Positions 1 through 64,000 of a stretch of DNA of 64,000 bases are shown here, piece after piece. Source of the DNA: Deltaproteobacteria bacterium (GTDB lineage Bacteria > Desulfobacterota > Desulfobacteria > Desulfobacterales > Desulfosarcinaceae). The position numbers and the translations under genes are program-made. The notes under the pieces are model-generated. The model was not told the DNA's origin and ran no database searches. It saw only the letters and a program-made list of their open reading frames with translations. How positions within the stretch are numbered: the stretch's first letter is position 1; each line of letters begins with the position of its first letter. Location: the NCBI GenBank assembly GCA_021824175.1, contig JAKALP010000007.1, positions 186,001-250,000 of the forward strand. Reading direction: 5' to 3'.

Positions 1-1465
1 AATTGAGCAGTTGCTGGGTCAGCTGAGACCCTTTATGAATATTCTTCTCGATGGCCTTGAGCCGTTCGAGCTGCGGATGAGCCAGCCCCAAATCCATGGC
101 CATAATGGACACATATCCCTGGATGCTCATCAACAGATTATTGAAGTTATGGGCTACGCCGGCGGCCAGGGTGCTGACCGCCTCCAGCCGCTGTATCTGG
201 CCGACCATTTGAGCCAACCGTTCACTGTCGTGGGCCGACTTGCGCTGTTCGGTCATATCCCGGCTGATGCCCCGAAAACCAATGGGCTCGCCCTTGGCAT
301 TGGTGATCAGAGAAGCGGTGGTATCCAGATATCGGGTTTTGCCCTGGCTGTCGATGATTTCATAATCAGCGATTTTGCGGGGTTGACCGGTTTTATAAAT
401 CTGATTGTAGATGGCATAGATCTTCTTGGCCATCTCCGGGGTGGTGTACTGGCGATTGTTCATCCCCATGAGCTGATCGGCGGGATAACCGAAATTGTTA
501 ACGGTGGCATTGTTGAAGAAGGTCATGTTGCCGCCCAGATCGACCTCAAAACAGGCATCGTCGACATTCTCCACAAAATCTTTATAGCGCAGCAATTCCA
601 TCTCCTTGATGCGCTTTTCGGTGCGGTCGCGCGTGATGCCGCGAAAGCCGATGGGGGCGCCTTTATCATCGCGGATCAGCGAAGCCGACACCTCCAGGTA
701 TCGGGGCGTGCCGTCCTTGTGAATGATGGTGTAATCCAAGATAGTGAAGGGCTGGCCCGTCTTATAAACCTTGTTAAAGGTATGAAAGATATTCTTGGCA
801 TCTTCGCGGGAAGCAAAGCTGCGATGATTCATGCCCAGCAGCTCTTTGGACTGGTAGCCGTGGATCTTGCACATGGCCTCGTTGATAAAGATCATGGTGC
901 CGTCCAAATCCACCTCAAAGCAGCCATCCTCGATGCTTTCCACGAAATTACGGTAACGCTCCTGGTCGCGGTGGCTGGCCGAGGTGTCGCCGGTCAAGTC
1001 CCTGGCAATGCCGCGAAAGCCCTTGGGTTCACCACAGTCGTCGCTGACCAGTGCGATGGAGAGATCAATGACCTTGCTCTGGCCGTCGGGGCCTATCCAT
1101 TGAAAATCTGAAATCCTGGCGCTCGTTGCAGTGCAATAGACATTGTAGGCGATCTCGATCACCCGCTGGGCTAAAGCTGTGGAGGAGAAACGGCGGAAGT
1201 TTTTGCCCAGCAGGCTTTCAGCGTCAGGCCCTTGTAGGGCATATAGAGCGGTATTGGCATAGGTGAAATTGCCCTTGAGATCGACTTCATAATAGGCCTC
1301 CGGGAAGTCATCGAAAATCGAATTATTAGCGGCTGATTTGATGACCGCCGACCGCTGCTGAGATCGGCCCGATTCTTGAAAAAGCTTGAAAAACACCTTG
1401 TGTCTACTCCCCTCTGCGCTGGCCACAGCGCCGTCAACCGCCACACCCGTCAGGCGCGGACGCAA
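1..1465 (-). CDS. Multi-PAS sensor histidine kinase, 3' end cut by window edge
   Basis: Translating the minus strand gives an open frame that runs off the window start. It holds three consecutive PAS domains (about residues 50-150, 170-290 and 290-410; each has a YEVDL/FEVDL start and a GFRGI(A/S/T)RD end) and then a HisKA H-box, GVAHNFNNLL, near residue 436. The ATPase domain must lie outside the window. The product is inferred to be a soluble phosphorelay kinase, as no membrane segment is visible. The start is uncertain: an in-frame TGA sits just upstream of a TTG at 1465, and GTG codons further in are alternatives. A sigma-28-like promoter ends about 30 bp upstream of this TTG, which favours a start near it. 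The PAS repeats resemble those of the kinases at 39-45 kb. Confidence 0.85.
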   Translation of the reverse strand, partial: MRPRLTGVAVDGAVASAEGSRHKVFFKLFQESGRSQQRSAVIKSAANNSIFDDFPEAYYEVDLKGNFTYANTALYALQGPDAESLLGKNFRRFSSTALAQRVIEIAYNVYCTATSARISDFQWIGPDGQSKVIDLSIALVSDDCGEPKGFRGIARDLTGDTSASHRDQERYRNFVESIEDGCFEVDLDGTMIFINEAMCKIHGYQSKELLGMNHRSFASREDAKNIFHTFNKVYKTGQPFTILDYTIIHKDGTPRYLEVSASLIRDDKGAPIGFRGITRDRTEKRIKEMELLRYKDFVENVDDACFEVDLGGNMTFFNNATVNNFGYPADQLMGMNNRQYTTPEMAKKIYAIYNQIYKTGQPRKIADYEIIDSQGKTRYLDTTASLITNAKGEPIGFRGISRDMTEQRKSAHDSERLAQMVGQIQRLEAVSTLAAGVAHNFNNLLMSIQGYVSIMAMDLGLAHPQLERLKAIEKNIHKGSQLTQQLLN

Positions 1466-1494
1466 TCATGCCATTGAGTATGGTATTGACGCTA

Positions 1495-1521
1495 TTATCG
1501 GCGGGTTGCGGGAAATCTTGA
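1495..1521 (-). promoter_or_regulatory. Sigma-28 (FliA)-like promoter for the PAS kinase at 1-1465
   Basis: On the minus strand the sequence reads TCAAGATT, 11 bp, GCCGATAA. The known FliA consensus is TAAAGTTT-N11-GCCGATAA, so 14 of 16 positions match and the -10 is perfect. The predicted transcript starts about 20-25 nt before the TTG start. Position and orientation fit the downstream kinase. Inference only; no transcript data. Confidence 0.7.
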
Positions 1522-1599
1522 GGGGTGAATGGAACCGCTTGAGGTAATTTCAAAATGTTGCCCGCTAAAGCCCAACGGGATCTTCGACAATCAAGCTCA

Positions 1600-3327
1600 C
1601 TACGCGCTGGTCTGCACGATCAGCTCCTTACGGTAGTGATCCAGCAGAACCGCTTTGGAGAGCATGCCCACGAAGCGCTCGTTTTCCACCACGGGCAAGG
1701 CGCTCAGGTTTTCGCGCTCCATGAGGTTAAGCACATCGGCCAATTCATCGCCGGCGGTCACCGTGGGCACCTCGGTTTCCATCAACTGATCCACGAACAG
1801 GACCGAGTGCATTTGGCGGTCAAACAGATAGGGCCGGATACGGTCGACGAAAATCATGCCCTTATAACGCGATGTCCCGGGCTCATGTACCGGGAAGAGG
1901 TAACTGCGCGAGTGCTCAAGAATGGAGACAAAATCCCGCAGCAGCATATCGGCGGGCACGCAACGATAGCCGCTTTCCACCAGCTCGGCCACGGTCAGAT
2001 CGGAGAGCACGCGGGCATCGGTGCCGGGACGCAGGTACTGGCCCTTTTCGATCAGCTCGCGCAAATAGTAGGAGCCGGGCTCAATATAAAAACAGAAGGT
2101 GGAGGTCAGGGTCGACACCACGATCAGGGGCAGGATCACATCGTGACCGCCGGTGATCTCCACCACAAGAAATATGGCCGTCAAAGGGGCTTGCAATAAG
2201 CCACTGATCAAACCCGCGATACCCAGCAGGGCGAAGCAACCTTCCCCGGCCAGGGCCGCGGCCGGCACAACCCAGGTCAGCAGCCGGAAATAAAAGACCC
2301 CCAGCAGGCTGCCGATCATCAGACAAGGCGCGAAGATCCCGCCCGATCCGCCCCAGCCAATGGTCAGGCTGGTGGCCAGAACCTTTCCGACCATCAACAG
2401 GGCGGCCAAGCCCAGCCCCTGGTCAAAAGCGCCTTGGATCATCTGTTGAATGTAGCCATAGCCCTCGCCCAGCACCACCGGCCAGTAGATTCCGATCAAG
2501 CCGACGGCGCCGCCGCCCACCGCGGGCCGCAGCCAGCGGGGCAAGGGCGTGCCGTGGGCAAATCGGGCCATGCCGTTGAGCAGCCGGCCCAGAAGCACGG
2601 ATACGATGGTGGCCAGCACCACGACCCCGAAACTGGCGGCGATATCCACCGGATGAAGTCTAAACTGCTGGTGCTGAAAGACCAGCTCATCGCCTCGCAA
2701 CAGACGGCTGAGTTCGGTCCCGGCCACGGCCGAGATGGCGATGGGGATGATGTTGAAGGCCCGCCACTCACCCAGGATCACCTCCACGGTGAAGACCAAA
2801 CCAGTGAGGGGCGCGTTAAAGATGGCGGCGATGGCGCCGGCCGCGCCACAGCCTACGAGGATGACGCGCTGGCGCTCTTTCAAACGCAACCAGCGGGCGA
2901 TGTTCGAGCCCAAGGCCGCGCCGCTGATGACTACGGGCGCCTCCGGGCCGGCCGATCCGCCGCTGCCAATGGTCAGAAAACTGGAGATCAAGCGTGAAAA
3001 GCTGGTGCGAAAACGCAACCGGCCGCCCTGCTTGGAAACGGCATAGACCACCTCCGGCACGCCGTGGCCGGCCTGCTCTCTTAAAAGAAAGTTCAGAAAG
3101 ATGGCCGACAGGCTGGCGCCAACGGCCGGCAAAGCGACCCCCCACCAGTAATGATGGACGTCGGCCAGGGTCGCGGCGGCAAAATGCAGCGCCCGTCCCA
3201 GGGCCACGGCGGCCAGGCCGCTGCAAAGCCCTACCACGGCGGCCATGACAATCACCGTCAAGCGGTTGTCGGCGCGCATGATGGCCCATTTTCGCATGAT
3301 GGAATTGAGCAGGCGAGGTCGGGTCAT
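1600..3327 (-). CDS. ClC-family voltage-gated chloride channel/antiporter with C-terminal CBS pair
   Basis: About 575 residues, highly hydrophobic with many membrane helices. The ClC selectivity motifs are present: GSAGPEAPVV (aligning with GREGP, so the gating glutamate appears to be kept) and GSGGIFAPCL. The last ~140 residues look like a CBS-domain pair, which in this family binds adenine nucleotides and tunes gating. It should move Cl- (possibly with H+ exchange) across the inner membrane. The longest frame starts at a TTG at 3411 and would overlap the upstream gene by 65 bp. I chose the ATG at 3327, 19 bp after that gene's stop. The upstream EIIA-type regulator is on the same strand, so the two are probably cotranscribed. 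Confidence 0.9.
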   Translation of the reverse strand: MTRPRLLNSIMRKWAIMRADNRLTVIVMAAVVGLCSGLAAVALGRALHFAAATLADVHHYWWGVALPAVGASLSAIFLNFLLREQAGHGVPEVVYAVSKQGGRLRFRTSFSRLISSFLTIGSGGSAGPEAPVVISGAALGSNIARWLRLKERQRVILVGCGAAGAIAAIFNAPLTGLVFTVEVILGEWRAFNIIPIAISAVAGTELSRLLRGDELVFQHQQFRLHPVDIAASFGVVVLATIVSVLLGRLLNGMARFAHGTPLPRWLRPAVGGGAVGLIGIYWPVVLGEGYGYIQQMIQGAFDQGLGLAALLMVGKVLATSLTIGWGGSGGIFAPCLMIGSLLGVFYFRLLTWVVPAAALAGEGCFALLGIAGLISGLLQAPLTAIFLVVEITGGHDVILPLIVVSTLTSTFCFYIEPGSYYLRELIEKGQYLRPGTDARVLSDLTVAELVESGYRCVPADMLLRDFVSILEHSRSYLFPVHEPGTSRYKGMIFVDRIRPYLFDRQMHSVLFVDQLMETEVPTVTAGDELADVLNLMERENLSALPVVENERFVGMLSKAVLLDHYRKELIVQTSA

Positions 3328-3346
3328 GGGAGTGAGAACCGTGCTT

Positions 3347-4024
3347 TCACTTGGCTTGGGCTTCCATCCGCGCCACTGTCTCCAAAAGAGTTTTCGCGGG
3401 CGGCGCGCCAAGCAGAAAATCGCGAAAGCTTCGGTCCCGCAGGTAGAATGAGAGTTTGGAGAGCAGGCTCAGATGTTGTTTGGTCGAGTCGCTGAGCAGG
3501 ATCATCAACACGGATACCGGCTTATGGTCAATGGCCTCAAAGGGCACCGGATGTTCCAGAAAGCAGGTGGTGATTTGGGGCAACCGCAACCCAATGCCCG
3601 GATGGCTGCGGGGATGGGGTATGGCGATGCCGTGGCCGATACCGGTGGAGGCCAAATGTTCCCGCTCCAACAGCTTTTCATATACCTGCTGGCGCTCGGC
3701 GCTTTCCAGGTTGGGCGTCAGATCCACGGCCGATTTGAAAAGGATCTCCTTGCTGTCGCCCGCCAGATGATACAGAAATCCGCCGCGCCGCATGGCCGGC
3801 AAGATCCCCTCTCCCATGGTCTGCTGAACAGTCTGACCGGCCGAAGAATTTGGGATCGTCACCTTGAGCTGGTGTTCCTCGGCCCAGCGCGTCAGCATCT
3901 CATGGCGAATGTAGTAATCGCCGCGGTTCTGGTACATAGGAATCTTGCCTTGCCGAACCCAGCGTTGTACGGTTTCCACGGGCATATTGAGGCGTTCAGC
4001 CACCTCTTTTAGGTTGAGAGCCAT
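3347..4024 (-). CDS. Helix-turn-helix/PTS EIIA(Ntr)-type fusion regulator
   Basis: 225 residues. Residues 1-55 form an excisionase/MerR-like winged helix (LKEVAERLNMPVETVQRWV..GKIP). After a short linker, residues ~75-225 are a PtsN-type EIIA domain with the phosphorylatable histidine in GIAIPHPR (about H137) and the typical VSVLMILLS strand. EIIA(Ntr) proteins are phosphorylated by NPr and control ion transport and nitrogen responses. Fusion to a DNA-binding-like domain suggests a phosphorylation-controlled regulator. It lies directly upstream of the ClC gene with 19 bp between, so control of that transporter is a reasonable inference. No EI or HPr gene is in the window. Confidence 0.88.
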   Translation of the reverse strand: MALNLKEVAERLNMPVETVQRWVRQGKIPMYQNRGDYYIRHEMLTRWAEEHQLKVTIPNSSAGQTVQQTMGEGILPAMRRGGFLYHLAGDSKEILFKSAVDLTPNLESAERQQVYEKLLEREHLASTGIGHGIAIPHPRSHPGIGLRLPQITTCFLEHPVPFEAIDHKPVSVLMILLSDSTKQHLSLLSKLSFYLRDRSFRDFLLGAPPAKTLLETVARMEAQAK

Positions 4025-4146
4025 AATAGCGAAACGTCGTCCCTTAGCATCCTAGCCGTGAGTATGTTCCTGTCTCGATTGCAAAATATAGAGCCATTAA
4101 CATTAAATACGGCTGAAAATGTCAATACTTAAAAAAGGAGATCCCC

Positions 4147-4308
4147 ATGTCCCGCTACGAATGTCCCTGTGGTTATGTCTATGACCCCGCCGAAGGCGAT
4201 GCCGCCCACAACATCCAGATGGGCACCCCCTTTGAAGATCTACCCGATGACTGGGTCTGCCCCAAGTGCGGCGCTGAAAAAGAATTTTTCGAAAAGCTCG
4301 ATGATTGA
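4147..4308 (+). CDS. Rubredoxin with CxC first knuckle
   Basis: 53 residues, too short for most ORF filters. The protein has [15 protein letters not shown] near the N-terminus and DDWVCPKCG near the C-terminus, the two iron knuckles of rubredoxin, a one-electron Fe(Cys)4 carrier of anaerobes. The first knuckle reads C-P-C-G instead of the usual C-x-x-C-G, so the two ligands are one residue closer. A strong ribosome-binding site (AAAAAAGGAG) ends 6 nt before the ATG at 4147. It converges with the hybrid kinase on the other strand, with only 8 bp between stops. Partners (rubrerythrin, oxidoreductases) are not in the window. Confidence 0.93.
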
Positions 4309-4316
4309 TTTCCTGA

Positions 4317-7208
4317 TCAGGCCAATCTCTTGCTTTTATCCAGCGCCCGCCGCACCACGGCCGCCAGTTCGTGCATGCGCAAAGGCTTGGTGACCCAGTC
4401 GGCGATCCCGTTTTGCTGCATGATGGATTGATCCGGTCCAGCGGCATTGCCCGTGCACAGCACCACCGGCAGGTCCGGGCGTATGGCGTGAATATCGAGG
4501 GCCAACTGATCGCCGGTGATCCGGGGCATGGTCAGATCGCTCAAAACCAAGTCAAACCCGCCGGGGTTCCGGCGCACCTGGTCCAGGGCCTCCTGGGCCG
4601 CCGAGCATGCAGTCACCGCATACCCCAAGCGGGTCAGCATTTTCTCCATCAATTGGATCAAGGCCGGTTCATCGTCCACGGCCAGAATGCGTTCACTGCC
4701 GCCAGGCATCTGCTTTGGCTCAGGCTCGCTGGCAGCCACGCTCCCCTTGGCCGGGTGGAAGTAAATCTCAAATGCGGTCCCCTCGCCCACCGCGCTGCGC
4801 ACCTGAACGGCCGCATCGTGGCTTTTCACAATGCCCAGCACCACGGCCAATCCCAAACCGGACCCGCGCTCCGGCCCCTTGGTGGTGTAATAGGGATCAA
4901 AGATCCGCGATAGACTTTCGGGCGGGATGCCCACACCCGTATCGGCCACACCAAGGCAAAGGTAATCTCCGGCCGCCAACTCGCCGTTCACGGTGTGGGT
5001 GGGTGCCTCCAGGGCGCGGGCCTTAAGGGTCACCTGGATGGTGCCGCCCCTCTTTTCCATGGCATGGAAGGCATTGGTGCATAGATTCATCAGGATTTGA
5101 TGGATTTGGGCTGGATCGGCCAGCACCGGAGCCAAATCGTTTTCAATGTAGGGTTCGATGCCGATGTTGGCGGGCAGGGAGGCGCGCAGCAATTTCAACG
5201 ACTCCTTGACCAAAGGCGCCAGGAGCACGGGTTTGCGCTCTTCCTTGCTTTTGCGGCTGAAGCTCAGCAATTGGCGCACCACATCCCGGCCCCGCAGACT
5301 GGCGGTGCGGATCTCCTGGAGTTGAAAATGGGCTGGGTTCCACTCAGGCACATCGGCCATGGCCAGCTCGGTATTGCCCAGAATAATACCCAGGATATTG
5401 TTGAAGTCGTGGGCAATGCCGCCGGTCAGGGTGGCCACGGCCTCCATCTTCTGAGCCTGGCGCAACTGCTGCTCCATGGCTAGCTTCTCGGTGATATCCC
5501 GGTAGATGGTCATTTTGGAAACCGTGCCGTCGCCGTGGCGAATGGGGGCATGGACGGCATGGTAGCGGCGCTGGTTTTGTTCCAGTACTGATTCGTTTTC
5601 CGTGCGCTTTCCGGCATGGACTTCGGGCAGCATGCAATCCAGGCATGGCGTATGCCGGCCTTTGATCGCTTCAAAGCAGGGCCGGCCCACGGCATCGGTC
5701 CCAAGGATGGCGGCCATGGCCGGATTGACAAAGCTGACCCGCCGATCCGGCGAACAGATATAGGCCGGATCGGGCATGGCCTCCATCATGGACCGGTATT
5801 TCGCTTCGCTTTCACGCAATTGCTGCTCCAGCTCTTTGAGCGCCGTGATATCCATGAAAATAGTGGCGAAATAGCCTTTCTGGTGGGAGAAGGCCGAAAC
5901 GTCGAACCAGCGTTTCAGGGGCGCGGCATACTGTTCGAAACGAATGGCCTGGCCGCTCAGGGCCACCCGGCCGTAAGCGCCGATCCAGTCGGCCGGGTCT
6001 TTTTCAATACCCGGCAGCGCTTCAGTGACACATTTGCCAACCACGCCCTCTGCTTTCAAACCGGTCAAGGTTTCAAAAGCTGGATTGATTTCCAGGAACC
6101 GGTAATTCATCGGTTGGCCGTTAGGGTTCAGGATCACCTCATGCAGGGCGAAACCGCTCAGCATGTGGCTGAACAACGCCCGATAACGCGCTTCGCTCTC
6201 GGTTAATTCATCCACCACCTTGAGGCGCTGGGCGGCCTCGGCTTTCAGATCCGCATTGGCCTGGCTGAGCTCGGCCGTGCGCTGCCGGATGCGCTCTTCC
6301 AGGTGACGCTGATTCTCATACAGGCGACCGGACATGGTGTTGAAAGCCTGGGTGAGAATCCGCAACTCCCTGCCCGGCGGCGTCCCCAAGGGGTTGTTGA
6401 GCGGCGCCAGGCCACTGGCCACCTTGTCCATCTGATCGGCGATGCGCACGATGGGGTTGCACACGGTGCTTTGGATGCTCCAAAACTGCATCATAAAGAA
6501 GGCGGCCAGCAAGGAGAGCAGGATCAGCGATAACATCCATGAAAAATGGTTGGCATTGCCATATGCTTTGGCCAGGGGGATGCGGATGGAGATGGCCGAC
6601 ACCACTTCATCCGCCCGGCGCTGAAAGCTGCGCTGATCGCCGTAACGGGCCACCAGATCGGCCGGGGCCTGATCGGGCGTGCTATGGCAGCGCATGCAGC
6701 CGGCCTCCATGGATTCGCCGCGGCGCAGGACCACCAAATAAGGCCGGCCGTCCAAAGTGCGCACCTGGGACTCAAATTCCAGGGAGGGATTGGCATTGAT
6801 CTTATCGATAAAGGCCCGTTCCACGGTATCGGCTTCGTTCTCGGGGCTGCGGGCGTTGATGGCGCACTCTTTATAGTAGAATTCCTGGTTGCCCATGCTT
6901 TGGAAGTATTTCTGGATTTCGCGCACCGCGTAAGTGGAAGACATCCAGACCGGGTCAAAGTAGCTCGGCGGTTTGACGGCATCGGTGATGGGAAACAGAG
7001 CAGGTTTGAGCTGATGGGAAAAGTAGGTATGAATGGCCAGGGTGCGATCCAGGATCACCTGGGAGGTGATACGCGCGTCGGCCAGCGCCTCCATGCGCAT
7101 ATACCGGTTGATCGTCACCACCAGCAGGATGGCCGCCACCGAAAATATTCCAATGCTGATCAGCAGAATCCGGATGCTGATGGATAAGCGGACAAATATT
7201 TGACGCAT
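4317..7208 (-). CDS. Haem-motif (DUF3365/Tll0287-like) hybrid histidine kinase
   Basis: About 963 residues. Order: membrane helix (~10-35), periplasmic DUF3365-like sensor with a CMRCH haem-c motif (about C171), second membrane helix (~225-245), HAMP, coiled coil, two PAS domains, HisKA with GGIAHDFNNILG, HATPase (N and G boxes), and a C-terminal receiver with VDDE, LSDLTMP and TKPL. A CxxCH in a periplasmic sensor suggests covalent haem and redox or gas sensing; this is inference from the motif. The second PAS contains CxxC-type cysteines (CLDCMLPE). The longest frame starts at a TTG, but a GGAGG lies 5 nt before the ATG at 7208, so I start there. Confidence 0.9.
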   Translation of the reverse strand: MRQIFVRLSISIRILLISIGIFSVAAILLVVTINRYMRMEALADARITSQVILDRTLAIHTYFSHQLKPALFPITDAVKPPSYFDPVWMSSTYAVREIQKYFQSMGNQEFYYKECAINARSPENEADTVERAFIDKINANPSLEFESQVRTLDGRPYLVVLRRGESMEAGCMRCHSTPDQAPADLVARYGDQRSFQRRADEVVSAISIRIPLAKAYGNANHFSWMLSLILLSLLAAFFMMQFWSIQSTVCNPIVRIADQMDKVASGLAPLNNPLGTPPGRELRILTQAFNTMSGRLYENQRHLEERIRQRTAELSQANADLKAEAAQRLKVVDELTESEARYRALFSHMLSGFALHEVILNPNGQPMNYRFLEINPAFETLTGLKAEGVVGKCVTEALPGIEKDPADWIGAYGRVALSGQAIRFEQYAAPLKRWFDVSAFSHQKGYFATIFMDITALKELEQQLRESEAKYRSMMEAMPDPAYICSPDRRVSFVNPAMAAILGTDAVGRPCFEAIKGRHTPCLDCMLPEVHAGKRTENESVLEQNQRRYHAVHAPIRHGDGTVSKMTIYRDITEKLAMEQQLRQAQKMEAVATLTGGIAHDFNNILGIILGNTELAMADVPEWNPAHFQLQEIRTASLRGRDVVRQLLSFSRKSKEERKPVLLAPLVKESLKLLRASLPANIGIEPYIENDLAPVLADPAQIHQILMNLCTNAFHAMEKRGGTIQVTLKARALEAPTHTVNGELAAGDYLCLGVADTGVGIPPESLSRIFDPYYTTKGPERGSGLGLAVVLGIVKSHDAAVQVRSAVGEGTAFEIYFHPAKGSVAASEPEPKQMPGGSERILAVDDEPALIQLMEKMLTRLGYAVTACSAAQEALDQVRRNPGGFDLVLSDLTMPRITGDQLALDIHAIRPDLPVVLCTGNAAGPDQSIMQQNGIADWVTKPLRMHELAAVVRRALDKSKRLA

Positions 7209-7480
7209 CGAACCCTCCAAAGGAGCGGATTAAAGGCCCATGTGCAGGTCGACCGGTGCCGGAACTGAGACAGGCGAAGAAGATACCAGGGCGGAAGCGC
7301 TTGGGAATAGGGGCAGGCGTGTGGATAGAATATACTCTGGCCACCTCTGAAACGCAATCTGGGCCGAAGGGAACAGGCAGATCACTCCTTTGGAGTAAAA
7401 CTTAGCAATAGTGATGCCACGAACGTCGGTGGTCTGCGGCATGGCACCGCGGTTTTCAAACCATCGCAAAACATTCGCGG
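7209..7480. other. Intergenic gap, nothing convincing seen
   Basis: About 270 bp between the hybrid kinase start and the stop of the next minus-strand gene. Short open frames cross it but have no ribosome-binding site or family resemblance. It probably holds the kinase promoter. Confidence 0.5.
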
Positions 7481-8476
7481 TTATCCGAAAAGAATGGGCC
7501 AGGCCGCGCTGAGCCCAAACAACAGAGCGCTGAGCGCGATGCGCCATCCGGCCTGCCGCAATCGCCGCCTTGCTGGCTCGGCCGCCTGGGGGTAGCGGCG
7601 CGACACGCCCCAGACCGTCAGCGCCGCCACACACTCCAAAGTCGCCCAGGCCGGCAGGCCGAAATAGATCAGGCCCACGGCCTTATGATCCGCCAAAAAC
7701 AGGCACCAGGGGCAAGGATGAAAGCGCGTCTGGTAGATGTAGGGCGCCACCTCCAAGGTGAGGCCCTGGTACAGCGCCACCCACCACAGCACCAGCCCGG
7801 CGCCGCAGGCGATTATTACTCCTTTGCCCGCCAAGGCCGGCCTGCGCCACCACCGCAATCCGCGGCCCGCCATGAAGAGGGTCAGGCTCAAACTCAACAG
7901 CAGCCAGGTGTGTCCGGAGATGGAAAAATTAAAAATCGTGCCCAGGCGGCCGGTATCCCGGAGCTGATCGTACAATAGCGCGCAGCAGCTCACCGGCCCT
8001 TGGCGGCCGGCAGCCCTTAGCGCTTCAATCCCTCGCCAGAACGCCAGGATCATGAACGGCGCGATCAAAAGCAACCAGCGGCTCTGGAGATCCGCCGGTA
8101 GGGCCTTGGTGTGGCCGCGGTCCAGAACCTCAACCGCGCGCCAGCAGTAAAACAGCACCAGGGTCGCGGCCATCAAAATTAAGAATTGGCGGCCGGCCGC
8201 ACCCATGGCCTGGAGCACGCCGCTGCCGCACATGGCGCCCGGCACCACTGAAACCCACAAATTGGTCACGCCGGCCAGGACCAGAATAAAGGCCGCCGCC
8301 TGCAACCCCATGGTCCAACGCCCCAACAATGCGGCTTTGGTCAGTGCCTGCTGATGTCCAGCCCCATTTTGGGCCGCGTTCAGATGGGTCAGTAATAACC
8401 AGAGGGCCTTCAGATAACTAGCCCCGGCTGCTGCCATCACCAGCCCAATGGCCCAGGTCAGTGGGTGTTGACTCAA
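7481..8476 (-). CDS. Polytopic membrane protein with CPWC motif, NosL neighbour
   Basis: 331 residues with about eight hydrophobic helices; I do not recognise the family. Cysteine motifs are AMCGSG, SCCALLYD and, before the penultimate helix, FHPCPWCLF, a CxxC at a membrane boundary that could be redox-active or bind metal. The start is TTG at 8476, supported by AAGGAG seven nt upstream. The upstream gene on the same strand encodes NosL, and a SafE-like protein is divergent beyond it, so a role in copper handling or thiol/sulfur redox chemistry at the inner membrane is a guess from context. It is not an obvious DsbB or VKOR, although the CPWC placement is reminiscent of those. Confidence 0.8.
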   Translation of the reverse strand: MSQHPLTWAIGLVMAAAGASYLKALWLLLTHLNAAQNGAGHQQALTKAALLGRWTMGLQAAAFILVLAGVTNLWVSVVPGAMCGSGVLQAMGAAGRQFLILMAATLVLFYCWRAVEVLDRGHTKALPADLQSRWLLLIAPFMILAFWRGIEALRAAGRQGPVSCCALLYDQLRDTGRLGTIFNFSISGHTWLLLSLSLTLFMAGRGLRWWRRPALAGKGVIIACGAGLVLWWVALYQGLTLEVAPYIYQTRFHPCPWCLFLADHKAVGLIYFGLPAWATLECVAALTVWGVSRRYPQAAEPARRRLRQAGWRIALSALLFGLSAAWPILFG

Positions 8477-8569
8477 ATTATTACTCCTTGCCGCTTGGCG
8501 TCGTTGCCCCTTTGAGTGGGAGAATATACTTAACTAAATTAGGGGTGGGGGAGTTTTTCGTTTAGCGGC

Positions 8570-8650
8570 CCGTCATTCCCGCGAAGGCGGGAATCCAGAG
8601 TCTTAGGATGCCATCACGCCGGGTGCCCGCCTGCGCGGGCATGACGGAAG
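8570..8650. repeat. Inverted repeat of the GTCATTCCCGCG family
   Basis: The left arm (GTCATTCCCGCGAAGGCGGG) and the right arm (ending CCTGCGCGGGCATGACGG) can pair into a long hairpin. The same element recurs near 28427-28503 and 53261-53352. It lies between nosL and the CPWC gene and may act as a terminator or mRNA-end hairpin. Confidence 0.8.
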
Positions 8651-8689
8651 AAACTCCCCGATGCCTGAACTAAATGGCGCCTGAGGATG

Positions 8690-9253
8690 CTAACGATCGC
8701 CAAAAATTTGCGACCACAATTCAGGCGTCATCTGCGCGAGCTGGAAAACAAGCTTGCCACCGTGTTGCGCTTTGAACCGCTCCACCTCCGCCTCGCTTGG
8801 CAGGGCCACCAGGGCCGGCCCCATGGGACCGACCACATCCGAGCCCGCCACCCACCAGGCTTTGCGGGCATCAATGGACTGACCGCTGAAAAAGTCCCGC
8901 GTCACCAGGCGCGCGATCTTCTCCTGGGGCGCATTCAAATAGACCGACGAGGCGTGCCAGGCCCGCAACAAGCACCCATTGCCGCAGAAGTAAAAGGTGC
9001 GGCCGTCGCTCAGCACCATGGCCGCGGCGGTCTGGGGCCGCTTGGCCGGAAACATGGCGCAGACCGGGCAACGGTCCTGGTCGCCGATCTGCATTTGGCC
9101 GTCAGCCGTCAATGTTTTCTGGGCCGGTAAGGGACGTTGATCAATCCGTATGCCGGAAATGGCGGCATTATCCGCCCCGGCGGACAGACACCAGAGTAGA
9201 AGAAGCACTCCACACATACCAAACAGACCGGCGACTTTCTTTCGCTTTGACAT
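8690..9253 (-). CDS. nosL: NosL-family copper-binding protein
   Basis: 187 residues. A hydrophobic N-terminal segment (residues ~7-27) ends in LLLWCLSAG, either a weak lipobox or a membrane anchor. The NosL core follows: RCPVCAM, a TFYFCGNGCLLRAWH segment, then the WWVAGSDVVGPMGPALVALP signature. NosL proteins bind Cu(I) and serve as copper chaperones for nitrous oxide reductase and in other metal contexts. No nosZ is present here, so the target is unknown. Extra cysteine pairs (CPVC, CGNGC) are potential metal or disulfide sites. Ribosome-binding site AAGGAGG sits just before the ATG at 9253. Confidence 0.9.
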   Translation of the reverse strand: MSKRKKVAGLFGMCGVLLLLWCLSAGADNAAISGIRIDQRPLPAQKTLTADGQMQIGDQDRCPVCAMFPAKRPQTAAAMVLSDGRTFYFCGNGCLLRAWHASSVYLNAPQEKIARLVTRDFFSGQSIDARKAWWVAGSDVVGPMGPALVALPSEAEVERFKAQHGGKLVFQLAQMTPELWSQIFGDR

Positions 9254-9335
9254 AGGCCTCCTTTCCTGAGCATAACTCCAGCACAGGACGACGATGTTTG
9301 TTTTGGCGCGCGCTTTAAAAGAAGCGTTAGCGATT

Positions 9336-9401
9336 CATCCGTGAAATCCGTGTAATCCGTGGTAAAAAAAATGACAATGGATTACACGGATTTCACGGAT
9401 G
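9336..9401. repeat. Perfect 23-bp inverted repeat, ATCCGTG family
   Basis: Arms at 9336-9358 and 9379-9401 are exact reverse complements (core ATCCGTGTAATCC / GGATTACACGGAT) around a 20-nt A-rich loop. Related copies occur at 49446-49513, 55171-55238 and 55318-55385. It sits in the divergent gap between nosL and the SafE-like gene. Translation of the element makes a spurious N-terminal extension of the latter. Confidence 0.9.
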
Positions 9402-9433
9402 GAAAGAATTGTTTGTCGGATAGAAAAACCACC

Positions 9434-10117
9434 ATGGAAAATTCCCTCGATTACTTCTCCATGTTTCTGCTGGGGCTGTTCGGCACCGGCCACTGCCTGG
9501 GCATGTGCGGTCCCTTGGTGGTGGCCCTGCCCGGCCGCTATGAACGCTGGCAGGCCCATCTGATCTATCACCTCGGCCGCCTGGCGACCTATACGCTGAT
9601 GGGCGCTTTGTTCGGAGGCGTCGGCCGCGGCGTGATCTGGTTTTTCGGCCTGGCGCCCCCGCAGGCGATATTGTGGACCGGTCGCCTGCAACTGCTGCTC
9701 TCGGTGCCGGTGGCCCTTTTTTTACTCTTCATGGGGCTGACCCGCCTGGGCTTGCTCGAAGAACCCTATTGGCTGGCCCTGGCCATGCCCAAGAAGATCC
9801 CAGGGTATGAAACCGTGCTCTCCAATGTCCTCAACCGCCGCAACATGCTGTGGCTGCTGGGCATGGGGCTGTTGCTGGGATTGCTGCCCTGCGGGCTCTC
9901 CTATGGCGCCTTTGCCCGCGCCCTGGCCGGCGGCGGCATGGGGCCGGGGGCGCTGCTGACAGCCGCCTTTGGCCTGGGCACCCTGCCGGGCTTGTTGCTG
10001 CTGGGCACGGGCGCGGCCACCCTCTTTCACCGTTTCCGCTCCCAGATGGAGATCATCTCGGGCCTGATCATGATCGGCATGGCCGTTTCACTGCTGCTGA
10101 AATTGGGAGTTTCATAG
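9434..10117 (+). CDS. SafE/TauE-like (UreH-type) membrane protein
   Basis: 227 residues, about six membrane helices. The family signature GTGHCLGMCGPLV lies in the first helix, and glycine-rich GLLPCGLSYGAF lies mid-protein. Proteins with this GHCxGMCGP motif are annotated as sulfite exporter TauE/SafE or UreH-type metal transport proteins and often sit near cytochrome oxidase or copper-handling genes. The divergent nosL supports a copper or redox role. The open frame extends upstream to 9359, but that part is translation of the inverted repeat. I chose the ATG at 9434, although no strong ribosome-binding site is visible before it. Confidence 0.88.
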   Translation: MENSLDYFSMFLLGLFGTGHCLGMCGPLVVALPGRYERWQAHLIYHLGRLATYTLMGALFGGVGRGVIWFFGLAPPQAILWTGRLQLLLSVPVALFLLFMGLTRLGLLEEPYWLALAMPKKIPGYETVLSNVLNRRNMLWLLGMGLLLGLLPCGLSYGAFARALAGGGMGPGALLTAAFGLGTLPGLLLLGTGAATLFHRFRSQMEIISGLIMIGMAVSLLLKLGVS

Positions 10118-10163
10118 GTTTTTGTACAACGTCATTAACTTAAGAAGTATCGCTGAGGGTTTC

Positions 10164-10232
10164 CTCGTACGCGTACTCGAAAGGGTTTATCTAATTTTCG
10201 AGTACGAGTACGCGTACGAGTACGAGTACGAA
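10164..10232. repeat. TACGAG-hexamer palindrome, copy A
   Basis: Left arm CTCGTACGCGTACTCGAAA, a short loop, then a right arm TTTCGAGTAC followed by repeated TACGAG/TACGCG hexamers. It lies between convergent SafE-like and aroB genes. It is one of seven copies in this window. Confidence 0.92.
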
Positions 10233-10284
10233 TAGAATTATAAAATTACCTCATCCCCAAAAGCTTAAGTTTTTGGAGAAGAAA

Positions 10285-11310
10285 TCAGCGCCCCATCAGC
10301 CAAGCGCCGATCTCTTCAATGGCAATACTGCGCACTTCGGAACGGCCGATGCCGGTGAGCAGTACAAAATGCATCTGGGCGCGCTGGCGTTTCTTGTCTT
10401 TTTTCAAGGCATCAAAGACCGCCGCCCGGTCAAATTCAAGCTCCGTGGGCAGATGCAGCCGGGACAACAGCTTTTTAATGCGTTCAAATTCTTCCGGGGA
10501 GAGAAGTCCTTGACGCACGGAGAGTTCGGAAGCCAGCACCATGCCGGCGCTCACGGCCGCGCCATGGGAGATGCCCAGGGTCTTTTCAAAGGCGTGGCCC
10601 AGGGTGTGGCCGAAATTGAGTTTGCGACGCTCGCCGGATTCACGCTCATCCGCGTTGACTACGGCGGCCTTGATCTCCACCGAGCGCTGCACCAGGCGCA
10701 GCATTGTGGTTGCATCCAGAGCCGCGATCCGGTCGCAATGGGTCTCGATATCATCGAAGTAAACCGCATCGGCGATGCAGGCGTGTTTGACGATCTCCGC
10801 CAGGCCGCAGGCAATCTCTGCGGGCGGCAGGGTCTTGAGCATTGCGATGTCGATGATGACGAACTCGGGCTGGCAAAATACACCCACCATGTTCTTGTAG
10901 CCCTTGAAGTTGACGCCGTTTTTACCGCCCACGGTGGCATCCACCTGGGCCAGCAGGGTGGAGGCCACGAAGCCGAAGCGCACCCCGCGCATATAAGTCG
11001 AAGCGGCAAAGCCGGTCACGTCGCCCACGATGCCGCCGCCAATGCCCACGATAAACGCGCTGCGATCGGCTTCGGCCGCGATGAGCCGATCGAAGATTTG
11101 CGCCAGGGTCTCCATGGTTTTATGGGTTTCGCCGCTGCCGATGGTGATGACCTCCACCGGCGGGAATTGATCAGCGTAAAGACGGGCCACGTTTTCATCG
11201 GTGATGATGATGGCGCGGCCGTCGGGCAGATAGCGATTGAGGTTGGCCAGGGTTTCGCCGATGAGAATGCGGGAACGGCCGCTTTGACCTTGGACGATGA
11301 TCTCTTGCAT
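10285..11310 (-). CDS. aroB: 3-dehydroquinate synthase
   Basis: About 341 residues. Converts DAHP to 3-dehydroquinate, the second step of the shikimate pathway, using NAD+ and a divalent metal. Seen in the sequence: NAD-binding GIGGGIVGDVTGF, the VDATVGGKNGVNF segment, the EIVKH metal ligand region and the HTLGHAFE motif. The open frame reaches 11364, but those extra codons are translation of a GATTCGTTGA repeat; the ATG at 11310, preceded by AGGTG, gives the usual N-terminus (MQEIIVQG). The DAHP synthase for the previous step lies immediately upstream on the same strand, 195 bp away. Confidence 0.96.
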   Translation of the reverse strand: MQEIIVQGQSGRSRILIGETLANLNRYLPDGRAIIITDENVARLYADQFPPVEVITIGSGETHKTMETLAQIFDRLIAAEADRSAFIVGIGGGIVGDVTGFAASTYMRGVRFGFVASTLLAQVDATVGGKNGVNFKGYKNMVGVFCQPEFVIIDIAMLKTLPPAEIACGLAEIVKHACIADAVYFDDIETHCDRIAALDATTMLRLVQRSVEIKAAVVNADERESGERRKLNFGHTLGHAFEKTLGISHGAAVSAGMVLASELSVRQGLLSPEEFERIKKLLSRLHLPTELEFDRAAVFDALKKDKKRQRAQMHFVLLTGIGRSEVRSIAIEEIGAWLMGR

Positions 11311-11327
11311 GGAGCACCTGTGAATGG

Positions 11328-11362
11328 GTTGATCCGTTGATTCGTTGATTCGTTGATGGGTC
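11328..11362. repeat. GATTCGTTGATT-type simple repeat
   Basis: Three imperfect tandem units of GATTCGTT(GA). The same unit recurs near 19585, 19724, 33743, 34700, 35408, 35532 and 59775. It lies in the aroB leader. Confidence 0.85.
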
Positions 11363-11505
11363 AATCAGGCTATTTGATTATTGTTTCCATCAGCGATTCA
11401 ACCATTCAGCGCATTAAAAGTTTCAACGATTGGACATTAAAAGCGACGACACGCCATCTCAAAATGCGGATAGCGTGTAGACCAATCAACTCATAAACCA
11501 ATCAA

Positions 11506-12528
11506 CTACTTCTCCTCTTCCTGCTCCCGGATCAAGGCATGCACCCGCTGGGCGTAGTCGCACAAGCGCGCGAATTGGGCGGGATAGAGCGACTGGGCGC
11601 CGTCGCTGAGGGCGTTGTCCGGTTCGTGGTGTACTTCCACGATCAGGCCGTGGGCGCCCACGGCAATAGCGGCGCGGCTCAGCGGAATCACTTGATCGCG
11701 CACGCCGGCGGCATGGCTGGGATCGATGATGATGGGCAGATGGCTCTCTTTGAGCACCACCGGCACCACCGACAAATCCAGGGTGTTGCGGCTGTGGCGC
11801 ACAAAGGTGCGCACGCCGCGCTCGCACAGGATCACGTTGGGATTGCCGCCGGCCATGATATATTCGGCGGCCATGAGCCACTCATCCAGGGTGGCGGCCA
11901 TGCCCCGCTTGAGCATGATGGGCCGCTGGCTTTGGCCGGCCCGTTTGAGCAGGCTGAAGTTCTGCATGTTGCGCGTGCCGATCTGCACGATGTCGGCGTA
12001 TTGCTCCACCTGGTCAAAGGTTTCGTTGTCCATTACTTCGGTGACCACGGGCAGATCATAGGTTTTACGGACCTTGGCCAGGATCTTCAACCCTTCCAGC
12101 CCCAAGCCCTGGAAGGTGTAGGGCGAGGTTCTGGGCTTAAACGCGCCGCCGCGGAAGATATGGCCGCCGGCCAGCTTGACCTTTTCGGCGATGGTCAATG
12201 CCTGGGCTTCGCTCTCAATGGCGCAGGGCCCGGCCATGAGGGTCAGATGGCCCTGGCCGATGAAAACCTTACCCACCCGGATCACGGTGTCCTGGGGTTG
12301 CACCTCGCGGCTGACCAGTTTGTAGGGCCGGGTGACCGGGATGGCTTCTTTGACGCCGGCCAATCCCAGAAAATGGGCCGGGTCCACGGGCCCTTCGTTA
12401 TTGAGAATGCCGATGGAGACACGGTCGCCGCCTGGAATGGGCCGGGCCGTGAACCCTCGGGCCTCGATGGTCTGGACCACTTTGGCGATCTGCTCGGCCG
12501 TGGCCTTTTTATCCATGACAATGAGCAT
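11506..12528 (-). CDS. aroF: 3-deoxy-7-phosphoheptulonate (DAHP) synthase, aroF type
   Basis: 340 residues. Condenses phosphoenolpyruvate and erythrose 4-phosphate, the entry step of aromatic amino acid synthesis. The first ~75 residues form the small ferredoxin-like regulatory domain of the type Ibeta/TM0343-like class. The catalytic barrel follows with AGPCAIES, FRGGAFKPRTSPY, QIGTRNMQN, MLKRGM and IIIDPSHAAG motifs. Start ATG at 12528 has AAGGGG six nt upstream. It is followed by aroB, so this is a two-gene shikimate unit. Feedback by aromatic acids through the N-terminal domain is known for the family but not visible here. Confidence 0.95.
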   Translation of the reverse strand: MLIVMDKKATAEQIAKVVQTIEARGFTARPIPGGDRVSIGILNNEGPVDPAHFLGLAGVKEAIPVTRPYKLVSREVQPQDTVIRVGKVFIGQGHLTLMAGPCAIESEAQALTIAEKVKLAGGHIFRGGAFKPRTSPYTFQGLGLEGLKILAKVRKTYDLPVVTEVMDNETFDQVEQYADIVQIGTRNMQNFSLLKRAGQSQRPIMLKRGMAATLDEWLMAAEYIMAGGNPNVILCERGVRTFVRHSRNTLDLSVVPVVLKESHLPIIIDPSHAAGVRDQVIPLSRAAIAVGAHGLIVEVHHEPDNALSDGAQSLYPAQFARLCDYAQRVHALIREQEEEK

Positions 12529-12663
12529 GAGAATCCCCTTGCTTTCTGTCTTTGAGCTGAAACCTCTCTGCCTTCCACCTTATGCCTTATAGCTGTGACC
12601 AACGCAAGCCACGTAAGGAAGAAAGTGTGAATCAAGGCGGTCATGACAGCGGCTTTCGCAGCG

Positions 12664-12734
12664 GTCGTACGCGTACTCGAAAGCTTCCGTCATACGATTT
12701 CGAGTACGAGTACGCGTACGAGTACGAGTACGAT
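12664..12734. repeat. TACGAG-hexamer palindrome, copy B
   Basis: Left arm GTCGTACGCGTACTCGAAAG, loop of about 15 nt, right arm TTTCGAGTACGAGTACGCG and further TACGAG units. Confidence 0.92.
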
Positions 12735-12824
12735 AGAAGCGCAATACTTTATGTCGTTGTTATAGTCCGATGCACCAGCCATAGAGCTGAACCGCCCCCT
12801 TCTGGCGCGCCGCGCACACCAGCC

Positions 12825-12852
12825 TCAAGCCATTCCATCCAACTGCCGATAA
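12825..12852 (+). promoter_or_regulatory. Weaker sigma-28-like promoter for the kinase-GGDEF gene
   Basis: TCAAGCCA, 12 bp, GCCGATAA on the plus strand. The -10 element is a perfect FliA -10, but the -35 is poor (4 of 8). It would give a leader of about 80 nt before the ATG at 12940. Confidence 0.5.
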
Positions 12853-12939
12853 CTTACCATATTCACTAGATGCGGTGGGGCTGATCCAACCCTGCGGCCA
12901 GCCAGCCGGAAGCCAGACCTGGAGCGGAGATCGAAAAGA

Positions 12940-15900
12940 ATGTTGGAAATAAAAGGCTATCGTGACTTTCAATGGATCGCGGAAACACCGCGCGCCCTGG
13001 TCCACCGCGCGCTGCACGAACAGACGGGGCAGCCGGTGGTCATCAAAGTGTTGAAGGTCCACCAGCCGTCGCCGTCGGAAATCGCCCGGTTCAGACATGA
13101 ATTCGAACTGGTGCGCAAACTCGATCTGGAGGGCGTGGTCCAACTCCTGGACCTCATTTTCCAGGAAGACCGCCTGGCCCTGGTGATGGAGGATTTCGGC
13201 GGCCTGTCGCTCAAGCAATATCTCAAAGGGGCCATGCCCCTGGAGCGTTTTCTCGATCTGGCGGTGCGCCTGGCCGAAGTGGTGCGTGACATCCACCAGC
13301 GTCATGTGATTCACCGGGACATCAAGCCCGGCAATATTTTATACAATCCTGACACCCACATGGTGAAGCTGACCGACTTCGGCATCGCCATCGAAGCCAC
13401 GGCCGGCTCGGAGGGCCAAACCTTTGAAGGCTCCCTGGCCTACATGTCGCCGGAGCAGACCGGCCGCCTGAACCGTGGGGTGGATTACCGCACCGACTTC
13501 TACTCCCTGGGTGCAACTTTCTATGAAATGCTCACCGGCGGCCCGCCCTTTGCCGCCCGGCAGCCTATGGAACTGGTGCATGCCCACATTGCCAGAGAAC
13601 CGGTGCCGCCCCACCGCCTCAATCCCCGCATCCCGGAAGTGGTGGCGGCCATCGTCCTGCGCCTGCTGGCCAAGAGCGCCGAGGAACGCTACCAAAGCGG
13701 CCAGGGATTGCTCTTCGATCTGAAGCACTGCCAGGATGAGCTGGCGCAGACCGGCCGCATCAGCGCTTTTGAACTCGCCCGGCGCGATATCGCTCCCAAA
13801 TTCCACATCCCTCAGGTGCTGGTGGGACGCGAGGCGGAGCTGGCCGACCTGCGGGCCGCCTTTGAGCGTGCCGCCACCGGCACCGTGGAAATCGTGATGG
13901 TCACGGGCGAGGCCGGCATCGGCAAGTCGGCCCTGATCAACGAAATTCTCAAACCCATCGTGGCCCGGCGAGGCTATTTCATTAACGGGAAATACGACCC
14001 CTTGCGCCAAAACGTGCCGTACAGCGCCATCATCCAGGCCCTGCAGGGGCTGGCGCGGCAACTGCTGCGCGAAAGCGAGGGGCGCGTCGACTTCTGGCGC
14101 GACCATATGCTGGAGGCCCTGGGCAGCAATGGCCGGATTATGACCGATATGGTGCCCGAAATCGAACGGATCATCGGCCCGCAGCCCGAAGTGCCAGTGC
14201 TGCCGCCCGAGGAAGCCCAGAACCGCTTTACCATGGTGCTGCGCCATTTTATGCGGATCTTCGCGGATCGGGAGCACCCCCTGGTGCTGTTTTTGGATGA
14301 TCTGCAATGGGCGGACCCGGCCAGTCTGGACCTGCTTCAGACCCTGCTGCTGGACCGGCAGTTGCGCGCCTGCCTGTTCATCGGCGCTTTTCGAGCCGAT
14401 GAGGTCGGCAGCCACCATCCCCTGAGGCTGGCCCTGGATCATATGGCGGCGGCCAAAGTCCGGATTACCGCAATTGAACTCAAAGCCCTCGACCTGGAGA
14501 GCATCACGCGCCTGTTGGCGGTCTTGCTGAGGTGTGACACCGATCAGAGCCGGCCGCTGGCCGCCCTGGTGCACCAGAAGACTTTAGGCAATCCCTTTTT
14601 CTACAACCAGTTTTTAAAAAGTCTCTACGAAGATCACTATCTGCGTTTGGACCCCGCGGCCGGCTGGCAATGGGAAGCGGCCGCCATCCAGAAGGTCCAG
14701 GTCACCGATAACGTGGTGCGGTACATGGCCGAAAAGTTACGCCACCTGCCGCCCGCGCCCCTGGCCCTGATCCAGATCGCGGCCTGCATCGGCAACCGCT
14801 TTGATATCGAGACCCTGGCCGCGGTCTCCGGCCATTCCCTGGAGGCGGTGCTGGATATCCTCGACACCCTGGTCCGGGAAGGTCTGATCACCTGGCGCGG
14901 CCAACTCTGCCGTTTCCACCACGACCGCATCCATGAAGCCGCCTATTCGCTGCTCGGCGGCCCAGAGCAACAAGCCTTGCACTACCGCATCGGCCGTCTG
15001 GCCCTGGACGGGGCCTCGGCCGAAGTACTCCGCCACCAGGTGTTCTACATCGCGGATCAGCTCAATAAGGCCAGGGCTGAAATCAAAACCCCGGACGAAA
15101 GCCTCCAACTGGCGCAAATCAACCTCAAGGCCGGGGTCAAGGCCAAAGAGGCCACGGCTTACGATGCTGCCGTGGACTATCTGCACAGGGGCCTCGATCT
15201 TCTACCGCCGGAATGCTGGCGCGATCACTACTCTTTGACCTATGCCCTGCACATGGAACAGATGGAGTGCCAATATCTGGCGCGTAACTTCCCGGCGGCG
15301 GAAAACCTCTTTGGGATCATCACGGCCCATGCTTCCGGCAAAATTGACCAGGCTACGGCCTATAACGCCATGATCGTCCTTTACACCCATACGCGGCCGC
15401 CCGAAGAAGCCATTGCCCTGGGACTCTCGGCCCTCAGACTGTTCGGCATCCGGCTCAAGTCGAACATGGGGCAGACGAAAGTACTCTGCGAGCTGGTCAA
15501 GGCCAGGTGGCGCCTGGGCAAAATTTCATTGGAAGAGATTGAAAGACTACCAATGATGACGGACCCGGAGCGCATCGCCTATCACAAACTGCTGTTCAAC
15601 ATCGGCACGCCGGCCTACTTCCTCAATCCCAACCTCTTTGCGTTCCTGGTGCTCAAGGGCGTCAATGAAGCCCTGGGCCACGGTTTGCCCGACCATGCGG
15701 CCGTGACCTTCATGAGCATGGCCACCCTGATCGAAAATGTCCTGGGAGACTATGCCACGGGTTTTGAGATGGCCCAGATGGCTTTGCGGCTCAACCAGCG
15801 CATCGACAACCGCAAACTTTCCGGCATGGTGCACCATATTTACGCCTATTTCATTCAACATTGGAACCGGCACGCCAAGCACGACCTGCCCGTGTTCCGC

Positions 15901-17859
15901 CAAGTCTACCAGCGGTGTCTGGAACACGGCAATTTCATCTACGCCGGCCACGGCGTCAATGCGGCCACGGATTGCCGCCTGATGATCGGCGAAGCCTTGG
16001 GAAGCATTCTCAAAGACAATGAGAAGTACAAGAGTCTCATGGCGCGGATCAAGGACCCGTTCATCGCCGGGCAGTTTGCGCTGCATGCCCAGCTGATTCG
16101 CAGCCTGAAGGGCCTCGGCCCGGACTCGCTGAATCTTTCCGGCCCTGGGTTTGATGAAAGCGCCTATCTGAACAAACTCCGAGCAGACAATCACAAGTTC
16201 GGACTTTGCTTTACTTTACTGCCAAAGGCGCGCCTGCTCTACCTTTTCGGCCGGCTGGAGGAAGCCCGCGCCGCGGCCGAGGAGGTGCTACGCCACATCC
16301 CGGCGTCCATGGGCACCTTAACCATGGCCGAGTACTACTTTTACTACTCACTGATCCTGGCCGCGCAGCTGGCCAACGCCGCCACGCCGGACAAAAACCG
16401 CCTGCGGCAAATGATCGCCAATAATCAACGCAAGCTGGCCAGTTGGGCCGGACGCTGCCCCGAAAACTTCCGTCATAAACATGATCTGGTCCAAGCCGAG
16501 TGGATGGCCGCCGGCACGCGCTTTCGCGAGGCCCCCGATTACTACCACGCCGCCATCCGCGGCGCGCGCCAGAATGAATATATCCATGAAGAAGCATTGG
16601 CCTGCGAGCGCCTGGCGTTGTACTACCTGCGCCACAACGCCCTGGAAGAGGCCCGCGTTTTCATGCAGCGCGCCCATGAATGTTATGGGTTGTGGGGCGC
16701 GGCGGCCAAACAGCGCGACATCGAGACCCGCTATGCTGGCCTGTTGCCCGTCCGGCCCCCGGCAGCCGAAGGCGATACGGGTCTTCAGGCCCACACCACC
16801 CAAAGCAGCGACAAACATCTGGACCTGGTCGCCGTGATGCAAGTGTCCCAGGCCATTTCCAGCGAAATCATGCTCGACCAGCTGCTGCAAAAGACGCTGC
16901 ATCTGGCCATGACCAACGCCGGAGCGGAACGCGGCTTTCTAATTCTCCAGGATGAGGGCCGGCTCGACATCGCGGCCTGGGAAGATGTCAATCCCACGAC
17001 CGCGCCTCTGACCTTGCCCCTGGCTTTGGATGAATGCCAGCGCCTCTGCCATGCCATGGTGCACTTTGTGTTGCGCAGCCACGAACCGGTGATCCTGGCC
17101 CAGGCCGCCAAGGAAGGGGCCTATGCCAACGATCCCTACATTGTCCGTCAACAGTGCAAATCCATGTTGTGCATGCCGATCTTGAACAAGGGCCGGCTCA
17201 CCGGAATTCTCTACATGGAGAACAATTTGACGACCAATGCCTTCACGGCCCAGCGTTTGGAAATTCTGGCCATCATCGCGTCTCAGGCCGCCATCTCCTT
17301 GGAAAATGCGCGCCTCTTTGAGATGGCCACCACCGACGGCCTCACCAAGTTATTCACCCATCGCTACTTCCAGCACCTGCTGGATCAGGAGATCACGCGC
17401 AGCCAGCGTTACGACCGGCCCTTCTCCCTGGCCATGGTGGATATCGATCACTTCAAGCAATTCAATGACAGCTATGGCCATCAACTGGGCGATGATGTCC
17501 TGCGGCGCGTGGCCCGCGGCCTGCGGGAGAATCTGCGCGGCGTGGATATGGCGGCGCGCTATGGCGGTGAAGAATTTGCATTGATTCTGCCCGAGACCGA
17601 TTTGCCCCAGGCCCTGAGGGCCTGTGAAAAAATCCGGGCCTTGGTCTCGGCCATCCCCATTGCCCACGGCGGCCAGGCCCTGTATGTGACCGTCAGCATC
17701 GGGGTGGCCACCTTCCCCCACCATGCCACGGACAAAGAGGCGTTGATTGGCTCGGCGGACACGGCCTTGTATGCGTCCAAACGCGCCGGCCGCAACCGCG
17801 TCACGGCGGGCGAAAAGAGCATGTTCCGCTTTGACCGGCGCCAGGCCTCGGCAGGATGA
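12940..17859 (+). CDS. Ser/Thr kinase - AAA-type ATPase - GAF - GGDEF signalling protein
   Basis: 1639 residues. The N-terminus is a Hanks-type kinase (residues ~1-270) with VIKVL lysine, HRDIKPGN (about 124) and DFG (about 146). A COG3899-like ATPase follows with P-loop GEAGIGKS (about 325) and a Walker B-like LFLDDLQWAD segment, then a long alpha-helical TPR-like region (to ~1280), a GAF domain (~1297-1457) and a GGDEF domain with intact GGEEF (about 1541). The GGDEF should make cyclic di-GMP; an RxxD inhibitory site is not obvious. Related multidomain kinases usually end in a histidine kinase, so a diguanylate cyclase end is notable. The start ATG at 12940 has GGAG/GGAGA upstream. It is probably expressed from the sigma-28-like promoter and so linked to motility. 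Confidence 0.93.
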   Translation: MLEIKGYRDFQWIAETPRALVHRALHEQTGQPVVIKVLKVHQPSPSEIARFRHEFELVRKLDLEGVVQLLDLIFQEDRLALVMEDFGGLSLKQYLKGAMPLERFLDLAVRLAEVVRDIHQRHVIHRDIKPGNILYNPDTHMVKLTDFGIAIEATAGSEGQTFEGSLAYMSPEQTGRLNRGVDYRTDFYSLGATFYEMLTGGPPFAARQPMELVHAHIAREPVPPHRLNPRIPEVVAAIVLRLLAKSAEERYQSGQGLLFDLKHCQDELAQTGRISAFELARRDIAPKFHIPQVLVGREAELADLRAAFERAATGTVEIVMVTGEAGIGKSALINEILKPIVARRGYFINGKYDPLRQNVPYSAIIQALQGLARQLLRESEGRVDFWRDHMLEALGSNGRIMTDMVPEIERIIGPQPEVPVLPPEEAQNRFTMVLRHFMRIFADREHPLVLFLDDLQWADPASLDLLQTLLLDRQLRACLFIGAFRADEVGSHHPLRLALDHMAAAKVRITAIELKALDLESITRLLAVLLRCDTDQSRPLAALVHQKTLGNPFFYNQFLKSLYEDHYLRLDPAAGWQWEAAAIQKVQVTDNVVRYMAEKLRHLPPAPLALIQIAACIGNRFDIETLAAVSGHSLEAVLDILDTLVREGLITWRGQLCRFHHDRIHEAAYSLLGGPEQQALHYRIGRLALDGASAEVLRHQVFYIADQLNKARAEIKTPDESLQLAQINLKAGVKAKEATAYDAAVDYLHRGLDLLPPECWRDHYSLTYALHMEQMECQYLARNFPAAENLFGIITAHASGKIDQATAYNAMIVLYTHTRPPEEAIALGLSALRLFGIRLKSNMGQTKVLCELVKARWRLGKISLEEIERLPMMTDPERIAYHKLLFNIGTPAYFLNPNLFAFLVLKGVNEALGHGLPDHAAVTFMSMATLIENVLGDYATGFEMAQMALRLNQRIDNRKLSGMVHHIYAYFIQHWNRHAKHDLPVFRQVYQRCLEHGNFIYAGHGVNAATDCRLMIGEALGSILKDNEKYKSLMARIKDPFIAGQFALHAQLIRSLKGLGPDSLNLSGPGFDESAYLNKLRADNHKFGLCFTLLPKARLLYLFGRLEEARAAAEEVLRHIPASMGTLTMAEYYFYYSLILAAQLANAATPDKNRLRQMIANNQRKLASWAGRCPENFRHKHDLVQAEWMAAGTRFREAPDYYHAAIRGARQNEYIHEEALACERLALYYLRHNALEEARVFMQRAHECYGLWGAAAKQRDIETRYAGLLPVRPPAAEGDTGLQAHTTQSSDKHLDLVAVMQVSQAISSEIMLDQLLQKTLHLAMTNAGAERGFLILQDEGRLDIAAWEDVNPTTAPLTLPLALDECQRLCHAMVHFVLRSHEPVILAQAAKEGAYANDPYIVRQQCKSMLCMPILNKGRLTGILYMENNLTTNAFTAQRLEILAIIASQAAISLENARLFEMATTDGLTKLFTHRYFQHLLDQEITRSQRYDRPFSLAMVDIDHFKQFNDSYGHQLGDDVLRRVARGLRENLRGVDMAARYGGEEFALILPETDLPQALRACEKIRALVSAIPIAHGGQALYVTVSIGVATFPHHATDKEALIGSADTALYASKRAGRNRVTAGEKSMFRFDRRQASAG

Positions 17860-18242
17860 TCGTCTCCCCCACTCATCCCAACTCCATAAGCGCTAATTTG
17901 ATTGAATATCGAATTCGAACAAGGAACCGCAAAATGTCGAAGGAACTTAAACAGTATGATCTTTCGGTAACGTATCGCTGGTCAGTTAATTTATGGCCAC
18001 AAGACACAGAGGGACTAAGGGACTGAGGCACAAAGGCACAAAGTTGCAAAGGGGCAGAGTTGTGAAGACGCAAAGGCGCAGAGAAGCACAGGTAATGCAA
18101 TTTACTTTTTTTAGTCCACGGATGGCTGAGGTTTTTTGGCTTCGATGATTTTTCTAAATGCAATATACCATGTTAAATTGCCTCAGCCCCTCAGTCCCTC
18201 AGTCCCTTAGTCCCTTAGTCCCTCAGTCCCTTAAACAACCAA
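17860..18242. repeat. Repeat-filled gap: GGGACTGAGG / CTCAGTCCC arms
   Basis: 383 bp. A purine-rich block at about 18002-18095 (GGGACTGAGGCACAAAGGCA-type units) faces a complementary block at 18180-18236 (CCCTCAGTCCCTTAGTCCC-type units), so the RNA could fold into a large imperfect hairpin between convergent genes. A phrase GGTCAGTTAATTTATGGCCA at 17980 recurs with small changes at 19665. No gene was seen. Confidence 0.8.
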
Positions 18243-19115
18243 TCAACTAATTTTACGGTACACCGTAGCCGCCACCTGCCGCAGCGGCAATTGAAAGCCA
18301 TTGAGGGTTTCGGAATGGCCCATGAAGAGATAGCCGCCGGATTTTAAACAGCGGCACAAGCGGCTGAGTACGGCCAGTTGGGTGGGCCGGTCAAAATAGA
18401 TGATCACATTGCGGCAGAAGATGATATCCATGGCGTTTTCCATGCCATAGTCATTGTCCATCAGGTTTAAACGGTCAAATTCCACCAGGCGGCGCAGTTC
18501 GGGAATAATGCGGATGCGCGGATGAAGGCGGTCCTTGCTGCGCAGCAAATACTTCTTCTTCAGGTTGGGCGGGACGGGTGCGACATCGCGTTCATCGTAG
18601 ATCGCGTTGATCGCGGTTTGCAGCACCCGCAGGCAAATATCAGTGGCCAAAATCTGAAATGAAAAGCCTTGCACCCGTTGGCTGAATTCGCTGAAGACCA
18701 TGGTCAGGGTGTAAGGCTCAGCTCCGGTGGAGCAGCCCGCGCTCCAGACCTTGAGGGCCCGGCGCAGGCCGGCGCCAGAGCGTTCGATCAGCTCCGGCAG
18801 TACATTTTGAACCAGCACCTCATAGTGGCGCGGCTCCCGGAAGAAATCGGTTTTGTTGGTGGTGACCGCATCCAGCAAATGGCTGAGCTCTTTTTCGCGC
18901 CCATCGTTGCTGAACACGTAGTCATAATATGCTTCGAAGGTGCGCAGCCCCAATTGCCGCAAGCGCTTTTGCAGCCGCGATTGCAGCATGGTGCGCTTGG
19001 CGGGCGGCATTTTGATGCCCAAGGTATCGGTCACAAAGCGACTGAAGCGATCAAAAAGCTTGGGGGACAGCATCGGACCGCTGGCGCTGAGTGCTTCATT
19101 CATATCGGATCTCAT
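18243..19115 (-). CDS. cheR: Chemotaxis receptor methyltransferase CheR
   Basis: About 290 residues. Methylates glutamates on chemoreceptors using S-adenosylmethionine. The helical N-terminal domain is followed by the SAM-binding VWSAGCSTGAEPYTL, the FQILATDIC segment, FCRNVIIYFD and GYLFMGHSE motifs of CheR. No TPR extension. The frame runs back to 19295 but would overlap cheY, so the start is taken at ATG 19115 (ATG 19103 is equally possible). It follows cheY by 32 bp on the same strand and shares its promoter. Substrates are presumably the three membrane receptors further upstream, whose C-termini carry a shared FER(F/Y) tail. Confidence 0.94.
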   Translation of the reverse strand: MRSDMNEALSASGPMLSPKLFDRFSRFVTDTLGIKMPPAKRTMLQSRLQKRLRQLGLRTFEAYYDYVFSNDGREKELSHLLDAVTTNKTDFFREPRHYEVLVQNVLPELIERSGAGLRRALKVWSAGCSTGAEPYTLTMVFSEFSQRVQGFSFQILATDICLRVLQTAINAIYDERDVAPVPPNLKKKYLLRSKDRLHPRIRIIPELRRLVEFDRLNLMDNDYGMENAMDIIFCRNVIIYFDRPTQLAVLSRLCRCLKSGGYLFMGHSETLNGFQLPLRQVAATVYRKIS

Positions 19116-19147
19116 TGATGGCGTGAAAGCCGCCCATTTCTCATTGA

Positions 19148-19513
19148 CTATCCCAACACCTTTTTCACTACCGCCAGCAACTGGTCGGGTTTGAACGGCT
19201 TGATGATCCAGCCCGTGGCGCCGGCGGCCTTGGCCGCTTCCTTCTTTTCCGGTTGGGATTCGGTGGTCAGAAACACGATGGGAAGAAATTTGCACTCCGG
19301 TTTGGCGCGCAGGACCTTGATCAGCTCCAGGCCGTTCATATTGGGCATATTGAGGTCGGTGATCACCATATTTATACCGCTGCCGTTGATCTTGGTCAGG
19401 GCATCTTTACCGTCGCAGCATTCGACCACATTGTAGCCGGCTCCCTTGAGGGTGAACGACACCATCTGCCGGACACTGGCGGAATCATCCACGGTGGCGA
19501 TTGTTTTACTCAT
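19148..19513 (-). CDS. cheY: CheY-type single-domain response regulator
   Basis: 121 residues, a single receiver domain. Acidic pair D9/D10 (ATVDDSAS), phospho-acceptor aspartate in VITDLNMPN (about D53), conserved threonine in VFLTTES, and lysine in IIKPFKP. No output domain, so it probably binds the flagellar switch or acts as a phosphate sink for CheA. Ribosome-binding site AAGGAGG lies upstream of the ATG at 19513. First gene of a cheY-cheR unit with a sigma-28-like promoter. Confidence 0.94.
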   Translation of the reverse strand: MSKTIATVDDSASVRQMVSFTLKGAGYNVVECCDGKDALTKINGSGINMVITDLNMPNMNGLELIKVLRAKPECKFLPIVFLTTESQPEKKEAAKAAGATGWIIKPFKPDQLLAVVKKVLG

Positions 19514-19552
19514 TTGGGAACAGCCTCCTTCCTGACACGCTTGTTGGCTTAT

Positions 19553-19580
19553 GTATCGGCCGAATGGGGCGGAAAGTTTA
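19553..19580 (-). promoter_or_regulatory. Sigma-28 (FliA)-like promoter for cheY-cheR
   Basis: On the minus strand: TAAACTTT, 12 bp, GCCGATAC. 7 of 8 match in each half of the FliA consensus, with spacing one longer than ideal. It predicts a transcript start about 33 nt before the cheY ATG, with the ribosome-binding site inside the leader. Confidence 0.72.
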
Positions 19581-19584
19581 GTTT

Positions 19585-19757
19585 TTCGTTGATTCGTTAT
19601 TCGTTGAGTCGTTATTCGTTGATTATTTCCTAAGTGCCCTATGGCATAACTTCGGCAGCGTATAGCCGGTCAGCTTATTTATGGCCACAAGGCATAGAGG
19701 CACAAAGGAACTGAGGGACGACTCAACCAATCAACGAATCAACGAATAACGAATCAG
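19585..19757. repeat. GATTCGTT repeats and GGCACAAAGG repeat between cheB and cheY
   Basis: Blocks of GATTCGTTATTCGTTGA units at 19585-19625 and the complementary AACGAATCAACGAATAACG at 19730-19756 bracket a GGCACAAAGGAACTGAGGG block, forming a large imperfect inverted repeat between cheB and the cheY promoter. Confidence 0.8.
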
Positions 19758-20825
19758 CTACACCAAGCACTCCCGCAACACCATCCCCGCAATCCCCTCC
19801 AGCGGCATGACCTTGTCCACGCCGCCCTTTTTGATGGCCTCCTTGGGCATACCGAAGACCACGCAGGTGGCCTCATCCTGGGCAATGGTGTATGCGCCGG
19901 CCTGTTTCATTTCCAGCATGCCCTGGGCGCCGTCGTCGCCCATGCCGGTCATGATCACGCCCACGGCATTGGCGCCGGCATAGCGCGCCGTGGATCGGAA
20001 GAGCACATCCACCGAGGGGCGGTGGCGGCTGACCAGCGGGCCGTCTTTTACTTCCACGTAGTAGCGCGCGCCGCTGCGCTTGAGCAGGATGTGGCGGTTG
20101 CCGGGGGCGATCAGAGCCCGGCCGCGAATCACGGTGTCGTCGTTTTCAGCCTCCTTGACCGTCACCTGACAGGTCGTATTGAGCCGCTCGGCAAAGGCCC
20201 GGGTGAAGTTCTCCGGCATGTGCTGCACGATTACGATGCCGGGGGAGTCGGCCGGCAGCATTTCCAGAAAGACGCGCAAGGCTTCGGTGCCGCCGGTGGA
20301 AGCACCCACAGCCACCACTTTTTCCGTCGTGCGCACCATGGCATGGCTGGTGGGCTTGGCGATGACGGCATCCGCCGACAGCTTGGGCTCGATGCGGCGC
20401 TGGGGCGCGATGCGTACCAGGCGCGCCTTGGCCGCCGCGCAGAGGGTGTCGCAAATACGCACCCTGGACTCTTCCAGAAAGGTGCGCGTGCCCATCTTGG
20501 GTTTGGCGATGATCTCCACGGCCCCCAGCTCCATGGCCTTAAATGCCGAGCGCGAGCCCTTATCGGTCAGGCTGGAGCAGATCACCACGGGAATGGGATG
20601 CTGGCTCATGATCTTTTCCAGAAAGGTCAGGCCGTCCATGCGCGGCATTTCCAGGTCCAGGGTGATGACATCGGGTACTTGCTGGCGGATCTTGTCGGCC
20701 GCGATAAAGGGATCCTGGGCCGTGGCCATCACTTCCAGACGCGGATCGGCGCTGACAATATCGGCCAGGGTGTTGCGCACCACGGCCGAATCATCAACGA
20801 TCAGTACCTGTATCTTTTGTTTCAT
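19758..20825 (-). CDS. cheB: Chemotaxis methylesterase/glutamine deamidase CheB
   Basis: 355 residues. An N-terminal receiver ([21 protein letters not shown]) controls a C-terminal methylesterase. Catalytic serine in [10 protein letters not shown], histidine in [11 protein letters not shown] and aspartate in [11 protein letters not shown] are all present. It removes methyl groups from receptors, opposing CheR. Its start overlaps the end of the upstream receiver gene by 32 bp, indicating translational coupling in the kinase-receiver-cheB unit. Confidence 0.96.
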
Positions 20826-21264
20826 GAGCCTTGCCTTTGCGGGGAGCTATTAGCTTTTCCTGGCCGCCGGAAATCAACCCCAGGTGCCTAAGTTCGGCCA
20901 GCAGCTTTTCGGTCTGAATGGGTTTGACGAGATAGGAAGTGGCGCCTCCCCGGTAGTAAGCTTCCACCACCGAGTGGGCATCATCCAGGGCCGTCAGCAT
21001 AATGACTTTTACTTCTTTATTACCACGGATGCCCATCTGGCGCTCGATGCCGCGGATCTGTTTGAGCGCCTCCTGGCCGTCGATGTCGGGCATCATGATA
21101 TCCAGACAGATCAGGTCGTAGGGCACACCATCCTCCAAGGCCAGCTTGTAAGCCTCGACGGTCTCGGCGCCGTCCACGACCGTGTCGCAGGTGCCGAAGC
21201 GGCTTAGAATTTTGGTGATGATCTTGCGGGAAATCTCATCATCTTCGGCGATCAATATCTTCAT
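20794..21264 (-). CDS. Single-domain response regulator upstream of cheB
   Basis: 156 residues: one receiver with ILIAEDDE, phospho-acceptor in [19 protein letters not shown] and LVKPIQ motifs, plus a basic C-terminal tail with no known fold. The ATG overlaps the stop of the upstream kinase (ATGA), and its 3' end overlaps cheB by 32 bp, so the three genes are one coupled unit. The ribosome-binding site is the GGAGGAGG formed by the last codons of the kinase. It is likely the cognate receiver of that kinase. Confidence 0.92.
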
Positions 21265-22859
21265 GGTTTTCCTCCTCCAGGCTCGGCAATGCCATGCATT
21301 GTCTCGCCCGATACTATTTTACGCGCAATCATTGAATGGAAATGCTCCATGTGAATGGCATCATCCCGCCGCACCGCCAGCAACAACCGGAAGAGAAGCG
21401 TTTCCAGGCTCGGCTGGTTGGCCTCCTTGGCTTCGGCCTTGAGCCGGATCAACGTCCGCTCGGCGGATCGGCGGTCGCTGCGCATGGTGATTTTAAGCTG
21501 GTGGAATTGCGCCGCCCAATGGCCCGGCAGTTGGGCCGGCGCCAGCGACAGGGTTTGCTCCTTAGCGCCCAGCAGCATTGTTCCGGCCTTGGAATCCCCC
21601 CGGACCGGGGCTGAAGGCCAGACGCGGCCGGCATTCGACGGGGCCGGCGCTTTTTCCGTCTCGCCGCTGGCCGCGACCTTGAAGGGCACGACAAAATGCA
21701 CAGTGGTGCCTTGGCCTTGAACGCTCTCGATCCAGATACGGCCCTCCATCATGACAATCAGGCGGTGCACAATGTTCAAACCAATGCCCAGGCCGCCGAA
21801 GAGGCGGGTCGAGGACTCATTGACCTGGGACAAAGCGTGGAAAATATGATCCAGTTTTTCTTTGGGAATCCCTACGCCCGTATCGCTGATGGAAAAGCGC
21901 AGGACGACCTTGCGCGGGTCCTGATCAAGAGCGGCGGGTGGCGCCGGCACCCGGGCCACCCGCACCGCCACCTCGCCGGCGGGCGTGAATTTGATACTGT
22001 TGCCCACCAGCTGTTTTATAATCTGATACACCCGGCCTGAATCACCGATCAGATTGTCCGGCACCTCCTCGTCCACATGGCTGTGAATGGCGACCTGCTG
22101 ATTCTGGGCCAGATCAAATTGCCGCGCGATGACCGAAGCAATGATGCTGCTCAATGAAAAACCACTGACCTCCAAGTTGACGGCGCCCTTGTCCACCACG
22201 CTGAAATTGAGAATATCTTCGATCAGATCCATCAACAGGCTGGCTGAACGCCGGGCCGTACGCAAATACTCCTGTTGGGAAGGTGTGGGCGATTCGGCCA
22301 GCATCAGATCCAGCAAGCCCATGATGGCATTGAGAGGGGTGCGGATTTCATGATTCATGTTGGCCATGAAATGCCGTTTGGCATTGCGGGCCGACTCCAT
22401 CAACTCCTTGGCCTCATGCAAGGCCGCTTCGGCTTCGCGCTGTTGCGTCAAATCCACGAAGCTCTCGATGGCGCCGACAATGCGGCCATCTTCTTCGCAA
22501 ATATAATTGGAAGTCTTTTTCAGGTAGATGGGCCGGCCGGAAGCATTCATGACCACATGACTGCACAGAGGCGCGGAGGGCCCTTTAAAGGCGCGGGACA
22601 AGGGGCAACTCTTTTCAAAATTGGGGCAATTGAAAATCTCCTTGCAGGTCCGGCCCACGACTTCATCTCTTTTTAATCCGGTCATGCGTTCCGCGCCCAG
22701 ATTCCAGTAGACAATGCGGCCATTGGCATCCACCAGGGCCAGACCGCTGGGAATGGCCTCGATCAAGGTTCTGAAGATCGGCCCATTCTCTTCGATCAGC
22801 GCCGCGGATTCCGAAGAAATCCGGAAGAAGTGATCTATATTGTGGAGCTTGTTGTCCAT
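21261..22859 (-). CDS. Cytoplasmic PAS histidine kinase in the chemotaxis cluster
   Basis: 532 residues with no membrane segment. A PAS domain (~25-140) contains a cysteine-rich stretch (CKEIFNCPNFEKSCPLS). HisKA has MNHEIRTPLNAIMG (H about 171), then an HATPase with N, G1 and G2 boxes (~250-395). A C-terminal ~110-residue helical tail follows that I do not recognise; it contains several histidines but no clear HPt motif. Coupled by a 4-bp overlap to a receiver gene and then cheB, so it may feed phosphate into adaptation. The PAS cysteines could sense metal or redox state; this is inference. Confidence 0.9.
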   Translation of the reverse strand: MDNKLHNIDHFFRISSESAALIEENGPIFRTLIEAIPSGLALVDANGRIVYWNLGAERMTGLKRDEVVGRTCKEIFNCPNFEKSCPLSRAFKGPSAPLCSHVVMNASGRPIYLKKTSNYICEEDGRIVGAIESFVDLTQQREAEAALHEAKELMESARNAKRHFMANMNHEIRTPLNAIMGLLDLMLAESPTPSQQEYLRTARRSASLLMDLIEDILNFSVVDKGAVNLEVSGFSLSSIIASVIARQFDLAQNQQVAIHSHVDEEVPDNLIGDSGRVYQIIKQLVGNSIKFTPAGEVAVRVARVPAPPAALDQDPRKVVLRFSISDTGVGIPKEKLDHIFHALSQVNESSTRLFGGLGIGLNIVHRLIVMMEGRIWIESVQGQGTTVHFVVPFKVAASGETEKAPAPSNAGRVWPSAPVRGDSKAGTMLLGAKEQTLSLAPAQLPGHWAAQFHQLKITMRSDRRSAERTLIRLKAEAKEANQPSLETLLFRLLLAVRRDDAIHMEHFHSMIARKIVSGETMHGIAEPGGGKP

Positions 22860-22910
22860 GGCCTTATCTCAGTCGCGCCTGAATCATGGCTATTGCCCAT
22901 CCACCCTTGC

Positions 22911-22986
22911 CGTACTCGTACTCGTACGCGTCCTCGTACTCGAAACGATGCATGAAAAGCCCTTCGAGTACGCGTACGAGTACGAA
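22911..22986. repeat. TACGAG-hexamer palindrome, copy C
   Basis: Left arm of CGTACTCGTACTCGTACGCG followed by TCCTCGTACTCGAAA, a loop of about 15 nt, and right arm CTTCGAGTACGCGTACGAG. It lies between cheD and the PAS kinase. Confidence 0.92.
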
Positions 22987-23040
22987 GCAGGGACTTTGTG
23001 GTGGAAAAAATACGCTCATATGATCTTTACCTGCCATGCA

Positions 23041-23583
23041 CTATGTGAGCTCCTCCGAAATCACCACCCGCTGCAACCGTTTCATCAACACATCGCCCGT
23101 GCTGGTGTCGAAGACGATTTTGCGGCCAAAGCCGCCGCCCACATCCATCACCTTCAGCACCAGGCCGCAATTGCCCAGCGTCTCCATGGCGGCTTTGACA
23201 TTTTGCTGCCCCACGGAGTTGGCCGCATTCTCCGGCCGCAGGCTGCCGATCATGGCCGCCCCGCCGAACAGCTTGACCTCCAAGTCCTTGGGAAGCGCGC
23301 CCAGCTTGAGCATCTGCCGGCTCATGCCTTCAATGGCACAAGACGCAAAGCGATAACGGCCTTTGCACTCGGGCGGGCACGATTCCGAACAAAGTGGCGT
23401 CTTGGGGCACCTGGGTTGCAGGGCATGACAGATGGCGGCCGCGTGGGTAATGCGGTTGTACAGGGTCACCGATATGCAGGACCCCAACACCGTTGTCACC
23501 GTGATGGGCCGCGTACTGACGCACACCTCGCCGGGTTTCAGATAGATGCGCGGGCTTTCATCGCGATAGTCCCAGTTGTTCAT
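23041..23583 (-). CDS. cheD: Receptor glutamine deamidase CheD with Cys-rich insertion
   Basis: 180 residues. CheD deamidates receptor glutamines and can bind CheC-type phosphatases. The active-site cysteine lies in TTVLGSCISVTLYN (C36) and the histidine in ICHALQP (H53). Directly after the histidine is an insertion with cysteines at about 52, 59, 65, 69 and 73 (PRCPKTPLCSESCPPECKG), which I would not expect in a minimal CheD and which could bind zinc or an iron-sulfur centre. The conserved LFGGAAM segment follows. Preceded by a weak ribosome-binding site. No cheC was seen in the window. Confidence 0.9.
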   Translation of the reverse strand: MNNWDYRDESPRIYLKPGEVCVSTRPITVTTVLGSCISVTLYNRITHAAAICHALQPRCPKTPLCSESCPPECKGRYRFASCAIEGMSRQMLKLGALPKDLEVKLFGGAAMIGSLRPENAANSVGQQNVKAAMETLGNCGLVLKVMDVGGGFGRKIVFDTSTGDVLMKRLQRVVISEELT

Positions 23584-23587
23584 TTGG

Positions 23588-23698
23588 CTCCGTTGGGCCG
23601 TTTGCCCGTGGCCCGTTTGCCCGTTTGCCCGTGACCCGTTGGCCCGTGTCCTGTTGGCCTGTTGGCCCGTGGCCTGTTGGCCAGTGGCCCGTTAGGGC
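23588..23698. repeat. GCCCGTTTGCCCGT tandem repeat upstream of cheD
   Basis: About ten imperfect units of a 7-10 nt phrase (TTGCCCGT, TTGGCCCGT, TGTTGGCC). It lies immediately upstream of cheD. No protein is supported across it. Confidence 0.85.
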
Positions 23699-23773
23699 GC
23701 GGTACGATTAAATTCCCGCATTAAAGATAAAAATGCGCCTTTTCTATATTTAATCCATTCGTCCAAATTAAGT

Positions 23774-25984
23774 CTAATACCGCTCGAAACCGTCGTCCTC
23801 ATAATCGCCATTGGGCTTCAATACTAATGCGAACCCGCTTTGTTTTGCTTCCGGTGCCCCGGCTGAATCTTCAGAAAGTCCTGAAGCCCTGCGGCCGCTG
23901 CCATTGCCGTTGCTTTTGGAACGTTTTTTCTTTGCAGTACTTTCCTGGCGCGCTTTTGCGGCCATGGCGGAATGCGGAGCGCCATCCTCCCCTGCAAGAT
24001 GGAAAAAGCTGACCGCCGATTGAAGTTGCTCGGCTTGCTGGGAGAGCTCTTCGGCCGTGGCGGCCATCTCTTCCGAGGCGGAACTGTTCTGCTGAATCAC
24101 TTGATCCAGTTGCTGAATGGCTTTATTGATTTGATCCGCGCCCGTGTTCTGTTCATTGCTGGCGGCGCTGATCTCCTGCACCAGCTCAGCCGTGCGCTGC
24201 ACGTCGGGCACAATGCTGGCCAGCATTTGGCCGGCGGCTTCGGCCACTTCGACGCTGGAAGAAGATAATTTGCTGATCTCGCCGGCGGCCGACTGACTTC
24301 TTTCGGCCAGCTTGCGAACCTCGGATGCGACCACGGCAAAGCCCTTGCCGTGATCCCCGGCCCTGGCCGCCTCGATAGCGGCATTGAGCGCCAGCAGATC
24401 GGTTTGACGGGCGATCTCTTCGATCACCGAGATCTTTTGGGCGATATTCTTCATGGCACTGACGGTGTCCAGAACGGTGTTGCCGCCGGTCTTGGCATCG
24501 TCGGCCACTTTTAACGCGATCTTCTCGGTCTGGGAAGCATTGTCCGCGTTCTGGCGAATGTTGGCCGCCATCTGCTCCATGGAGGAAGAGGCCTCTTCCG
24601 CCGAGGCGGCCTGCTCGGTGGCGCCCTGACTCATCTGCTCGGAACTGGAGCTGAGGTGCTGGCTGCCGGCCGCCACCTGGTAGGCCGCATTTTTGACATC
24701 CACCACCACGGCATTGAGCCGATGCACCATGGATTCCAGCGCCTTGCCGAGCGTATCCTTGTCGGAAAGTATTTTGACCGATACGGAGAGATCTCCCTGG
24801 GCGATCTGCTCGGCAATGGTCACCGTCCCCTTCAAATTGGCCACCATGCGCCGCAATGCTTCCGCCAGAATACCCAGCTCATCCTTTTGGTGCACGTCGA
24901 TGGTGGCCGTCAAATCCCCCAAGGCCACCTGGGAAGCAAAGTCAACGCCTTTGATCAAGGGCCGCACGATTCCACGCGCGATCACCCACGCCAACCCCAC
25001 GCCGATCAAAATGGCCAACAGGCTGAAGAGTGTCACGGCCGTGCGGGTATTAATGGCGGCCTTGAGCATTTCCTTGTCGGTCATGATGTTGTTCTTGGCT
25101 TCGGTGCGGATTTCGTGCAACAGTTCCTGCACCCGGTGCAGGGCGGGAACGGTTTGCTCGGTGTAAATCTTATTGGCCTCCAGCATGCCGGCCAACTCAT
25201 TCTCTGCTTCCGCGCGCAATGCTTCCAGGGCGGCCAAGGTTTGCTCCAAAATGGGCAAGGTTTGAGAATGAAACAGTTGAACCGCATCCTTGGAGGAGCG
25301 GGTCAAGCCCTCCTGGATTGCAATGGCGCTGTGATGCAACTGCTCATGATGGCGCAGCATCTCCTGCCATTTGGCTTTAAAAACAGGGCTGCCATGGGCC
25401 AGGGCCGCCTGGGCATCCTCGGAGATGATCCATTTGCCCAGAGCGCATTTGGTGGGATCGGTCTGAACGTTCAAATTTCGCTCGCCCTTGAGCAACGTAT
25501 CCCTGATGGCCGCGGCCCAGTTGAGATGATCGATCTCCCGGGCCAGAATGATCTGGGGCAGATGGCCGTCAGCCTGTTTAAAAGTCCGGCCAATGGCGAT
25601 GGCCGACTCATGCAGATGACGATGGGGGGCTTCGATCTCCTTGAGCAGCGGCGCCAGGGAGGGCACCAGGGCCTCGGCCTGCCTGCGTTCATCGCCGTAG
25701 AGCCATTGGCCGAAACCGCACTTATGATCGTCCGTCTCCACATCCAGGGTGGTCACCTTGGCGTCGGTGAGCAACGCATTGACCTTGCCGGCCCAATTGA
25801 GATGGTCCACTTCTTTCTGGGCCAAAAGGCCGTTCAGTTCATTGCCGCGAATTACTTCGCCGGCATTGTGGACGATGCGGTCGATGCCAAAATAGGACCA
25901 CCCGGCCACCACGGCCAGCAAAATCAGCACGCTGCCGAATCCCACGGTGAATTTCTTGCTCAATTTAAGATCTTTCCACTCCAT
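23774..25984 (-). CDS. Chemoreceptor with two extracytoplasmic CZB-like zinc-binding domains
   Basis: About 736 residues. TM1 at ~11-33, a sensor region ~34-313, TM2 ~314-336, HAMP, then the methyl-accepting signalling hairpin with the conserved tip. The sensor has two tandem CZB-like modules: H61 (DHLNW), C89 (CGFGQW), H121/H125 (PHRHLH), and H153 (DHLNW), C180 (CALGKW), H213/H217. CZB domains bind zinc through 3 His and 1 Cys and sense zinc or thiol oxidants; they are usually cytoplasmic, whereas here both lie between the two membrane helices. The C-terminus is a basic linker ending DDGFERY. The start at ATG 25984 has GGAGG upstream; the longer frame (to 26041) has no such signal. Confidence 0.93.
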
Positions 25985-26090
25985 TGCATGCCTCCAAATA
26001 GTAGTTGAGTCATCGATGAGTTGTTTTAACCGTTCGTTCAATCAACCACTTGAGCAATCAACTCACCTGCAGCCCTACCCCATGGGTAGT

Positions 26091-28244
26091 CTAAGCCGCC
26101 AGTTGGTCCTGATTTACTTCCTTCAACAACTTCTGCACATCCAGAATCAGCGCCACCGTGCCGTCGCCCAAAATAGTGGCGCCTGAAATTTCTTCTACTT
26201 CTTTGTAAAGGGTATTCATGGTCTTGATGACGATCTGGTGTTCGCCGATGACACGATCCACCACGATGCCCACCCGATGGCCGTCCACCTCGTTGATCAC
26301 CACCTGCTCATAGGCCGGCGGCTCGCTAGTAATGCCGAAGCGCTGACGCAGGGGCACAAAGGGCACGATCTGACCGCGGATGTTGAGAATGTTGCGGCCG
26401 TGGGTTTTGGCCACATCGGCGCGACTGAGCTCCACGCACTCTTCGATGGCCGACAACGGCAGCACATATTTGCCGCTTTCAATCTCCACCAGCAGGCCGT
26501 CGATGATGGCCAGGGTCAGCGGCAGCTTGAGGGTGATCGTCGTGCCCACGCCTTTGCGGCTCTGCAACTCGATGGCGCCGCGCAAACTCTCCATGCTGCG
26601 CTTGACCACATCCATGCCCACGCCGCGGCCCGAGACATTGGTCACTGCCTGGGCCGTGGAAAAGCCCGGCAGGAAGATCATTTGCAGAATCTCTTTTTCA
26701 CTGCGCTCGGCATCGGGCGCCAGCAACCCCTTTTCTATGGCTTTGCGCCGGATCTGCTCCGGATCGATGCCGGCGCCGTCATCGCTGATGTGGATGAGCA
26801 CATTGGCGCCGGAGTGTTCGGCCTTCAAGGAGATGACGCCCTGCTCGGGCTTGCCCGCGGACTGGCGCTGGGCCGGCGACTCGATACCGTGATCGATGCT
26901 GTTGCGCAGAATGTGCACCAGCGGATCACTCAACTGCTCGATGACGGTCTTGTCCAGTTCCGTGTCGCCGCCTTCGGTTTTGAGCGAAATACTCTTACCC
27001 AACTCGTTGGAAAGATCGCGCACCAGCCGGCGCAGCTTGCTGAAGGTGACTTCAATGGGCAGCATGCGGATGCTCAGGGTGTTGTCCCGCAGCTCGGCGG
27101 TCAGGCGCTCGACCACTTCGCTGATGGCCAGCAGTTCGGGATCACGGGTCGTCGCTGCTTTTTGGCCGAGGCGGGCCTGGACCGTCACCAGTTCGCCGAC
27201 CAGATTGACTAGCGTGTCGAGCTTCTCAGCGGCCACGCGTACGCTGGTGGCTGCGGATTGCTGCTCGCGAGTTTGACGCGCTGTTTGCACAAAAGCTTGT
27301 TCGGCCAAGGCCGATTGAATCTTCTCCGGGCTGACCTGTTTGGATTTGACGAGAATTTCACCCAGGCGTTTCTGGCCGCGCAGCGCCTTTTCTACCTTGG
27401 AGAGATCCAGATCGCCGCGCTCCACCAGGATCTCGCCCAACCGCTTGTGCTTTTCGGCATCCGGAACTCCCTCTAGGGTTTCGATCAGCTCGATGGACAA
27501 CGCGCAGCTCTCTTCCACGAAGATGAAGACATCCCGGATGGCTTCTTGAGCGGCCGTGGTGTTCAGCAGGATATCCCAGTAAAGGTAGCATTTCTCCGGA
27601 TTGAACTTTTCGGCGAGCGGCAGTTTGTCGGTGTATGCGATGGTGCGGCACTGGCCCAGGCCGGCCAGCTCGTTGAGCAGGCCCAATGGATTGGTTCCGT
27701 TCTGGAAAATGTTTTCCTTGGGGCGGAAGCGGATGCGGAAGATCTTTTCCACGGGCGGAGTATTCTCTTGGGGAGCTTTCGGCGCGACTTCCAGTGCCTG
27801 AACCGGCTCGGGGGTCTGCGCTTGGCTGCTTACCAACACCTGGGTGACCCCCGCGGATTGTTCCAGCAAGGCCGCTTGAAAGCCCTGGAGAATCTCGCTG
27901 GCCTGGGCTTGATCCACGGGCGCGTGGCCGTCGCTGCAATCGAGCATCTGTTTGATGTGGTCCCGGGCGCGCAACGCCAGGTTGACCAGGTGGGTGGTCA
28001 CCGGTATGCGCCCTTCGCGCACCAGGTCAAACACCGATTCCACGCTGTGGGTGAATTCGGCGATATCGTCGAAGCCGAACATGGCGCCGGAACCCTTGAT
28101 GGTGTGCATGGCGCGGAATACACGATCCACCAGATCGTAGTTGTCCGGGGCAGCTTCCAGCTCCAGCAACGATGTCTCCAGTTCGGCCAGCAGCTCATAT
28201 GCTTCGACTTTGTAAGCCTCTTTTTGGGTATCCATGGATTGCAT
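26091..28244 (-). CDS. cheA: Chemotaxis histidine kinase CheA
   Basis: 717 residues. HPt domain with phospho-histidine in AMHTIKGSG (about H47), a P2-like region, a repeat region with two RLGEILV modules, dimerisation and ATPase domains (HILRNSIDHGIESP, GRGVGMDVVK), and a C-terminal CheW-like domain. It autophosphorylates in response to receptors and passes phosphate to CheY and CheB. An in-frame ATG three codons downstream has better spacing from AAAGGG and may be the true start. It lies 106 bp upstream of the CZB receptor gene on the same strand. The only cheA in the window, so it presumably serves all the receptors here. Confidence 0.96.
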   Translation of the reverse strand: MQSMDTQKEAYKVEAYELLAELETSLLELEAAPDNYDLVDRVFRAMHTIKGSGAMFGFDDIAEFTHSVESVFDLVREGRIPVTTHLVNLALRARDHIKQMLDCSDGHAPVDQAQASEILQGFQAALLEQSAGVTQVLVSSQAQTPEPVQALEVAPKAPQENTPPVEKIFRIRFRPKENIFQNGTNPLGLLNELAGLGQCRTIAYTDKLPLAEKFNPEKCYLYWDILLNTTAAQEAIRDVFIFVEESCALSIELIETLEGVPDAEKHKRLGEILVERGDLDLSKVEKALRGQKRLGEILVKSKQVSPEKIQSALAEQAFVQTARQTREQQSAATSVRVAAEKLDTLVNLVGELVTVQARLGQKAATTRDPELLAISEVVERLTAELRDNTLSIRMLPIEVTFSKLRRLVRDLSNELGKSISLKTEGGDTELDKTVIEQLSDPLVHILRNSIDHGIESPAQRQSAGKPEQGVISLKAEHSGANVLIHISDDGAGIDPEQIRRKAIEKGLLAPDAERSEKEILQMIFLPGFSTAQAVTNVSGRGVGMDVVKRSMESLRGAIELQSRKGVGTTITLKLPLTLAIIDGLLVEIESGKYVLPLSAIEECVELSRADVAKTHGRNILNIRGQIVPFVPLRQRFGITSEPPAYEQVVINEVDGHRVGIVVDRVIGEHQIVIKTMNTLYKEVEEISGATILGDGTVALILDVQKLLKEVNQDQLAA

Positions 28245-28302
28245 CCCTTTCTAAATAGTGCTCTATGGCAGAAATTCGGTGACGGATCGCTGGCTATTTC
28301 TT

Positions 28303-28390
28303 TTATAACCACAGAGAGCCCAGAGAACACAGAGGGCACAGAGAGTTTTATCTTCTCTCTCTGTGTTCTCTGTGTCCTCTGTGGCTAAAA
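28303..28390. repeat. Inverted repeat, CACAGAGAGCCCAGAG family
   Basis: Left arm ACCACAGAGAGCCCAGAGAA and right arm ending CTGTGTCCTCTGTGGCT pair into a long hairpin upstream of cheA. Confidence 0.85.
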
Positions 28391-28426
28391 TAGGCAACAA
28401 TACTTCAAGGCTCGGAGTATTTCTTT

Positions 28427-28503
28427 CGTCATGCCCGCGCAGGCGGGCATTCAGCGGGATGGCCTTCAAGAAAACTGGCTTCCCGCCTTCCTGGGCATGA
28501 CGC
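28427..28503. repeat. Inverted repeat, GTCATGCCCGCGCAGGCGGG family
   Basis: Left arm CGTCATGCCCGCGCAGGCGG, right arm ending CTGGGCATGACG. Same family as 8570-8650 and 53261-53352. Together with the repeat at 28303 it fills the ~308-bp gap between the STAS gene and cheA, where no gene was seen. Confidence 0.85.
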
Positions 28504-28552
28504 ACCTTTGTTTGAGAAATTCCCCCACTTCTCACGGTAATTACTCCTCAGA

Positions 28553-28846
28553 CTACTGCGACGGTTGATCCAGGCCGGCGATCCGCAGGGCGGTGAGGAC
28601 CGGTTCCGACAAATGACCCAATCGGATCTTCTTGCCTTTGGCTTGCGCGGCCTGGCGGATCTGGCAGATGATCTGCACCCCCGCGCCGTCGCATTCGCTG
28701 ACCTGGGCCATGTCGACGGTCAGGGGTTCCGACGATGCCAACAACGGGTGGATCTGCTGCCAAATGGCGGCCGCCTCCCAGATTCCCAGCACGCCGTTAA
28801 GCCTGCAGATTTTGCTTCCATTAATGGTTTCCATTTCGATGGTCAT
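28553..28846 (-). CDS. STAS-domain protein lacking the usual phospho-serine
   Basis: 97 residues, a single STAS domain like anti-sigma-factor antagonists. Where such proteins normally have D-S-x-G, this one reads ECDGAGVQI, so the phosphorylated serine is replaced by glycine/alanine. Many chemotaxis clusters carry a small STAS protein whose role is unclear. It follows the poly-HAMP receptor by 27 bp on the same strand, with AAGGAG before its ATG. It could be a fixed-state partner of a receptor or kinase; that is inference. Confidence 0.88.
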   Translation of the reverse strand: MTIEMETINGSKICRLNGVLGIWEAAAIWQQIHPLLASSEPLTVDMAQVSECDGAGVQIICQIRQAAQAKGKKIRLGHLSEPVLTALRIAGLDQPSQ

Positions 28847-28873
28847 AAATACTCCTTAGAGTTGAATCTCCAA

Positions 28874-31450
28874 CTAAAATCTCTCAAATTCACTGTCTCC
28901 GCCATCTTCGAGTCGGCCGGGTTCGCCCATGTGTAGAAGCACTCCTTTGAGCGAGGGTTCTCTCTCCGGGGCGCCATCGGCATTCATTTTTCGGTTGCGC
29001 TTGGTCTTTGTCTTTTCGCGGCCGGCGTTCACTGAACCGGCCTGCTCTTTGCCCAGGGAAGAAAGTGCTTCCATCTTGAAAAAGGAGATGGCGTTCTGGA
29101 GTTGTTCAGCCTGTCCAGAGAGTTCTTCGGCCGTGGAGGCCATCTCTTCGGAAGCCGAGGCATTTTGCTGGATCACTTGATCCAGTTGCTGAATAGCGCG
29201 ATTGATCTGGTCGGCGCCGGAATTCTGCTCGTTGCTGGCCACGCTGATCTCCTGTACCAGTTCCGAGGTCTTCTGGATGTCCGGCATAATACTCTTAAGC
29301 ATTTCCCCGGCTTTTTCCGCCACCTCTACGCTGCTGCCGGACAACCGGCCGATTTCACCGGCCGCCATCTGACTGCGCTCTGCCAGCTTGCGTACTTCCG
29401 AGGCCACCACGGCAAAGCCCTTGCCGTGCTCGCCGGCCCGGGCCGCCTCGATGGCCGCATTGAGCGCCAACAAGTCGGTCTGGCGGGCAATCTCTTCGAT
29501 GATGGAGATCTTCTGGGCGATCTGCTTCATGGCCACCACGGTTTCGGCCACGGCCTTACCGCCGGTTTCGGCATCGGTGGCGGCTTTCAAGGCGATCTTT
29601 TCGGTCTGGGAGGCATTGTCGGCATTCTGCTTTATGTTGGACGCCATCTGCTCCATGGATGAGGAGGCCTCTTCGGCCGCTGAGGCCTGTTCGGTGGCGC
29701 CCTGGCTCATCTCCTCGGAACTGGAACTCAATTGCTGGCTGCCCGCCGCCACTTGATCGGCCGCGGTCTTCACATCCGCCACTACGGCGTTGAGCTGATG
29801 CACCATGGTTTGCAGGGCCTGGCCCAGGGTATCCTTCTCCGACAGCACTTCGACCTTGACCCGCAGGTCGCCCTGGGAGATCTTCTCAGCCACGGCGGTT
29901 GTGGCGCGCAAGTTGGCGACCATCTTAGCCAGGGCTTGAGCCAAGGTGTCCTTGTCGGAGAGTTGTTTGACAGTCACGCCCAAATCGCCAACAGAGATCT
30001 GCTCGGCGATTTTCACCGTGGCCTTCAAGTTAGTCACCATGGCGGTCAGGGCTTTGCCCAAGGTGTCTTTCTCCGAAAGTACTTTGACTGATACCCCCAG
30101 GTCGCCCAGGGAAATCTGCTCGGCAATGCTGACCGTCTCTTTCAAATTGGCGGCCATGCGGCGCATGGATTCGGCCAGCACCCCGATTTCATCCTTGCGC
30201 GTTTCGTCCATGCGGGCGCTCAGATCGCCGATGGCGATGGCCTCGGCCATGGCCACTCCTTTGGCCAGGGGCCTGACGATCCCCCGCGTAATGACCGTGC
30301 CCAGGGCGATGCCCACGCAAAGGGAAATCAAGGTGACCAGGAGCATAAATACTACGGCCCGGCTTTTGGCGTTTCGGCCATCCGACTTGGCCGAAGACAT
30401 GTTATCGCCGGCCAGGGTCTCTACTTCGGCGAGCAGGTCATTGGCCTGTTGTCCGTACTCATCCAGACGGGCCATGGCCGTTTCGGCTTCCTGTGATTTG
30501 GCGACCATATCGCGGTAGGCGGCCATCATCGCGGCGGCACGCTTTTGAAAATCCTCGTGGTTCTGATCCAGCTCTTCAACGGCTCGGCGAATGTTGGGAT
30601 TGTTGGTGGCGGCCACCAATACGCCATCCACCCGGCCGCCCTTGAGAATCGCCTCCGCTCTGCGGTCGAAAAAGCCCAGCCAAGTCTTATACTCCTGCTC
30701 CAGCCGGTCCAGTTGAGACAACTCCTTGGTTTGGGTAAACTCTTCCAGAGTCAACCGGGCCTGGGCCATGGCGATCTTGAGCTCATTGGCCATGTCAGCC
30801 AGCGGAACTTCTTCGGTTAGAATAGCACGCGCCTCGCCGCCCACGTGGCCCTGGTCGGCCCGTTTGGTGATCTGGGCGCTGATCATCTCTTCTACCTTGG
30901 TGGCATCCTGGTACACTTCATCATAGATGCCCTCCACCTGCTTCATGGCCTGATCAGCCACGGCCTTGGTCTTGATCAAAGTCCGGCCTTTTTCCATCAG
31001 ATTCTGGGCCGCGGTCTGAAACTTTTCATTGTGCAGGGCGTCGGCCTGGCGCACTTTTTCGGCCAGCTTAGGGTCATCGGTTTTAATCACCTTGAGCTTG
31101 CCGCCCTCCAACTCCGCGCCATTAAGGATGGCCTCGGTGAAACGGTCGAACTCTTTGACCGCTTCATGGTAGGTCTTTTCGATTTCGGCCAGACCTGCTT
31201 CGTTATCCGTGGCCATGACCGCCGTGGCGCTCTTGAATTCTTCCATGGCATTGCGCGTGGCCAACAATGACAGCCGCATTTCCATGGACATGTCCGCTAC
31301 TGGCGCTTCCCGGTCGCCGACCGCAAACAGCGCCCGGCTCATGGTTTGAATACCGTCAAACCCCACATAGCCGGTAATCAACAGCAGTAAAATCATACAG
31401 CCAAACCCAATGGCCAACTTTTTGCCGATCTTCAAATCACGCCAGTTCAT
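28874..31450 (-). CDS. Chemoreceptor with poly-HAMP array
   Basis: 858 residues. TM1 at ~12-32, a long periplasmic helical sensor (~35-360), TM2 near 365-385, then a first HAMP and about three further HAMP-like repeats marked by the recurring IAEQIS.GDL...V..LS(D/E)KDTL phrase. The signalling hairpin has the conserved tip, and the C-terminus is GGDSEFERF after a basic linker. Poly-HAMP chains relay and convert signals between membrane and kinase-control module. Start ATG 31450 has AAAGGAG. It is in one unit with the soluble receptor-like gene upstream (63 bp gap) and the STAS gene downstream. Confidence 0.93.
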
Positions 31451-31513
31451 TTTTTTCTCCTTTGCTAACGCTCATTGTAGACAAATAAGAATTCCCATTC
31501 GCGCTCAATCTTT

Positions 31514-33541
31514 TTAAAACAGCTCCACATTGTCATCAAAGCCGGCGCTGGACTGCACCGCGGCCGCAGGCTCTTTTTGCTTCTTGGCGATCTTTTGCTC
31601 TTTGCCACCGTTGCTGATTTTTTCATGGGCGTCCAGTTCACGCTGCATGGTGTAACGGGCCTTGATATTCTTTTCTTCTTCCATCCAATCCTCGGGCGCC
31701 GCGCCGGAAAAGGGCTGGAGCAGCTTTTCAAATTGCTTCAAGTCGGCATGATGCTTCCTGAACACGGCCAGCAGCCGGTCGAAGAAATCGGTGCGCCGCC
31801 GGGCCTGGATGATCTTTTCCTCGATATGGCGGCCGTTCTCCAGGGCGCTGTACGACTGTTCTTTGAAGGCTACGCAGGCGGAAGTAAATTGATCGATGCC
31901 CTCGCGCAGCAGCCGGCCGGCGGCATCCGCCTCCTGGGCGTCGTTGCGGGTGGTTTGATCCAGGGATTGGGAAGCCGAGGCAATGCCTTCCATGATGTCG
32001 GTCACGGACTGGATGGTGGTGTTGGATTGCTCGGCCAGTTCCTTCATCTCATTGACAATGGCTTCAATGGCTTTGCCGGTTTCACCCAGGCGGGTGGATT
32101 TGATAACGGCGTTGAGGGCCTTGAGGCGGATGTCAAAGTTGATATCGCGCACTTTATCGATATGGGCCCCCATGCGGGCGATGGTTTGCGCGGTCTGCTC
32201 GCGGGCCGCGGTGAGTCGGCGCAGGTCGTCCACCCCGGCGTCAAAGAGTTCAAGCAGTTGCTCCAGGGCGCGGCGCAATACGGCCACGGGATGGCGCGAA
32301 TTGGCCGTATCGAACTGGCAGACGCCGCCGCTGTTGGAGAAATCGAAACCTTCGGGCTGGGCCACGGCCTTGACCGCCGCCAGCAGATGTTCCAGGGCCG
32401 AACCGGTCTGACGGCGCACTTCGGCTACGTCATCTTCAATGGTCTTCAACTGCACGATCTGCAGGCGATTGATGCCATATACTTTCCCAAAGATGACTCT
32501 CATGGCGGCCTGCGGCAGTTCGATGCCCTTGGAGGTCTGGACAATATCCACGGCTTCGTCCATGGAGAGATCGATGTGGTTGACCCGCTGGGACATGTTG
32601 TCATGGATCTGGATACTCACCACCAGGCGGCCCACCTGTTCACTGATTTGCGTGGCTTTGGCGCCAATACCGTCCAGCACATGCATGGTGAGCTGCATCA
32701 GGTTCTCCACTTCCACCAGGGCCTTGCTGACGGTCTGGTCCGCCGAGCCAATTAACTCTTCCAGGTGCCGCATGCGCTGGCTGATGTCGGCCTGAATGCT
32801 ATTGAGATTCTGCTGGGCCATGTTGGTGTCGTCGCTCACCGCGTTGGCCACCTCCCAAACGGTTTGGGCCAGATGGGTGATCTCCTCGGCCAGGGCCTGA
32901 AAGGTGGCTTTGGCCTCATCAGTACGCGCGCTCTCGATGCTGATGTTGAGGCCTACCATCTTGAGGTTCTTGGCCACTTGTTTAAAGCTGTTGTTCTGTT
33001 TGCCCAGGGCGGTCATGTCGCCTTGGATGGCCTTGAGCCCCTCCAGATCCGCGGCCAGTTTGGACCGTCGCTGGTTCAGCTCCTGGATGGCTTCGGCGGC
33101 GTGGGTCTGGATGGTCCGCAAGGCCCCCTGGACAGTTTGCTCCTGCTCGGTGGAAAGAACCGCCACCACCTGTTGGGTCAAGGCATCGGAGTCGGCCTGA
33201 ATGGTCTGCAACTGGCTGCCCAGGTTCAGGAAGTCAGGCTCGGTGGCGGTACAGATGCGCTTGAGCCCTTCGGCGCAGCCCTTCAATTTTTGAATCAGGG
33301 CGCTGCTGTCCAGCAAAGGGGCGGATTCTTCAAACGCCGCCGCGGCATTGCTCTTGGTCTGACGTGAATGAACATCGGGAGATAGCAGGCCCGTTTCCAT
33401 CCCATAGAGACCCGCCTCTGCCGGAGCGGTGCGCCAACCCAGCACCCGGCCGATCCAGCCCAAACTGCTCTTCAAAAAGCGCGGCATCCGCGGGTCCCAG
33501 CCTGTGTGCGTCGAAACAAGGGGTTCCATGTTCACCTTCAT
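31514..33541 (-). CDS. Soluble receptor-like coiled-coil protein with two MCP-tip-like segments
   Basis: 675 residues, alpha-helical throughout, with no membrane helix. Two segments resemble the signalling tip of chemoreceptors: residues ~185-235 (LKMVGLNISIESARTDEAKA...) and ~460-515 (FDIRLKALNAVIKSTRLGETGKA...; compare [14 protein letters not shown] in the neighbouring receptors). Each is followed by the V..E...LA pattern. The C-terminus ends DDNVELF, which echoes the FERF tails. It may be a cytosolic receptor or an array-organising protein. Its gene has its own sigma-28-like promoter and leads the receptor-STAS unit. ATG 33529 is an alternative start with AAGGTG upstream. Confidence 0.82.
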   Translation of the reverse strand: MKVNMEPLVSTHTGWDPRMPRFLKSSLGWIGRVLGWRTAPAEAGLYGMETGLLSPDVHSRQTKSNAAAAFEESAPLLDSSALIQKLKGCAEGLKRICTATEPDFLNLGSQLQTIQADSDALTQQVVAVLSTEQEQTVQGALRTIQTHAAEAIQELNQRRSKLAADLEGLKAIQGDMTALGKQNNSFKQVAKNLKMVGLNISIESARTDEAKATFQALAEEITHLAQTVWEVANAVSDDTNMAQQNLNSIQADISQRMRHLEELIGSADQTVSKALVEVENLMQLTMHVLDGIGAKATQISEQVGRLVVSIQIHDNMSQRVNHIDLSMDEAVDIVQTSKGIELPQAAMRVIFGKVYGINRLQIVQLKTIEDDVAEVRRQTGSALEHLLAAVKAVAQPEGFDFSNSGGVCQFDTANSRHPVAVLRRALEQLLELFDAGVDDLRRLTAAREQTAQTIARMGAHIDKVRDINFDIRLKALNAVIKSTRLGETGKAIEAIVNEMKELAEQSNTTIQSVTDIMEGIASASQSLDQTTRNDAQEADAAGRLLREGIDQFTSACVAFKEQSYSALENGRHIEEKIIQARRRTDFFDRLLAVFRKHHADLKQFEKLLQPFSGAAPEDWMEEEKNIKARYTMQRELDAHEKISNGGKEQKIAKKQKEPAAAVQSSAGFDDNVELF

Positions 33542-33710
33542 GGCCAGAACGCGACATGGGCGGTCGGTCTGGCGGTTGAAATAATGATCCGGGCACGGAC
33601 CCGTTTCCCAAAATAACGGTCGGCCGGGCAGGGATTACCCCCACGACAGGATTGGCAGCGGCAGGACAAATATGGAAGCAGCTCAAGTTCCGGACACACC
33701 GTCTTATCTA

Positions 33711-33737
33711 TTATCGGCGGGTTAAGCGCGGGCTTTA
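33711..33737 (-). promoter_or_regulatory. Sigma-28 (FliA)-like promoter for the soluble receptor unit
   Basis: On the minus strand: TAAAGCCC, 11 bp, GCCGATAA. TAAA-N15-GCCGATAA matches the core FliA consensus exactly. Predicted leader is about 160 nt. Confidence 0.75.
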
Positions 33738-33742
33738 GGAAT

Positions 33743-33803
33743 TTGGTTGGTTGATTGGTTGATTCGTTGATTCGTTGATTGGTTGATTCGTTGATTGGTC
33801 GGT
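33743..33803. repeat. GATTGGTTGATTCGTTGATT repeat block
   Basis: Five or more tandem 8-9 nt units of GATT(C/G)GTT. Same family as near 11328, 19585, 35408 and 59775. Confidence 0.85.
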
Positions 33804-33821
33804 TGCATGTAATTGTGGCAA

Positions 33822-33893
33822 AGGGACTGAGGGCCTGAGGGGCTAAGGCACAAAGGGGCAGAGGGACTAAGGGACTGAGGGGCTGAGAGGGGC
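33822..33893. repeat. GGGACTGAGG repeat block
   Basis: Purine-rich units GGGACTGAGG / GGCACAAAGGGG in tandem; same family as 18002, 36122, 51474 and 59664. Confidence 0.85.
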
Positions 33894-34022
33894 GGTATTA
33901 CATCTTTGGTTCTTTTGATACGGGAGGACGATTTAAACGCAGAGTTCGCCGAAGCCGCTGAGGATCGCGGTGGTTTCGATTCATTCATAACGCATTAAAG
34001 CAAGGCTTGTCCAGCTATCTAT

Positions 34023-34040
34023 GGTATGATATATAATACC
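34023..34040 (+). promoter_or_regulatory. Operator-like palindrome and -10 region of the toxin-antitoxin pair
   Basis: An 18-bp near-perfect palindrome (GGTATGATATATAATACC, one mismatched pair) contains TATAAT and ends two bases before the PIN gene ATG at 34043; TTGTCC at 34007 could be the -35. This suggests repression by the ribbon-helix-helix antitoxin and a very short or absent leader. Confidence 0.6.
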
Positions 34041-34042
34041 GC

Positions 34043-34465
34043 ATGAAAATCGTTCTCGACACCAATATTTTGGTTACCGCTCTTAAATCGCGCCGGGGAG
34101 CGTCATTTAAATTGATTTCGATGATCCCGGATAAACGGTTTTCAATCGTCATATCGGTAGCGCTGATTTTGGAGTATGAAGCTGTGCTGCGTCGCGGCAA
34201 GCTTCCCAAATCCATTACCCTAAGCGACATCAACGATCTGGTCGATTATTTATGTTTTGTCGGGATACGCCAGGAGATTTTTTACCTGTGGCGCCCTTTT
34301 CTGCCCGATCCATCCGATGACCATATATTGGAACTGGCGGTTGCGGCGCAATGTGATGCGATTGTTACCTACAACAAAAAAGATTTCCGAGGCGTCGAGA
34401 AGAGGTTCGGGATAAGAATGCTTGATTCTAAAGAGTTCCTTCAAAAAATAGGAGTACTATCATGA
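34043..34465 (+). CDS. PIN-domain toxin (COG1569 type)
   Basis: 140 residues. PIN fold: MKIVLDTNILVTAL at the N-terminus (first acidic residue D6), SVALILEYEAVL with the conserved glutamate, and DPSDDHILELAVAA with the catalytic acidic cluster. PIN toxins are Mg-dependent ribonucleases. The downstream antitoxin gene overlaps it by 4 bp (ATGA), so toxin precedes antitoxin, the reverse of the common order. It lies on the plus strand inside a minus-strand chemotaxis cluster and is lower in GC than its neighbours, suggesting later insertion. Confidence 0.88.
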   Translation: MKIVLDTNILVTALKSRRGASFKLISMIPDKRFSIVISVALILEYEAVLRRGKLPKSITLSDINDLVDYLCFVGIRQEIFYLWRPFLPDPSDDHILELAVAAQCDAIVTYNKKDFRGVEKRFGIRMLDSKEFLQKIGVLS

Positions 34466-34701
34466 GCACTTTAAGTCTGCGTTTGCCCAATTCACTCCAT
34501 GAGCAGATCCGCCGGCTGGCCAAAGCGGAGGGAATATCCATTAACCAGTTTTTAGCTTCCGCGGCCGCTGAAAAGATGACTGCGCTCTTGACCGCAGACT
34601 ATCTTGACTCCAGGGCCAAACGGGCCAAGAGGGAAGAGTTTCTCAGGGTTCTGGGGAAAGTGCCGGATGTGCCGCCGGAAGGGCATGATTTGGTTGATTA
34701 G
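34462..34701 (+). CDS. Ribbon-helix-helix antitoxin partner of PIN toxin
   Basis: 79 residues. N-terminal STLSLRLPNSLHEQIRRLA then EGISINQFLASAAAEKM is a ribbon-helix-helix (HicB/CopG-like) DNA-binding fold; the acidic tail probably covers the toxin active site. Starts within the toxin stop codon and has TAGGAGT upstream. It probably represses the pair through the palindrome at 34023-34040. Confidence 0.88.
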   Translation: MSTLSLRLPNSLHEQIRRLAKAEGISINQFLASAAAEKMTALLTADYLDSRAKRAKREEFLRVLGKVPDVPPEGHDLVD

Positions 34702-34742
34702 TAAATTCGTTAATTCGTTGATTGGTTGTGTGTCTCCCCACT

Positions 34743-34810
34743 TCGTACTCGTACTCGTACGCGTACTCGATACAGATTTTCGAGTACGCGTACGAGTACG
34801 AGTACGAGTA
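34743..34810. repeat. TACGAG-hexamer palindrome, copy D
   Basis: Left arm CGTACTCGTACTCGTACGCG, short loop (ATACAGA), right arm TTTTCGAGTACGCGTACGAG plus two more hexamers. It lies between the antitoxin and a convergent response regulator. Confidence 0.92.
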
Positions 34811-34878
34811 AAAACGCAGAAGATCACTATGAGTAGTTGAATCGCAAATACGCGTTTCCCGCTCAACCATTTAACCAA

Positions 34879-35406
34879 TCAACCACCCCTGGCTTCCCGC
34901 AACGCCGCCGCGGTCACTGCATGCGCCTGGATCTCCTGCTGCAGGCGGGCGTTGACCTCGGCCAGTTCGGCCGCCTTCTGACGGATGGCGTTATGGGCCA
35001 GCTTGAGGGCCTGGGTATTTTCCGAGAGTTGGCGCTTCAACTGCCGCTCCTGCAACACCCGATGGACCACCTCGGGCAGAACGGCCCACAGTTCGGGGCA
35101 CTTGGTCAGATACTCCCTGGCGCCCTCTTTGAGAATCTGGCCCGCCACACGTTCGCTGCCCTTGCCAGTGACCATCACCACGCTCACGCCGGGGTCCACC
35201 TGGCGCAGGGCCCGGAACACTTCCAGGCCCGTGCCGTCGGGCAGATCAAAATCCAGCAGCACTACTTCATGGCGGGTCCCTTGAAAGGCCTCGACCGCCT
35301 CCTTGGCGCTGTAAGCAAAGGTTACGGTGTGGCCGAATTCCCACAAGCTGTAAGCATGGGCCGCGGCCGCGGATTTGCTATCTTCGACGATGAGAATGTT
35401 GGCCAT
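34879..35406 (-). CDS. Receiver-domain protein with coiled-coil tail
   Basis: 175 residues: receiver (ILIVEDSKS, VVLLDFDLPDGTG, VVMVTGKGS, YLTKCPE; the usual KP is KC) and then a long alpha-helical coiled coil (~120-175) without a known output domain. Hybrid-type proteins with such tails often dimerise or couple to kinases. The ATG at 35406 has no clear ribosome-binding site because a GATTCGTT repeat lies directly upstream. Confidence 0.86.
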   Translation of the reverse strand: MANILIVEDSKSAAAAHAYSLWEFGHTVTFAYSAKEAVEAFQGTRHEVVLLDFDLPDGTGLEVFRALRQVDPGVSVVMVTGKGSERVAGQILKEGAREYLTKCPELWAVLPEVVHRVLQERQLKRQLSENTQALKLAHNAIRQKAAELAEVNARLQQEIQAHAVTAAALREARGG

Positions 35407-35407
35407 G

Positions 35408-35585
35408 GTTTGTTATTCGTTATTCGTTATTTGTTATTCGTTGATTGGTTGATTCGTTTATTTGTTGATTTTTCGGGCGGGAGAGGGGTTGGGCGGGTAG
35501 AGGTTCAATAAAAATAAATGCGAACATAGATCCAACCGCTCAACGAATCAACGACTCAACGAATAACGAATCAACCAACAACGAA
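35408..35585. repeat. GATTCGTT / AACGAATC arms between receiver and cheW
   Basis: TTATTCGTTATTTGTTATTC-type units at 35410-35470 face CAACGAATCAACGACTCAAC-type units at 35535-35586, so an imperfect large hairpin could form. No gene was seen. Confidence 0.8.
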
Positions 35586-36095
35586 CTACGCTGCTGCCTT
35601 ATCCGCCCCGCCGTCGGCCTGCTGCACCATGGCGAGTTCTTCCACGGAGAAGATGCGGTCCACATTGAGAATGATGATGAACTGATCGTTATGCTTGCCG
35701 ATACCCTTGATGAACTCGGTATTCCACTTGGCGCCCACCTTGGGAGCCGGTTCGATGCCCGAGGGCTCGATGTCCATGACATTGTGCACTGCGTCGGCCA
35801 GAGTGCCGATGATGGTCAATTCGCCGTCCAGGGCGATCTCCATCACCACGATGCGGGTGTCCACGGTCCGCTGGGTTTTCTCCATGTCGAACTTCAGGCG
35901 CAGATCCACTACCGGCACCACGCTGCCGCGCACGTTGATCACGCCGCGCATGAACTCGGGCGCCCTGGGCACCTTGGTGATGTTGGTGACATCCAGAATT
36001 TCACGCACCTGGGAGACATCGATGGCAAACATCTCTTCGCCCAACTTGAAGGTCAAATATTGATGCAACATGGCTTTGGTCGCGTTATCGGTCAT
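35586..36095 (-). CDS. cheW: Chemotaxis coupling protein CheW
   Basis: 169 residues. CheW fold: YLTFKLGEEMFAIDVSQVREIL, FMRGVINVRGSVVPVVDLRLKF, and WNTEFIKGIGK. It joins receptors to CheA in the array. Ribosome-binding site AAAGGATG is upstream. It lies 93 bp downstream of the carbonic-anhydrase receptor on the same strand; a CTCAGTCCC repeat fills the gap. Confidence 0.95.
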   Translation of the reverse strand: MTDNATKAMLHQYLTFKLGEEMFAIDVSQVREILDVTNITKVPRAPEFMRGVINVRGSVVPVVDLRLKFDMEKTQRTVDTRIVVMEIALDGELTIIGTLADAVHNVMDIEPSGIEPAPKVGAKWNTEFIKGIGKHNDQFIIILNVDRIFSVEELAMVQQADGGADKAAA

Positions 36096-36121
36096 GGTTT
36101 CATCCTTTCGTTATTAGGGAA

Positions 36122-36182
36122 CTTTTTTCCCTCAGTCCCTTAGTCCCGTTGTCCCTCAGTCCCTTCAGTCTTCAGCCTTCAG
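36122..36182. repeat. CCTCAGTCCCTTAGTCCC repeat block
   Basis: Five tandem CAGTCCCTT-type units in the cheW leader; one arm of the GGGACTGAGG family. Confidence 0.85.
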
Positions 36183-36188
36183 TCTACC

Positions 36189-38942
36189 TTAAAATCTCTC
36201 AAACTCGCCATCCTTGTCATCCCCGCCGCCGGCATGGGTCTGCTTTTTGCCCAGGCCAAGCTCAATGGATACGCCGCTGATCGGACGCGACTTGTCATGG
36301 TGGACCGCGGTGGCGATTCTCTCCTTGTGGACGACCGCTTTCTTGACGGTTTTATGCTCCTGGGGTTCACTTCTCCTCTGGGTCTTACGGGCCTTATTCA
36401 GATCGATCAGCTTGCCGATGGTTTCCTTGAGCGCCTCGGCCTGGGCCGACAACTCCTCGGCCGTGGAGGCCATCTCCTCCGAACCGCCGGCGTTTTGCTG
36501 CACCACGGATTCCAACTGCTGCAAGGCTTTGTTGATTTGATCGGCGCCGGCGTTCTGCTCGTTGCTGGCCACGCTGATCTCCTGCACCAGTTCGGCGGTC
36601 TTCTTGATATCCGGCACGATTTGGGTCAGCATCTCGCCGGCCTTCATGGCGATATCCACGCTGGTGCTCGAAAGCTTGCTGATCTCGCCGGCCGCCAGCT
36701 GGCTGCGCTCGGCCAGCTTACGCACCTCCGAGGCCACCACCGCGAAGCCTTTGCCGTGCTCGCCGGCCCGGGCCGCCTCGATGGCCGCGTTCAAGGCCAG
36801 CAGATCGGTCTGGCGGGCAATCTCTTCGATGATGGAGATCTTCTGGGCGATCTCCTTCATGGCGGTGACGGTCTTCTCCACGGCCTGGCCGCCTTGCTCC
36901 GCATCGGTGGAAGATTTCAGGGCGATCTTCTCGGTCTGGGAAGCATTGTCCGCGTTCTGGCGGATATTGGCCGCCATCTCCTCCATGGAAGAAGATGCCT
37001 CTTCCACCGAGCCGGCCTGTTCGGTGGCCCCCTGGGACAACTCTTCGGAGGTGGCTGAAAGCTGCTGGCTGGCGCTGGCCACATACTCGGCCGCGGTATT
37101 GACTTCGTTGAGCGCGGCCACGATACTGCGGGTCACCATAAAACCCATGGCCATGCCCAGAAGCACGGCGATTACGGCCACGATGATCATCAACTGCACA
37201 CCGGAGCTTTCTTCATGCTCCGCGGCCATCGAAGACTTCTCGGTGAAAACTTCGATCTCTTGGGTGGCCTCGCCGATGGCGGCGACCACCTGATCCCCTT
37301 CGACCTCAACCCTTTGGGCCATGGCCTGGGCCTCTTGCAGCTTGCCGGCCAACAGCAGATTGAAATACTCATTGACCTTCTGTTCGTACTCATCATGCTC
37401 TTTGTTTATGGTGCTGATTTTTCTGAGCAGCGTTTCAAATTCAATGCGATCGGCGGCATTATCGGCCTCGCGCGCGATCTTGCCCGCCGTCTCCTCGGCC
37501 TCTTTGATATTGGTGCTGTTTTGATTGCCGAGGTTATCGAATTCCTCCAGGGAAGAGGCCACTTCCCGCATCTCGTTGTTCAAAGCGTGGCTCAGGCCCC
37601 GCTCCTTGAGCACATTCATTTCCAGTTGAGCGCGGATAATGGTGTTCATCTTCTCGGCCATGGGGATATCGTGGTTCGCCACGGAACTCAGCTCATTGCC
37701 GATGCTGTTCATCTTCATGACCGCGGCCAGCGCCACCACGCCGATGAAGACCAGCAGGATGGCCACAATGGCGGTGATCCGGGTCCCCACCTTCATCTGA
37801 TTCAAAAATTCAGCGTTGAGGCCGCCGTTAAAGGCCAGCAATCCCAGAAAGCCGAGCACGCAAAGAGCGCCGGCAATGGCCACCCAGATCACCAAGCTGG
37901 ACTTGCCGGCCTGGCTTTCAGCGGCCTGTTTATTAGTCTTGGATTGCTTTTCGCCTTCGCGGTTAGGGGACGAATTATTCGTGGTTGATGCGGCCCCGCC
38001 CTCATATCGTCCGGCGGCCGAAGCCATTGAAACTCCGAAGGCGGAACCAGCGGCATGGGACCCAAAGGCCGTGCCTTGCCCGCCGGCAACCGGCGGCTCC
38101 TGAGAAAAACTGGAGGCCGTGGCGCTTCCAGAGGCCCCGATGGAAACAAACGCCACGCGGCCCGTGGCCACCTCGGCGACGTTGCGGCCGTTGAGGGGCT
38201 GGGTCGGCCGCGCGTTGTGTCCCAATAAACCGACAAACTTTTGCACCTGGGCGCCGGAGACCTCGATGGGCGCCTTCATCACATACCACATCACCCCTTC
38301 GGTGCAGGGCGGCGTAGTCAGCGAACCGGTGAAGTGGTAATAGGAACCGTTGGCCGGCAGCAATTCGGCCGGATCAATGGAGAGATTGCGGACTGTCTTC
38401 TCCTCGTTGACGCGGGAGGGCAAATTGGCCCAAAGCGACGCGATAAAGGGATTTTCGCGCCCCTTTTCCATAAAAACACCCACCACGGCCAGTTGCCCCT
38501 GATCGTTTTTGTGGACCAGATGCACTTCCATGGCCGCGGGCGAGCCCTGATGGGTGTTCTCGCTGGGACTGTGGAAGTGGAATTGGAGCAGTTTGTAAAC
38601 CTTACCGCCGATCCGGATATAGGAATCGGTGTCCAGGTTCACCTGAATGGTGTGGCCGTTGTTGACCATGCGCAGCGGACTGGCCTTGTAGTCAAACTCG
38701 ATTGGGCCCAGATCCGCGGAGACCGCATGATCGATATCGATGGGAGATTGGCCGGCACCCAAACCGCAAACCGCATATTCGGCGGACAGATGCCCCCAGT
38801 TCTCAGGCCCTTGTTGGCCCTCATAGGCCCAATGAACACCACCGTCATGGCCGCTCTTGGCGCTGAGGCCGGCTGCGGCCCCCAGCACCAATAACGTTCC
38901 CATCATTAAGGCAAACAAAAAACGTAAGAAACGCATCGGCAT
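36189..38942 (-). CDS. Alpha-carbonic anhydrase fused to a transmembrane chemoreceptor
   Basis: 917 residues. Residues 1-28 are a signal peptide. Residues ~35-262 are a complete alpha-carbonic anhydrase: zinc histidines H122 and H124 ([12 protein letters not shown]) and H141 (EVHLVHK), proton-shuttle position H97 (NNGHTIQV), the Thr-199 equivalent in SLTTPP (T209), and a likely disulfide pair C59/C213. A low-complexity linker (~265-345) leads to a membrane helix (~350-372), a second helix (~385-410), a helical sensor (~412-575), a third helix (~582-605) and a chemoreceptor signalling hairpin with the conserved tip (~700-745). It ends DKDGEFERF. The enzyme would hydrate CO2 to bicarbonate in the periplasm. 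How it signals is unknown: it may sense CO2, bicarbonate or local pH, or feed substrate to the helical sensor. AAAGGG lies upstream of the ATG, and it has its own sigma-28-like promoter. Confidence 0.95.
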
Positions 38943-38980
38943 ATACCCTTTCCCTTTTTAATTTGAATGAATCACCCAGA

Positions 38981-39008
38981 TTCTCGGCCCATCGGGTAAA
39001 ATACTTGA
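38981..39008 (-). promoter_or_regulatory. Sigma-28-like promoter for the carbonic anhydrase-chemoreceptor
   Basis: On the minus strand: TCAAGTAT, 12 bp, GCCGAGAA, 13 of 16 matches to the FliA consensus, with spacing one longer. The predicted leader is about 32 nt and includes the ribosome-binding site. It faces away from an equally good site at 39043-39069. Confidence 0.62.
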
Positions 39009-39042
39009 GCGAAAAGATAGGGTTGATGCCACTGCCCCCGCA

Positions 39043-39069
39043 TTAAGTTTAACACCCGACAGCCGATAA
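39043..39069 (+). promoter_or_regulatory. Strong sigma-28 (FliA)-like promoter for the multi-PAS kinase
   Basis: TTAAGTTT, 11 bp, GCCGATAA: 15 of 16 FliA consensus positions with ideal spacing. Transcription would start near 39076. This excludes the ATG at 39074 as a normal start and supports the downstream start at 39161/39164. Confidence 0.82.
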
Positions 39070-39163
39070 TTTCATGAAGGCGGGGAGCAACGCCCATGAT
39101 CGGGCCGGGTATACTTTTCGCCTTGATCAGACAGCCGCTCCGGCACCTGGAGGCTATTTTGTG

Positions 39164-42100
39164 ATGATCCAACGTCCCTTGAACATCCCCTTGAACACAG
39201 TCGTTCAGCCGCCCGGCGAAGATATCGCGGCCTTAAAACAAGCCCTTGGCACCAGCGAAGCCATCACTCAGACCCTGCTGGATCTGAGCCCCTATTCCGT
39301 CACCATCACCCGTCTTGCGGATGGGTGTTTCATGCGGGTCAACCAGCGCTGGTGCCGGATTACCGGTTTTAAGCCCGAGGAGGTCATCGGCCGCACCGCT
39401 CAAGAGCTCAAAATCTACGCCAACCCGGCCGACCGGGAGCGCCTGGTGGCCTCGGTGCGCCAAAAGGGGCGGCTGGATAAATTTGAAACCCGTTTTAAAA
39501 CCAAGGACGAGCGCCAGCTCCAGGCCCAGATGTCGGCCCGGCTCATCGATTACCACGGCCAGGAGTGCCTGATCGGTGTGACCACCTATGTCAGCGAACT
39601 CTCCCAGGCCCAGAAGGCCCTGGAGCAAAGCGAAAATCGCTTCCGCAATATTTTGAACAACATCTCCGAAAGCTATTACGAGGTCGATCTCAGCGGCCGC
39701 CTCACTTTTTTCAATGATTCGTTCCCCGCGCTGCTGGGCCGTTCGGCCGAGGAATTGGTCGGTTTGAGTTATAAGACCACTACCGCGCCCCAGGACCTGC
39801 GACGGGTGGCGGCGGCTTTCAATGAAGTCTACCGCGGCGTGAGCGCCACCAAGCTGGTGGAATACGGCATGGTGCATAAAGACGGCAGCGTGCGCCAGGT
39901 GGAGACCTCCGTCAATCTGCTGCGCGACAGCACCGGCACGCCGATTGGTTTCTATGGCGTATTGCGCGACCGCACCCGGCAGAAGATTGCCGAGGACGCC
40001 CTGCGGGACAGCGAAGAGAAGTATCGCAGTATTCTCGAGGAGATGGAAGAGGGCTACTACGAGCTGGATTTGAATGGAAACCTGATCTACTTCAATAAAT
40101 CCCTCGTCAAAATATATGGCTATACGGACGAAGAATTACTGCATATGGGTTACCGGCAGTATATGAGCGCCGAACAGGCGCACAAAATTCAGCAGGTCTT
40201 CAATACCGTTTTTAAGAGCGGCCTGCCGGTCAAGGCCCTTGAATATGAAATCATCCGCAAGGACGGCAGCGTCCGGTATGCTGAACTATCGGCCTATCCG
40301 CTGCGCGACCCCCATGGCGAGATTGTCGGCTTTTGGGGAATTACGCGGGACCGGACGGAAAACAAGCTGGCTGAATTGGCCATTCGCAGCAGCGAAGAGA
40401 AATACCGCAAGATCCTCGCAGAGATGGCCGAAGGCTATTATGAAAACGACCTGCGCGGCAACTACACTTATTTCAATCAGGCGACCCTCAAGCTTCACGG
40501 CTGTACCGAAGAAGAACTGATAGGACTGAATTATAAGAAGTATTTGCGGCCCGAACAGGCCAAGAAGAACTTTGCCATGTTCACCCATATGTATAAAACC
40601 GGCGAACCCATCCGGGTCATGGATTATGAAATCATCCGCAAGGATGGCTCGGTGCGTCTGGCGGAACTCTCGGGCTATCCGCTGCGAAATCCTGCCGGTG
40701 AAATCGTCGGCTTCTGGGGCATCACCAGGGATCGCACGGAGCAAAAGAAGGCCGAGCTGGCTTTGCAAAAAAGCGAAGAACAGTACCGCCTGCTCGTCAA
40801 CCATGCCGGCGACGGCATCTATATCACCCAGCGGGGCCGTATCAAGTTCTACAATCCCAAGACCGCCCAGATCACGGGCTATTCCCAGGACGAGATGGCG
40901 GATATGGAGTTCAGCGCAATCGTCCTTCCCGAGGATAAAGCCGCCGTGTACGATCTTCGGCAACAAAAACTGGAACAGGGCCAATCTCCGGATGTCTTCA
41001 CCTTCCGCATTCTAAACAAAGAGAAGCAAATCGTATGGGTGGAACTCAACGCCATCCCCATCACCTGGGAAGGCCGGCCGGCGGCCCTGAACTTCCTGCG
41101 CGATGTCACGCACCTCAAAAAAACCGAGGCCCGGCTGGCCCAAGCCCAGAAAATGGAAGCCGTCGGTACTCTGGCCGGCGGCATCGCCCATGACTTCAAC
41201 AACATCCTCTATGCCATTCTGGGCTACACTGAAATGGCGTTGGACGACGTCCCGCCGGATTCACTGCTGGAAGATAATCTCAAGGAAGTGGTGCACGCGG
41301 GAAAACGGGCCAGGGAGCTGGTCCGACAAATCTTGACGTTTGCGCGCCAGGCCGAAGAAAAAGTCGAACCCATCATTGTAAGCCCCATTGTCAAGGAGGC
41401 GCTCAAGCTGATCCGCTCCTCGATTCCCTCCACCGTGGAGATCCAATCGAAAATCAGCAGCCATTCAATGATTCTGGGCAACCCTACCCAGGTGCACCAG
41501 ATCATCATGAATCTGTGCACCAACGCGGCTCAAGCCATGGACAAGTCCGGCGGTATCCTGGCGGTCGACCTGACCGATACCTACTTAGGGCCGGAATTTT
41601 GCGAGCTGCCCGCGGAATTGCCCGCCGGCGAATACCTGATGCTTTCGGTCGCCGATACCGGCTGCGGCATTTCTCCGGAGATCATTCACGCCATTTTCGA
41701 GCCCTATTTTACGACCAAGCCCCCCGGCGAAGGCACGGGCATGGGCCTGTCCGTGGTGCAGGGCATTGTGGAGAATTATGGCGGCAAGATTACGGTTCAA
41801 AGCAAGTTGGGCCGGGGAAGCACATTTACGGTCTACCTGCCGATTGCGAGGAGAGAAAATTCGCCGCCGAGCCGGGCCGCGGCCAATTCGCTGCCGGCCG
41901 GCAATGAACATATCCTGTTTGTGGACGATGAGCCGACCCTGGTCAAGATGGCCGGCCGCATGCTCCAGCGATTGGGCTACCGCGCCACCCTCCAGACCAG
42001 CAGCCTTGAAGCCTTGAATCTGTTTCACGCCAAGCCGGATGACTTTGATCTGGTGATCACCGACCTGACCATGCCCCAAATGACGGGTGATCTTCTGGCC

Positions 42101-42301
42101 AGCGAGCTGATGCGCATCCGTCCCGAGATCCCGGTGATGGTCTGCACCGGCTACAGCAAAAAGATGAACGAAGAGCTGGCCGCTGAAATCGGCATCAAGG
42201 CGTTTATCTTCAAGCCCATTGAAAAAAGCGAAATGGCCAAAACCATCCGCAAGGTACTGGACGCGGGCATTAAAAGCAAAAAGGCCAATAAAGCATATTA
42301 A
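39164..42301 (+). CDS. Cytoplasmic multi-PAS hybrid histidine kinase
   Basis: About 1045 residues. Five PAS domains in tandem; the third and fourth are near-duplicates (GYYELDLNGNLIYFN and GYYENDLRGNYTYFN, both ending EIVGFWGITRDRTE). Then HisKA with GGIAHDFNNIL, HATPase (DTGCGIS, GTGMGLSVVQG) and a receiver (FVDDEP, ITDLTMPQM, CTGYS, FKPI). No membrane helix. The frame opens at 39074, but GGAGG at 39149-39153 lies 7 nt before GTG 39161 and 10 nt before ATG 39164, and the promoter starts transcription near 39076. Divergent from the carbonic anhydrase-chemoreceptor, sharing the promoter region. Confidence 0.92.
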   Translation: MIQRPLNIPLNTVVQPPGEDIAALKQALGTSEAITQTLLDLSPYSVTITRLADGCFMRVNQRWCRITGFKPEEVIGRTAQELKIYANPADRERLVASVRQKGRLDKFETRFKTKDERQLQAQMSARLIDYHGQECLIGVTTYVSELSQAQKALEQSENRFRNILNNISESYYEVDLSGRLTFFNDSFPALLGRSAEELVGLSYKTTTAPQDLRRVAAAFNEVYRGVSATKLVEYGMVHKDGSVRQVETSVNLLRDSTGTPIGFYGVLRDRTRQKIAEDALRDSEEKYRSILEEMEEGYYELDLNGNLIYFNKSLVKIYGYTDEELLHMGYRQYMSAEQAHKIQQVFNTVFKSGLPVKALEYEIIRKDGSVRYAELSAYPLRDPHGEIVGFWGITRDRTENKLAELAIRSSEEKYRKILAEMAEGYYENDLRGNYTYFNQATLKLHGCTEEELIGLNYKKYLRPEQAKKNFAMFTHMYKTGEPIRVMDYEIIRKDGSVRLAELSGYPLRNPAGEIVGFWGITRDRTEQKKAELALQKSEEQYRLLVNHAGDGIYITQRGRIKFYNPKTAQITGYSQDEMADMEFSAIVLPEDKAAVYDLRQQKLEQGQSPDVFTFRILNKEKQIVWVELNAIPITWEGRPAALNFLRDVTHLKKTEARLAQAQKMEAVGTLAGGIAHDFNNILYAILGYTEMALDDVPPDSLLEDNLKEVVHAGKRARELVRQILTFARQAEEKVEPIIVSPIVKEALKLIRSSIPSTVEIQSKISSHSMILGNPTQVHQIIMNLCTNAAQAMDKSGGILAVDLTDTYLGPEFCELPAELPAGEYLMLSVADTGCGISPEIIHAIFEPYFTTKPPGEGTGMGLSVVQGIVENYGGKITVQSKLGRGSTFTVYLPIARRENSPPSRAAANSLPAGNEHILFVDDEPTLVKMAGRMLQRLGYRATLQTSSLEALNLFHAKPDDFDLVITDLTMPQMTGDLLASELMRIRPEIPVMVCTGYSKKMNEELAAEIGIKAFIFKPIEKSEMAKTIRKVLDAGIKSKKANKAY

Positions 42302-42323
42302 CGTTGGAAGTAAGAGGCGCGCC

Positions 42324-42525
42324 ATGACCGAGCTCGATTCGAGCAAAATGGATGTCCAACAGGCCCTGCGCCAGAGCGACAAACGCTTTCAGACCGTCTT
42401 GAACAGCATCAGCGAGAGCTGCTACGAATTGGATCTGGAAGGAAGATGGCTATCATGAGATCGATCTCAAAGGCAACCTGATCTACTTCAATGGGAGCGT
42501 GCTGGGTGACCACTTCACGTTTTAA
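42324..42525 (+). pseudogene. Remnant of PAS-coding sequence between two hybrid kinases
   Basis: From ATG 42324 the frame reads a PAS start (RFQTVLNSISESCYELDLEG) and stops at 42458. In the next frame it continues as DGYHEIDLKGNLIYFNGSVLG up to a TAA at 42525. The first part matches the second PAS of the upstream kinase and the second part matches the third PAS, so this looks like a fused, frameshifted remnant left by recombination among PAS repeats. It overlaps the start of the next kinase gene. Confidence 0.75.
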
Positions 42526-44872
42526 AAAAAAGATTGATGAAAATTCTTTGACGGCCATGGAGGCAGCTCATGCCCAAGCTTTGGCCGAAAAAGATGAGAT
42601 GATCCAAAATCTCTTGGATCTTAGCCCCTTCCCTATTACCGTCAACCGCATCGCGGACAGTTGCTTTTTACTGGTCAACCCAAGCTGGTGCAAGCTGACC
42701 GGCTATGCGCCCGAAGAAGTGATCGGACGCACCGCTCAGGAGCTGGGCCTGGATGTCAGCGACGAGGAACGCGCCCAGATCATTCAAACGCTAAAGCAAC
42801 ACGGGCAATTGGAAAACGTCAAGACCCGGATTAAAACCAAGGATGGCCGTTTTATTCACGCTCAGATGTCCGCCAAGGTCATTTGCTTCCAGGGAGAGTA
42901 TTGTCTTTTATCCAACACTATCTATATTGAAAAGCTGTCCGAGACCCAAGAAGCCCTGCGCGAAAGCGAGCGGCGCTTTAAAAACATGCTCAACAGCTTT
43001 ACGGAAACTTATTATGAGGTCGATCTAAATGGCACGATCACCTATTTCAATGATACCCTCTTGAGCGCCTTCGGCCGAACAAAAGAAGAACTTCTTGGAA
43101 TGAATTTCAGGCAATACACTCTGCCCGAGGACAGCCAAAGAGTCTATAACGCCTATTTTGAAGTTTTCCAAGGCATCCGCGCGGTTAATTGCGTGGAATA
43201 CGGCATTCGGAGTAAAGACGGCACGGTGGCCTACGTGGAGTCATCCGCCAGCCTGTTGAGTGACGATTCCGGCCGTCCCATTGGATTTTACGGGATTATT
43301 CGCAACCGCACCGAGCAGAAAAAGACCGAAATGGATTTACAAAAAAGCGAGAAGCAATATCGCTTACTGGTGGAAAACGCCAACGCCGGCATCTACATCA
43401 CCCAGGAAGGCCGCATCAGGTTCCACAATCCCCGGACATCGATCATCATGGGCTACGACGGCCAGGAACTGGCGCGAATGCTATTCTTCGATCTGGTCCA
43501 TCCGGAAGATAGACAAGCCGTTTCCGCCGCCCTGCACCACCATCTGGCGGAAGGCCAGGTTCTGGATGTGTGCGTGTTTCGTATCGTGAATAAGCAGCAG
43601 CAAATTGTTTGGGTGGAATTGAGCGCCGTAGGGATCATCTGGGAGGGCCAGCCGGCCGCGCTGAACTTTTTGCGCGATGTGACCCATTTAAAGAAAACCG
43701 AAGAGCGGTTGCGGCAAGCTCAGAAGATGGAGGCCATCGGCACCCTGGCCGGCGGCATTGCCCACGATTTCAACAATATTCTTTATGCTATTTTCGGTTT
43801 TACCGAACTGGCCTTGGACGATGCCCCGCCGGGTACGGCTCTGGAAGAAAATCTGAAGGATATCCTGGGCGCCGGCAAACGGGCCAGAGAACTGGTTCGG
43901 CAGATACTGACCTTCGCGCGCCAATCGGAAGAAAAAGTCGAGCCGATCATGGTCAGTCCGATTGTCAAAGAAGCATTGAAACTGATCCGCTCCTCCATAC
44001 CCAGCACCATTGAGATCCGCGCACGCATCGACAGTCCGTCTTCGATCCAGGGAAACCCCACCCAGGTGCATCAGATCATCATGAACCTGTGCACCAACGC
44101 GGCCCACGCCATGGAGAAATCCGGCGGTATCCTGACCGTCGGTCTCGATGATATTCTACTCCCCGACGGTGGCGCGGACCATGCCCCGAATCTGCCCGCG
44201 GGAGATTACCTCAGGCTTTCGGTGGCCGACACTGGCTGCGGCATTGCCCCGCAAATCATGCTCTCCATCTTCGATCCATATTTTACTACCAAGAAACCGG
44301 GTGAAGGCACGGGCATGGGATTGTCGGTGGTGCAAGGCATTGTGGAGGATTACGGCGGCAAAATCACGGTACACAGCGCAGTGGGACAAGGAACCGCTTT
44401 CACCATTTATCTGCCGGTGGTCCGGCCGGAGAGTACTTCCACGCCCGCGCCCGGCGCGACGGCGCCGGATTGCGGTGCGCGGATACTATTGGTGGACGAT
44501 GAGGCGCCCATGGCCAAAATGAGCTGCCGCATTCTGGAAAGACTGGGTTATCAAGTCACCCCCCAAACCAGCGGCCCGGAGGCCTTGGCGCTAATTCAAA
44601 GCCGGCCCGCCGATTTTGATCTGGTAATTGCCGATATGGCCATGCCGTATATGACCGGCGCCCAATTGGCCGAGGCGCTCCAAGGCATCCGGCCGGGCCT
44701 GCCGGTAGTATTGTGCATGGATTACAGTGAAGAGTTTAATGAGAGGTCCGTCGTTCAAAACGGCGTGGAGGCTGTCATCTACAAGCCCATCGTGAAAGAC
44801 AAGCTGGCCGCGACCATCCGCCGGATATTGGATGGGGGCGCCAAAACCAAGCCGGATCATACCGGAAGATAA
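42506..44872 (+). CDS. Multi-PAS hybrid histidine kinase with altered receiver
   Basis: About 788 residues: three PAS domains, HisKA (GGIAHDFNNIL), HATPase (DTGCGIA, GTGMGLSVVQG) and a C-terminal receiver. It is a close paralogue of the upstream kinase with two fewer PAS. In the receiver the phospho-acceptor region IADMAMP and the KPI lysine are kept, but the usual C-T-G-Y-S has become C-M-D-Y-S, so the conserved threonine is methionine, suggesting weakened phosphotransfer. I chose GTG 42506 because GGGAG lies 8 nt before it; ATG 42491 is the alternative. It overlaps the PAS remnant. Confidence 0.9.
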   Translation: MTTSRFKKKIDENSLTAMEAAHAQALAEKDEMIQNLLDLSPFPITVNRIADSCFLLVNPSWCKLTGYAPEEVIGRTAQELGLDVSDEERAQIIQTLKQHGQLENVKTRIKTKDGRFIHAQMSAKVICFQGEYCLLSNTIYIEKLSETQEALRESERRFKNMLNSFTETYYEVDLNGTITYFNDTLLSAFGRTKEELLGMNFRQYTLPEDSQRVYNAYFEVFQGIRAVNCVEYGIRSKDGTVAYVESSASLLSDDSGRPIGFYGIIRNRTEQKKTEMDLQKSEKQYRLLVENANAGIYITQEGRIRFHNPRTSIIMGYDGQELARMLFFDLVHPEDRQAVSAALHHHLAEGQVLDVCVFRIVNKQQQIVWVELSAVGIIWEGQPAALNFLRDVTHLKKTEERLRQAQKMEAIGTLAGGIAHDFNNILYAIFGFTELALDDAPPGTALEENLKDILGAGKRARELVRQILTFARQSEEKVEPIMVSPIVKEALKLIRSSIPSTIEIRARIDSPSSIQGNPTQVHQIIMNLCTNAAHAMEKSGGILTVGLDDILLPDGGADHAPNLPAGDYLRLSVADTGCGIAPQIMLSIFDPYFTTKKPGEGTGMGLSVVQGIVEDYGGKITVHSAVGQGTAFTIYLPVVRPESTSTPAPGATAPDCGARILLVDDEAPMAKMSCRILERLGYQVTPQTSGPEALALIQSRPADFDLVIADMAMPYMTGAQLAEALQGIRPGLPVVLCMDYSEEFNERSVVQNGVEAVIYKPIVKDKLAATIRRILDGGAKTKPDHTGR

Positions 44873-44875
44873 ACG

Positions 44876-45070
44876 CTACCGTGCTTCTTCCAGATCCTGT
44901 TCTTTGGTGAAGCGTTCCAGGTAATTGGCTTCGGCCGGGTTGAGATTGAACACCAGACAAGCCTGCTCGATCAGCTTGTGGAGGCGCACTTTGGGGTTAT
45001 CCCGTCGTTCGGTGCTGATATACTGAACCGCTTTGCGTAGATTTTCACCATGGGGTTGGATCGTAGTCAT
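44876..45070 (-). CDS. Small conserved-looking soluble protein
   Basis: 64 residues, charged and alpha-helical; begins MTTIQPHGENLRKAVQYIST and contains LIEQACLVFNLNPAEANYL. I do not recognise the family. The start at 45070 is supported by AAAGGAGG. Its stop is 3 bp from the stop of the convergent kinase. The sequence looks like a genuine small protein (balanced composition, good ribosome-binding site), but its function is unknown. Confidence 0.72.
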   Translation of the reverse strand: MTTIQPHGENLRKAVQYISTERRDNPKVRLHKLIEQACLVFNLNPAEANYLERFTKEQDLEEAR

Positions 45071-45198
45071 AGGGCAGCCTCCTTTATGGGGTGGAGATCC
45101 GTTAGAGTCATCGCATGGACTCATTTTAATGCATGCGTTCCAAAGGCGCAACCCAAGATATCGACGGGGGCGTTAAGCTCCAAAAGCTTTCGCGCGGG

Positions 45199-45250
45199 TC
45201 GTACTCGTACTCGAAAGGCTTTTTTAAAATCATTCGAGTACGAGTACGAT
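45199..45250. repeat. TACGAG-hexamer palindrome, copy E
   Basis: TCGTACTCGTACTCGAAA, a loop ending AAAATCA, then TTCGAGTACGAGTACGA. Left flank AGCTTTCGCGCGGGTCGTAC matches the flanks of copies B and F. Confidence 0.9.
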
Positions 45251-45295
45251 TTAGATGACAGCCGCTAATCCCTTGCTTGATGAAACAATTGCCGT

Positions 45296-46906
45296 TTACC
45301 AATCCATGGTTTCACTATGACAGCCCCCGACCAGACATCCCCGGCGGGTGGCGTGATTGTATCCCAGAGAAGAATTGAGCGTGTTCCAGGGCGCGCCTTC
45401 AAAAGTAGTAGTCGCCAGATTGCTGAAGTGATTGGGGGCCAATAGGGCCGCGCTGTGGCAAGCGGTGCAATCATAATTGCGCGTGACCACATGCAGGCGA
45501 TGCCGGCCGGAGGTGGCGCTGTTGTATTGGCCGGCGCTGGTGGTGTGGCACGATAGGCAGGCCGTGTTGACATTCAATGTTCCGCTGTTCCAGTTGGGCG
45601 TGGCCTGGCCGCCGTGGCAGCGGGTGTTAGCGCAGCTTTTGGTGGCGCTGTTATAGATCGCGCCGCCGCTCTGGGCGTTATAAGCCGAAGCAATGGTGAC
45701 CGCGGCCGGGTTGCCGCCGTTATAGTGCACGGGGGTGTTGGTGCCGGCATTCAAGTGGCACACATCGCAATTGTCGGTCACGCCGGCCAGGGCATCGTGC
45801 ACCCCATGGCCACCGTTGCGGTTGGGAGCCTGGTTGCCGGCTGGTGTCTGACCGTCCGGTGGGCTGTTGTGGCAAGAAGCGCAGTTGGTCAGCACCAGGG
45901 GTGAGCCGGCGCTATGGCACTGGGTGCAGGCCGGGCCAACACCGCCGCCCGCGCTGCCATTGAGGCTGGTTCCATGGCACAGGGCGCAGGCCGTGGCCAT
46001 CTGGCCGGCGCTTTTATGGCTGCCGGCGGCCGGGCCGGTCCACAAAGGCGTGGGGTGGGCCGTGTGGGCTGCATGACAACTCTCGCACCCGGCAGCATAA
46101 TCACCGATGGGTACATTGAAACGCGGATTGCCGCCCGCGCCGGCATTGGAAGGGATGGCATGGCACGGTTGGCAGACGCGCAAATCGGCCTTGGCATCCA
46201 AACCATGCAACAGCGGATCGATGTAAGGCAACGGATGAGCGCTACTGGGACCGGATGGGTGGCAGGTTGTAAGACTGCCATCGGCATTGGTGAAGGTGGC
46301 GGAGAAGCAACTGGGCGCATCCTGCCGCGGCTGGGTACCGCCGGCGCTTACCTGGTGACACAGGGCGCAGCTATTGTCGATGGTGCTGCGGCTCACCACG
46401 CGGTGGGACGAGATATAGTCCGGCGTGATGTCATTGGTGCCCTGCCAGCGCGTGGGGTGGGCCCCGGCGCTGGGATGGCAGCCGGCCGCCGAGCAATTGG
46501 CCGGAGGGGCGTTATAGCCATTGGGGTCGGCCAGCAGGCCGCCGTCAAACACATTGGGCGCCGTGCCATGGCAGGTCAGGCACTGGCGCTGATCCCGGCG
46601 CGCGGCGGGGCCGTGATCCGCGGGATCGGCATAAGGCAAAGGGTGGATGGTGATGGGTTCCCCGTCCGGATGACAGGTCAAACAACTGACCGCGTGGGTG
46701 CCGCCGCTCAAATCGCTTTTGTGGCACATTTTACAACTGTTCAAGTCGGCCGCGGCGTCCGCGCCATGGGAGAGAAGATAGTTTTGAACATGGGCTTGAG
46801 TGTCCGCGGGCGCCGGAGGATTGGCTGCGGAACAGGCCATCAGCAGTAGATGGAGAAGTAGAACTGGAAGAAATGGAAGATAATGTCGATTCATGCCCGC
46901 ACGCAT
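45296..46906 (-). CDS. Outer-membrane-type multiheme cytochrome c lipoprotein
   Basis: About 536 residues. The signal sequence ends with lipobox LLLMACS, so it is predicted to be a lipoprotein. I count 12 CxxCH motifs, three CX4CH motifs (CSAAGCH, CANTRCH, CLVGGCH) and one spaced CX14CH (CFSATF...LTTCH) aligned with a CLTCH in an internal repeat, giving up to 16 haems. The pattern is like Geobacter-type CxxxxCH/CXXCH cytochromes used in extracellular electron transfer. The start is uncertain: the ATG at 46906 is used, but 46894 and 46927 (overlapping the upstream stop) are possible. Last of three genes after a porin and a second cytochrome. Confidence 0.9.
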   Translation of the reverse strand: MRAGMNRHYLPFLPVLLLHLLLMACSAANPPAPADTQAHVQNYLLSHGADAAADLNSCKMCHKSDLSGGTHAVSCLTCHPDGEPITIHPLPYADPADHGPAARRDQRQCLTCHGTAPNVFDGGLLADPNGYNAPPANCSAAGCHPSAGAHPTRWQGTNDITPDYISSHRVVSRSTIDNSCALCHQVSAGGTQPRQDAPSCFSATFTNADGSLTTCHPSGPSSAHPLPYIDPLLHGLDAKADLRVCQPCHAIPSNAGAGGNPRFNVPIGDYAAGCESCHAAHTAHPTPLWTGPAAGSHKSAGQMATACALCHGTSLNGSAGGGVGPACTQCHSAGSPLVLTNCASCHNSPPDGQTPAGNQAPNRNGGHGVHDALAGVTDNCDVCHLNAGTNTPVHYNGGNPAAVTIASAYNAQSGGAIYNSATKSCANTRCHGGQATPNWNSGTLNVNTACLSCHTTSAGQYNSATSGRHRLHVVTRNYDCTACHSAALLAPNHFSNLATTTFEGAPWNTLNSSLGYNHATRRGCLVGGCHSETMDW

Positions 46907-46919
46907 ATCCTTCTGATGA

Positions 46920-47510
46920 TCAGCCATGGCACGGCGCGCAGCTCTTGGCAGATTTGGGTCGTCCGTGGCAGCGGAAGCAGCCCGTGGGATCAATGTGGCC
47001 ATCGATGCGATGGCGCGTCAGATAATCGCCCTGGTGGGGCATCAGGCGGCGCGTATCGCCGTGGGCCATGAGCGATGGTTTCATGGCCGCGCCCTGGGCG
47101 TGGCAGTCACTGCAAAAACTCGGCTGGTGGCACATGGCGCATACCTGCTCGCTGCCCACGGCGGTCAGCCGGTGATTTTGAGCAAAGAGCGGGGAGTGTT
47201 CGAAGCGCCGGAACGGGAAGCCTTTGGCTTCGCTCTCGTGGCAGTCCGAACAGGCGCGCAGATCGCCCTCTTCCCTGGGATGCGCCAGGGGCAGGCCGTC
47301 GGCCCGGGACCATTGGGCTGGCAGCAGAAGAGAGCCGAGCAGTATTATGGAGAAGGCTGCGATGCGTACTCTTTTCAATACGCATATTGCCGTTTGGGTA
47401 TTAGCTTCCTGGGTCTGTTTCAACGCAGAGACGCCGAGTTCGCGGAGGAACGCAGAGGATGCTCCGCCAAGGGATTTATTCCGCCGGTATCGGCCGGCCC
47501 ATTCGCTCAT
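46920..47510 (-). CDS. Periplasmic pentaheme-type cytochrome c
   Basis: Up to 196 residues with five CxxCH motifs (CSDCH, CAMCH, CSDCH, CFRCH, CAPCH). A hydrophobic segment (IAAFSIILLGSLLLPAQW) acts as signal peptide or anchor. The upstream codons to 47510 include translation of an intergenic repeat (near 47422), so the true start may be the TTG near 47378; the ATG at 47510 sits in a TAATG overlap with the porin stop, which would couple them. Its stop overlaps the next cytochrome's possible ATG. Likely shuttles electrons to the porin-associated lipoprotein. Confidence 0.85.
   Translation of the reverse strand: MSEWAGRYRRNKSLGGASSAFLRELGVSALKQTQEANTQTAICVLKRVRIAAFSIILLGSLLLPAQWSRADGLPLAHPREEGDLRACSDCHESEAKGFPFRRFEHSPLFAQNHRLTAVGSEQVCAMCHQPSFCSDCHAQGAAMKPSLMAHGDTRRLMPHQGDYLTRHRIDGHIDPTGCFRCHGRPKSAKSCAPCHG
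47422..47458. repeat. GCAGAGACGCCGAGTTCGCG repeat inside the cytochrome 5' region
   Basis: A phrase of the AACGCAGAGACGCCGAG...CGCAGAGG kind, of a type often seen between genes and here falling in the 5' part of the pentaheme frame. It argues that this part of the frame is not coding. Confidence 0.55.
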
Positions 47511-49303
47511 TAATATTGGTAGATAACCGAACATATGCCCTGCACATCATCCTTTAAATAGGGGTCCTGGCTGTACAATCCGGTCAGTTTGAGTTCCAGG
47601 CGGTCCTCCCAAAACCGTTTGCCCATGCTCATGGAGTAATTTTTGGCGCTGTCCTTGCCGTACACCGGGACATCGTAATTCTGCCAGATACCATCGCCGC
47701 TGAAGTAAAAGGACCGGCTCAGGCGCAAGGGATTGCTCCAGTAGAAATAGGCGCGGTAGAGCATATAAGTATTGTCGGCGCTCTGGCCGGTCATGCGTCC
47801 CACCTCGGCGCCCACCTGGCTGCCGCCGCGAAAATCAAAACTCAACAAACCGCCGAAATAGTTGGCGCTATCGTGGCGCACGGCATAGGCGTACTGTTTG
47901 CCCCTGGCGCCGATGCGCACCGGTGCGGCTCCCATCCATTCCAGATCCGCTCCCCAAATAGTGATCTGCTCCTGGCTGTCCTTCAAGAAGTGGAAGAGAT
48001 TGTTGCGCTCGTTGCCGGTGCCGAAGTAATCCTTGTAGTTGAACATCTGAAAACCGGGCTCCAGAACAGCGGCTTTATAGCGCAAGGCTGCCCCGTAGCT
48101 GTGCTCGCGCCAATCCTGGGTGTCGATATTGTAGCTGGACAACCCCTGTACGGTCAGCCATTCACTCCAGTTGAAGTGAAAATCCACGCCGGCTTTTTCG
48201 TCCGGATCACCCTCCACATCGGTCTGCTGAAAGGAGAGCCCCAGTTCGTAGAAAAGCTGGGGATGAAGGGCGAGCCTTGCGCCGTAAGTCAAATCCGAAC
48301 TGCTCTCGCTGGAGGTGGCCGTCACCCCGCCAAAGGCCATGGCGGTAACGCTCTTGCCCAGGCCCGTGGCCAGCCGCAAACCATCCACGCTTTGATTGGT
48401 CACGCCGGCGAAGATGTGCTGCCGGCCCAGGTTCAAACGCAACTCACTGTACGGTTTGCTGTACTCCAGGTAGCCGTAGAGCAATTCGCCGTCAGCGGAC
48501 TTCTCGTAATAAGCGCTGTCGGCCATATCATAGCGGCCCCACCCATAGGCGTGGGCGGACCAGCCGCCCTGCTCTGTATTGCCGTAATCCATTTGCAAGA
48601 ACTGGTAGAGCGGCATGACCGCGAGGTTATCCCCTTTGGGGGTATCCCTTTGAAAATCGCGGAAAGTAGTCTGGGACTTGAGATTAAAGGTCCCGGAGGC
48701 CGCCGGCTTCTCTTTTTCTTCCACCGCGGTCGCTTCGCTGGGCCGCGCCGGTGCTTGCGCCGGTGCTTCTTTGATGGTTGCGGCCGAAGTTTGGGGAGCT
48801 GGGGCCAGAACCTTGGGCGTGATGGCTGGCGCGCTGGGTGGTGCGCTCAAACCCGCAGCCGCGGGCAGAGCTGCGCCGGCAGTCGACCGTGGCGCGCCTG
48901 GGGTCTGGTTTTTGGCTGGGATGGGGCCTGCTGGGACGCTCTTTACTTCCGGTTGCGCAGGTGCGGCCGGTGTCAATGTTTTGACCCAGGACCAGGTGAT
49001 GATGCCGCGCTTTTTAAGCTCCTGGGCATGGGCCCGGGCCTGCTCCATAGTTTCGAATCGGCCCACATAAACCCGATACCACATGCCGTGATTGCCTACG
49101 GCTTCGTATTGGAACATCGCCTCTTGGCCCTGGGCTTTCAAACGCGCGACTTCGGCCTGGGCTTCACGCAACTCCTTGAAGGCGCTCACCTGAATGGTGA
49201 TGATCGTCGGCTGGACAGCGTCAGGGGCGCTCAGTCCAGGGGTTGCCCAGCCAATAGCAAACGATGCAACCAAGAAAAATAGAAGTACAAAACGGATGGC
49301 CAA
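47510..49303 (-). CDS. Outer membrane beta-barrel (porin-like) with N-terminal SPOR domain
   Basis: 597 residues. Signal peptide, then a SPOR domain (~30-110; IITIQVSAFKELREAQ, WYRVYVGRF), a Pro/Ala-rich linker, then ~400 residues of alternating aromatic strands typical of a beta-barrel, ending in VIYQY. SPOR domains bind denuded peptidoglycan. Followed by two multiheme cytochromes on the same strand, so it is probably the porin of a porin-cytochrome conduit that carries electrons across the outer membrane. The start is a TTG at 49303 with GGGAG upstream at a rather long spacing. Confidence 0.85.
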   Translation of the reverse strand: MAIRFVLLFFLVASFAIGWATPGLSAPDAVQPTIITIQVSAFKELREAQAEVARLKAQGQEAMFQYEAVGNHGMWYRVYVGRFETMEQARAHAQELKKRGIITWSWVKTLTPAAPAQPEVKSVPAGPIPAKNQTPGAPRSTAGAALPAAAGLSAPPSAPAITPKVLAPAPQTSAATIKEAPAQAPARPSEATAVEEKEKPAASGTFNLKSQTTFRDFQRDTPKGDNLAVMPLYQFLQMDYGNTEQGGWSAHAYGWGRYDMADSAYYEKSADGELLYGYLEYSKPYSELRLNLGRQHIFAGVTNQSVDGLRLATGLGKSVTAMAFGGVTATSSESSSDLTYGARLALHPQLFYELGLSFQQTDVEGDPDEKAGVDFHFNWSEWLTVQGLSSYNIDTQDWREHSYGAALRYKAAVLEPGFQMFNYKDYFGTGNERNNLFHFLKDSQEQITIWGADLEWMGAAPVRIGARGKQYAYAVRHDSANYFGGLLSFDFRGGSQVGAEVGRMTGQSADNTYMLYRAYFYWSNPLRLSRSFYFSGDGIWQNYDVPVYGKDSAKNYSMSMGKRFWEDRLELKLTGLYSQDPYLKDDVQGICSVIYQY

Positions 49304-49445
49304 ATGCTTTATCTAATCTCCCTGCCGATGAGCTTTTGCTACATCGGTGATTAAATAAAGCACAACGTGTGCCAGCAGGCAGCATGGCCAGCAGCGCAAA
49401 TGGTGCGCCGAGCGCGCCCTGCCAGAGGGAAGCCGTGCAATGGGT

Positions 49446-49513
49446 GATCCGTGCAATCCGCGTTATCCGTGGTCAATGGTTCTGCCATGGATAACTCGGA
49501 TCACACAGATGGG
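49446..49513. repeat. Imperfect inverted repeat, ATCCGTG family
   Basis: Left arm GATCCGTGCAATCCGCGTTA, right arm CCATGGATAACTCGGATCAC. Divergent from the copies at 9336 and 55171. The rest of the 241-bp gap 49304-49544 holds nothing recognised. Confidence 0.75.
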
Positions 49514-49544
49514 TAGATTTGTATACTAAAGCGCGGAGCGCACC

Positions 49545-51005
49545 CTACAAGTTGGGTCCCTGGGTATGAAAGGCCGTGGCCTGCTCAAAGGCGTGGGCTG
49601 CCGCCAGCAGGCGGCCTTCCTGGAAGTGGGGCCCCATCAATTGCAATCCAATGGGCAGGCCCTCCTGGGAAAAGCCGCAAGGCACGGAGATTCCGGGGAT
49701 GCCGGCCAGGTTGGCGGATAAGGTGTAGATGTCCGACAAATACATGGCCAGGGGATCGTCGGCGTGGGCGCCGATGGGCGTGGCCGGCGTGGGCGTGACG
49801 GGCGAAGCAATCAGGTCGCACTGCTCAAAGGCCTTCTTGAAATCGGCCATGATCAGGGTGCGCACCTGGGACGCTTTGCGGTAGTAGGCATCGTAATAGC
49901 CGGCGGACAGGGCATAGGTTCCGAGAAGAATGCGGCGCTGCACCTCGGGGCCGAATCCCTGGGAACGGGTGTTGTGGTACATCTCCAGCAGTTGGGTGGC
50001 GGTGTTGTCGCGCAAGCCGTACTTGACGCCATCGTAGCGCGCCAGGTTGGAGCACGCTTCGGAAGGCGCGATGACATAGTAGGCCGCCACACCGTATTGG
50101 GTATGGGGCAGGGCGACCTCCACGGTTTGGGCGCCCAGGCCTTTCAAGGTGTCGATGGCCGCCAGAACCGCTTTGGCCACCTGGGGGTCCAGGCCGTTGG
50201 TGTCGAAGTAGGCTTTGGGAATGCCGATGCGCAACCCTTTGACCCCCTGGTTCAGGGCTGCCAGATAGTCGGGCACGGCCTCGGGCGCTGAAGTGGAATC
50301 GGCCGGATCATGGCCGGCAATGGCCTGCAACACCATGGCGCAATCGGCCGTAGTCTTTGCCAGCGGTCCGATCTGGTCCAGGGAAGAAGCAAAGGCCACC
50401 AGCCCGAAGCGCGACACCCGGCCATAGGTGGGTTTCAACCCCACCACGCCGCAGTGCGAGGCCGGCTGGCGGATGGAGCCACCGGTGTCCGAACCCAGGG
50501 TGGCCAGACCCATGCCGGCGGCCACGGCCGCGGCTGATCCGCCGCTGGAGCCGCCGGGGATGCAGTGGGTGTTCCAGGGATTGCGCGTAATCTGATAAGC
50601 CGAATGCTCGGTAGTGGAGCCCATGGCGAATTCATCCATGTTGAGCTTGCCCACCATCACGGCTTGCTGAGCTTTGAACCGCTGGATGACGGTGGCGTCG
50701 TAGGGCGGAATGAAATTCTCCAAAATGCGCGAACCGCAGGTGGTGCGGATGCCCTGGGTGCAGATCACATCCTTGATGGCCAGGGGAATGCCGGTCAGCG
50801 GGGAGATGCGCCCCTGGGCAATGGCTTCATCGGCGGCCTGGGCCGCGGCCAGAGCCTCATCGGCGGTGACCGTCAGAAATGCCTGGATCTGGGGCTCCAC
50901 GGCGCTGATGCGCGCCAGCACGGCGCGGGTCAACTCCACGGCGGAGATCTCTTTATTTTTAAGCTTTTCGTGGGCCTGGGTGATGGTCAGATTGTGTAAC
51001 TCCAT
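49545..51005 (-). CDS. gatA: Aspartyl/glutamyl-tRNA amidotransferase subunit A
   Basis: 486 residues. GatA hydrolyses glutamine to supply ammonia to GatB for Asn-tRNA/Gln-tRNA formation. Amidase signature with catalytic Lys in [10 protein letters not shown], the serine-rich [14 protein letters not shown], and the Ser in [12 protein letters not shown]. Ribosome-binding site AAAGGAG before the ATG. gatC lies upstream on the same strand but is separated by over 1 kb holding another gene and repeats; gatB is not in the window. Confidence 0.96.
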
Positions 51006-51569
51006 GGGGTGGCTCCTTTGAAAAACGAATACCGAATATCGAACAAGAAATATCGAATTACAAAGTTTTCTTTTTATTGTGGTTATTAGTTTTTATGCTT
51101 GCGACAAAAAATCAAGTGGAGCTGATTATTTTCATCTGCCACCGACTCGAGTATTGTCTTAGTTCCTTCAACATTTTGCAGTTCCTTGTTCGATATTCGA
51201 TATTCATTTAAATGATATTACTTCTATCGCTTCACGAGTTTTCCAATACTGCTTTTTGTTCATCCGCGGCTACGGTAGTCAATTATTACCACGGCTAACA
51301 CGGATGAGACTGATTGAAGGACCGATCTCCCCCCTCACCCCGACCCTCTCCCAAAGGGGCGAGGGTGCGCATTTACGGACGCTCAGCAGTATTGTGACAA
51401 ATCTTCTTCCATTGGGTAGCACAGCGTCCATCAACCTCTTCCCTACCCCGCATTAAATGCAGGATAAACTTGCGCCTTTGCGCCTTTGTCCCTTTGTGCC
51501 TCTGTCCCTTTGTCCCTCAGTCCCTTTGTCCCTTTGTCCCTCAGTCCCTTTGCCCCTAAGTCCCTCAAC
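51006..51569. other. 564-bp repeat-filled gap upstream of gatA
   Basis: Contains a GAATACCGAATATCGAAC block (51026-51060) facing TTGTTCGATATTCGATATTC (51182-51208), a hairpin CCCTCTCCCAAAGGGGCGAGGG (51340-51365), and a CTTTGTCCCTCAGTCCC-type repeat block (51474-51570). No gene was seen. Confidence 0.8.
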
Positions 51570-51908
51570 CTACCCCTTGGGCCAATTCTTGATAAGCTGC
51601 AAGATATGGCGGATGTAGGAGCATTCACAGCGTGCCGGGCACTCATCGAGATTATCCTTGTTCAGACAATGACCAGGGCACGCCTCGGTTCCGGTGGCAC
51701 GTTCGACAAAGATGGGGCCGGTATAAAGGTCCTCGAAATCAGCGGCCAACAGGGCCAGGGTGGTCCGGCAATGATGGTTGAAAAGAAAGATGCCGGTTTT
51801 CAACTGATTAAAATTGGCCTGGTAGCCGACCAACTTCAAGGTCGGGTCACGCAACCATTGTTCCCGCGACTGCCACTGATAACCGCATGTATTGCACTTC
51901 TTAAACAT
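51570..51908 (-). CDS. Small Cys-rich soluble protein
   Basis: 112 residues. N-terminal KCNTCGYQW and C-terminal CPGHCLNKDNLDECPARCECSY give up to eight cysteines; the protein may bind zinc or an iron-sulfur cluster. No membrane segment. I do not recognise the family. AGGA lies 6 nt before the ATG. It sits between gatC and gatA on the same strand, but large repeats separate it from both, so cotranscription is uncertain. Confidence 0.78.
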   Translation of the reverse strand: MFKKCNTCGYQWQSREQWLRDPTLKLVGYQANFNQLKTGIFLFNHHCRTTLALLAADFEDLYTGPIFVERATGTEACPGHCLNKDNLDECPARCECSYIRHILQLIKNWPKG

Positions 51909-51935
51909 CTCAGATCCTGCCGGCTAAATAGCGCT

Positions 51936-52066
51936 TGACCGAAAAGCCCATATTTTCCCAAGTTCAAGGCGGAAGCAAAATTTTAACCGCAGACATACAC
52001 ATAGTATTTCGAGGATTAAAATTTTGCCCCAACGCCGAATTTGGGGAAATAGGGGGTTTTCGGTCA
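51936..52066. repeat. 131-bp imperfect palindrome between gatC and the Cys-rich gene
   Basis: About 53-nt arms (left begins TGACCGAAAAGCCC, right ends GGGGGTTTTCGGTCA) pair with roughly 75% identity, including exact GCAAAATTTTAA / TTAAAATTTTGC inner segments. It begins 5 bp after the gatC stop. No other copy was seen in the window. Confidence 0.82.
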
Positions 52067-52070
52067 TGCA

Positions 52071-52355
52071 CTAAATCACCTTGGGCACCACAAATCCGCC
52101 TTCTTCCTGGGCCGGCGCATTGGCCAGGGAGCGCTCGCGGGGCAGATGAGCCTGGGGGGTGTCGTCGCGAAAGGCGTTGGTCAAGCCAATGGCATGAAAG
52201 GTGGGCGGCACCTGCTGGGTGTCCACCTGGCCCAATGTATCGACATAGTCCAAAATCGTAGCCATTTGACGGGCGAGCTTTTCCACAGCTTGGGGATCGA
52301 CCCGCAAGCGGGCCAGATTGGCCACATGGATTACTTGTTCGGGAGTGATTTTCAT
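52071..52355 (-). CDS. gatC: Aspartyl/glutamyl-tRNA amidotransferase subunit C
   Basis: 94 residues: VIHVANLARLRVDPQAVEKLARQMATILDYVDTL and C-terminal EEGGFVVPKVI are typical of GatC, a small stabiliser of the GatAB complex. Ribosome-binding site AAAGGATG before the ATG. The partner gatA lies over 1 kb downstream on the same strand. Confidence 0.94.
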   Translation of the reverse strand: MKITPEQVIHVANLARLRVDPQAVEKLARQMATILDYVDTLGQVDTQQVPPTFHAIGLTNAFRDDTPQAHLPRERSLANAPAQEEGGFVVPKVI

Positions 52356-52390
52356 GATGCATCCTTTGAGTGTTATCTTCTACCTTCTAC

Positions 52391-53155
52391 CTAAATGCCA
52401 GTCACCATCCCCTTAATCTTACTCTGCTCCAGCTTTTTCAACATGGCCTCGGCCGCGATCTTGCTGTCATAGCTCCCGACCCGCACCCTATACCAAGCCC
52501 CTTTGCCCTGTATTTCCACGCGCACATGATGGGCCGAAAAACCCTTATCCTTCAAATTCTTCACGCTCCGTTCGGCGCTTTCAAGATCTTGAAAGGAGGC
52601 CACCTGAATGGTGAAACGCTTCTCCGAGGCTGCCGCGGCCGATTCAGCCTTGGCGGCCGGCGTGGGTTTGGGGGCCGCTGGCTTGGCGGCTTTTTCCTCT
52701 TTGTCTGGTGCTATGGCGACGGTGGTTTTTTCCACCGGCTTTTCAGCCGGCTCTTCATTTGCTTTGGGCGCTGGAAGCTCCGCCAGCTTTTCAATGGCCG
52801 CCGGCGATTCCACCGGCTCCTTGGCCGAGGAGGCCGATGGTTTTTCAACCACCTGGGGCGCTACTTTGTAGACAGTCTTTGGGGAAGGCTTTTTGAGCTC
52901 TTCCCAGAAAGGCGAATTGTTCCCTGATTCCTTGTCATGTTTGCTTTGGGCGTCCAGATCGGACTGCTCTTTTTGTTTGAGGGTGTTGATCTCGCTGTCG
53001 ATGGACAAGGGACGACTGGGCATTGGGATCGTGCCGCGCCCCACCAGGATGCCGACCACAAACATCCAGCCCATGGAAAAAAAGATCAACCCGCTCCAGA
53101 CAATCATCGCTTTGCGGGTGAGCTTGAGCGGGAATTTATCCTGTTCTTCGGTCAA
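52391..53155 (-). CDS. Membrane-anchored SPOR-domain protein
   Basis: About 254 residues. A short cytoplasmic start, one membrane helix (MIVWSGLIFFSMGWMFVVGI, ~17-38), a long Pro/Ala/Lys/Glu-rich linker and a C-terminal SPOR domain (~180-254; FTIQVASFQDLESAERSVKNL, WYRVRVGSYDS). SPOR binds denuded septal peptidoglycan, so this is probably a divisome-associated protein like FtsN/DedD. The frame starts at 53197, but a TTG at 53155 has AAGGGG six nt upstream. It lies downstream of argS and upstream of gatC on the same strand. Confidence 0.88.
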   Translation of the reverse strand: MTEEQDKFPLKLTRKAMIVWSGLIFFSMGWMFVVGILVGRGTIPMPSRPLSIDSEINTLKQKEQSDLDAQSKHDKESGNNSPFWEELKKPSPKTVYKVAPQVVEKPSASSAKEPVESPAAIEKLAELPAPKANEEPAEKPVEKTTVAIAPDKEEKAAKPAAPKPTPAAKAESAAAASEKRFTIQVASFQDLESAERSVKNLKDKGFSAHHVRVEIQGKGAWYRVRVGSYDSKIAAEAMLKKLEQSKIKGMVTGI

Positions 53156-53260
53156 AGAGAGCCCCTTCCTGTTGGTCCTAGTAATATCAAATATCAAATG
53201 AAGGATGGCGCCATTATAAAACTTGATATTCTTCTTAAAAGCGCTCGGCAGCCGTTATGG

Positions 53261-53352
53261 TCATTCCCGCGCAGGCGGGAATCCAGAAGCACCTGGATTT
53301 ACTGGATCCCAGGCCGTAGTTTATCCCGCATTCAATGCGGGACGGGGATGAC
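53261..53352. repeat. Inverted repeat, GTCATTCCCGCGCAGGCGGG family
   Basis: Starts GTCATTCCCGCGCAGGCGGG and ends CGGGACGGGGATGAC. Third copy of the family (8570 and 28427). It lies between argS and the SPOR gene. Confidence 0.85.
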
Positions 53353-53389
53353 TTTACAGACGCCGAGCGACTTTACGAGGCCATCACTG

Positions 53390-55054
53390 TCACATCTGCT
53401 CGGGGGCGCCAACTCCCAAGATCCCCAGGCCGTTGCGAATTACTTTTTGCACGGCGGCCACCAGGCACAAACGCGCCTGGGTCAGATCGCTCTGCTCGGT
53501 CAACACCCGGTGCTTATTGTAGTAAGCGTGGAAGAGGCCCGCCAGCTGCATCAGGTAAAAGGTGATGCGGTGGGGGGCCAGGGTCTGGGCCGCGCTCTCC
53601 ATCACCTGGGGATAGCGGTCCAGGGCTTTGATCAGATTGATCTCCTCGGTCTCGGTCAGCCGGGCGCCGGCCGCCGCCTGCCATCTGACTTCTTTAACCC
53701 CCTGCTCCTGGGCCTTTCGCAAAATGCTGGCAATACGGGCGTGCACATACTGCACGTAGTACACCGGGTTGTCATTGGTCTGTTGCTTGGCCACTTCCAG
53801 ATCAAAATCCAGGGGGCTTTCGTAATCGCGGGTCAGGAAGATGAACCGGGCCGCATCCCGCCCCACTTCGTCGATCACATCGCGCAGGGTCACAAATTCA
53901 CCCGAGCGCTTGCCCATGGCCACCGGCTGGCCGCCGCGCAGTAGAGCGACCAGTTGCACCAGGATCACCTGGAACTGGTCGCGCCGCCAGCCCGCGGCTT
54001 CCACGGCCGCGGTCATGCGCGGGATGTAGCCATGATGGTCGGCGCCCCAGACATCGATGACGCGCTCGAACCCGCGTTGAAATTTGTTGTGGTGATAGGC
54101 GATGTCCGAAGCAAAGTAGGTGGTCTGGCCGTTCTGACGCACCACCACGCGATCCTTTTCATCGCCATAGTCGGTGGTGCGGAACCACCAGGCCCCGTCC
54201 TGGGCGTACACCACCTGACGGGCCTTGAGATCTTCCAGGGCCTGTTCCACCCGGCCGCTGTCATAAAGGCTCTGCTCGCTGAACCACTCGTCAAAGGTAA
54301 TGCCGAAGCGTTCCAGATCGTCACGGATGCCGGCAATGATGGTCTGGGCCGCCGCGCGGGCGCAATAGGTGATGGTCGCATCATCCTCATGCCGCACGAA
54401 ATCAGCCCCCTTGGTGTCGATCACCTGTTGGGCAATGGGCTTCACATAGTCGCCGGGGTAGCAATCTTCCGGGAAAACGATCTCTTCTCCCAGCAACTGC
54501 CGGGCGCGCAGCAGCACCGAGCGGCCCAGGGTCTGAATCTGGCGGCCCGAATCGTTGATGTAGTACTCCTTGTGGACCTGATAGCCGCAGGCCTTAAGGA
54601 TATTGAATACGCTGTCGCCCACGGCCGCGCCCCGGCCATGGCCCACATGCAACGGGCCGGTGGGATTGGCGCTGACAAATTCAATCTGGATCTTTTGACC
54701 GCGGCCCAGTTGGCTATGGCCGTAGGTTTCATCCTGTTCCAGCACCTGGCGCACCACGGGCGGCCAGGCCGTGGGATTGAGGAAGAAATTGATGAAGCCC
54801 GGCCCGGCGATCTCCACCTTGGCCACTTGGTCGTGGTTGTTTTCCATCTGGTCCAGCAGGATCTGGGCGATCTTGCGCGGGGCCATCTTCTGGGGCTTGG
54901 CCGAGAGCATGGCGAAGTTGGTGGCGAAATCGCCATGGGCGTCGCTTTTGGGCTCTTCCACCACCACGGCCGGAAAATCGTCGGACGGCAGGGCCCCGGA
55001 CTGGTGGGCCTTGCGGGCCGCCGTTAATATCAACTGTTCAATCAATGCTTTCAT
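53390..55054 (-). CDS. argS: Arginyl-tRNA synthetase
   Basis: 554 residues. Class I synthetase: HIGH-equivalent in [13 protein letters not shown], the N-terminal additional domain, and anticodon-binding domain at the C-terminus. The KMSKS-like loop reads MGKRSGEF, a known variation for ArgRS. The start ATG at 55054 is followed by the expected [11 protein letters not shown]. Upstream is a large duplicated repeat region. Confidence 0.97.
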
Positions 55055-55436
55055 GGAATCACTCTTTTCAGAAACTCAAAATCAAACCACATTTGCCTAG
55101 ACCGAATCGCACAAAAGCCCCTCAAAGGCAAGCCCAACAAGATTAATCGACGCCCACCACACGATTCCGTCCATCCGTGCCATCCGTGTCATCCGTGGTT
55201 AAAAATTGACCACGGATGACACGGATAACACTGATGGGCTATTGGTCTGTATCAGCCATTAGAACCCCTAAAAAGGCAAGCCCAACAAGATTAATCAACG
55301 CCTACCACACGATTCTGCCAATCCGTGCCATCCGTGTAATCCGTGGTAAAAAATTTGACCACGGATTACACGGATGGCACGGATAGGATAGAGCTCAACA
55401 GTCAGCCATGGGGTTGGAAATGGATCGTGGTATGAA
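55055..55436. repeat. Tandem duplication carrying two ATCCGTG inverted repeats
   Basis: A unit of about 148 bp (core CAAGCCCAACAAGATTAATC then CACACGATTC and an inverted repeat) occurs twice, at about 55112-55258 and 55260-55395. Each copy contains an ATCCGTG hairpin (55171-55238 and 55318-55385). Differences of a few bases show the copies have drifted. Confidence 0.88.
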
Positions 55437-56180
55437 TCAGCGCCGATTCAGCCCCGCCACCACCGTCAGCACCGCCGCCAGCGGTCCGCTGAAATCCGGG
55501 GCGTGCTTTTCACCTCCGCGCAGGCTGCGGCCCTTGGTCAAGGCCGTGTAGTCGATGATGCCCGATTCGGTGCTCAGAAAGGTTTTGATGCCCGCGGTGC
55601 CGGCCACCATGTCGTTGATCAGGTCGTTGCCCACCATCAAACATTGCTCGGGTGGGGTGCCGAGCAAGCCGCACAGCTGCTGGTAATATTCCCGGCGCGG
55701 TTTGACAAACCCCATGTTGTCGATGTGAGTGGTGAGAAGAAAGCGCCGGGGATCGATGCCCACCCAAGCCATGCGCTTGTTTGGCGCAATCTCGGGAAAT
55801 ATGGGATTGGTGGCCACCACGATGCGCAACCCCCAGGCCTCCAATTGGTCCAACAACTCCTCCAGCCCATCGGGCCTGGCGGCCTGCACCGGGATCTTTT
55901 CATATTCGGATTGATAAAAGGACAAAAACCGCTGCCAGATGGCATGGCGCTGGTTGTCTATCCCCCGGCAGAAATGATTGAGAAAATATTCGCGGTTGCT
56001 CAGGCTGCCATCATTGTTGCGCAGCTCACGAATGCCTATCAGCAGGCGGTCGCCAAACTCCGCGGCCGGCACCAGATCACCGAAATAGGGCGTGATGTGC
56101 TCCATGAAGCGCAGGTAAAAGGCGGTTTCGTCGAACAGCACCATGGTGTTGTCTAAATCGAGCAGAATGGTATTGATCAT
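55437..56180 (-). CDS. HAD-superfamily hydrolase
   Basis: 247 residues. Motif I LLDLDNTMV (nucleophile D8), motif II VVATNPIF, motif III lysine region KPRREYY, motif IV VGNDLINDMVAG. A helical cap (~20-100) suggests a type C1 HAD phosphatase. The substrate cannot be told. Monocistronic by appearance, between repeats. Confidence 0.9.
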   Translation of the reverse strand: MINTILLDLDNTMVLFDETAFYLRFMEHITPYFGDLVPAAEFGDRLLIGIRELRNNDGSLSNREYFLNHFCRGIDNQRHAIWQRFLSFYQSEYEKIPVQAARPDGLEELLDQLEAWGLRIVVATNPIFPEIAPNKRMAWVGIDPRRFLLTTHIDNMGFVKPRREYYQQLCGLLGTPPEQCLMVGNDLINDMVAGTAGIKTFLSTESGIIDYTALTKGRSLRGGEKHAPDFSGPLAAVLTVVAGLNRR

Positions 56181-56273
56181 GGGAGGAGCGTTTCCTTTTG
56201 AAGCGTTCTAAAACTTTTGTTGGTTTGGGCTTGATGGTATAAATGTAAGTGTTGATATTGAGCATGTAGCTCA

Positions 56274-56501
56274 TCATATTTTTTTGCGTGCATCGGGAGT
56301 AGGTAGAGCCCTATCCTTCATAAAGTCGTCGGTAAATTGATCCAGGCTTTGAATCAATGGCGACCACGGGTCATCTTTGGGTAAAAGGATAACCATCTTG
56401 CCGATTTTCTTTATAAACACATCGTCACCGGAAAACCTTAACTCTTTCGGCAACCGGACCGCTTGGCTGCGGCCATCAGTGAATAGCTTTGCGGTTTGCA
56501 T
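56274..56501 (-). CDS. Orphan VapB/VagC-type antitoxin
   Basis: 75 residues. The N-terminus TAKLFTDGRSQAVRLPKELRF is the AbrB-like swapped-hairpin fold of VapB antitoxins, followed by a basic-acidic tail. GGAGGAG lies before the ATG at 56501. No PIN (VapC) gene follows it; only 93 bp separate it from the HAD gene. So it is either an orphan antitoxin or a decayed pair. Confidence 0.82.
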   Translation of the reverse strand: MQTAKLFTDGRSQAVRLPKELRFSGDDVFIKKIGKMVILLPKDDPWSPLIQSLDQFTDDFMKDRALPTPDARKKI

Positions 56502-56672
56502 GACACTCCTCCAAGCTTTTGGTAGATACAATATACTAATGGGCCAACTGGCTGCAAGGCATTGGGGTATTAGGCGTGCGACAACCGTTAGCTCTAGTTC
56601 CCACGCAGAGCGTGGGAACGAAAAGAATTGGAGTGTGAGTCAGGCGTGTTGCATGATTGGGCTTTCGCGCAG

Positions 56673-56759
56673 GTCGTACCCGTACTCATACGCGTACTCG
56701 TACTCGAAAAACTGTTAAAATCATTCGAGTACGCGTACGAGTACGAGTACGAGTACGAT
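56673..56759. repeat. TACGAG-hexamer palindrome, copy F
   Basis: The longest copy in the window. Left arm GTCGTACCCGTACTCATACG onward, loop AACTGTTAAAATCA, right arm TTCGAGTACGCGTACGAG and more units. Outer flanks GTGAGTCAGGCG (56636) and GTCATGACTCACACC (56794) are also complementary, so the whole element may be about 180 bp. Within the 380-bp gap 56502-56881. Confidence 0.92.
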
Positions 56760-56881
56760 TTGGAAAAGCACCGAAGAGAAGGCGGTGCAACAGTCATGAC
56801 TCACACCCGTGCGAATTCTTAATCAATCTCGAAAAGAGCGGAGCTTTTGAATCCCAACTCTTCCACCCGGAGAGAATCGAA

Positions 56882-58069
56882 ATGGAAAAGAAGATGTTCT
56901 ACAGAAAGGTATCGCCCATTGAAAGAGTGTTTACCCTGCTGCACGAGATGGATAAACCCTTCAGCAACCAGGTGGTGCTCGAAGGCACTGGCGTGCTCGA
57001 TGTATCCCGCTGGGAAAAGGCCGTTGCGGCCGCCTGCGAGGCCAACCCCGGCAGCCGGCTGGTGTACCGCGGGATTTCACGTTGGGCCAAATGGGTGGAT
57101 AGCGGCGTGGCCGCGCCGATCGTCCAAGTGGACGGGTCCCATTGGGATGCCCTCAGCTCTGACGGGGCTCCCTTTCTGCTAACCTCTTTGCCTTTCAAAG
57201 AGACCCATTCCTGTGAAGTCGTGCTGCTCACCGGCAATCCGTTAAGAGTTGTATTTCGAACCCTGCATGCCACCATGGATGGCCGCGGCACCCAGTTGTG
57301 GATCGAAGATATTTTCCGCGCCCTGCGCGGCGAGCCGCTGCTCGGCGCATCGTCGAGCATCAACGATGCCGAGTTTGTGGCCGGCCTGAGCGCCCCCAAA
57401 CGCTGGGAACGCAAAAAGCGCAATTGCCTGGCCCCCACCGGCCCCATTGACGGCAGCGAGCCCGGCAATGTGTGGCGGCGCACGCGGGTGAAAGGCAAAT
57501 TTTCAAAATTGCTGCCCCAGGTAGCCATCGCCATTGGCAAGGAAGCGCGCAAACAGGGGCCGTGCAATGTGTGCTTCAATGTGCCGGTGGATCTGCGGGC
57601 GCGGGCGGGCGCGGCGCGTTCCACGGCCAACCTGACGCGCCGGATCATCCTGTATATCCCGCCCGACGCCACGCCCGAGAGCGTACAGCAGCACATGCTG
57701 GAAAAATTGAACGACATGAGCCGCGATCCCGAAATTCTCAAGATCGCCTACTATATCCCCCTGAAATGGATCGAGCTGTTCTTCGTTCGCTTCCGTAAAA
57801 GGAATCTGGGTTCGGGCTGGTACTACAGCACCGGGACCCTATCCAATCTGGGGCGGCTGCCCATTGAAGCCTATGAGGGCGGTGGGTTCAAGGCCGACAC
57901 CGGCTTCTATATTCCGCCGGGCACGGAAGGCAAACCTTTGTTTGTGACCCTTGCGGGGTGCGGGGAGTTCATCGAAGTCATCATCTCCATGCCCAAGACC
58001 CTGGCGTCCAATGGCCGCATCGATCAATTGCTCGACCGCATTGTCTCGCAATTGAAGCCGAATCCGTAG
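56882..58069 (+). CDS. Condensation-domain-fold acyltransferase-like protein
   Basis: 395 residues. Chloramphenicol acetyltransferase/condensation-like fold: an HATMDG motif (about residue 129, HHxxxDG-like with one histidine) and a downstream SNLG segment. Related to PapA/wax-ester or alcohol acetyltransferase families rather than to peptide synthetases, because there are no carrier or adenylation neighbours. The substrate is unknown. Start ATG 56882 has GGAGAG upstream; the frame extends upstream only by translating the TACGAG palindrome into Arg-Thr/Val-Arg repeats. Confidence 0.85.
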   Translation: MEKKMFYRKVSPIERVFTLLHEMDKPFSNQVVLEGTGVLDVSRWEKAVAAACEANPGSRLVYRGISRWAKWVDSGVAAPIVQVDGSHWDALSSDGAPFLLTSLPFKETHSCEVVLLTGNPLRVVFRTLHATMDGRGTQLWIEDIFRALRGEPLLGASSSINDAEFVAGLSAPKRWERKKRNCLAPTGPIDGSEPGNVWRRTRVKGKFSKLLPQVAIAIGKEARKQGPCNVCFNVPVDLRARAGAARSTANLTRRIILYIPPDATPESVQQHMLEKLNDMSRDPEILKIAYYIPLKWIELFFVRFRKRNLGSGWYYSTGTLSNLGRLPIEAYEGGGFKADTGFYIPPGTEGKPLFVTLAGCGEFIEVIISMPKTLASNGRIDQLLDRIVSQLKPNP

Positions 58070-58152
58070 TCTATAGGGACAAAGGGACTGAGGAACTGAG
58101 GCCTCGCGCAAATCAGTTTGCTTATCCGCCCGGATTTGATAATCATCGGCCC

Positions 58153-58761
58153 ATGAAAATCATATCGGCCGAATTCGTCACCAGCGCGGTCAAACCCGCC
58201 CAATATCCGCCGCCGGAACTGCCCGAAGTGGCTTTCGCGGGCCGCTCCAATGTGGGCAAATCGTCGCTGATCAACACCCTGGTCAATCGTCGGCGCCTGG
58301 TGAAAACATCCACCACGCCGGGGCGCACCCAGTTGATCAACTTCTTCAAGGTCAACGCCGAGATGCTGCTGGTGGACCTGCCGGGCTACGGTTATGCCAG
58401 GGTGCCGGCCGCGGTCCGCAAAAACTGGGGCCCCATGATCGAGACCTATCTCTCCAAGCGCCCGACGCTCAAAGCCGTGGTGCTGCTCATGGATCTGCGC
58501 CGGGTGCCGGGAGTCGAAGAACTTAACTTCATGGATTGGCTGCGCCAATACGGCGTGGCCCCCATTCCGGTGCTCACCAAATGCGATAAGCTGTCCAAAA
58601 CCAATCAGACCAAACAGCGCCGGACCATCGCCGAGGCTTTGGGCCTGTCGGCCGAGGGGTTGATTCTTTTTTCCGCCAAGAGCGGCCAGGGCCGGGAAGC
58701 GCTTTGGCACGCTATCCAGACCATTATGGGACAAACCGATGCCGTCAAATCCGCCAAATGA
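58153..58761 (+). CDS. engB: Ribosome-biogenesis GTPase EngB/YsxC
   Basis: 202 residues. G1 GRSNVGKSS, G2 threonines in TSTTPGRTQ, G3 DLPGYGYA, G4 TKCDKL. EngB helps assemble the large ribosomal subunit. The frame opens earlier, but ATG 58153 gives the standard N-terminus MKIISAEFV. Its 3' end overlaps era by 23 bp. Confidence 0.96.
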   Translation: MKIISAEFVTSAVKPAQYPPPELPEVAFAGRSNVGKSSLINTLVNRRRLVKTSTTPGRTQLINFFKVNAEMLLVDLPGYGYARVPAAVRKNWGPMIETYLSKRPTLKAVVLLMDLRRVPGVEELNFMDWLRQYGVAPIPVLTKCDKLSKTNQTKQRRTIAEALGLSAEGLILFSAKSGQGREALWHAIQTIMGQTDAVKSAK

Positions 58762-59653
58762 AACCTATGAAGACTTCAAAGCCGGCCTGGTGGCCATTGT
58801 GGGCGCGCCCAATGCCGGTAAATCCACCTTGCTCAACCGCATGCTGGGCCAAAAAATCTCCATCACCAGCAAAAAGCCCCAGACCACACGCAACCGGATT
58901 CTGGGGGTAGTGGACCAGCCCAAGGCCCAGTTGATTTTTCTGGACACCCCCGGCGTGCACCGCGCCTCCAAGCTGCTCAACGTGCGCATCGTGGATGCGG
59001 CCCTGGCCACCATTGCCGATGCGGATCTGGTGCTGGTGGTCACGGACGCGGCCAAACCCAACACCGATGCTGAACGTTATCTGGTGGCCAAGCTCAAGGA
59101 GCATCGCAAGCCGACCATCCTGGCGCTCAACAAAATCGACCTGATCCCCAAACCCGATTTGCTGGGGCTCATTGACCAGTGGGCCGCCACCCATGCCTTT
59201 GCCAGCGTGGTGCCCATTTCGGCGGAAAAAGGCACCCAGGTGGAAGAACTCATCGCCGAGATGGTCAAGATGTTGCCGACCGGGCCGCCCCTGTACCCGC
59301 CGGGCAGCCTGACCGATCTGACCGAGCGTTTCATCGCCGGAGAGATGATCCGCGAAAAAGTCTTCCGACTCACGGGCGAAGAGATTCCCTATGCCGCGGC
59401 CGTGACCATTGATGAGTACAAGGAAGAAAAGCAGGGCCAACTGGTGCGCATCAATGCCACCATCCACGTGGAGCGCGACTCCCAGAAAGCGATCCTCATC
59501 GGTAAAGGCGGGGCCAAACTCAAGGAGATCGGCATCGCGGCCCGCAAAGAGATCGAACGCATGGTGGACTGCCAGGTGTTCTTGCAGCTTTTCGTGCGCG
59601 TGGAGAAGAATTGGTCGCGGGATACCAAGGCGATTGAGCGATTTGGGTATTAG
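58739..59653 (+). CDS. era: GTPase Era
   Basis: 304 residues. G1 GAPNAGKST, G3 DTPGVH, G4 NKID, then a C-terminal KH domain (ERDSQKAILIGKGGAKLKEIG). Era binds 16S rRNA and aids small-subunit maturation. Overlap with engB implies translational coupling. Confidence 0.97.
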   Translation: MPSNPPNETYEDFKAGLVAIVGAPNAGKSTLLNRMLGQKISITSKKPQTTRNRILGVVDQPKAQLIFLDTPGVHRASKLLNVRIVDAALATIADADLVLVVTDAAKPNTDAERYLVAKLKEHRKPTILALNKIDLIPKPDLLGLIDQWAATHAFASVVPISAEKGTQVEELIAEMVKMLPTGPPLYPPGSLTDLTERFIAGEMIREKVFRLTGEEIPYAAAVTIDEYKEEKQGQLVRINATIHVERDSQKAILIGKGGAKLKEIGIAARKEIERMVDCQVFLQLFVRVEKNWSRDTKAIERFGY

Positions 59654-59659
59654 GGGAGC

Positions 59660-59803
59660 AGAAGGTTGAAGGCGAAAGGCACAAAGGCACATAGGCACAA
59701 AGGAGCAAAGGGCGAAGCGTCCCATTGTCCTTCAGTCCCTCTGTGCCTTTGTGCCTTTGCCCCTCAGTCCCTTTGAAACAACCAATCAACCAATCAACCA
59801 AGC
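59660..59803. repeat. GGCACAAAGG / CTCAGTCCC inverted repeat after era
   Basis: GCACAAAGGCACATAGGCAC-type units face CCTCTGTGCCTTTGTGCC-type units and end in AACCAATCAACCAATC. Probably forms a large hairpin that could end the engB-era transcript. Confidence 0.85.
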
Positions 59804-60640
59804 ATGATTCTCTCCTTCCACCCCATCATCGAAGCCCACGAGAACATCATCTGCGCCGGCCGGCAGCCGGATGAGAACGATCTGGCCGCGATCCGGCGGG
59901 CCGATGCCCTCATCTTGCCCCAGGGGTGTTCCGAAGCACTCTACCGCATGGCCCGCGCCAACTGCCGGCATCTCTTCCCCAATATGGATGTGCGCTTTGA
60001 CTTTCCCGGCAAACGCGGGCAGATCCGGCTCTTCCAAAAACTGAGGGTGGCCCACCCGGCCACCACGCTCCATGACTCAGCGGCGGCCTTTGAAAGCCAA
60101 ATGGCCGCGCTGGCGCTTCCGGCCGTCGTAAAGCTGGATTGGGGCGGTCAGGGCGAAACGGTCTTCAAAGCGCAATCCCATGAGGATTTGGCCCGGATTT
60201 TGGCCCATATTCAATCGTGCGAACGCAGCGGCCAGAAGGGTTTTCTCGTCCAACAATACATCCCGGCCCGGCAGCGCTCGTTGCGCGTGGCCCTCATCGG
60301 TACGCGGCGCATCAGCTACTGGCGCATCCAACCCGATCCCGGCGCCTTTGGCGACAGCGTGGCCGCCGGCGCCCGCATCGATCACCATGCCGACCCGGAC
60401 CTGAAATCCGCGGCTGAAGCGGTCGTTGAAGATTTCAGCCTGCGCACCGGCTTGCAACTGGCGGGCTTTGACTTTCTTTTCGACGAGCGCATCCTCACCC
60501 AGGGCCGCATCCAACCGTTGCTGCTGGAAATCAATTACTTCTTCGGCCGCACGGGACTGGGCGGTTCAGAGAAGTACTACCAAATACTGCTGGAAGAGAC
60601 CGATGCCTGGCTGGATCGGTTGGGGTTGAAGCGGAAGTAG
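59804..60640 (+). CDS. ATP-grasp-fold protein (RimK-like)
   Basis: 278 residues. ATP-grasp features: LPAVVKLDWGGQGETVF (lysine loop), GFLVQQYIPA (lid and hinge), and LLEINYFFGR (metal-binding E/N). Such enzymes join a carboxylate to an amine using ATP. The substrate is not evident; no peptide or carrier gene is nearby. The first ~90 residues resemble a pre-ATP-grasp domain. It begins right after the repeat cluster, with no strong ribosome-binding site visible. Confidence 0.82.
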   Translation: MILSFHPIIEAHENIICAGRQPDENDLAAIRRADALILPQGCSEALYRMARANCRHLFPNMDVRFDFPGKRGQIRLFQKLRVAHPATTLHDSAAAFESQMAALALPAVVKLDWGGQGETVFKAQSHEDLARILAHIQSCERSGQKGFLVQQYIPARQRSLRVALIGTRRISYWRIQPDPGAFGDSVAAGARIDHHADPDLKSAAEAVVEDFSLRTGLQLAGFDFLFDERILTQGRIQPLLLEINYFFGRTGLGGSEKYYQILLEETDAWLDRLGLKRK

Positions 60641-60970
60641 TATTTGCGCCACCCTTTTAACGGCGCGCAAAGCGCACCACACCGCTATCAAATCAAGACA
60701 AAGAGTAAACTTCGCAAAATCTTTTACGCCACGCCGCGTGGATGGACCGTAACGCGACCAACATCCCAATGCTATCGAGTGCAAGTCAAGGCAGTTGCAC
60801 CTCAGTGCTTTTCCTTTTCGTACGCGTACGAGTACGAGTACGAGGAAGAGCAAGAGAATATCGCCCTCCTCTTTGTGCGGCCAACAACGGTTGCTCCCCC
60901 TGAATGTTATCCCTCCCCTTGCTTTTTCCATCTATTAGGGTAAACTCCCCCTCTTCGATATGGATTGAAT
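60641..60970. other. 330-bp gap with a half palindrome
   Basis: Contains TACGAG copy G (60818-60844), of which only one arm remains (CGTACGCGTACGAGTACGAG). Nothing else recognised. Confidence 0.75.
60818..60844. repeat. TACGAG-hexamer element, half copy G
   Basis: One arm only: TTTCG then TACGCGTACGAGTACGAG; the opposite arm is missing. It could be a decayed or recombined copy. Confidence 0.85.
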
Positions 60971-61315
60971 ATGGCCCAGAACCCTCACATAGCGCCTTTT
61001 GCCTTTGACCTGGACGCGTCGGATTTGGCTGCGGAAAAGCGCAAGGCGCGGGAGCTGCGCGCTTCCCAGTGGTGGAAGCGCCGCTGCGCCAAAGGTCAGT
61101 GCCACTGGTGCGGCCAGAATGTGCCCGCCAAGGAGCTGACCATGGATCACATCGTGCCCATCTCCAGGGGCGGCAAGAGCGCCAAGAACAATGTGGTTGC
61201 GGCTTGCAAGACCTGCAACACCAAGAAAAAACAATTGCTGCCCATGGAGTGGGCCCACTATCTTCAATCCCTGGGCCGCATTGCGGAGGGAGGGGGCCAT
61301 GAATCAACCTCCTGA
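60971..61315 (+). CDS. HNH-endonuclease-fold protein
   Basis: 114 residues. HNH signature: CHWCG (C44, C47), TMDHIVPISRGG (D59, H60), KNNVVAACKTCN (N74, C79, C82), as in restriction-related and genome-maintenance HNH proteins. The four cysteines form a structural zinc site. The next gene overlaps its end by 17 bp, implying coupled expression with the kinase. No methylase or phage gene is near, so it is not obviously restriction-modification. Confidence 0.88.
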   Translation: MAQNPHIAPFAFDLDASDLAAEKRKARELRASQWWKRRCAKGQCHWCGQNVPAKELTMDHIVPISRGGKSAKNNVVAACKTCNTKKKQLLPMEWAHYLQSLGRIAEGGGHESTS

Positions 61316-62822
61316 GCCCATGGGTGTCCTGGTGGTCGATGACGAGCCCCGTATCCGCGACGGGCTCAATCGAGTGCTCAAGCCCATGGGGTACCGGGTC
61401 TTCACCGCCGCCCGCGGCCGGGAGGCTCTGGAGCTGATGGCCCAACAAAATGTGGCCATCGTGGTGCTGGATCTGCAACTGCCCGATGTAAGCGGCATGG
61501 AAGTGCTGCGCGCCATCAAGCAAGACTATCCGCGGGTGGTGGTCATCATTATCACCGGCTTTGGCACGGTTCAGACCGCGGCCGAAGCCATGCGCAATGG
61601 GGCCTATGATTTGCTGCCCAAACCTTTTGAGCCGGACCAATTGCGCATCGCCATCCACCGGGCCAGGGAGAAGATGCAGCTGGAAAAAGAGGCCGAACGC
61701 CTCCAGCAGGAGAAGCTGCAAACCCTGGCCGATCTCTTCCTGGAAAAAAGCCGCCTGCACACCATCGTCAATGCCCTGCCCATCGGCGTGATGGTCACCG
61801 ACCATCAAGGGCAAGCCGTGCTGATCAATCCCACCTTCAAACGCTACATGGCCCTGCCCGAGGACATGGCCGAAGGTCAGGCCCTGGCGCTGTATATCAA
61901 CGATGAAGCGCTGCGCTCCTTGATTATGGAGTTTTCCCAAGGCTGCCACATGGGGCCGGAAGACAGCCCCACCTACGAATTCAGCATCGGGCCGGACAAG
62001 TTTCTTTTTGCAAGAGGCCGGCCGGTGCTGGGAGAAAGCGGTGAGTGCCTGGGCGCGGTGGTGACCATCGTGGATATCACGGCCATGAAGGTGCTCGACC
62101 GGCTCAAACGGGAGTTTGTGGCCAAGGTTTCCCACGAATTGCGTTCGCCCCTGTCCACCATCCACGAACAGCTGGCCGTAGTACTCAGCGATCTGGTGGG
62201 TCAGGTATCGCCGGCCGATGAGCATCTGCTCTCACGGGCCAAGGAGAAGACCCAAGGGTTGATCGCCCTGATCGGCGATTTGCTGGACCTGTCGCGCATC
62301 GAGTCCGGCGCGTTCAGCGAAGCCCCCAAATTTGTGCACATGGACGAGCTGCTGGAGAACATCATCGCTTTCCTGGGCACCAGGGCCGCGTCCAAGCACC
62401 AGAGCATCACCTTGCAGCGCCCGGCCGGCGCGCTGCCCCCGCTCAAGGCCGATCCCCTGGCGCTGGAAAGCATCTTCGGCAATTTGATCACCAACGCCAT
62501 CAACTACACGCCCGATCAGGGCCGCATCGAAATCCATCTGAGGACCAACGAAACCCACCTGGAAGTACAGGTACGCGACAACGGCCTGGGCATCGACGCA
62601 CGCCACATGGAAAAGATCTTCGAACGCTTCTACCGCGTCAAAAACGAGCACACCCGTTACATTACGGGCACGGGCTTGGGATTGCCCATTGTCAAAGGTC
62701 TGGTGGAAGCCATGGGCGGGAGCATTGGCGTGCAAAGCCAACCGGGACAAGGAAGTACTTTTACGGTGCGGCTGCCGTTGGCGGCGGATTCGAATTCACT
62801 AGGTGGTAAAACAGAAGGCTGA
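61299..62822 (+). CDS. Receiver-PAS-histidine kinase
   Basis: 507 residues. N-terminal receiver (LVVDDEP, phospho-acceptor D58 in [14 protein letters not shown]), coiled coil, PAS (~150-270), HisKA with [15 protein letters not shown] (H about 280), HATPase ([28 protein letters not shown]). Having the receiver first and the kinase last means it may act within a relay. GGAGGGAGG lies just before ATG 61299. No membrane helix. Overlaps the HNH gene. Confidence 0.93.
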
Positions 62823-63161
62823 AAGTAAATCGGGAAGGCGGCCTTATTTTTCCTGCCAACTTTACATTAGTCCATTGCCAGAATCACTAACTTGAGAAAA
62901 AGCAATAAAACATCGAACTTCGAACGTTGAACATCGAATTTCGAACTTCGAATATGGTTGTCGCTTCGCTCCCCTTTTTTAATTTGGAATGACCTATCCA
63001 GGGTAGGCTGGGCATTGTAGCAATAATGGCCGCCGAAGGCGTACCTCATTCAACGTTCAGCGTTGGACGTTCGATGTTCGACGTTCATACGCATACTCCG
63101 CCTTTGAAGTTAACCGTATTGCCGAGAAAGTATTCATCAGTCAATCCACCCAATTACTACT
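62823..63161. repeat. Gap with TCGAACTTCGAACGTTGAAC inverted blocks
   Basis: ACATCGAACTTCGAACGTTG (62908-62957) faces TTCAACGTTCAGCGTTGGAC (63048-63091). Between them lie ordinary bases. No gene was seen. Confidence 0.8.
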
Positions 63162-63845
63162 CTACTCATTGGCCCGCCCCATACGATACGCGACAATAGT
63201 ACTGTTGCTTTCATTGATCAGTAACGTCATGTGGATGGATTTGAGGTAGTACATTTTGTGAATTTTAGGGTCTTCCTTGCCACGATAGGGGACCTCTTCC
63301 AGATCACCAAATTTATTGCGCCAGAATTGCGGGTCCCAGGTATGGCCGGGCGCTACATTCTCCACCACCCAGCGCAATCCCTCCGATCCGACGCCACTGT
63401 TGGAATTGCCCGCATCGGGAATTGAAAAGGAAACGGAGGCAATGCCCTTGATGTTGGTGTCTATTTTAGTCTCAGTGGTGATGGCCGTGTTGTCCGGCCA
63501 CATATAGTTGTAAAACACCTCGATATCGTAATTGCCATTGGGCAGCTTGAAACCTCTGGGTTCAGCGGTTTTACAGCCGTCAATGGTAAACCGGCCCTTG
63601 CCATTCAAGGCGTTAAATCGAATGAACCCCGTTCCGATAAAAGAATCATCGGGCTTTGGGGGTTTGAATACCAGCCGGGCGCTGAGAATGATGGCGCCGG
63701 GAATATTGGTTTCGATTTCGGCATCAACGACAAACCCCTTGATCTCCTTGGGTTCCACTTTGATCCAATATTCCACGGCCATCGCCTGCGATGCCATCAC
63801 CGCGATGGAAAAAAGCAAACTAATAATCCCGATAACCGAGCGCAT
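63162..63845 (-). CDS. Exported protein of unknown function
   Basis: 227 residues. Cleavable signal peptide (MRSVIGIISLLFSIAVMASQAMA). The mature part is beta-rich; it has a single cysteine (DGCKTAEPRG) and tryptophan-rich end segments (LRWVVENV, TWDPQFW). Ribosome-binding site GAGGAGG before the ATG at 63845. I do not recognise the family. It is presumably periplasmic. Confidence 0.8.
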   Translation of the reverse strand: MRSVIGIISLLFSIAVMASQAMAVEYWIKVEPKEIKGFVVDAEIETNIPGAIILSARLVFKPPKPDDSFIGTGFIRFNALNGKGRFTIDGCKTAEPRGFKLPNGNYDIEVFYNYMWPDNTAITTETKIDTNIKGIASVSFSIPDAGNSNSGVGSEGLRWVVENVAPGHTWDPQFWRNKFGDLEEVPYRGKEDPKIHKMYYLKSIHMTLLINESNSTIVAYRMGRANE

Positions 63846-64000
63846 GGGTGAATATCCTCCTCAACAGATGGAACAGTCGGCTCATGATCGCTGTGCATTC
63901 GAAATGGTCGTGCCTTCACCGTTGTGCTTGTGGTCGAATGAGCTCAGTGCCCTTGAAGCCTGGTGGTGGCTGTACCCCGTAACTTGTCTTTTCTGGACAA
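63846..64000. other. Window end, no gene seen
   Basis: 155 bp upstream of the exported protein. No open frame or clear promoter was recognised. Confidence 0.4.

Follow-up and report, generated by a model that had tools for sequence, protein, structure and literature searches.

A putative alpha-carbonic anhydrase built into a chemoreceptor of a Desulfobacterota chemotaxis cluster, a probable sensor of CO2, bicarbonate or pH

What is a carbonic anhydrase (CA) doing in the same reading frame as a membrane chemoreceptor, and could such a protein sense inorganic carbon? The question is raised by a gene in a 64 000-nucleotide stretch of contig JAKALP010000007.1 from a bacterium of the Desulfosarcinaceae (the whole stretch analysed is termed the window). 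An earlier note on this DNA had described the gene as one open frame; translation reproduced its coordinates and strand exactly and gave 917 codons from an ATG start with no internal stop. The gene and its parts are listed below; G199 is a second genome in which such a fusion was found.

36189..38942 (-), CA-chemoreceptor fusion gene, 917 aa (one ATG frame; PF00194 plus PF00015; second case in G199)
38859..38942 (-), signal peptide, residues 1-28 (hydropathy about 2-28)
38169..38837 (-), alpha-CA domain, residues 36-258, with H122/H124/H141, T209, E128, H97 and C59/C213 (PF00194, 53-row alignment, Foldseek 6im0)
37908..38168 (-), Ala/Ser/Gly-rich flexible linker, residues 259-345 (composition; pLDDT <50 at 241-349; 19/74 identical to G199 over 259-349)
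37830..37907 (-), TM1, residues about 346-371 (hydropathy)
37713..37781 (-), TM2, residues about 388-410 (hydropathy)
37203..37712 (-), predicted helical periplasmic sensor (4HB-like), residues 411-580, with H516 (sub-threshold 4HB_MCP_1; four-member alignment)
37128..37202 (-), TM3, residues about 581-605 (hydropathy)
36408..37112 (-), MCP signalling domain without HAMP, residues 611-845 (PF00015; no HAMP at E 0.001)
36192..36206 (-), C-terminal EFERF, resembling a CheR/CheB docking pentapeptide (sequence; motif description in PMC7390727)

From the N-terminus to the C-terminus the protein thus runs through signal peptide, alpha-CA, linker, TM1, TM2, helical sensor, TM3, signalling domain without HAMP and EFERF. 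Three membrane helices follow the signal peptide, in agreement with the earlier reading, and their hydropathy windows span residues 345-377, 382-415 and 577-611. A full-length structure model based on a six-row alignment (mean pLDDT 58, pTM 0.31) was consulted on three points alone, the fold of the CA, the linker and the helices; it predicted a beta fold for the CA, followed by a linker with pLDDT below 50 at residues 241-349 and then by long helices. Upstream of the gene the sigma28-like matches were weak (10/12), and a sigma70 promoter scan returned matches no more numerous than in shuffled sequence.

The CA domain matched PF00194 over residues 44-256 (E 3e-45, 155.3 bits against a cut-off of 27), covering positions 1-251 of the 254 in the profile. 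Its active-site residues were compared by column in an alignment of 53 CA rows, the labels of zinc ligands, gatekeepers (Thr199/Glu106) and shuttle (His64) following human CAII numbering. Both fusions retain the zinc ligands H122, H124 and H141, the gatekeepers T209 and E128 together with E139 and T210, the shuttle H97 and the disulfide pair C59/C213; every residue that had led the earlier note to call the domain a full-length alpha-CA (zinc histidines, shuttle, Thr199 equivalent) is present. The one departure seen from the textbook pattern is at the His107 position, which is Asn in 21 of the 53 rows, both fusions included. A Foldseek search matched the modelled domain to solved bacterial alpha-CAs (6im0, E 2.1e-21, 45% identity), and the best rows among bacterial chains had 43-47% identity to it. 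The active site is apparently intact by these comparisons and the domain is treated here as a putative enzyme; it is the sole PF00194 match in the window genome.

The linker is predicted to be disordered over about 90 residues. The sensor that follows the TM1-TM2 hairpin scored below the 4HB_MCP_1 cut-off (residues 383-485, 22.6 bits against 27), the G199 sensor is also sub-threshold for the 4HB_MCP_1/TarH type (19.8 bits), and the sensor of G028, a relative without a CA, scores above the TarH cut-off (31.1 bits against 25.2). A sensor model built from a single sequence gave no match to solved folds at E 0.001. The sensor subgroup has four members, namely the window and G199 fusions and the CA-less receptors of G024 and G028, with pairwise identities of 27-38%; H516 is common to all four in their alignment. 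The CA and the helical sensor should both be periplasmic, the CA because a signal peptide precedes it and its disulfide pair is kept, and the sensor because the TM1-loop-TM2 hairpin would bring the chain back to the periplasm; this predicted topology agrees with the earlier note. The TM1-TM2 loop of G028 is strongly basic, as expected for a cytoplasmic loop; basic residues directly ahead of TM1 in the window protein are in mild conflict with the proposed topology.

The membrane chemoreceptor with an intact signalling tip that had been read in the same frame was recovered as a PF00015 match (residues 673-813, E 2.5e-34). MCPs usually, though not by definition, contain a HAMP domain. A Pfam scan at E 0.001 found HAMP in neither fusion; it was present in 8/8 other membrane MCPs scanned. 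The fusions end in EFERF (window) and EFEKY (G199), and the published docking pentapeptide, which some MCPs carry, mostly has Trp at position 2 and Phe at position 5, according to a passage of PMC7390727. The window signalling domain is identical to that of the G199 fusion at 153 of 235 positions (65.1%). In a further comparison it is 76-81% identical to eight MCPs of its own genus; that these are nearer than the G199 fusion (64% in that comparison) suggests that the domain was regrafted or gene-converted. The same comparison gave no such own-genus closeness for the G199 signalling domain.

How rare the architecture is was assessed by a PF00194 profile search of genomes of the phylum, taken as 824 genomes (G000 to G823) from overlapping samples. 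Alpha-CA matches were found in 67, each counted once and with fragments (G424, G448, G533) and a partial match (G012) included, and the CA was fused in two of the 67, which bears out the earlier remark that such a build is unusual. The fused frames measured 922 and 898 codons from stop to stop, and the other CA frames, among the matches listed, at most 339. One profile scan outside the phylum yielded three loci (Rhodoferax, Chitinilyticum and another Betaproteobacterium), each with a frame ending with the CA and none fused. When the CA domain was searched against plasmids with tblastn, 195 records were matched, every one at less than 60% identity; among the best 15 of the 195, four have 'carbonic anhydrase' as the annotation of the matched stretch, which in the others is unannotated. 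Six pieces carrying a free CA, all from the same order, showed no match to CheA, CheW, CheB, CheD or CheR of the window cluster, and on one of them (G012) an MCP lies about 6 kb from the CA. As a separate observation, a free exported alpha-CA of the same order (G354, L077:11071-11910) contains a run of 21 aspartates inside the domain.

The second fusion (882 aa, L072:10770-13418) is from a genome of the same order but a different family, and it has all the parts of the window protein, arranged alike. Its gene has cheA on one side and cheW on the other, and an MCP gene, cheD, cheR and cheB come next. The CA-chemoreceptor fusion is real and more than chance, because the architecture recurs in this independent genome with similar genes around it. 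Between the two fusions 130 of 222 CA residues are identical (58.6%), as are 25/61 over TM1-TM2, 19/74 in the linker and 48/171 (28%) in the sensor, the last in a gap-free alignment; the che proteins of the two clusters are 52% (CheR), 55% (CheA), 62% (CheW) and 70% (CheB) identical. By these figures the enzyme part has changed to about the same extent as the che proteins, and sensor and linker have changed more.

All five chemotaxis genes that the earlier note had named around the fusion (cheA, cheW, cheR, cheB and cheD) lie in the window; counted from the fusion, the order is cheW, response regulator, two MCP genes, cheA, MCP and cheD.

35586..36095 (-), cheW, next gene downstream of the fusion (PF01584)
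34879..35406 (-), response regulator, 175 aa (PF00072)
31514..33541 (-), MCP-like 675-aa protein without membrane helix, marker of the che cluster in the genus
28874..31450 (-), MCP, 858 aa, with HAMP (Pfam)
26091..28244 (-), cheA, 717 aa
23774..26041 (-), MCP, 755 aa, with two CZB stretches and HAMP (Pfam)
23041..23583 (-), cheD (PF03975)
19758..20825 (-), cheB (PF01339)
18243..19295 (-), cheR

The window genome (6.07 Mb) has a dsrA match above the NCBIfam cut-off (615.2 bits against 392.85) and two flagellin matches, which make it probable that the host is motile and reduces sulfite or sulfate. Some further features of the window were recorded. Upstream of the 675-aa MCP-like gene, at 33737 (-), there is a perfect match to the sigma28 consensus TAAA-N15-GCCGATAA. 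CZB domains are usually cytoplasmic; the best CZB stretch of the 755-aa MCP (23774-26041 (-)) lies between two predicted membrane helices and is hence predicted to be periplasmic. A 1639-aa protein (12940-17859 (+)) combines protein kinase, AAA ATPase, GAF and GGDEF domains, and a 568-aa protein (45296-47002 (-)) that matches cytochrome c3/c7 and contains numerous CxxCH motifs is likely to be a multihaem cytochrome.

The origin of the fusion was approached through trees and relatives. In a CA tree of 53 rows (the loci retrieved, a subset of the 67 CA-bearing genomes) the two fused CAs are sisters with support 94/68 (moderate, not starred) and in 93% of 200 bootstrap trees. An earlier tree that set the fusions apart was discarded, its L014 row having comprised the last 93 residues only; the two became sisters once the whole domain was used. 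In that first tree, with the incomplete L014 row, the G354 CA lay near the fused CAs. A sensor-helix tree did not separate the four members of the subgroup, and in their alignment the G199 sensor is 38% identical to that of CA-less G024 versus 31% to the window sensor. G024 and G028 are both from the family of the window genome. The G024 receptor has two membrane helices and HAMP and no CA; that of G028 (L081:7072-8994 (-)) has a signal peptide, three membrane helices, a TarH-type sensor and HAMP, i.e. the layout of the fusion minus the enzyme. The 675-aa marker protein was found at 48% identity or more in nine of ten congeners, so the che cluster is conserved in the genus; none of the ten, two of them less than 75% complete, gave an alpha-CA match. 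Nine congener pieces were examined and three contain cheW plus its upstream gene, in each case an MCP with another sensor: CZB in G004, dCache in G010 and 4HB plus a sub-threshold CZB in G001. Because these MCPs bear different sensors, the fusion is read as occupying a slot in which sensors get exchanged. The fusion may have had a single origin with transfer, or may have been inherited and mostly lost.

Since the design recurs in a bacterium from a second family, the CA-receptor probably does sense CO2, bicarbonate or pH and is not the product of a sequencing accident. As to its working, we lean, at just short of an even chance, towards a tethered-enzyme receptor, in which the CA turns over CO2/HCO3-/H+ and the adjoining helical sensor reads pH or bicarbonate. 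The exported alpha-CA would hang in the periplasm on a flexible tether (sequence and low-confidence model) beside a Tar-like helical sensor adjoining the membrane, and would quickly interconvert CO2 and HCO3-/H+ at the receptor. The sensor, with H516 as a possible proton site, would respond to the resulting pH or bicarbonate. TM3 would hand its state straight on to the signalling domain, with no HAMP in between, and so to CheW/CheA, and the cell would be guided by inorganic carbon or by the CO2 that it gives off itself.

A stiff, mechanical coupling of the CA is unlikely because a disordered, poorly conserved linker and a membrane hairpin separate it from the signalling helices, and this is one reason for favouring an enzyme whose products the sensor reads. 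Others are that zinc ligands, gatekeepers and the shuttle H97, which serves turnover and not binding, are kept in both fusions, that the CA has diverged between the fusions about as far as the che proteins have and less than sensor and linker, that H516 is common to the four sensors, and that flagellin genes and a full che cluster are present in the genome. A pH-reading sensor is favoured because the G028 relative scores above the TarH cut-off and because the periplasmic domains of Tar and Tsr mediate the responses of these E. coli receptors to external pH (PMC4063634; Tar-mediated pH sensing also in PMC9600550, both in the passages available). Counted against the enzyme are the greater nearness of the G199 sensor to CA-less G024, the sub-threshold Pfam score of the window sensor, its lack of a fold match and the basic residues directly ahead of TM1; because the sensor also occurs without a CA in G024 and G028, it need not read CA products. 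A chemotactic decision takes less time than uncatalysed hydration of CO2, which needs tens of seconds, and a CA would thus make CO2 readable in time. A catalyst leaves the equilibrium unchanged and its products are lost by diffusion within microseconds (an estimate), so the enzyme would require CO2 out of equilibrium, e.g. respiratory CO2. It is conceivable, although we place it somewhat below even, that this is a receptor class making its own signal, in which a tethered CA converts CO2, possibly respiratory, to bicarbonate and a proton and so provides true CO2 taxis in sulfite-reductase bacteria.

Three other explanations were weighed against the tethered enzyme. In the chief one the CA might act as a ligand-binding domain whose zinc site binds bicarbonate, CO2 or a small anion (for a sulfidogen perhaps HS-), catalysis being incidental and the tethered domain docking on the helical sensor in a ligand-dependent manner like a covalently attached periplasmic binding protein. 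Binding proteins that dock on Tar-type sensors are known, the flexible linker of the model would permit docking, and the CA-like outer domain of RPTPgamma is a putative HCO3- sensor in a passage of PMC7541084. That domain, however, is described there as being without the catalytic histidines; the fusions keep them and also a proton shuttle that pure binding would not need, and sensor identity between the fusions is just 28%, so that we consider binding rather unlikely. Distinctly unlikely, in our estimate, is that the receptor senses something unrelated and serves only as an anchor, keeping the CA on the periplasmic side of the membrane or at the polar array for the benefit of carbon or pH metabolism. 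The sole PF00194 match in the genome leaves no free copy of the class for that job, and the sensor presumably works without a CA in G024 and G028; yet the absence of an alpha-CA match from all ten congeners makes the enzyme dispensable in the genus, two lineages hold the CA within a che cluster in the receptor slot adjoining cheW, and 0/6 free-CA pieces of the same order match CheA, CheW, CheB, CheD or CheR, one having an MCP about 6 kb away.

An artefact, either a misassembly or a missed stop fusing two genes, might be suspected from the occurrence of the fusion in just two of the 67 CA-bearing genomes among 824 and of an alpha-CA in 0/10 congeners. It is very unlikely, close to negligible, because G199, of another family, carries the same domain order in a che cluster, with cheW adjoining, a sensor that aligns gap-free over 171 residues and the active site kept. 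Third-position G+C is high along the entire frame (64-85% by segment), and the frameshift in the linker (residues 262-350) that the earlier note had raised as a possible refutation is countered by the G199 linker, which is likewise in frame.

Chemoreceptors are normally described as sensing through ligand binding, direct or via a binding protein. Another principle, chemical conversion at the sensing point, would come from a receptor whose outermost part is an apparently intact enzyme, and the fusion is a specific candidate for bacterial inorganic-carbon sensing. It is directly testable through one conserved histidine set, common CA inhibitors and routine receptor hybrids. Among the publications listed as matches, none reported a CA-MCP fusion in its title or abstract opening; PMC7691447 was considered as a precedent for a CA-chemoreceptor and set aside, the CA in its available passage being a beta-CA gene. 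The parts are known, and their combination as a built-in, apparently intact enzyme on a chemoreceptor is apparently undescribed in the titles, abstract openings and passages covered.

The free bacterial alpha-CAs (6im0 from Persephonella, 4c3t, 1kop from Neisseria) resemble the fused CA in their complete domain, active-site residues and export, but are separate proteins, whereas the fused CA forms the outer part of a receptor. With chemoreceptors of the 4HB/TarH type (Tar, Tsr) the fusion shares a membrane-adjoining helical sensor, the MCP signalling domain and a pentapeptide-like tail; it differs in its additional N-terminal enzyme, linker and membrane helix, in lacking HAMP and in a sensor below the Pfam cut-off. 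The CA-less receptors of G028 and G024 belong to the same sensor subgroup and differ by having HAMP and no CA. RPTPgamma, an animal receptor phosphatase, is likewise a transmembrane receptor with an outer domain of CA fold, described in a passage of PMC7541084 as a putative HCO3- sensor, but its CA-like domain is there without catalytic histidines and its output is a phosphatase, whereas the fusion has the histidines and an MCP output; the two joinings of a CA to a receptor may be independent.
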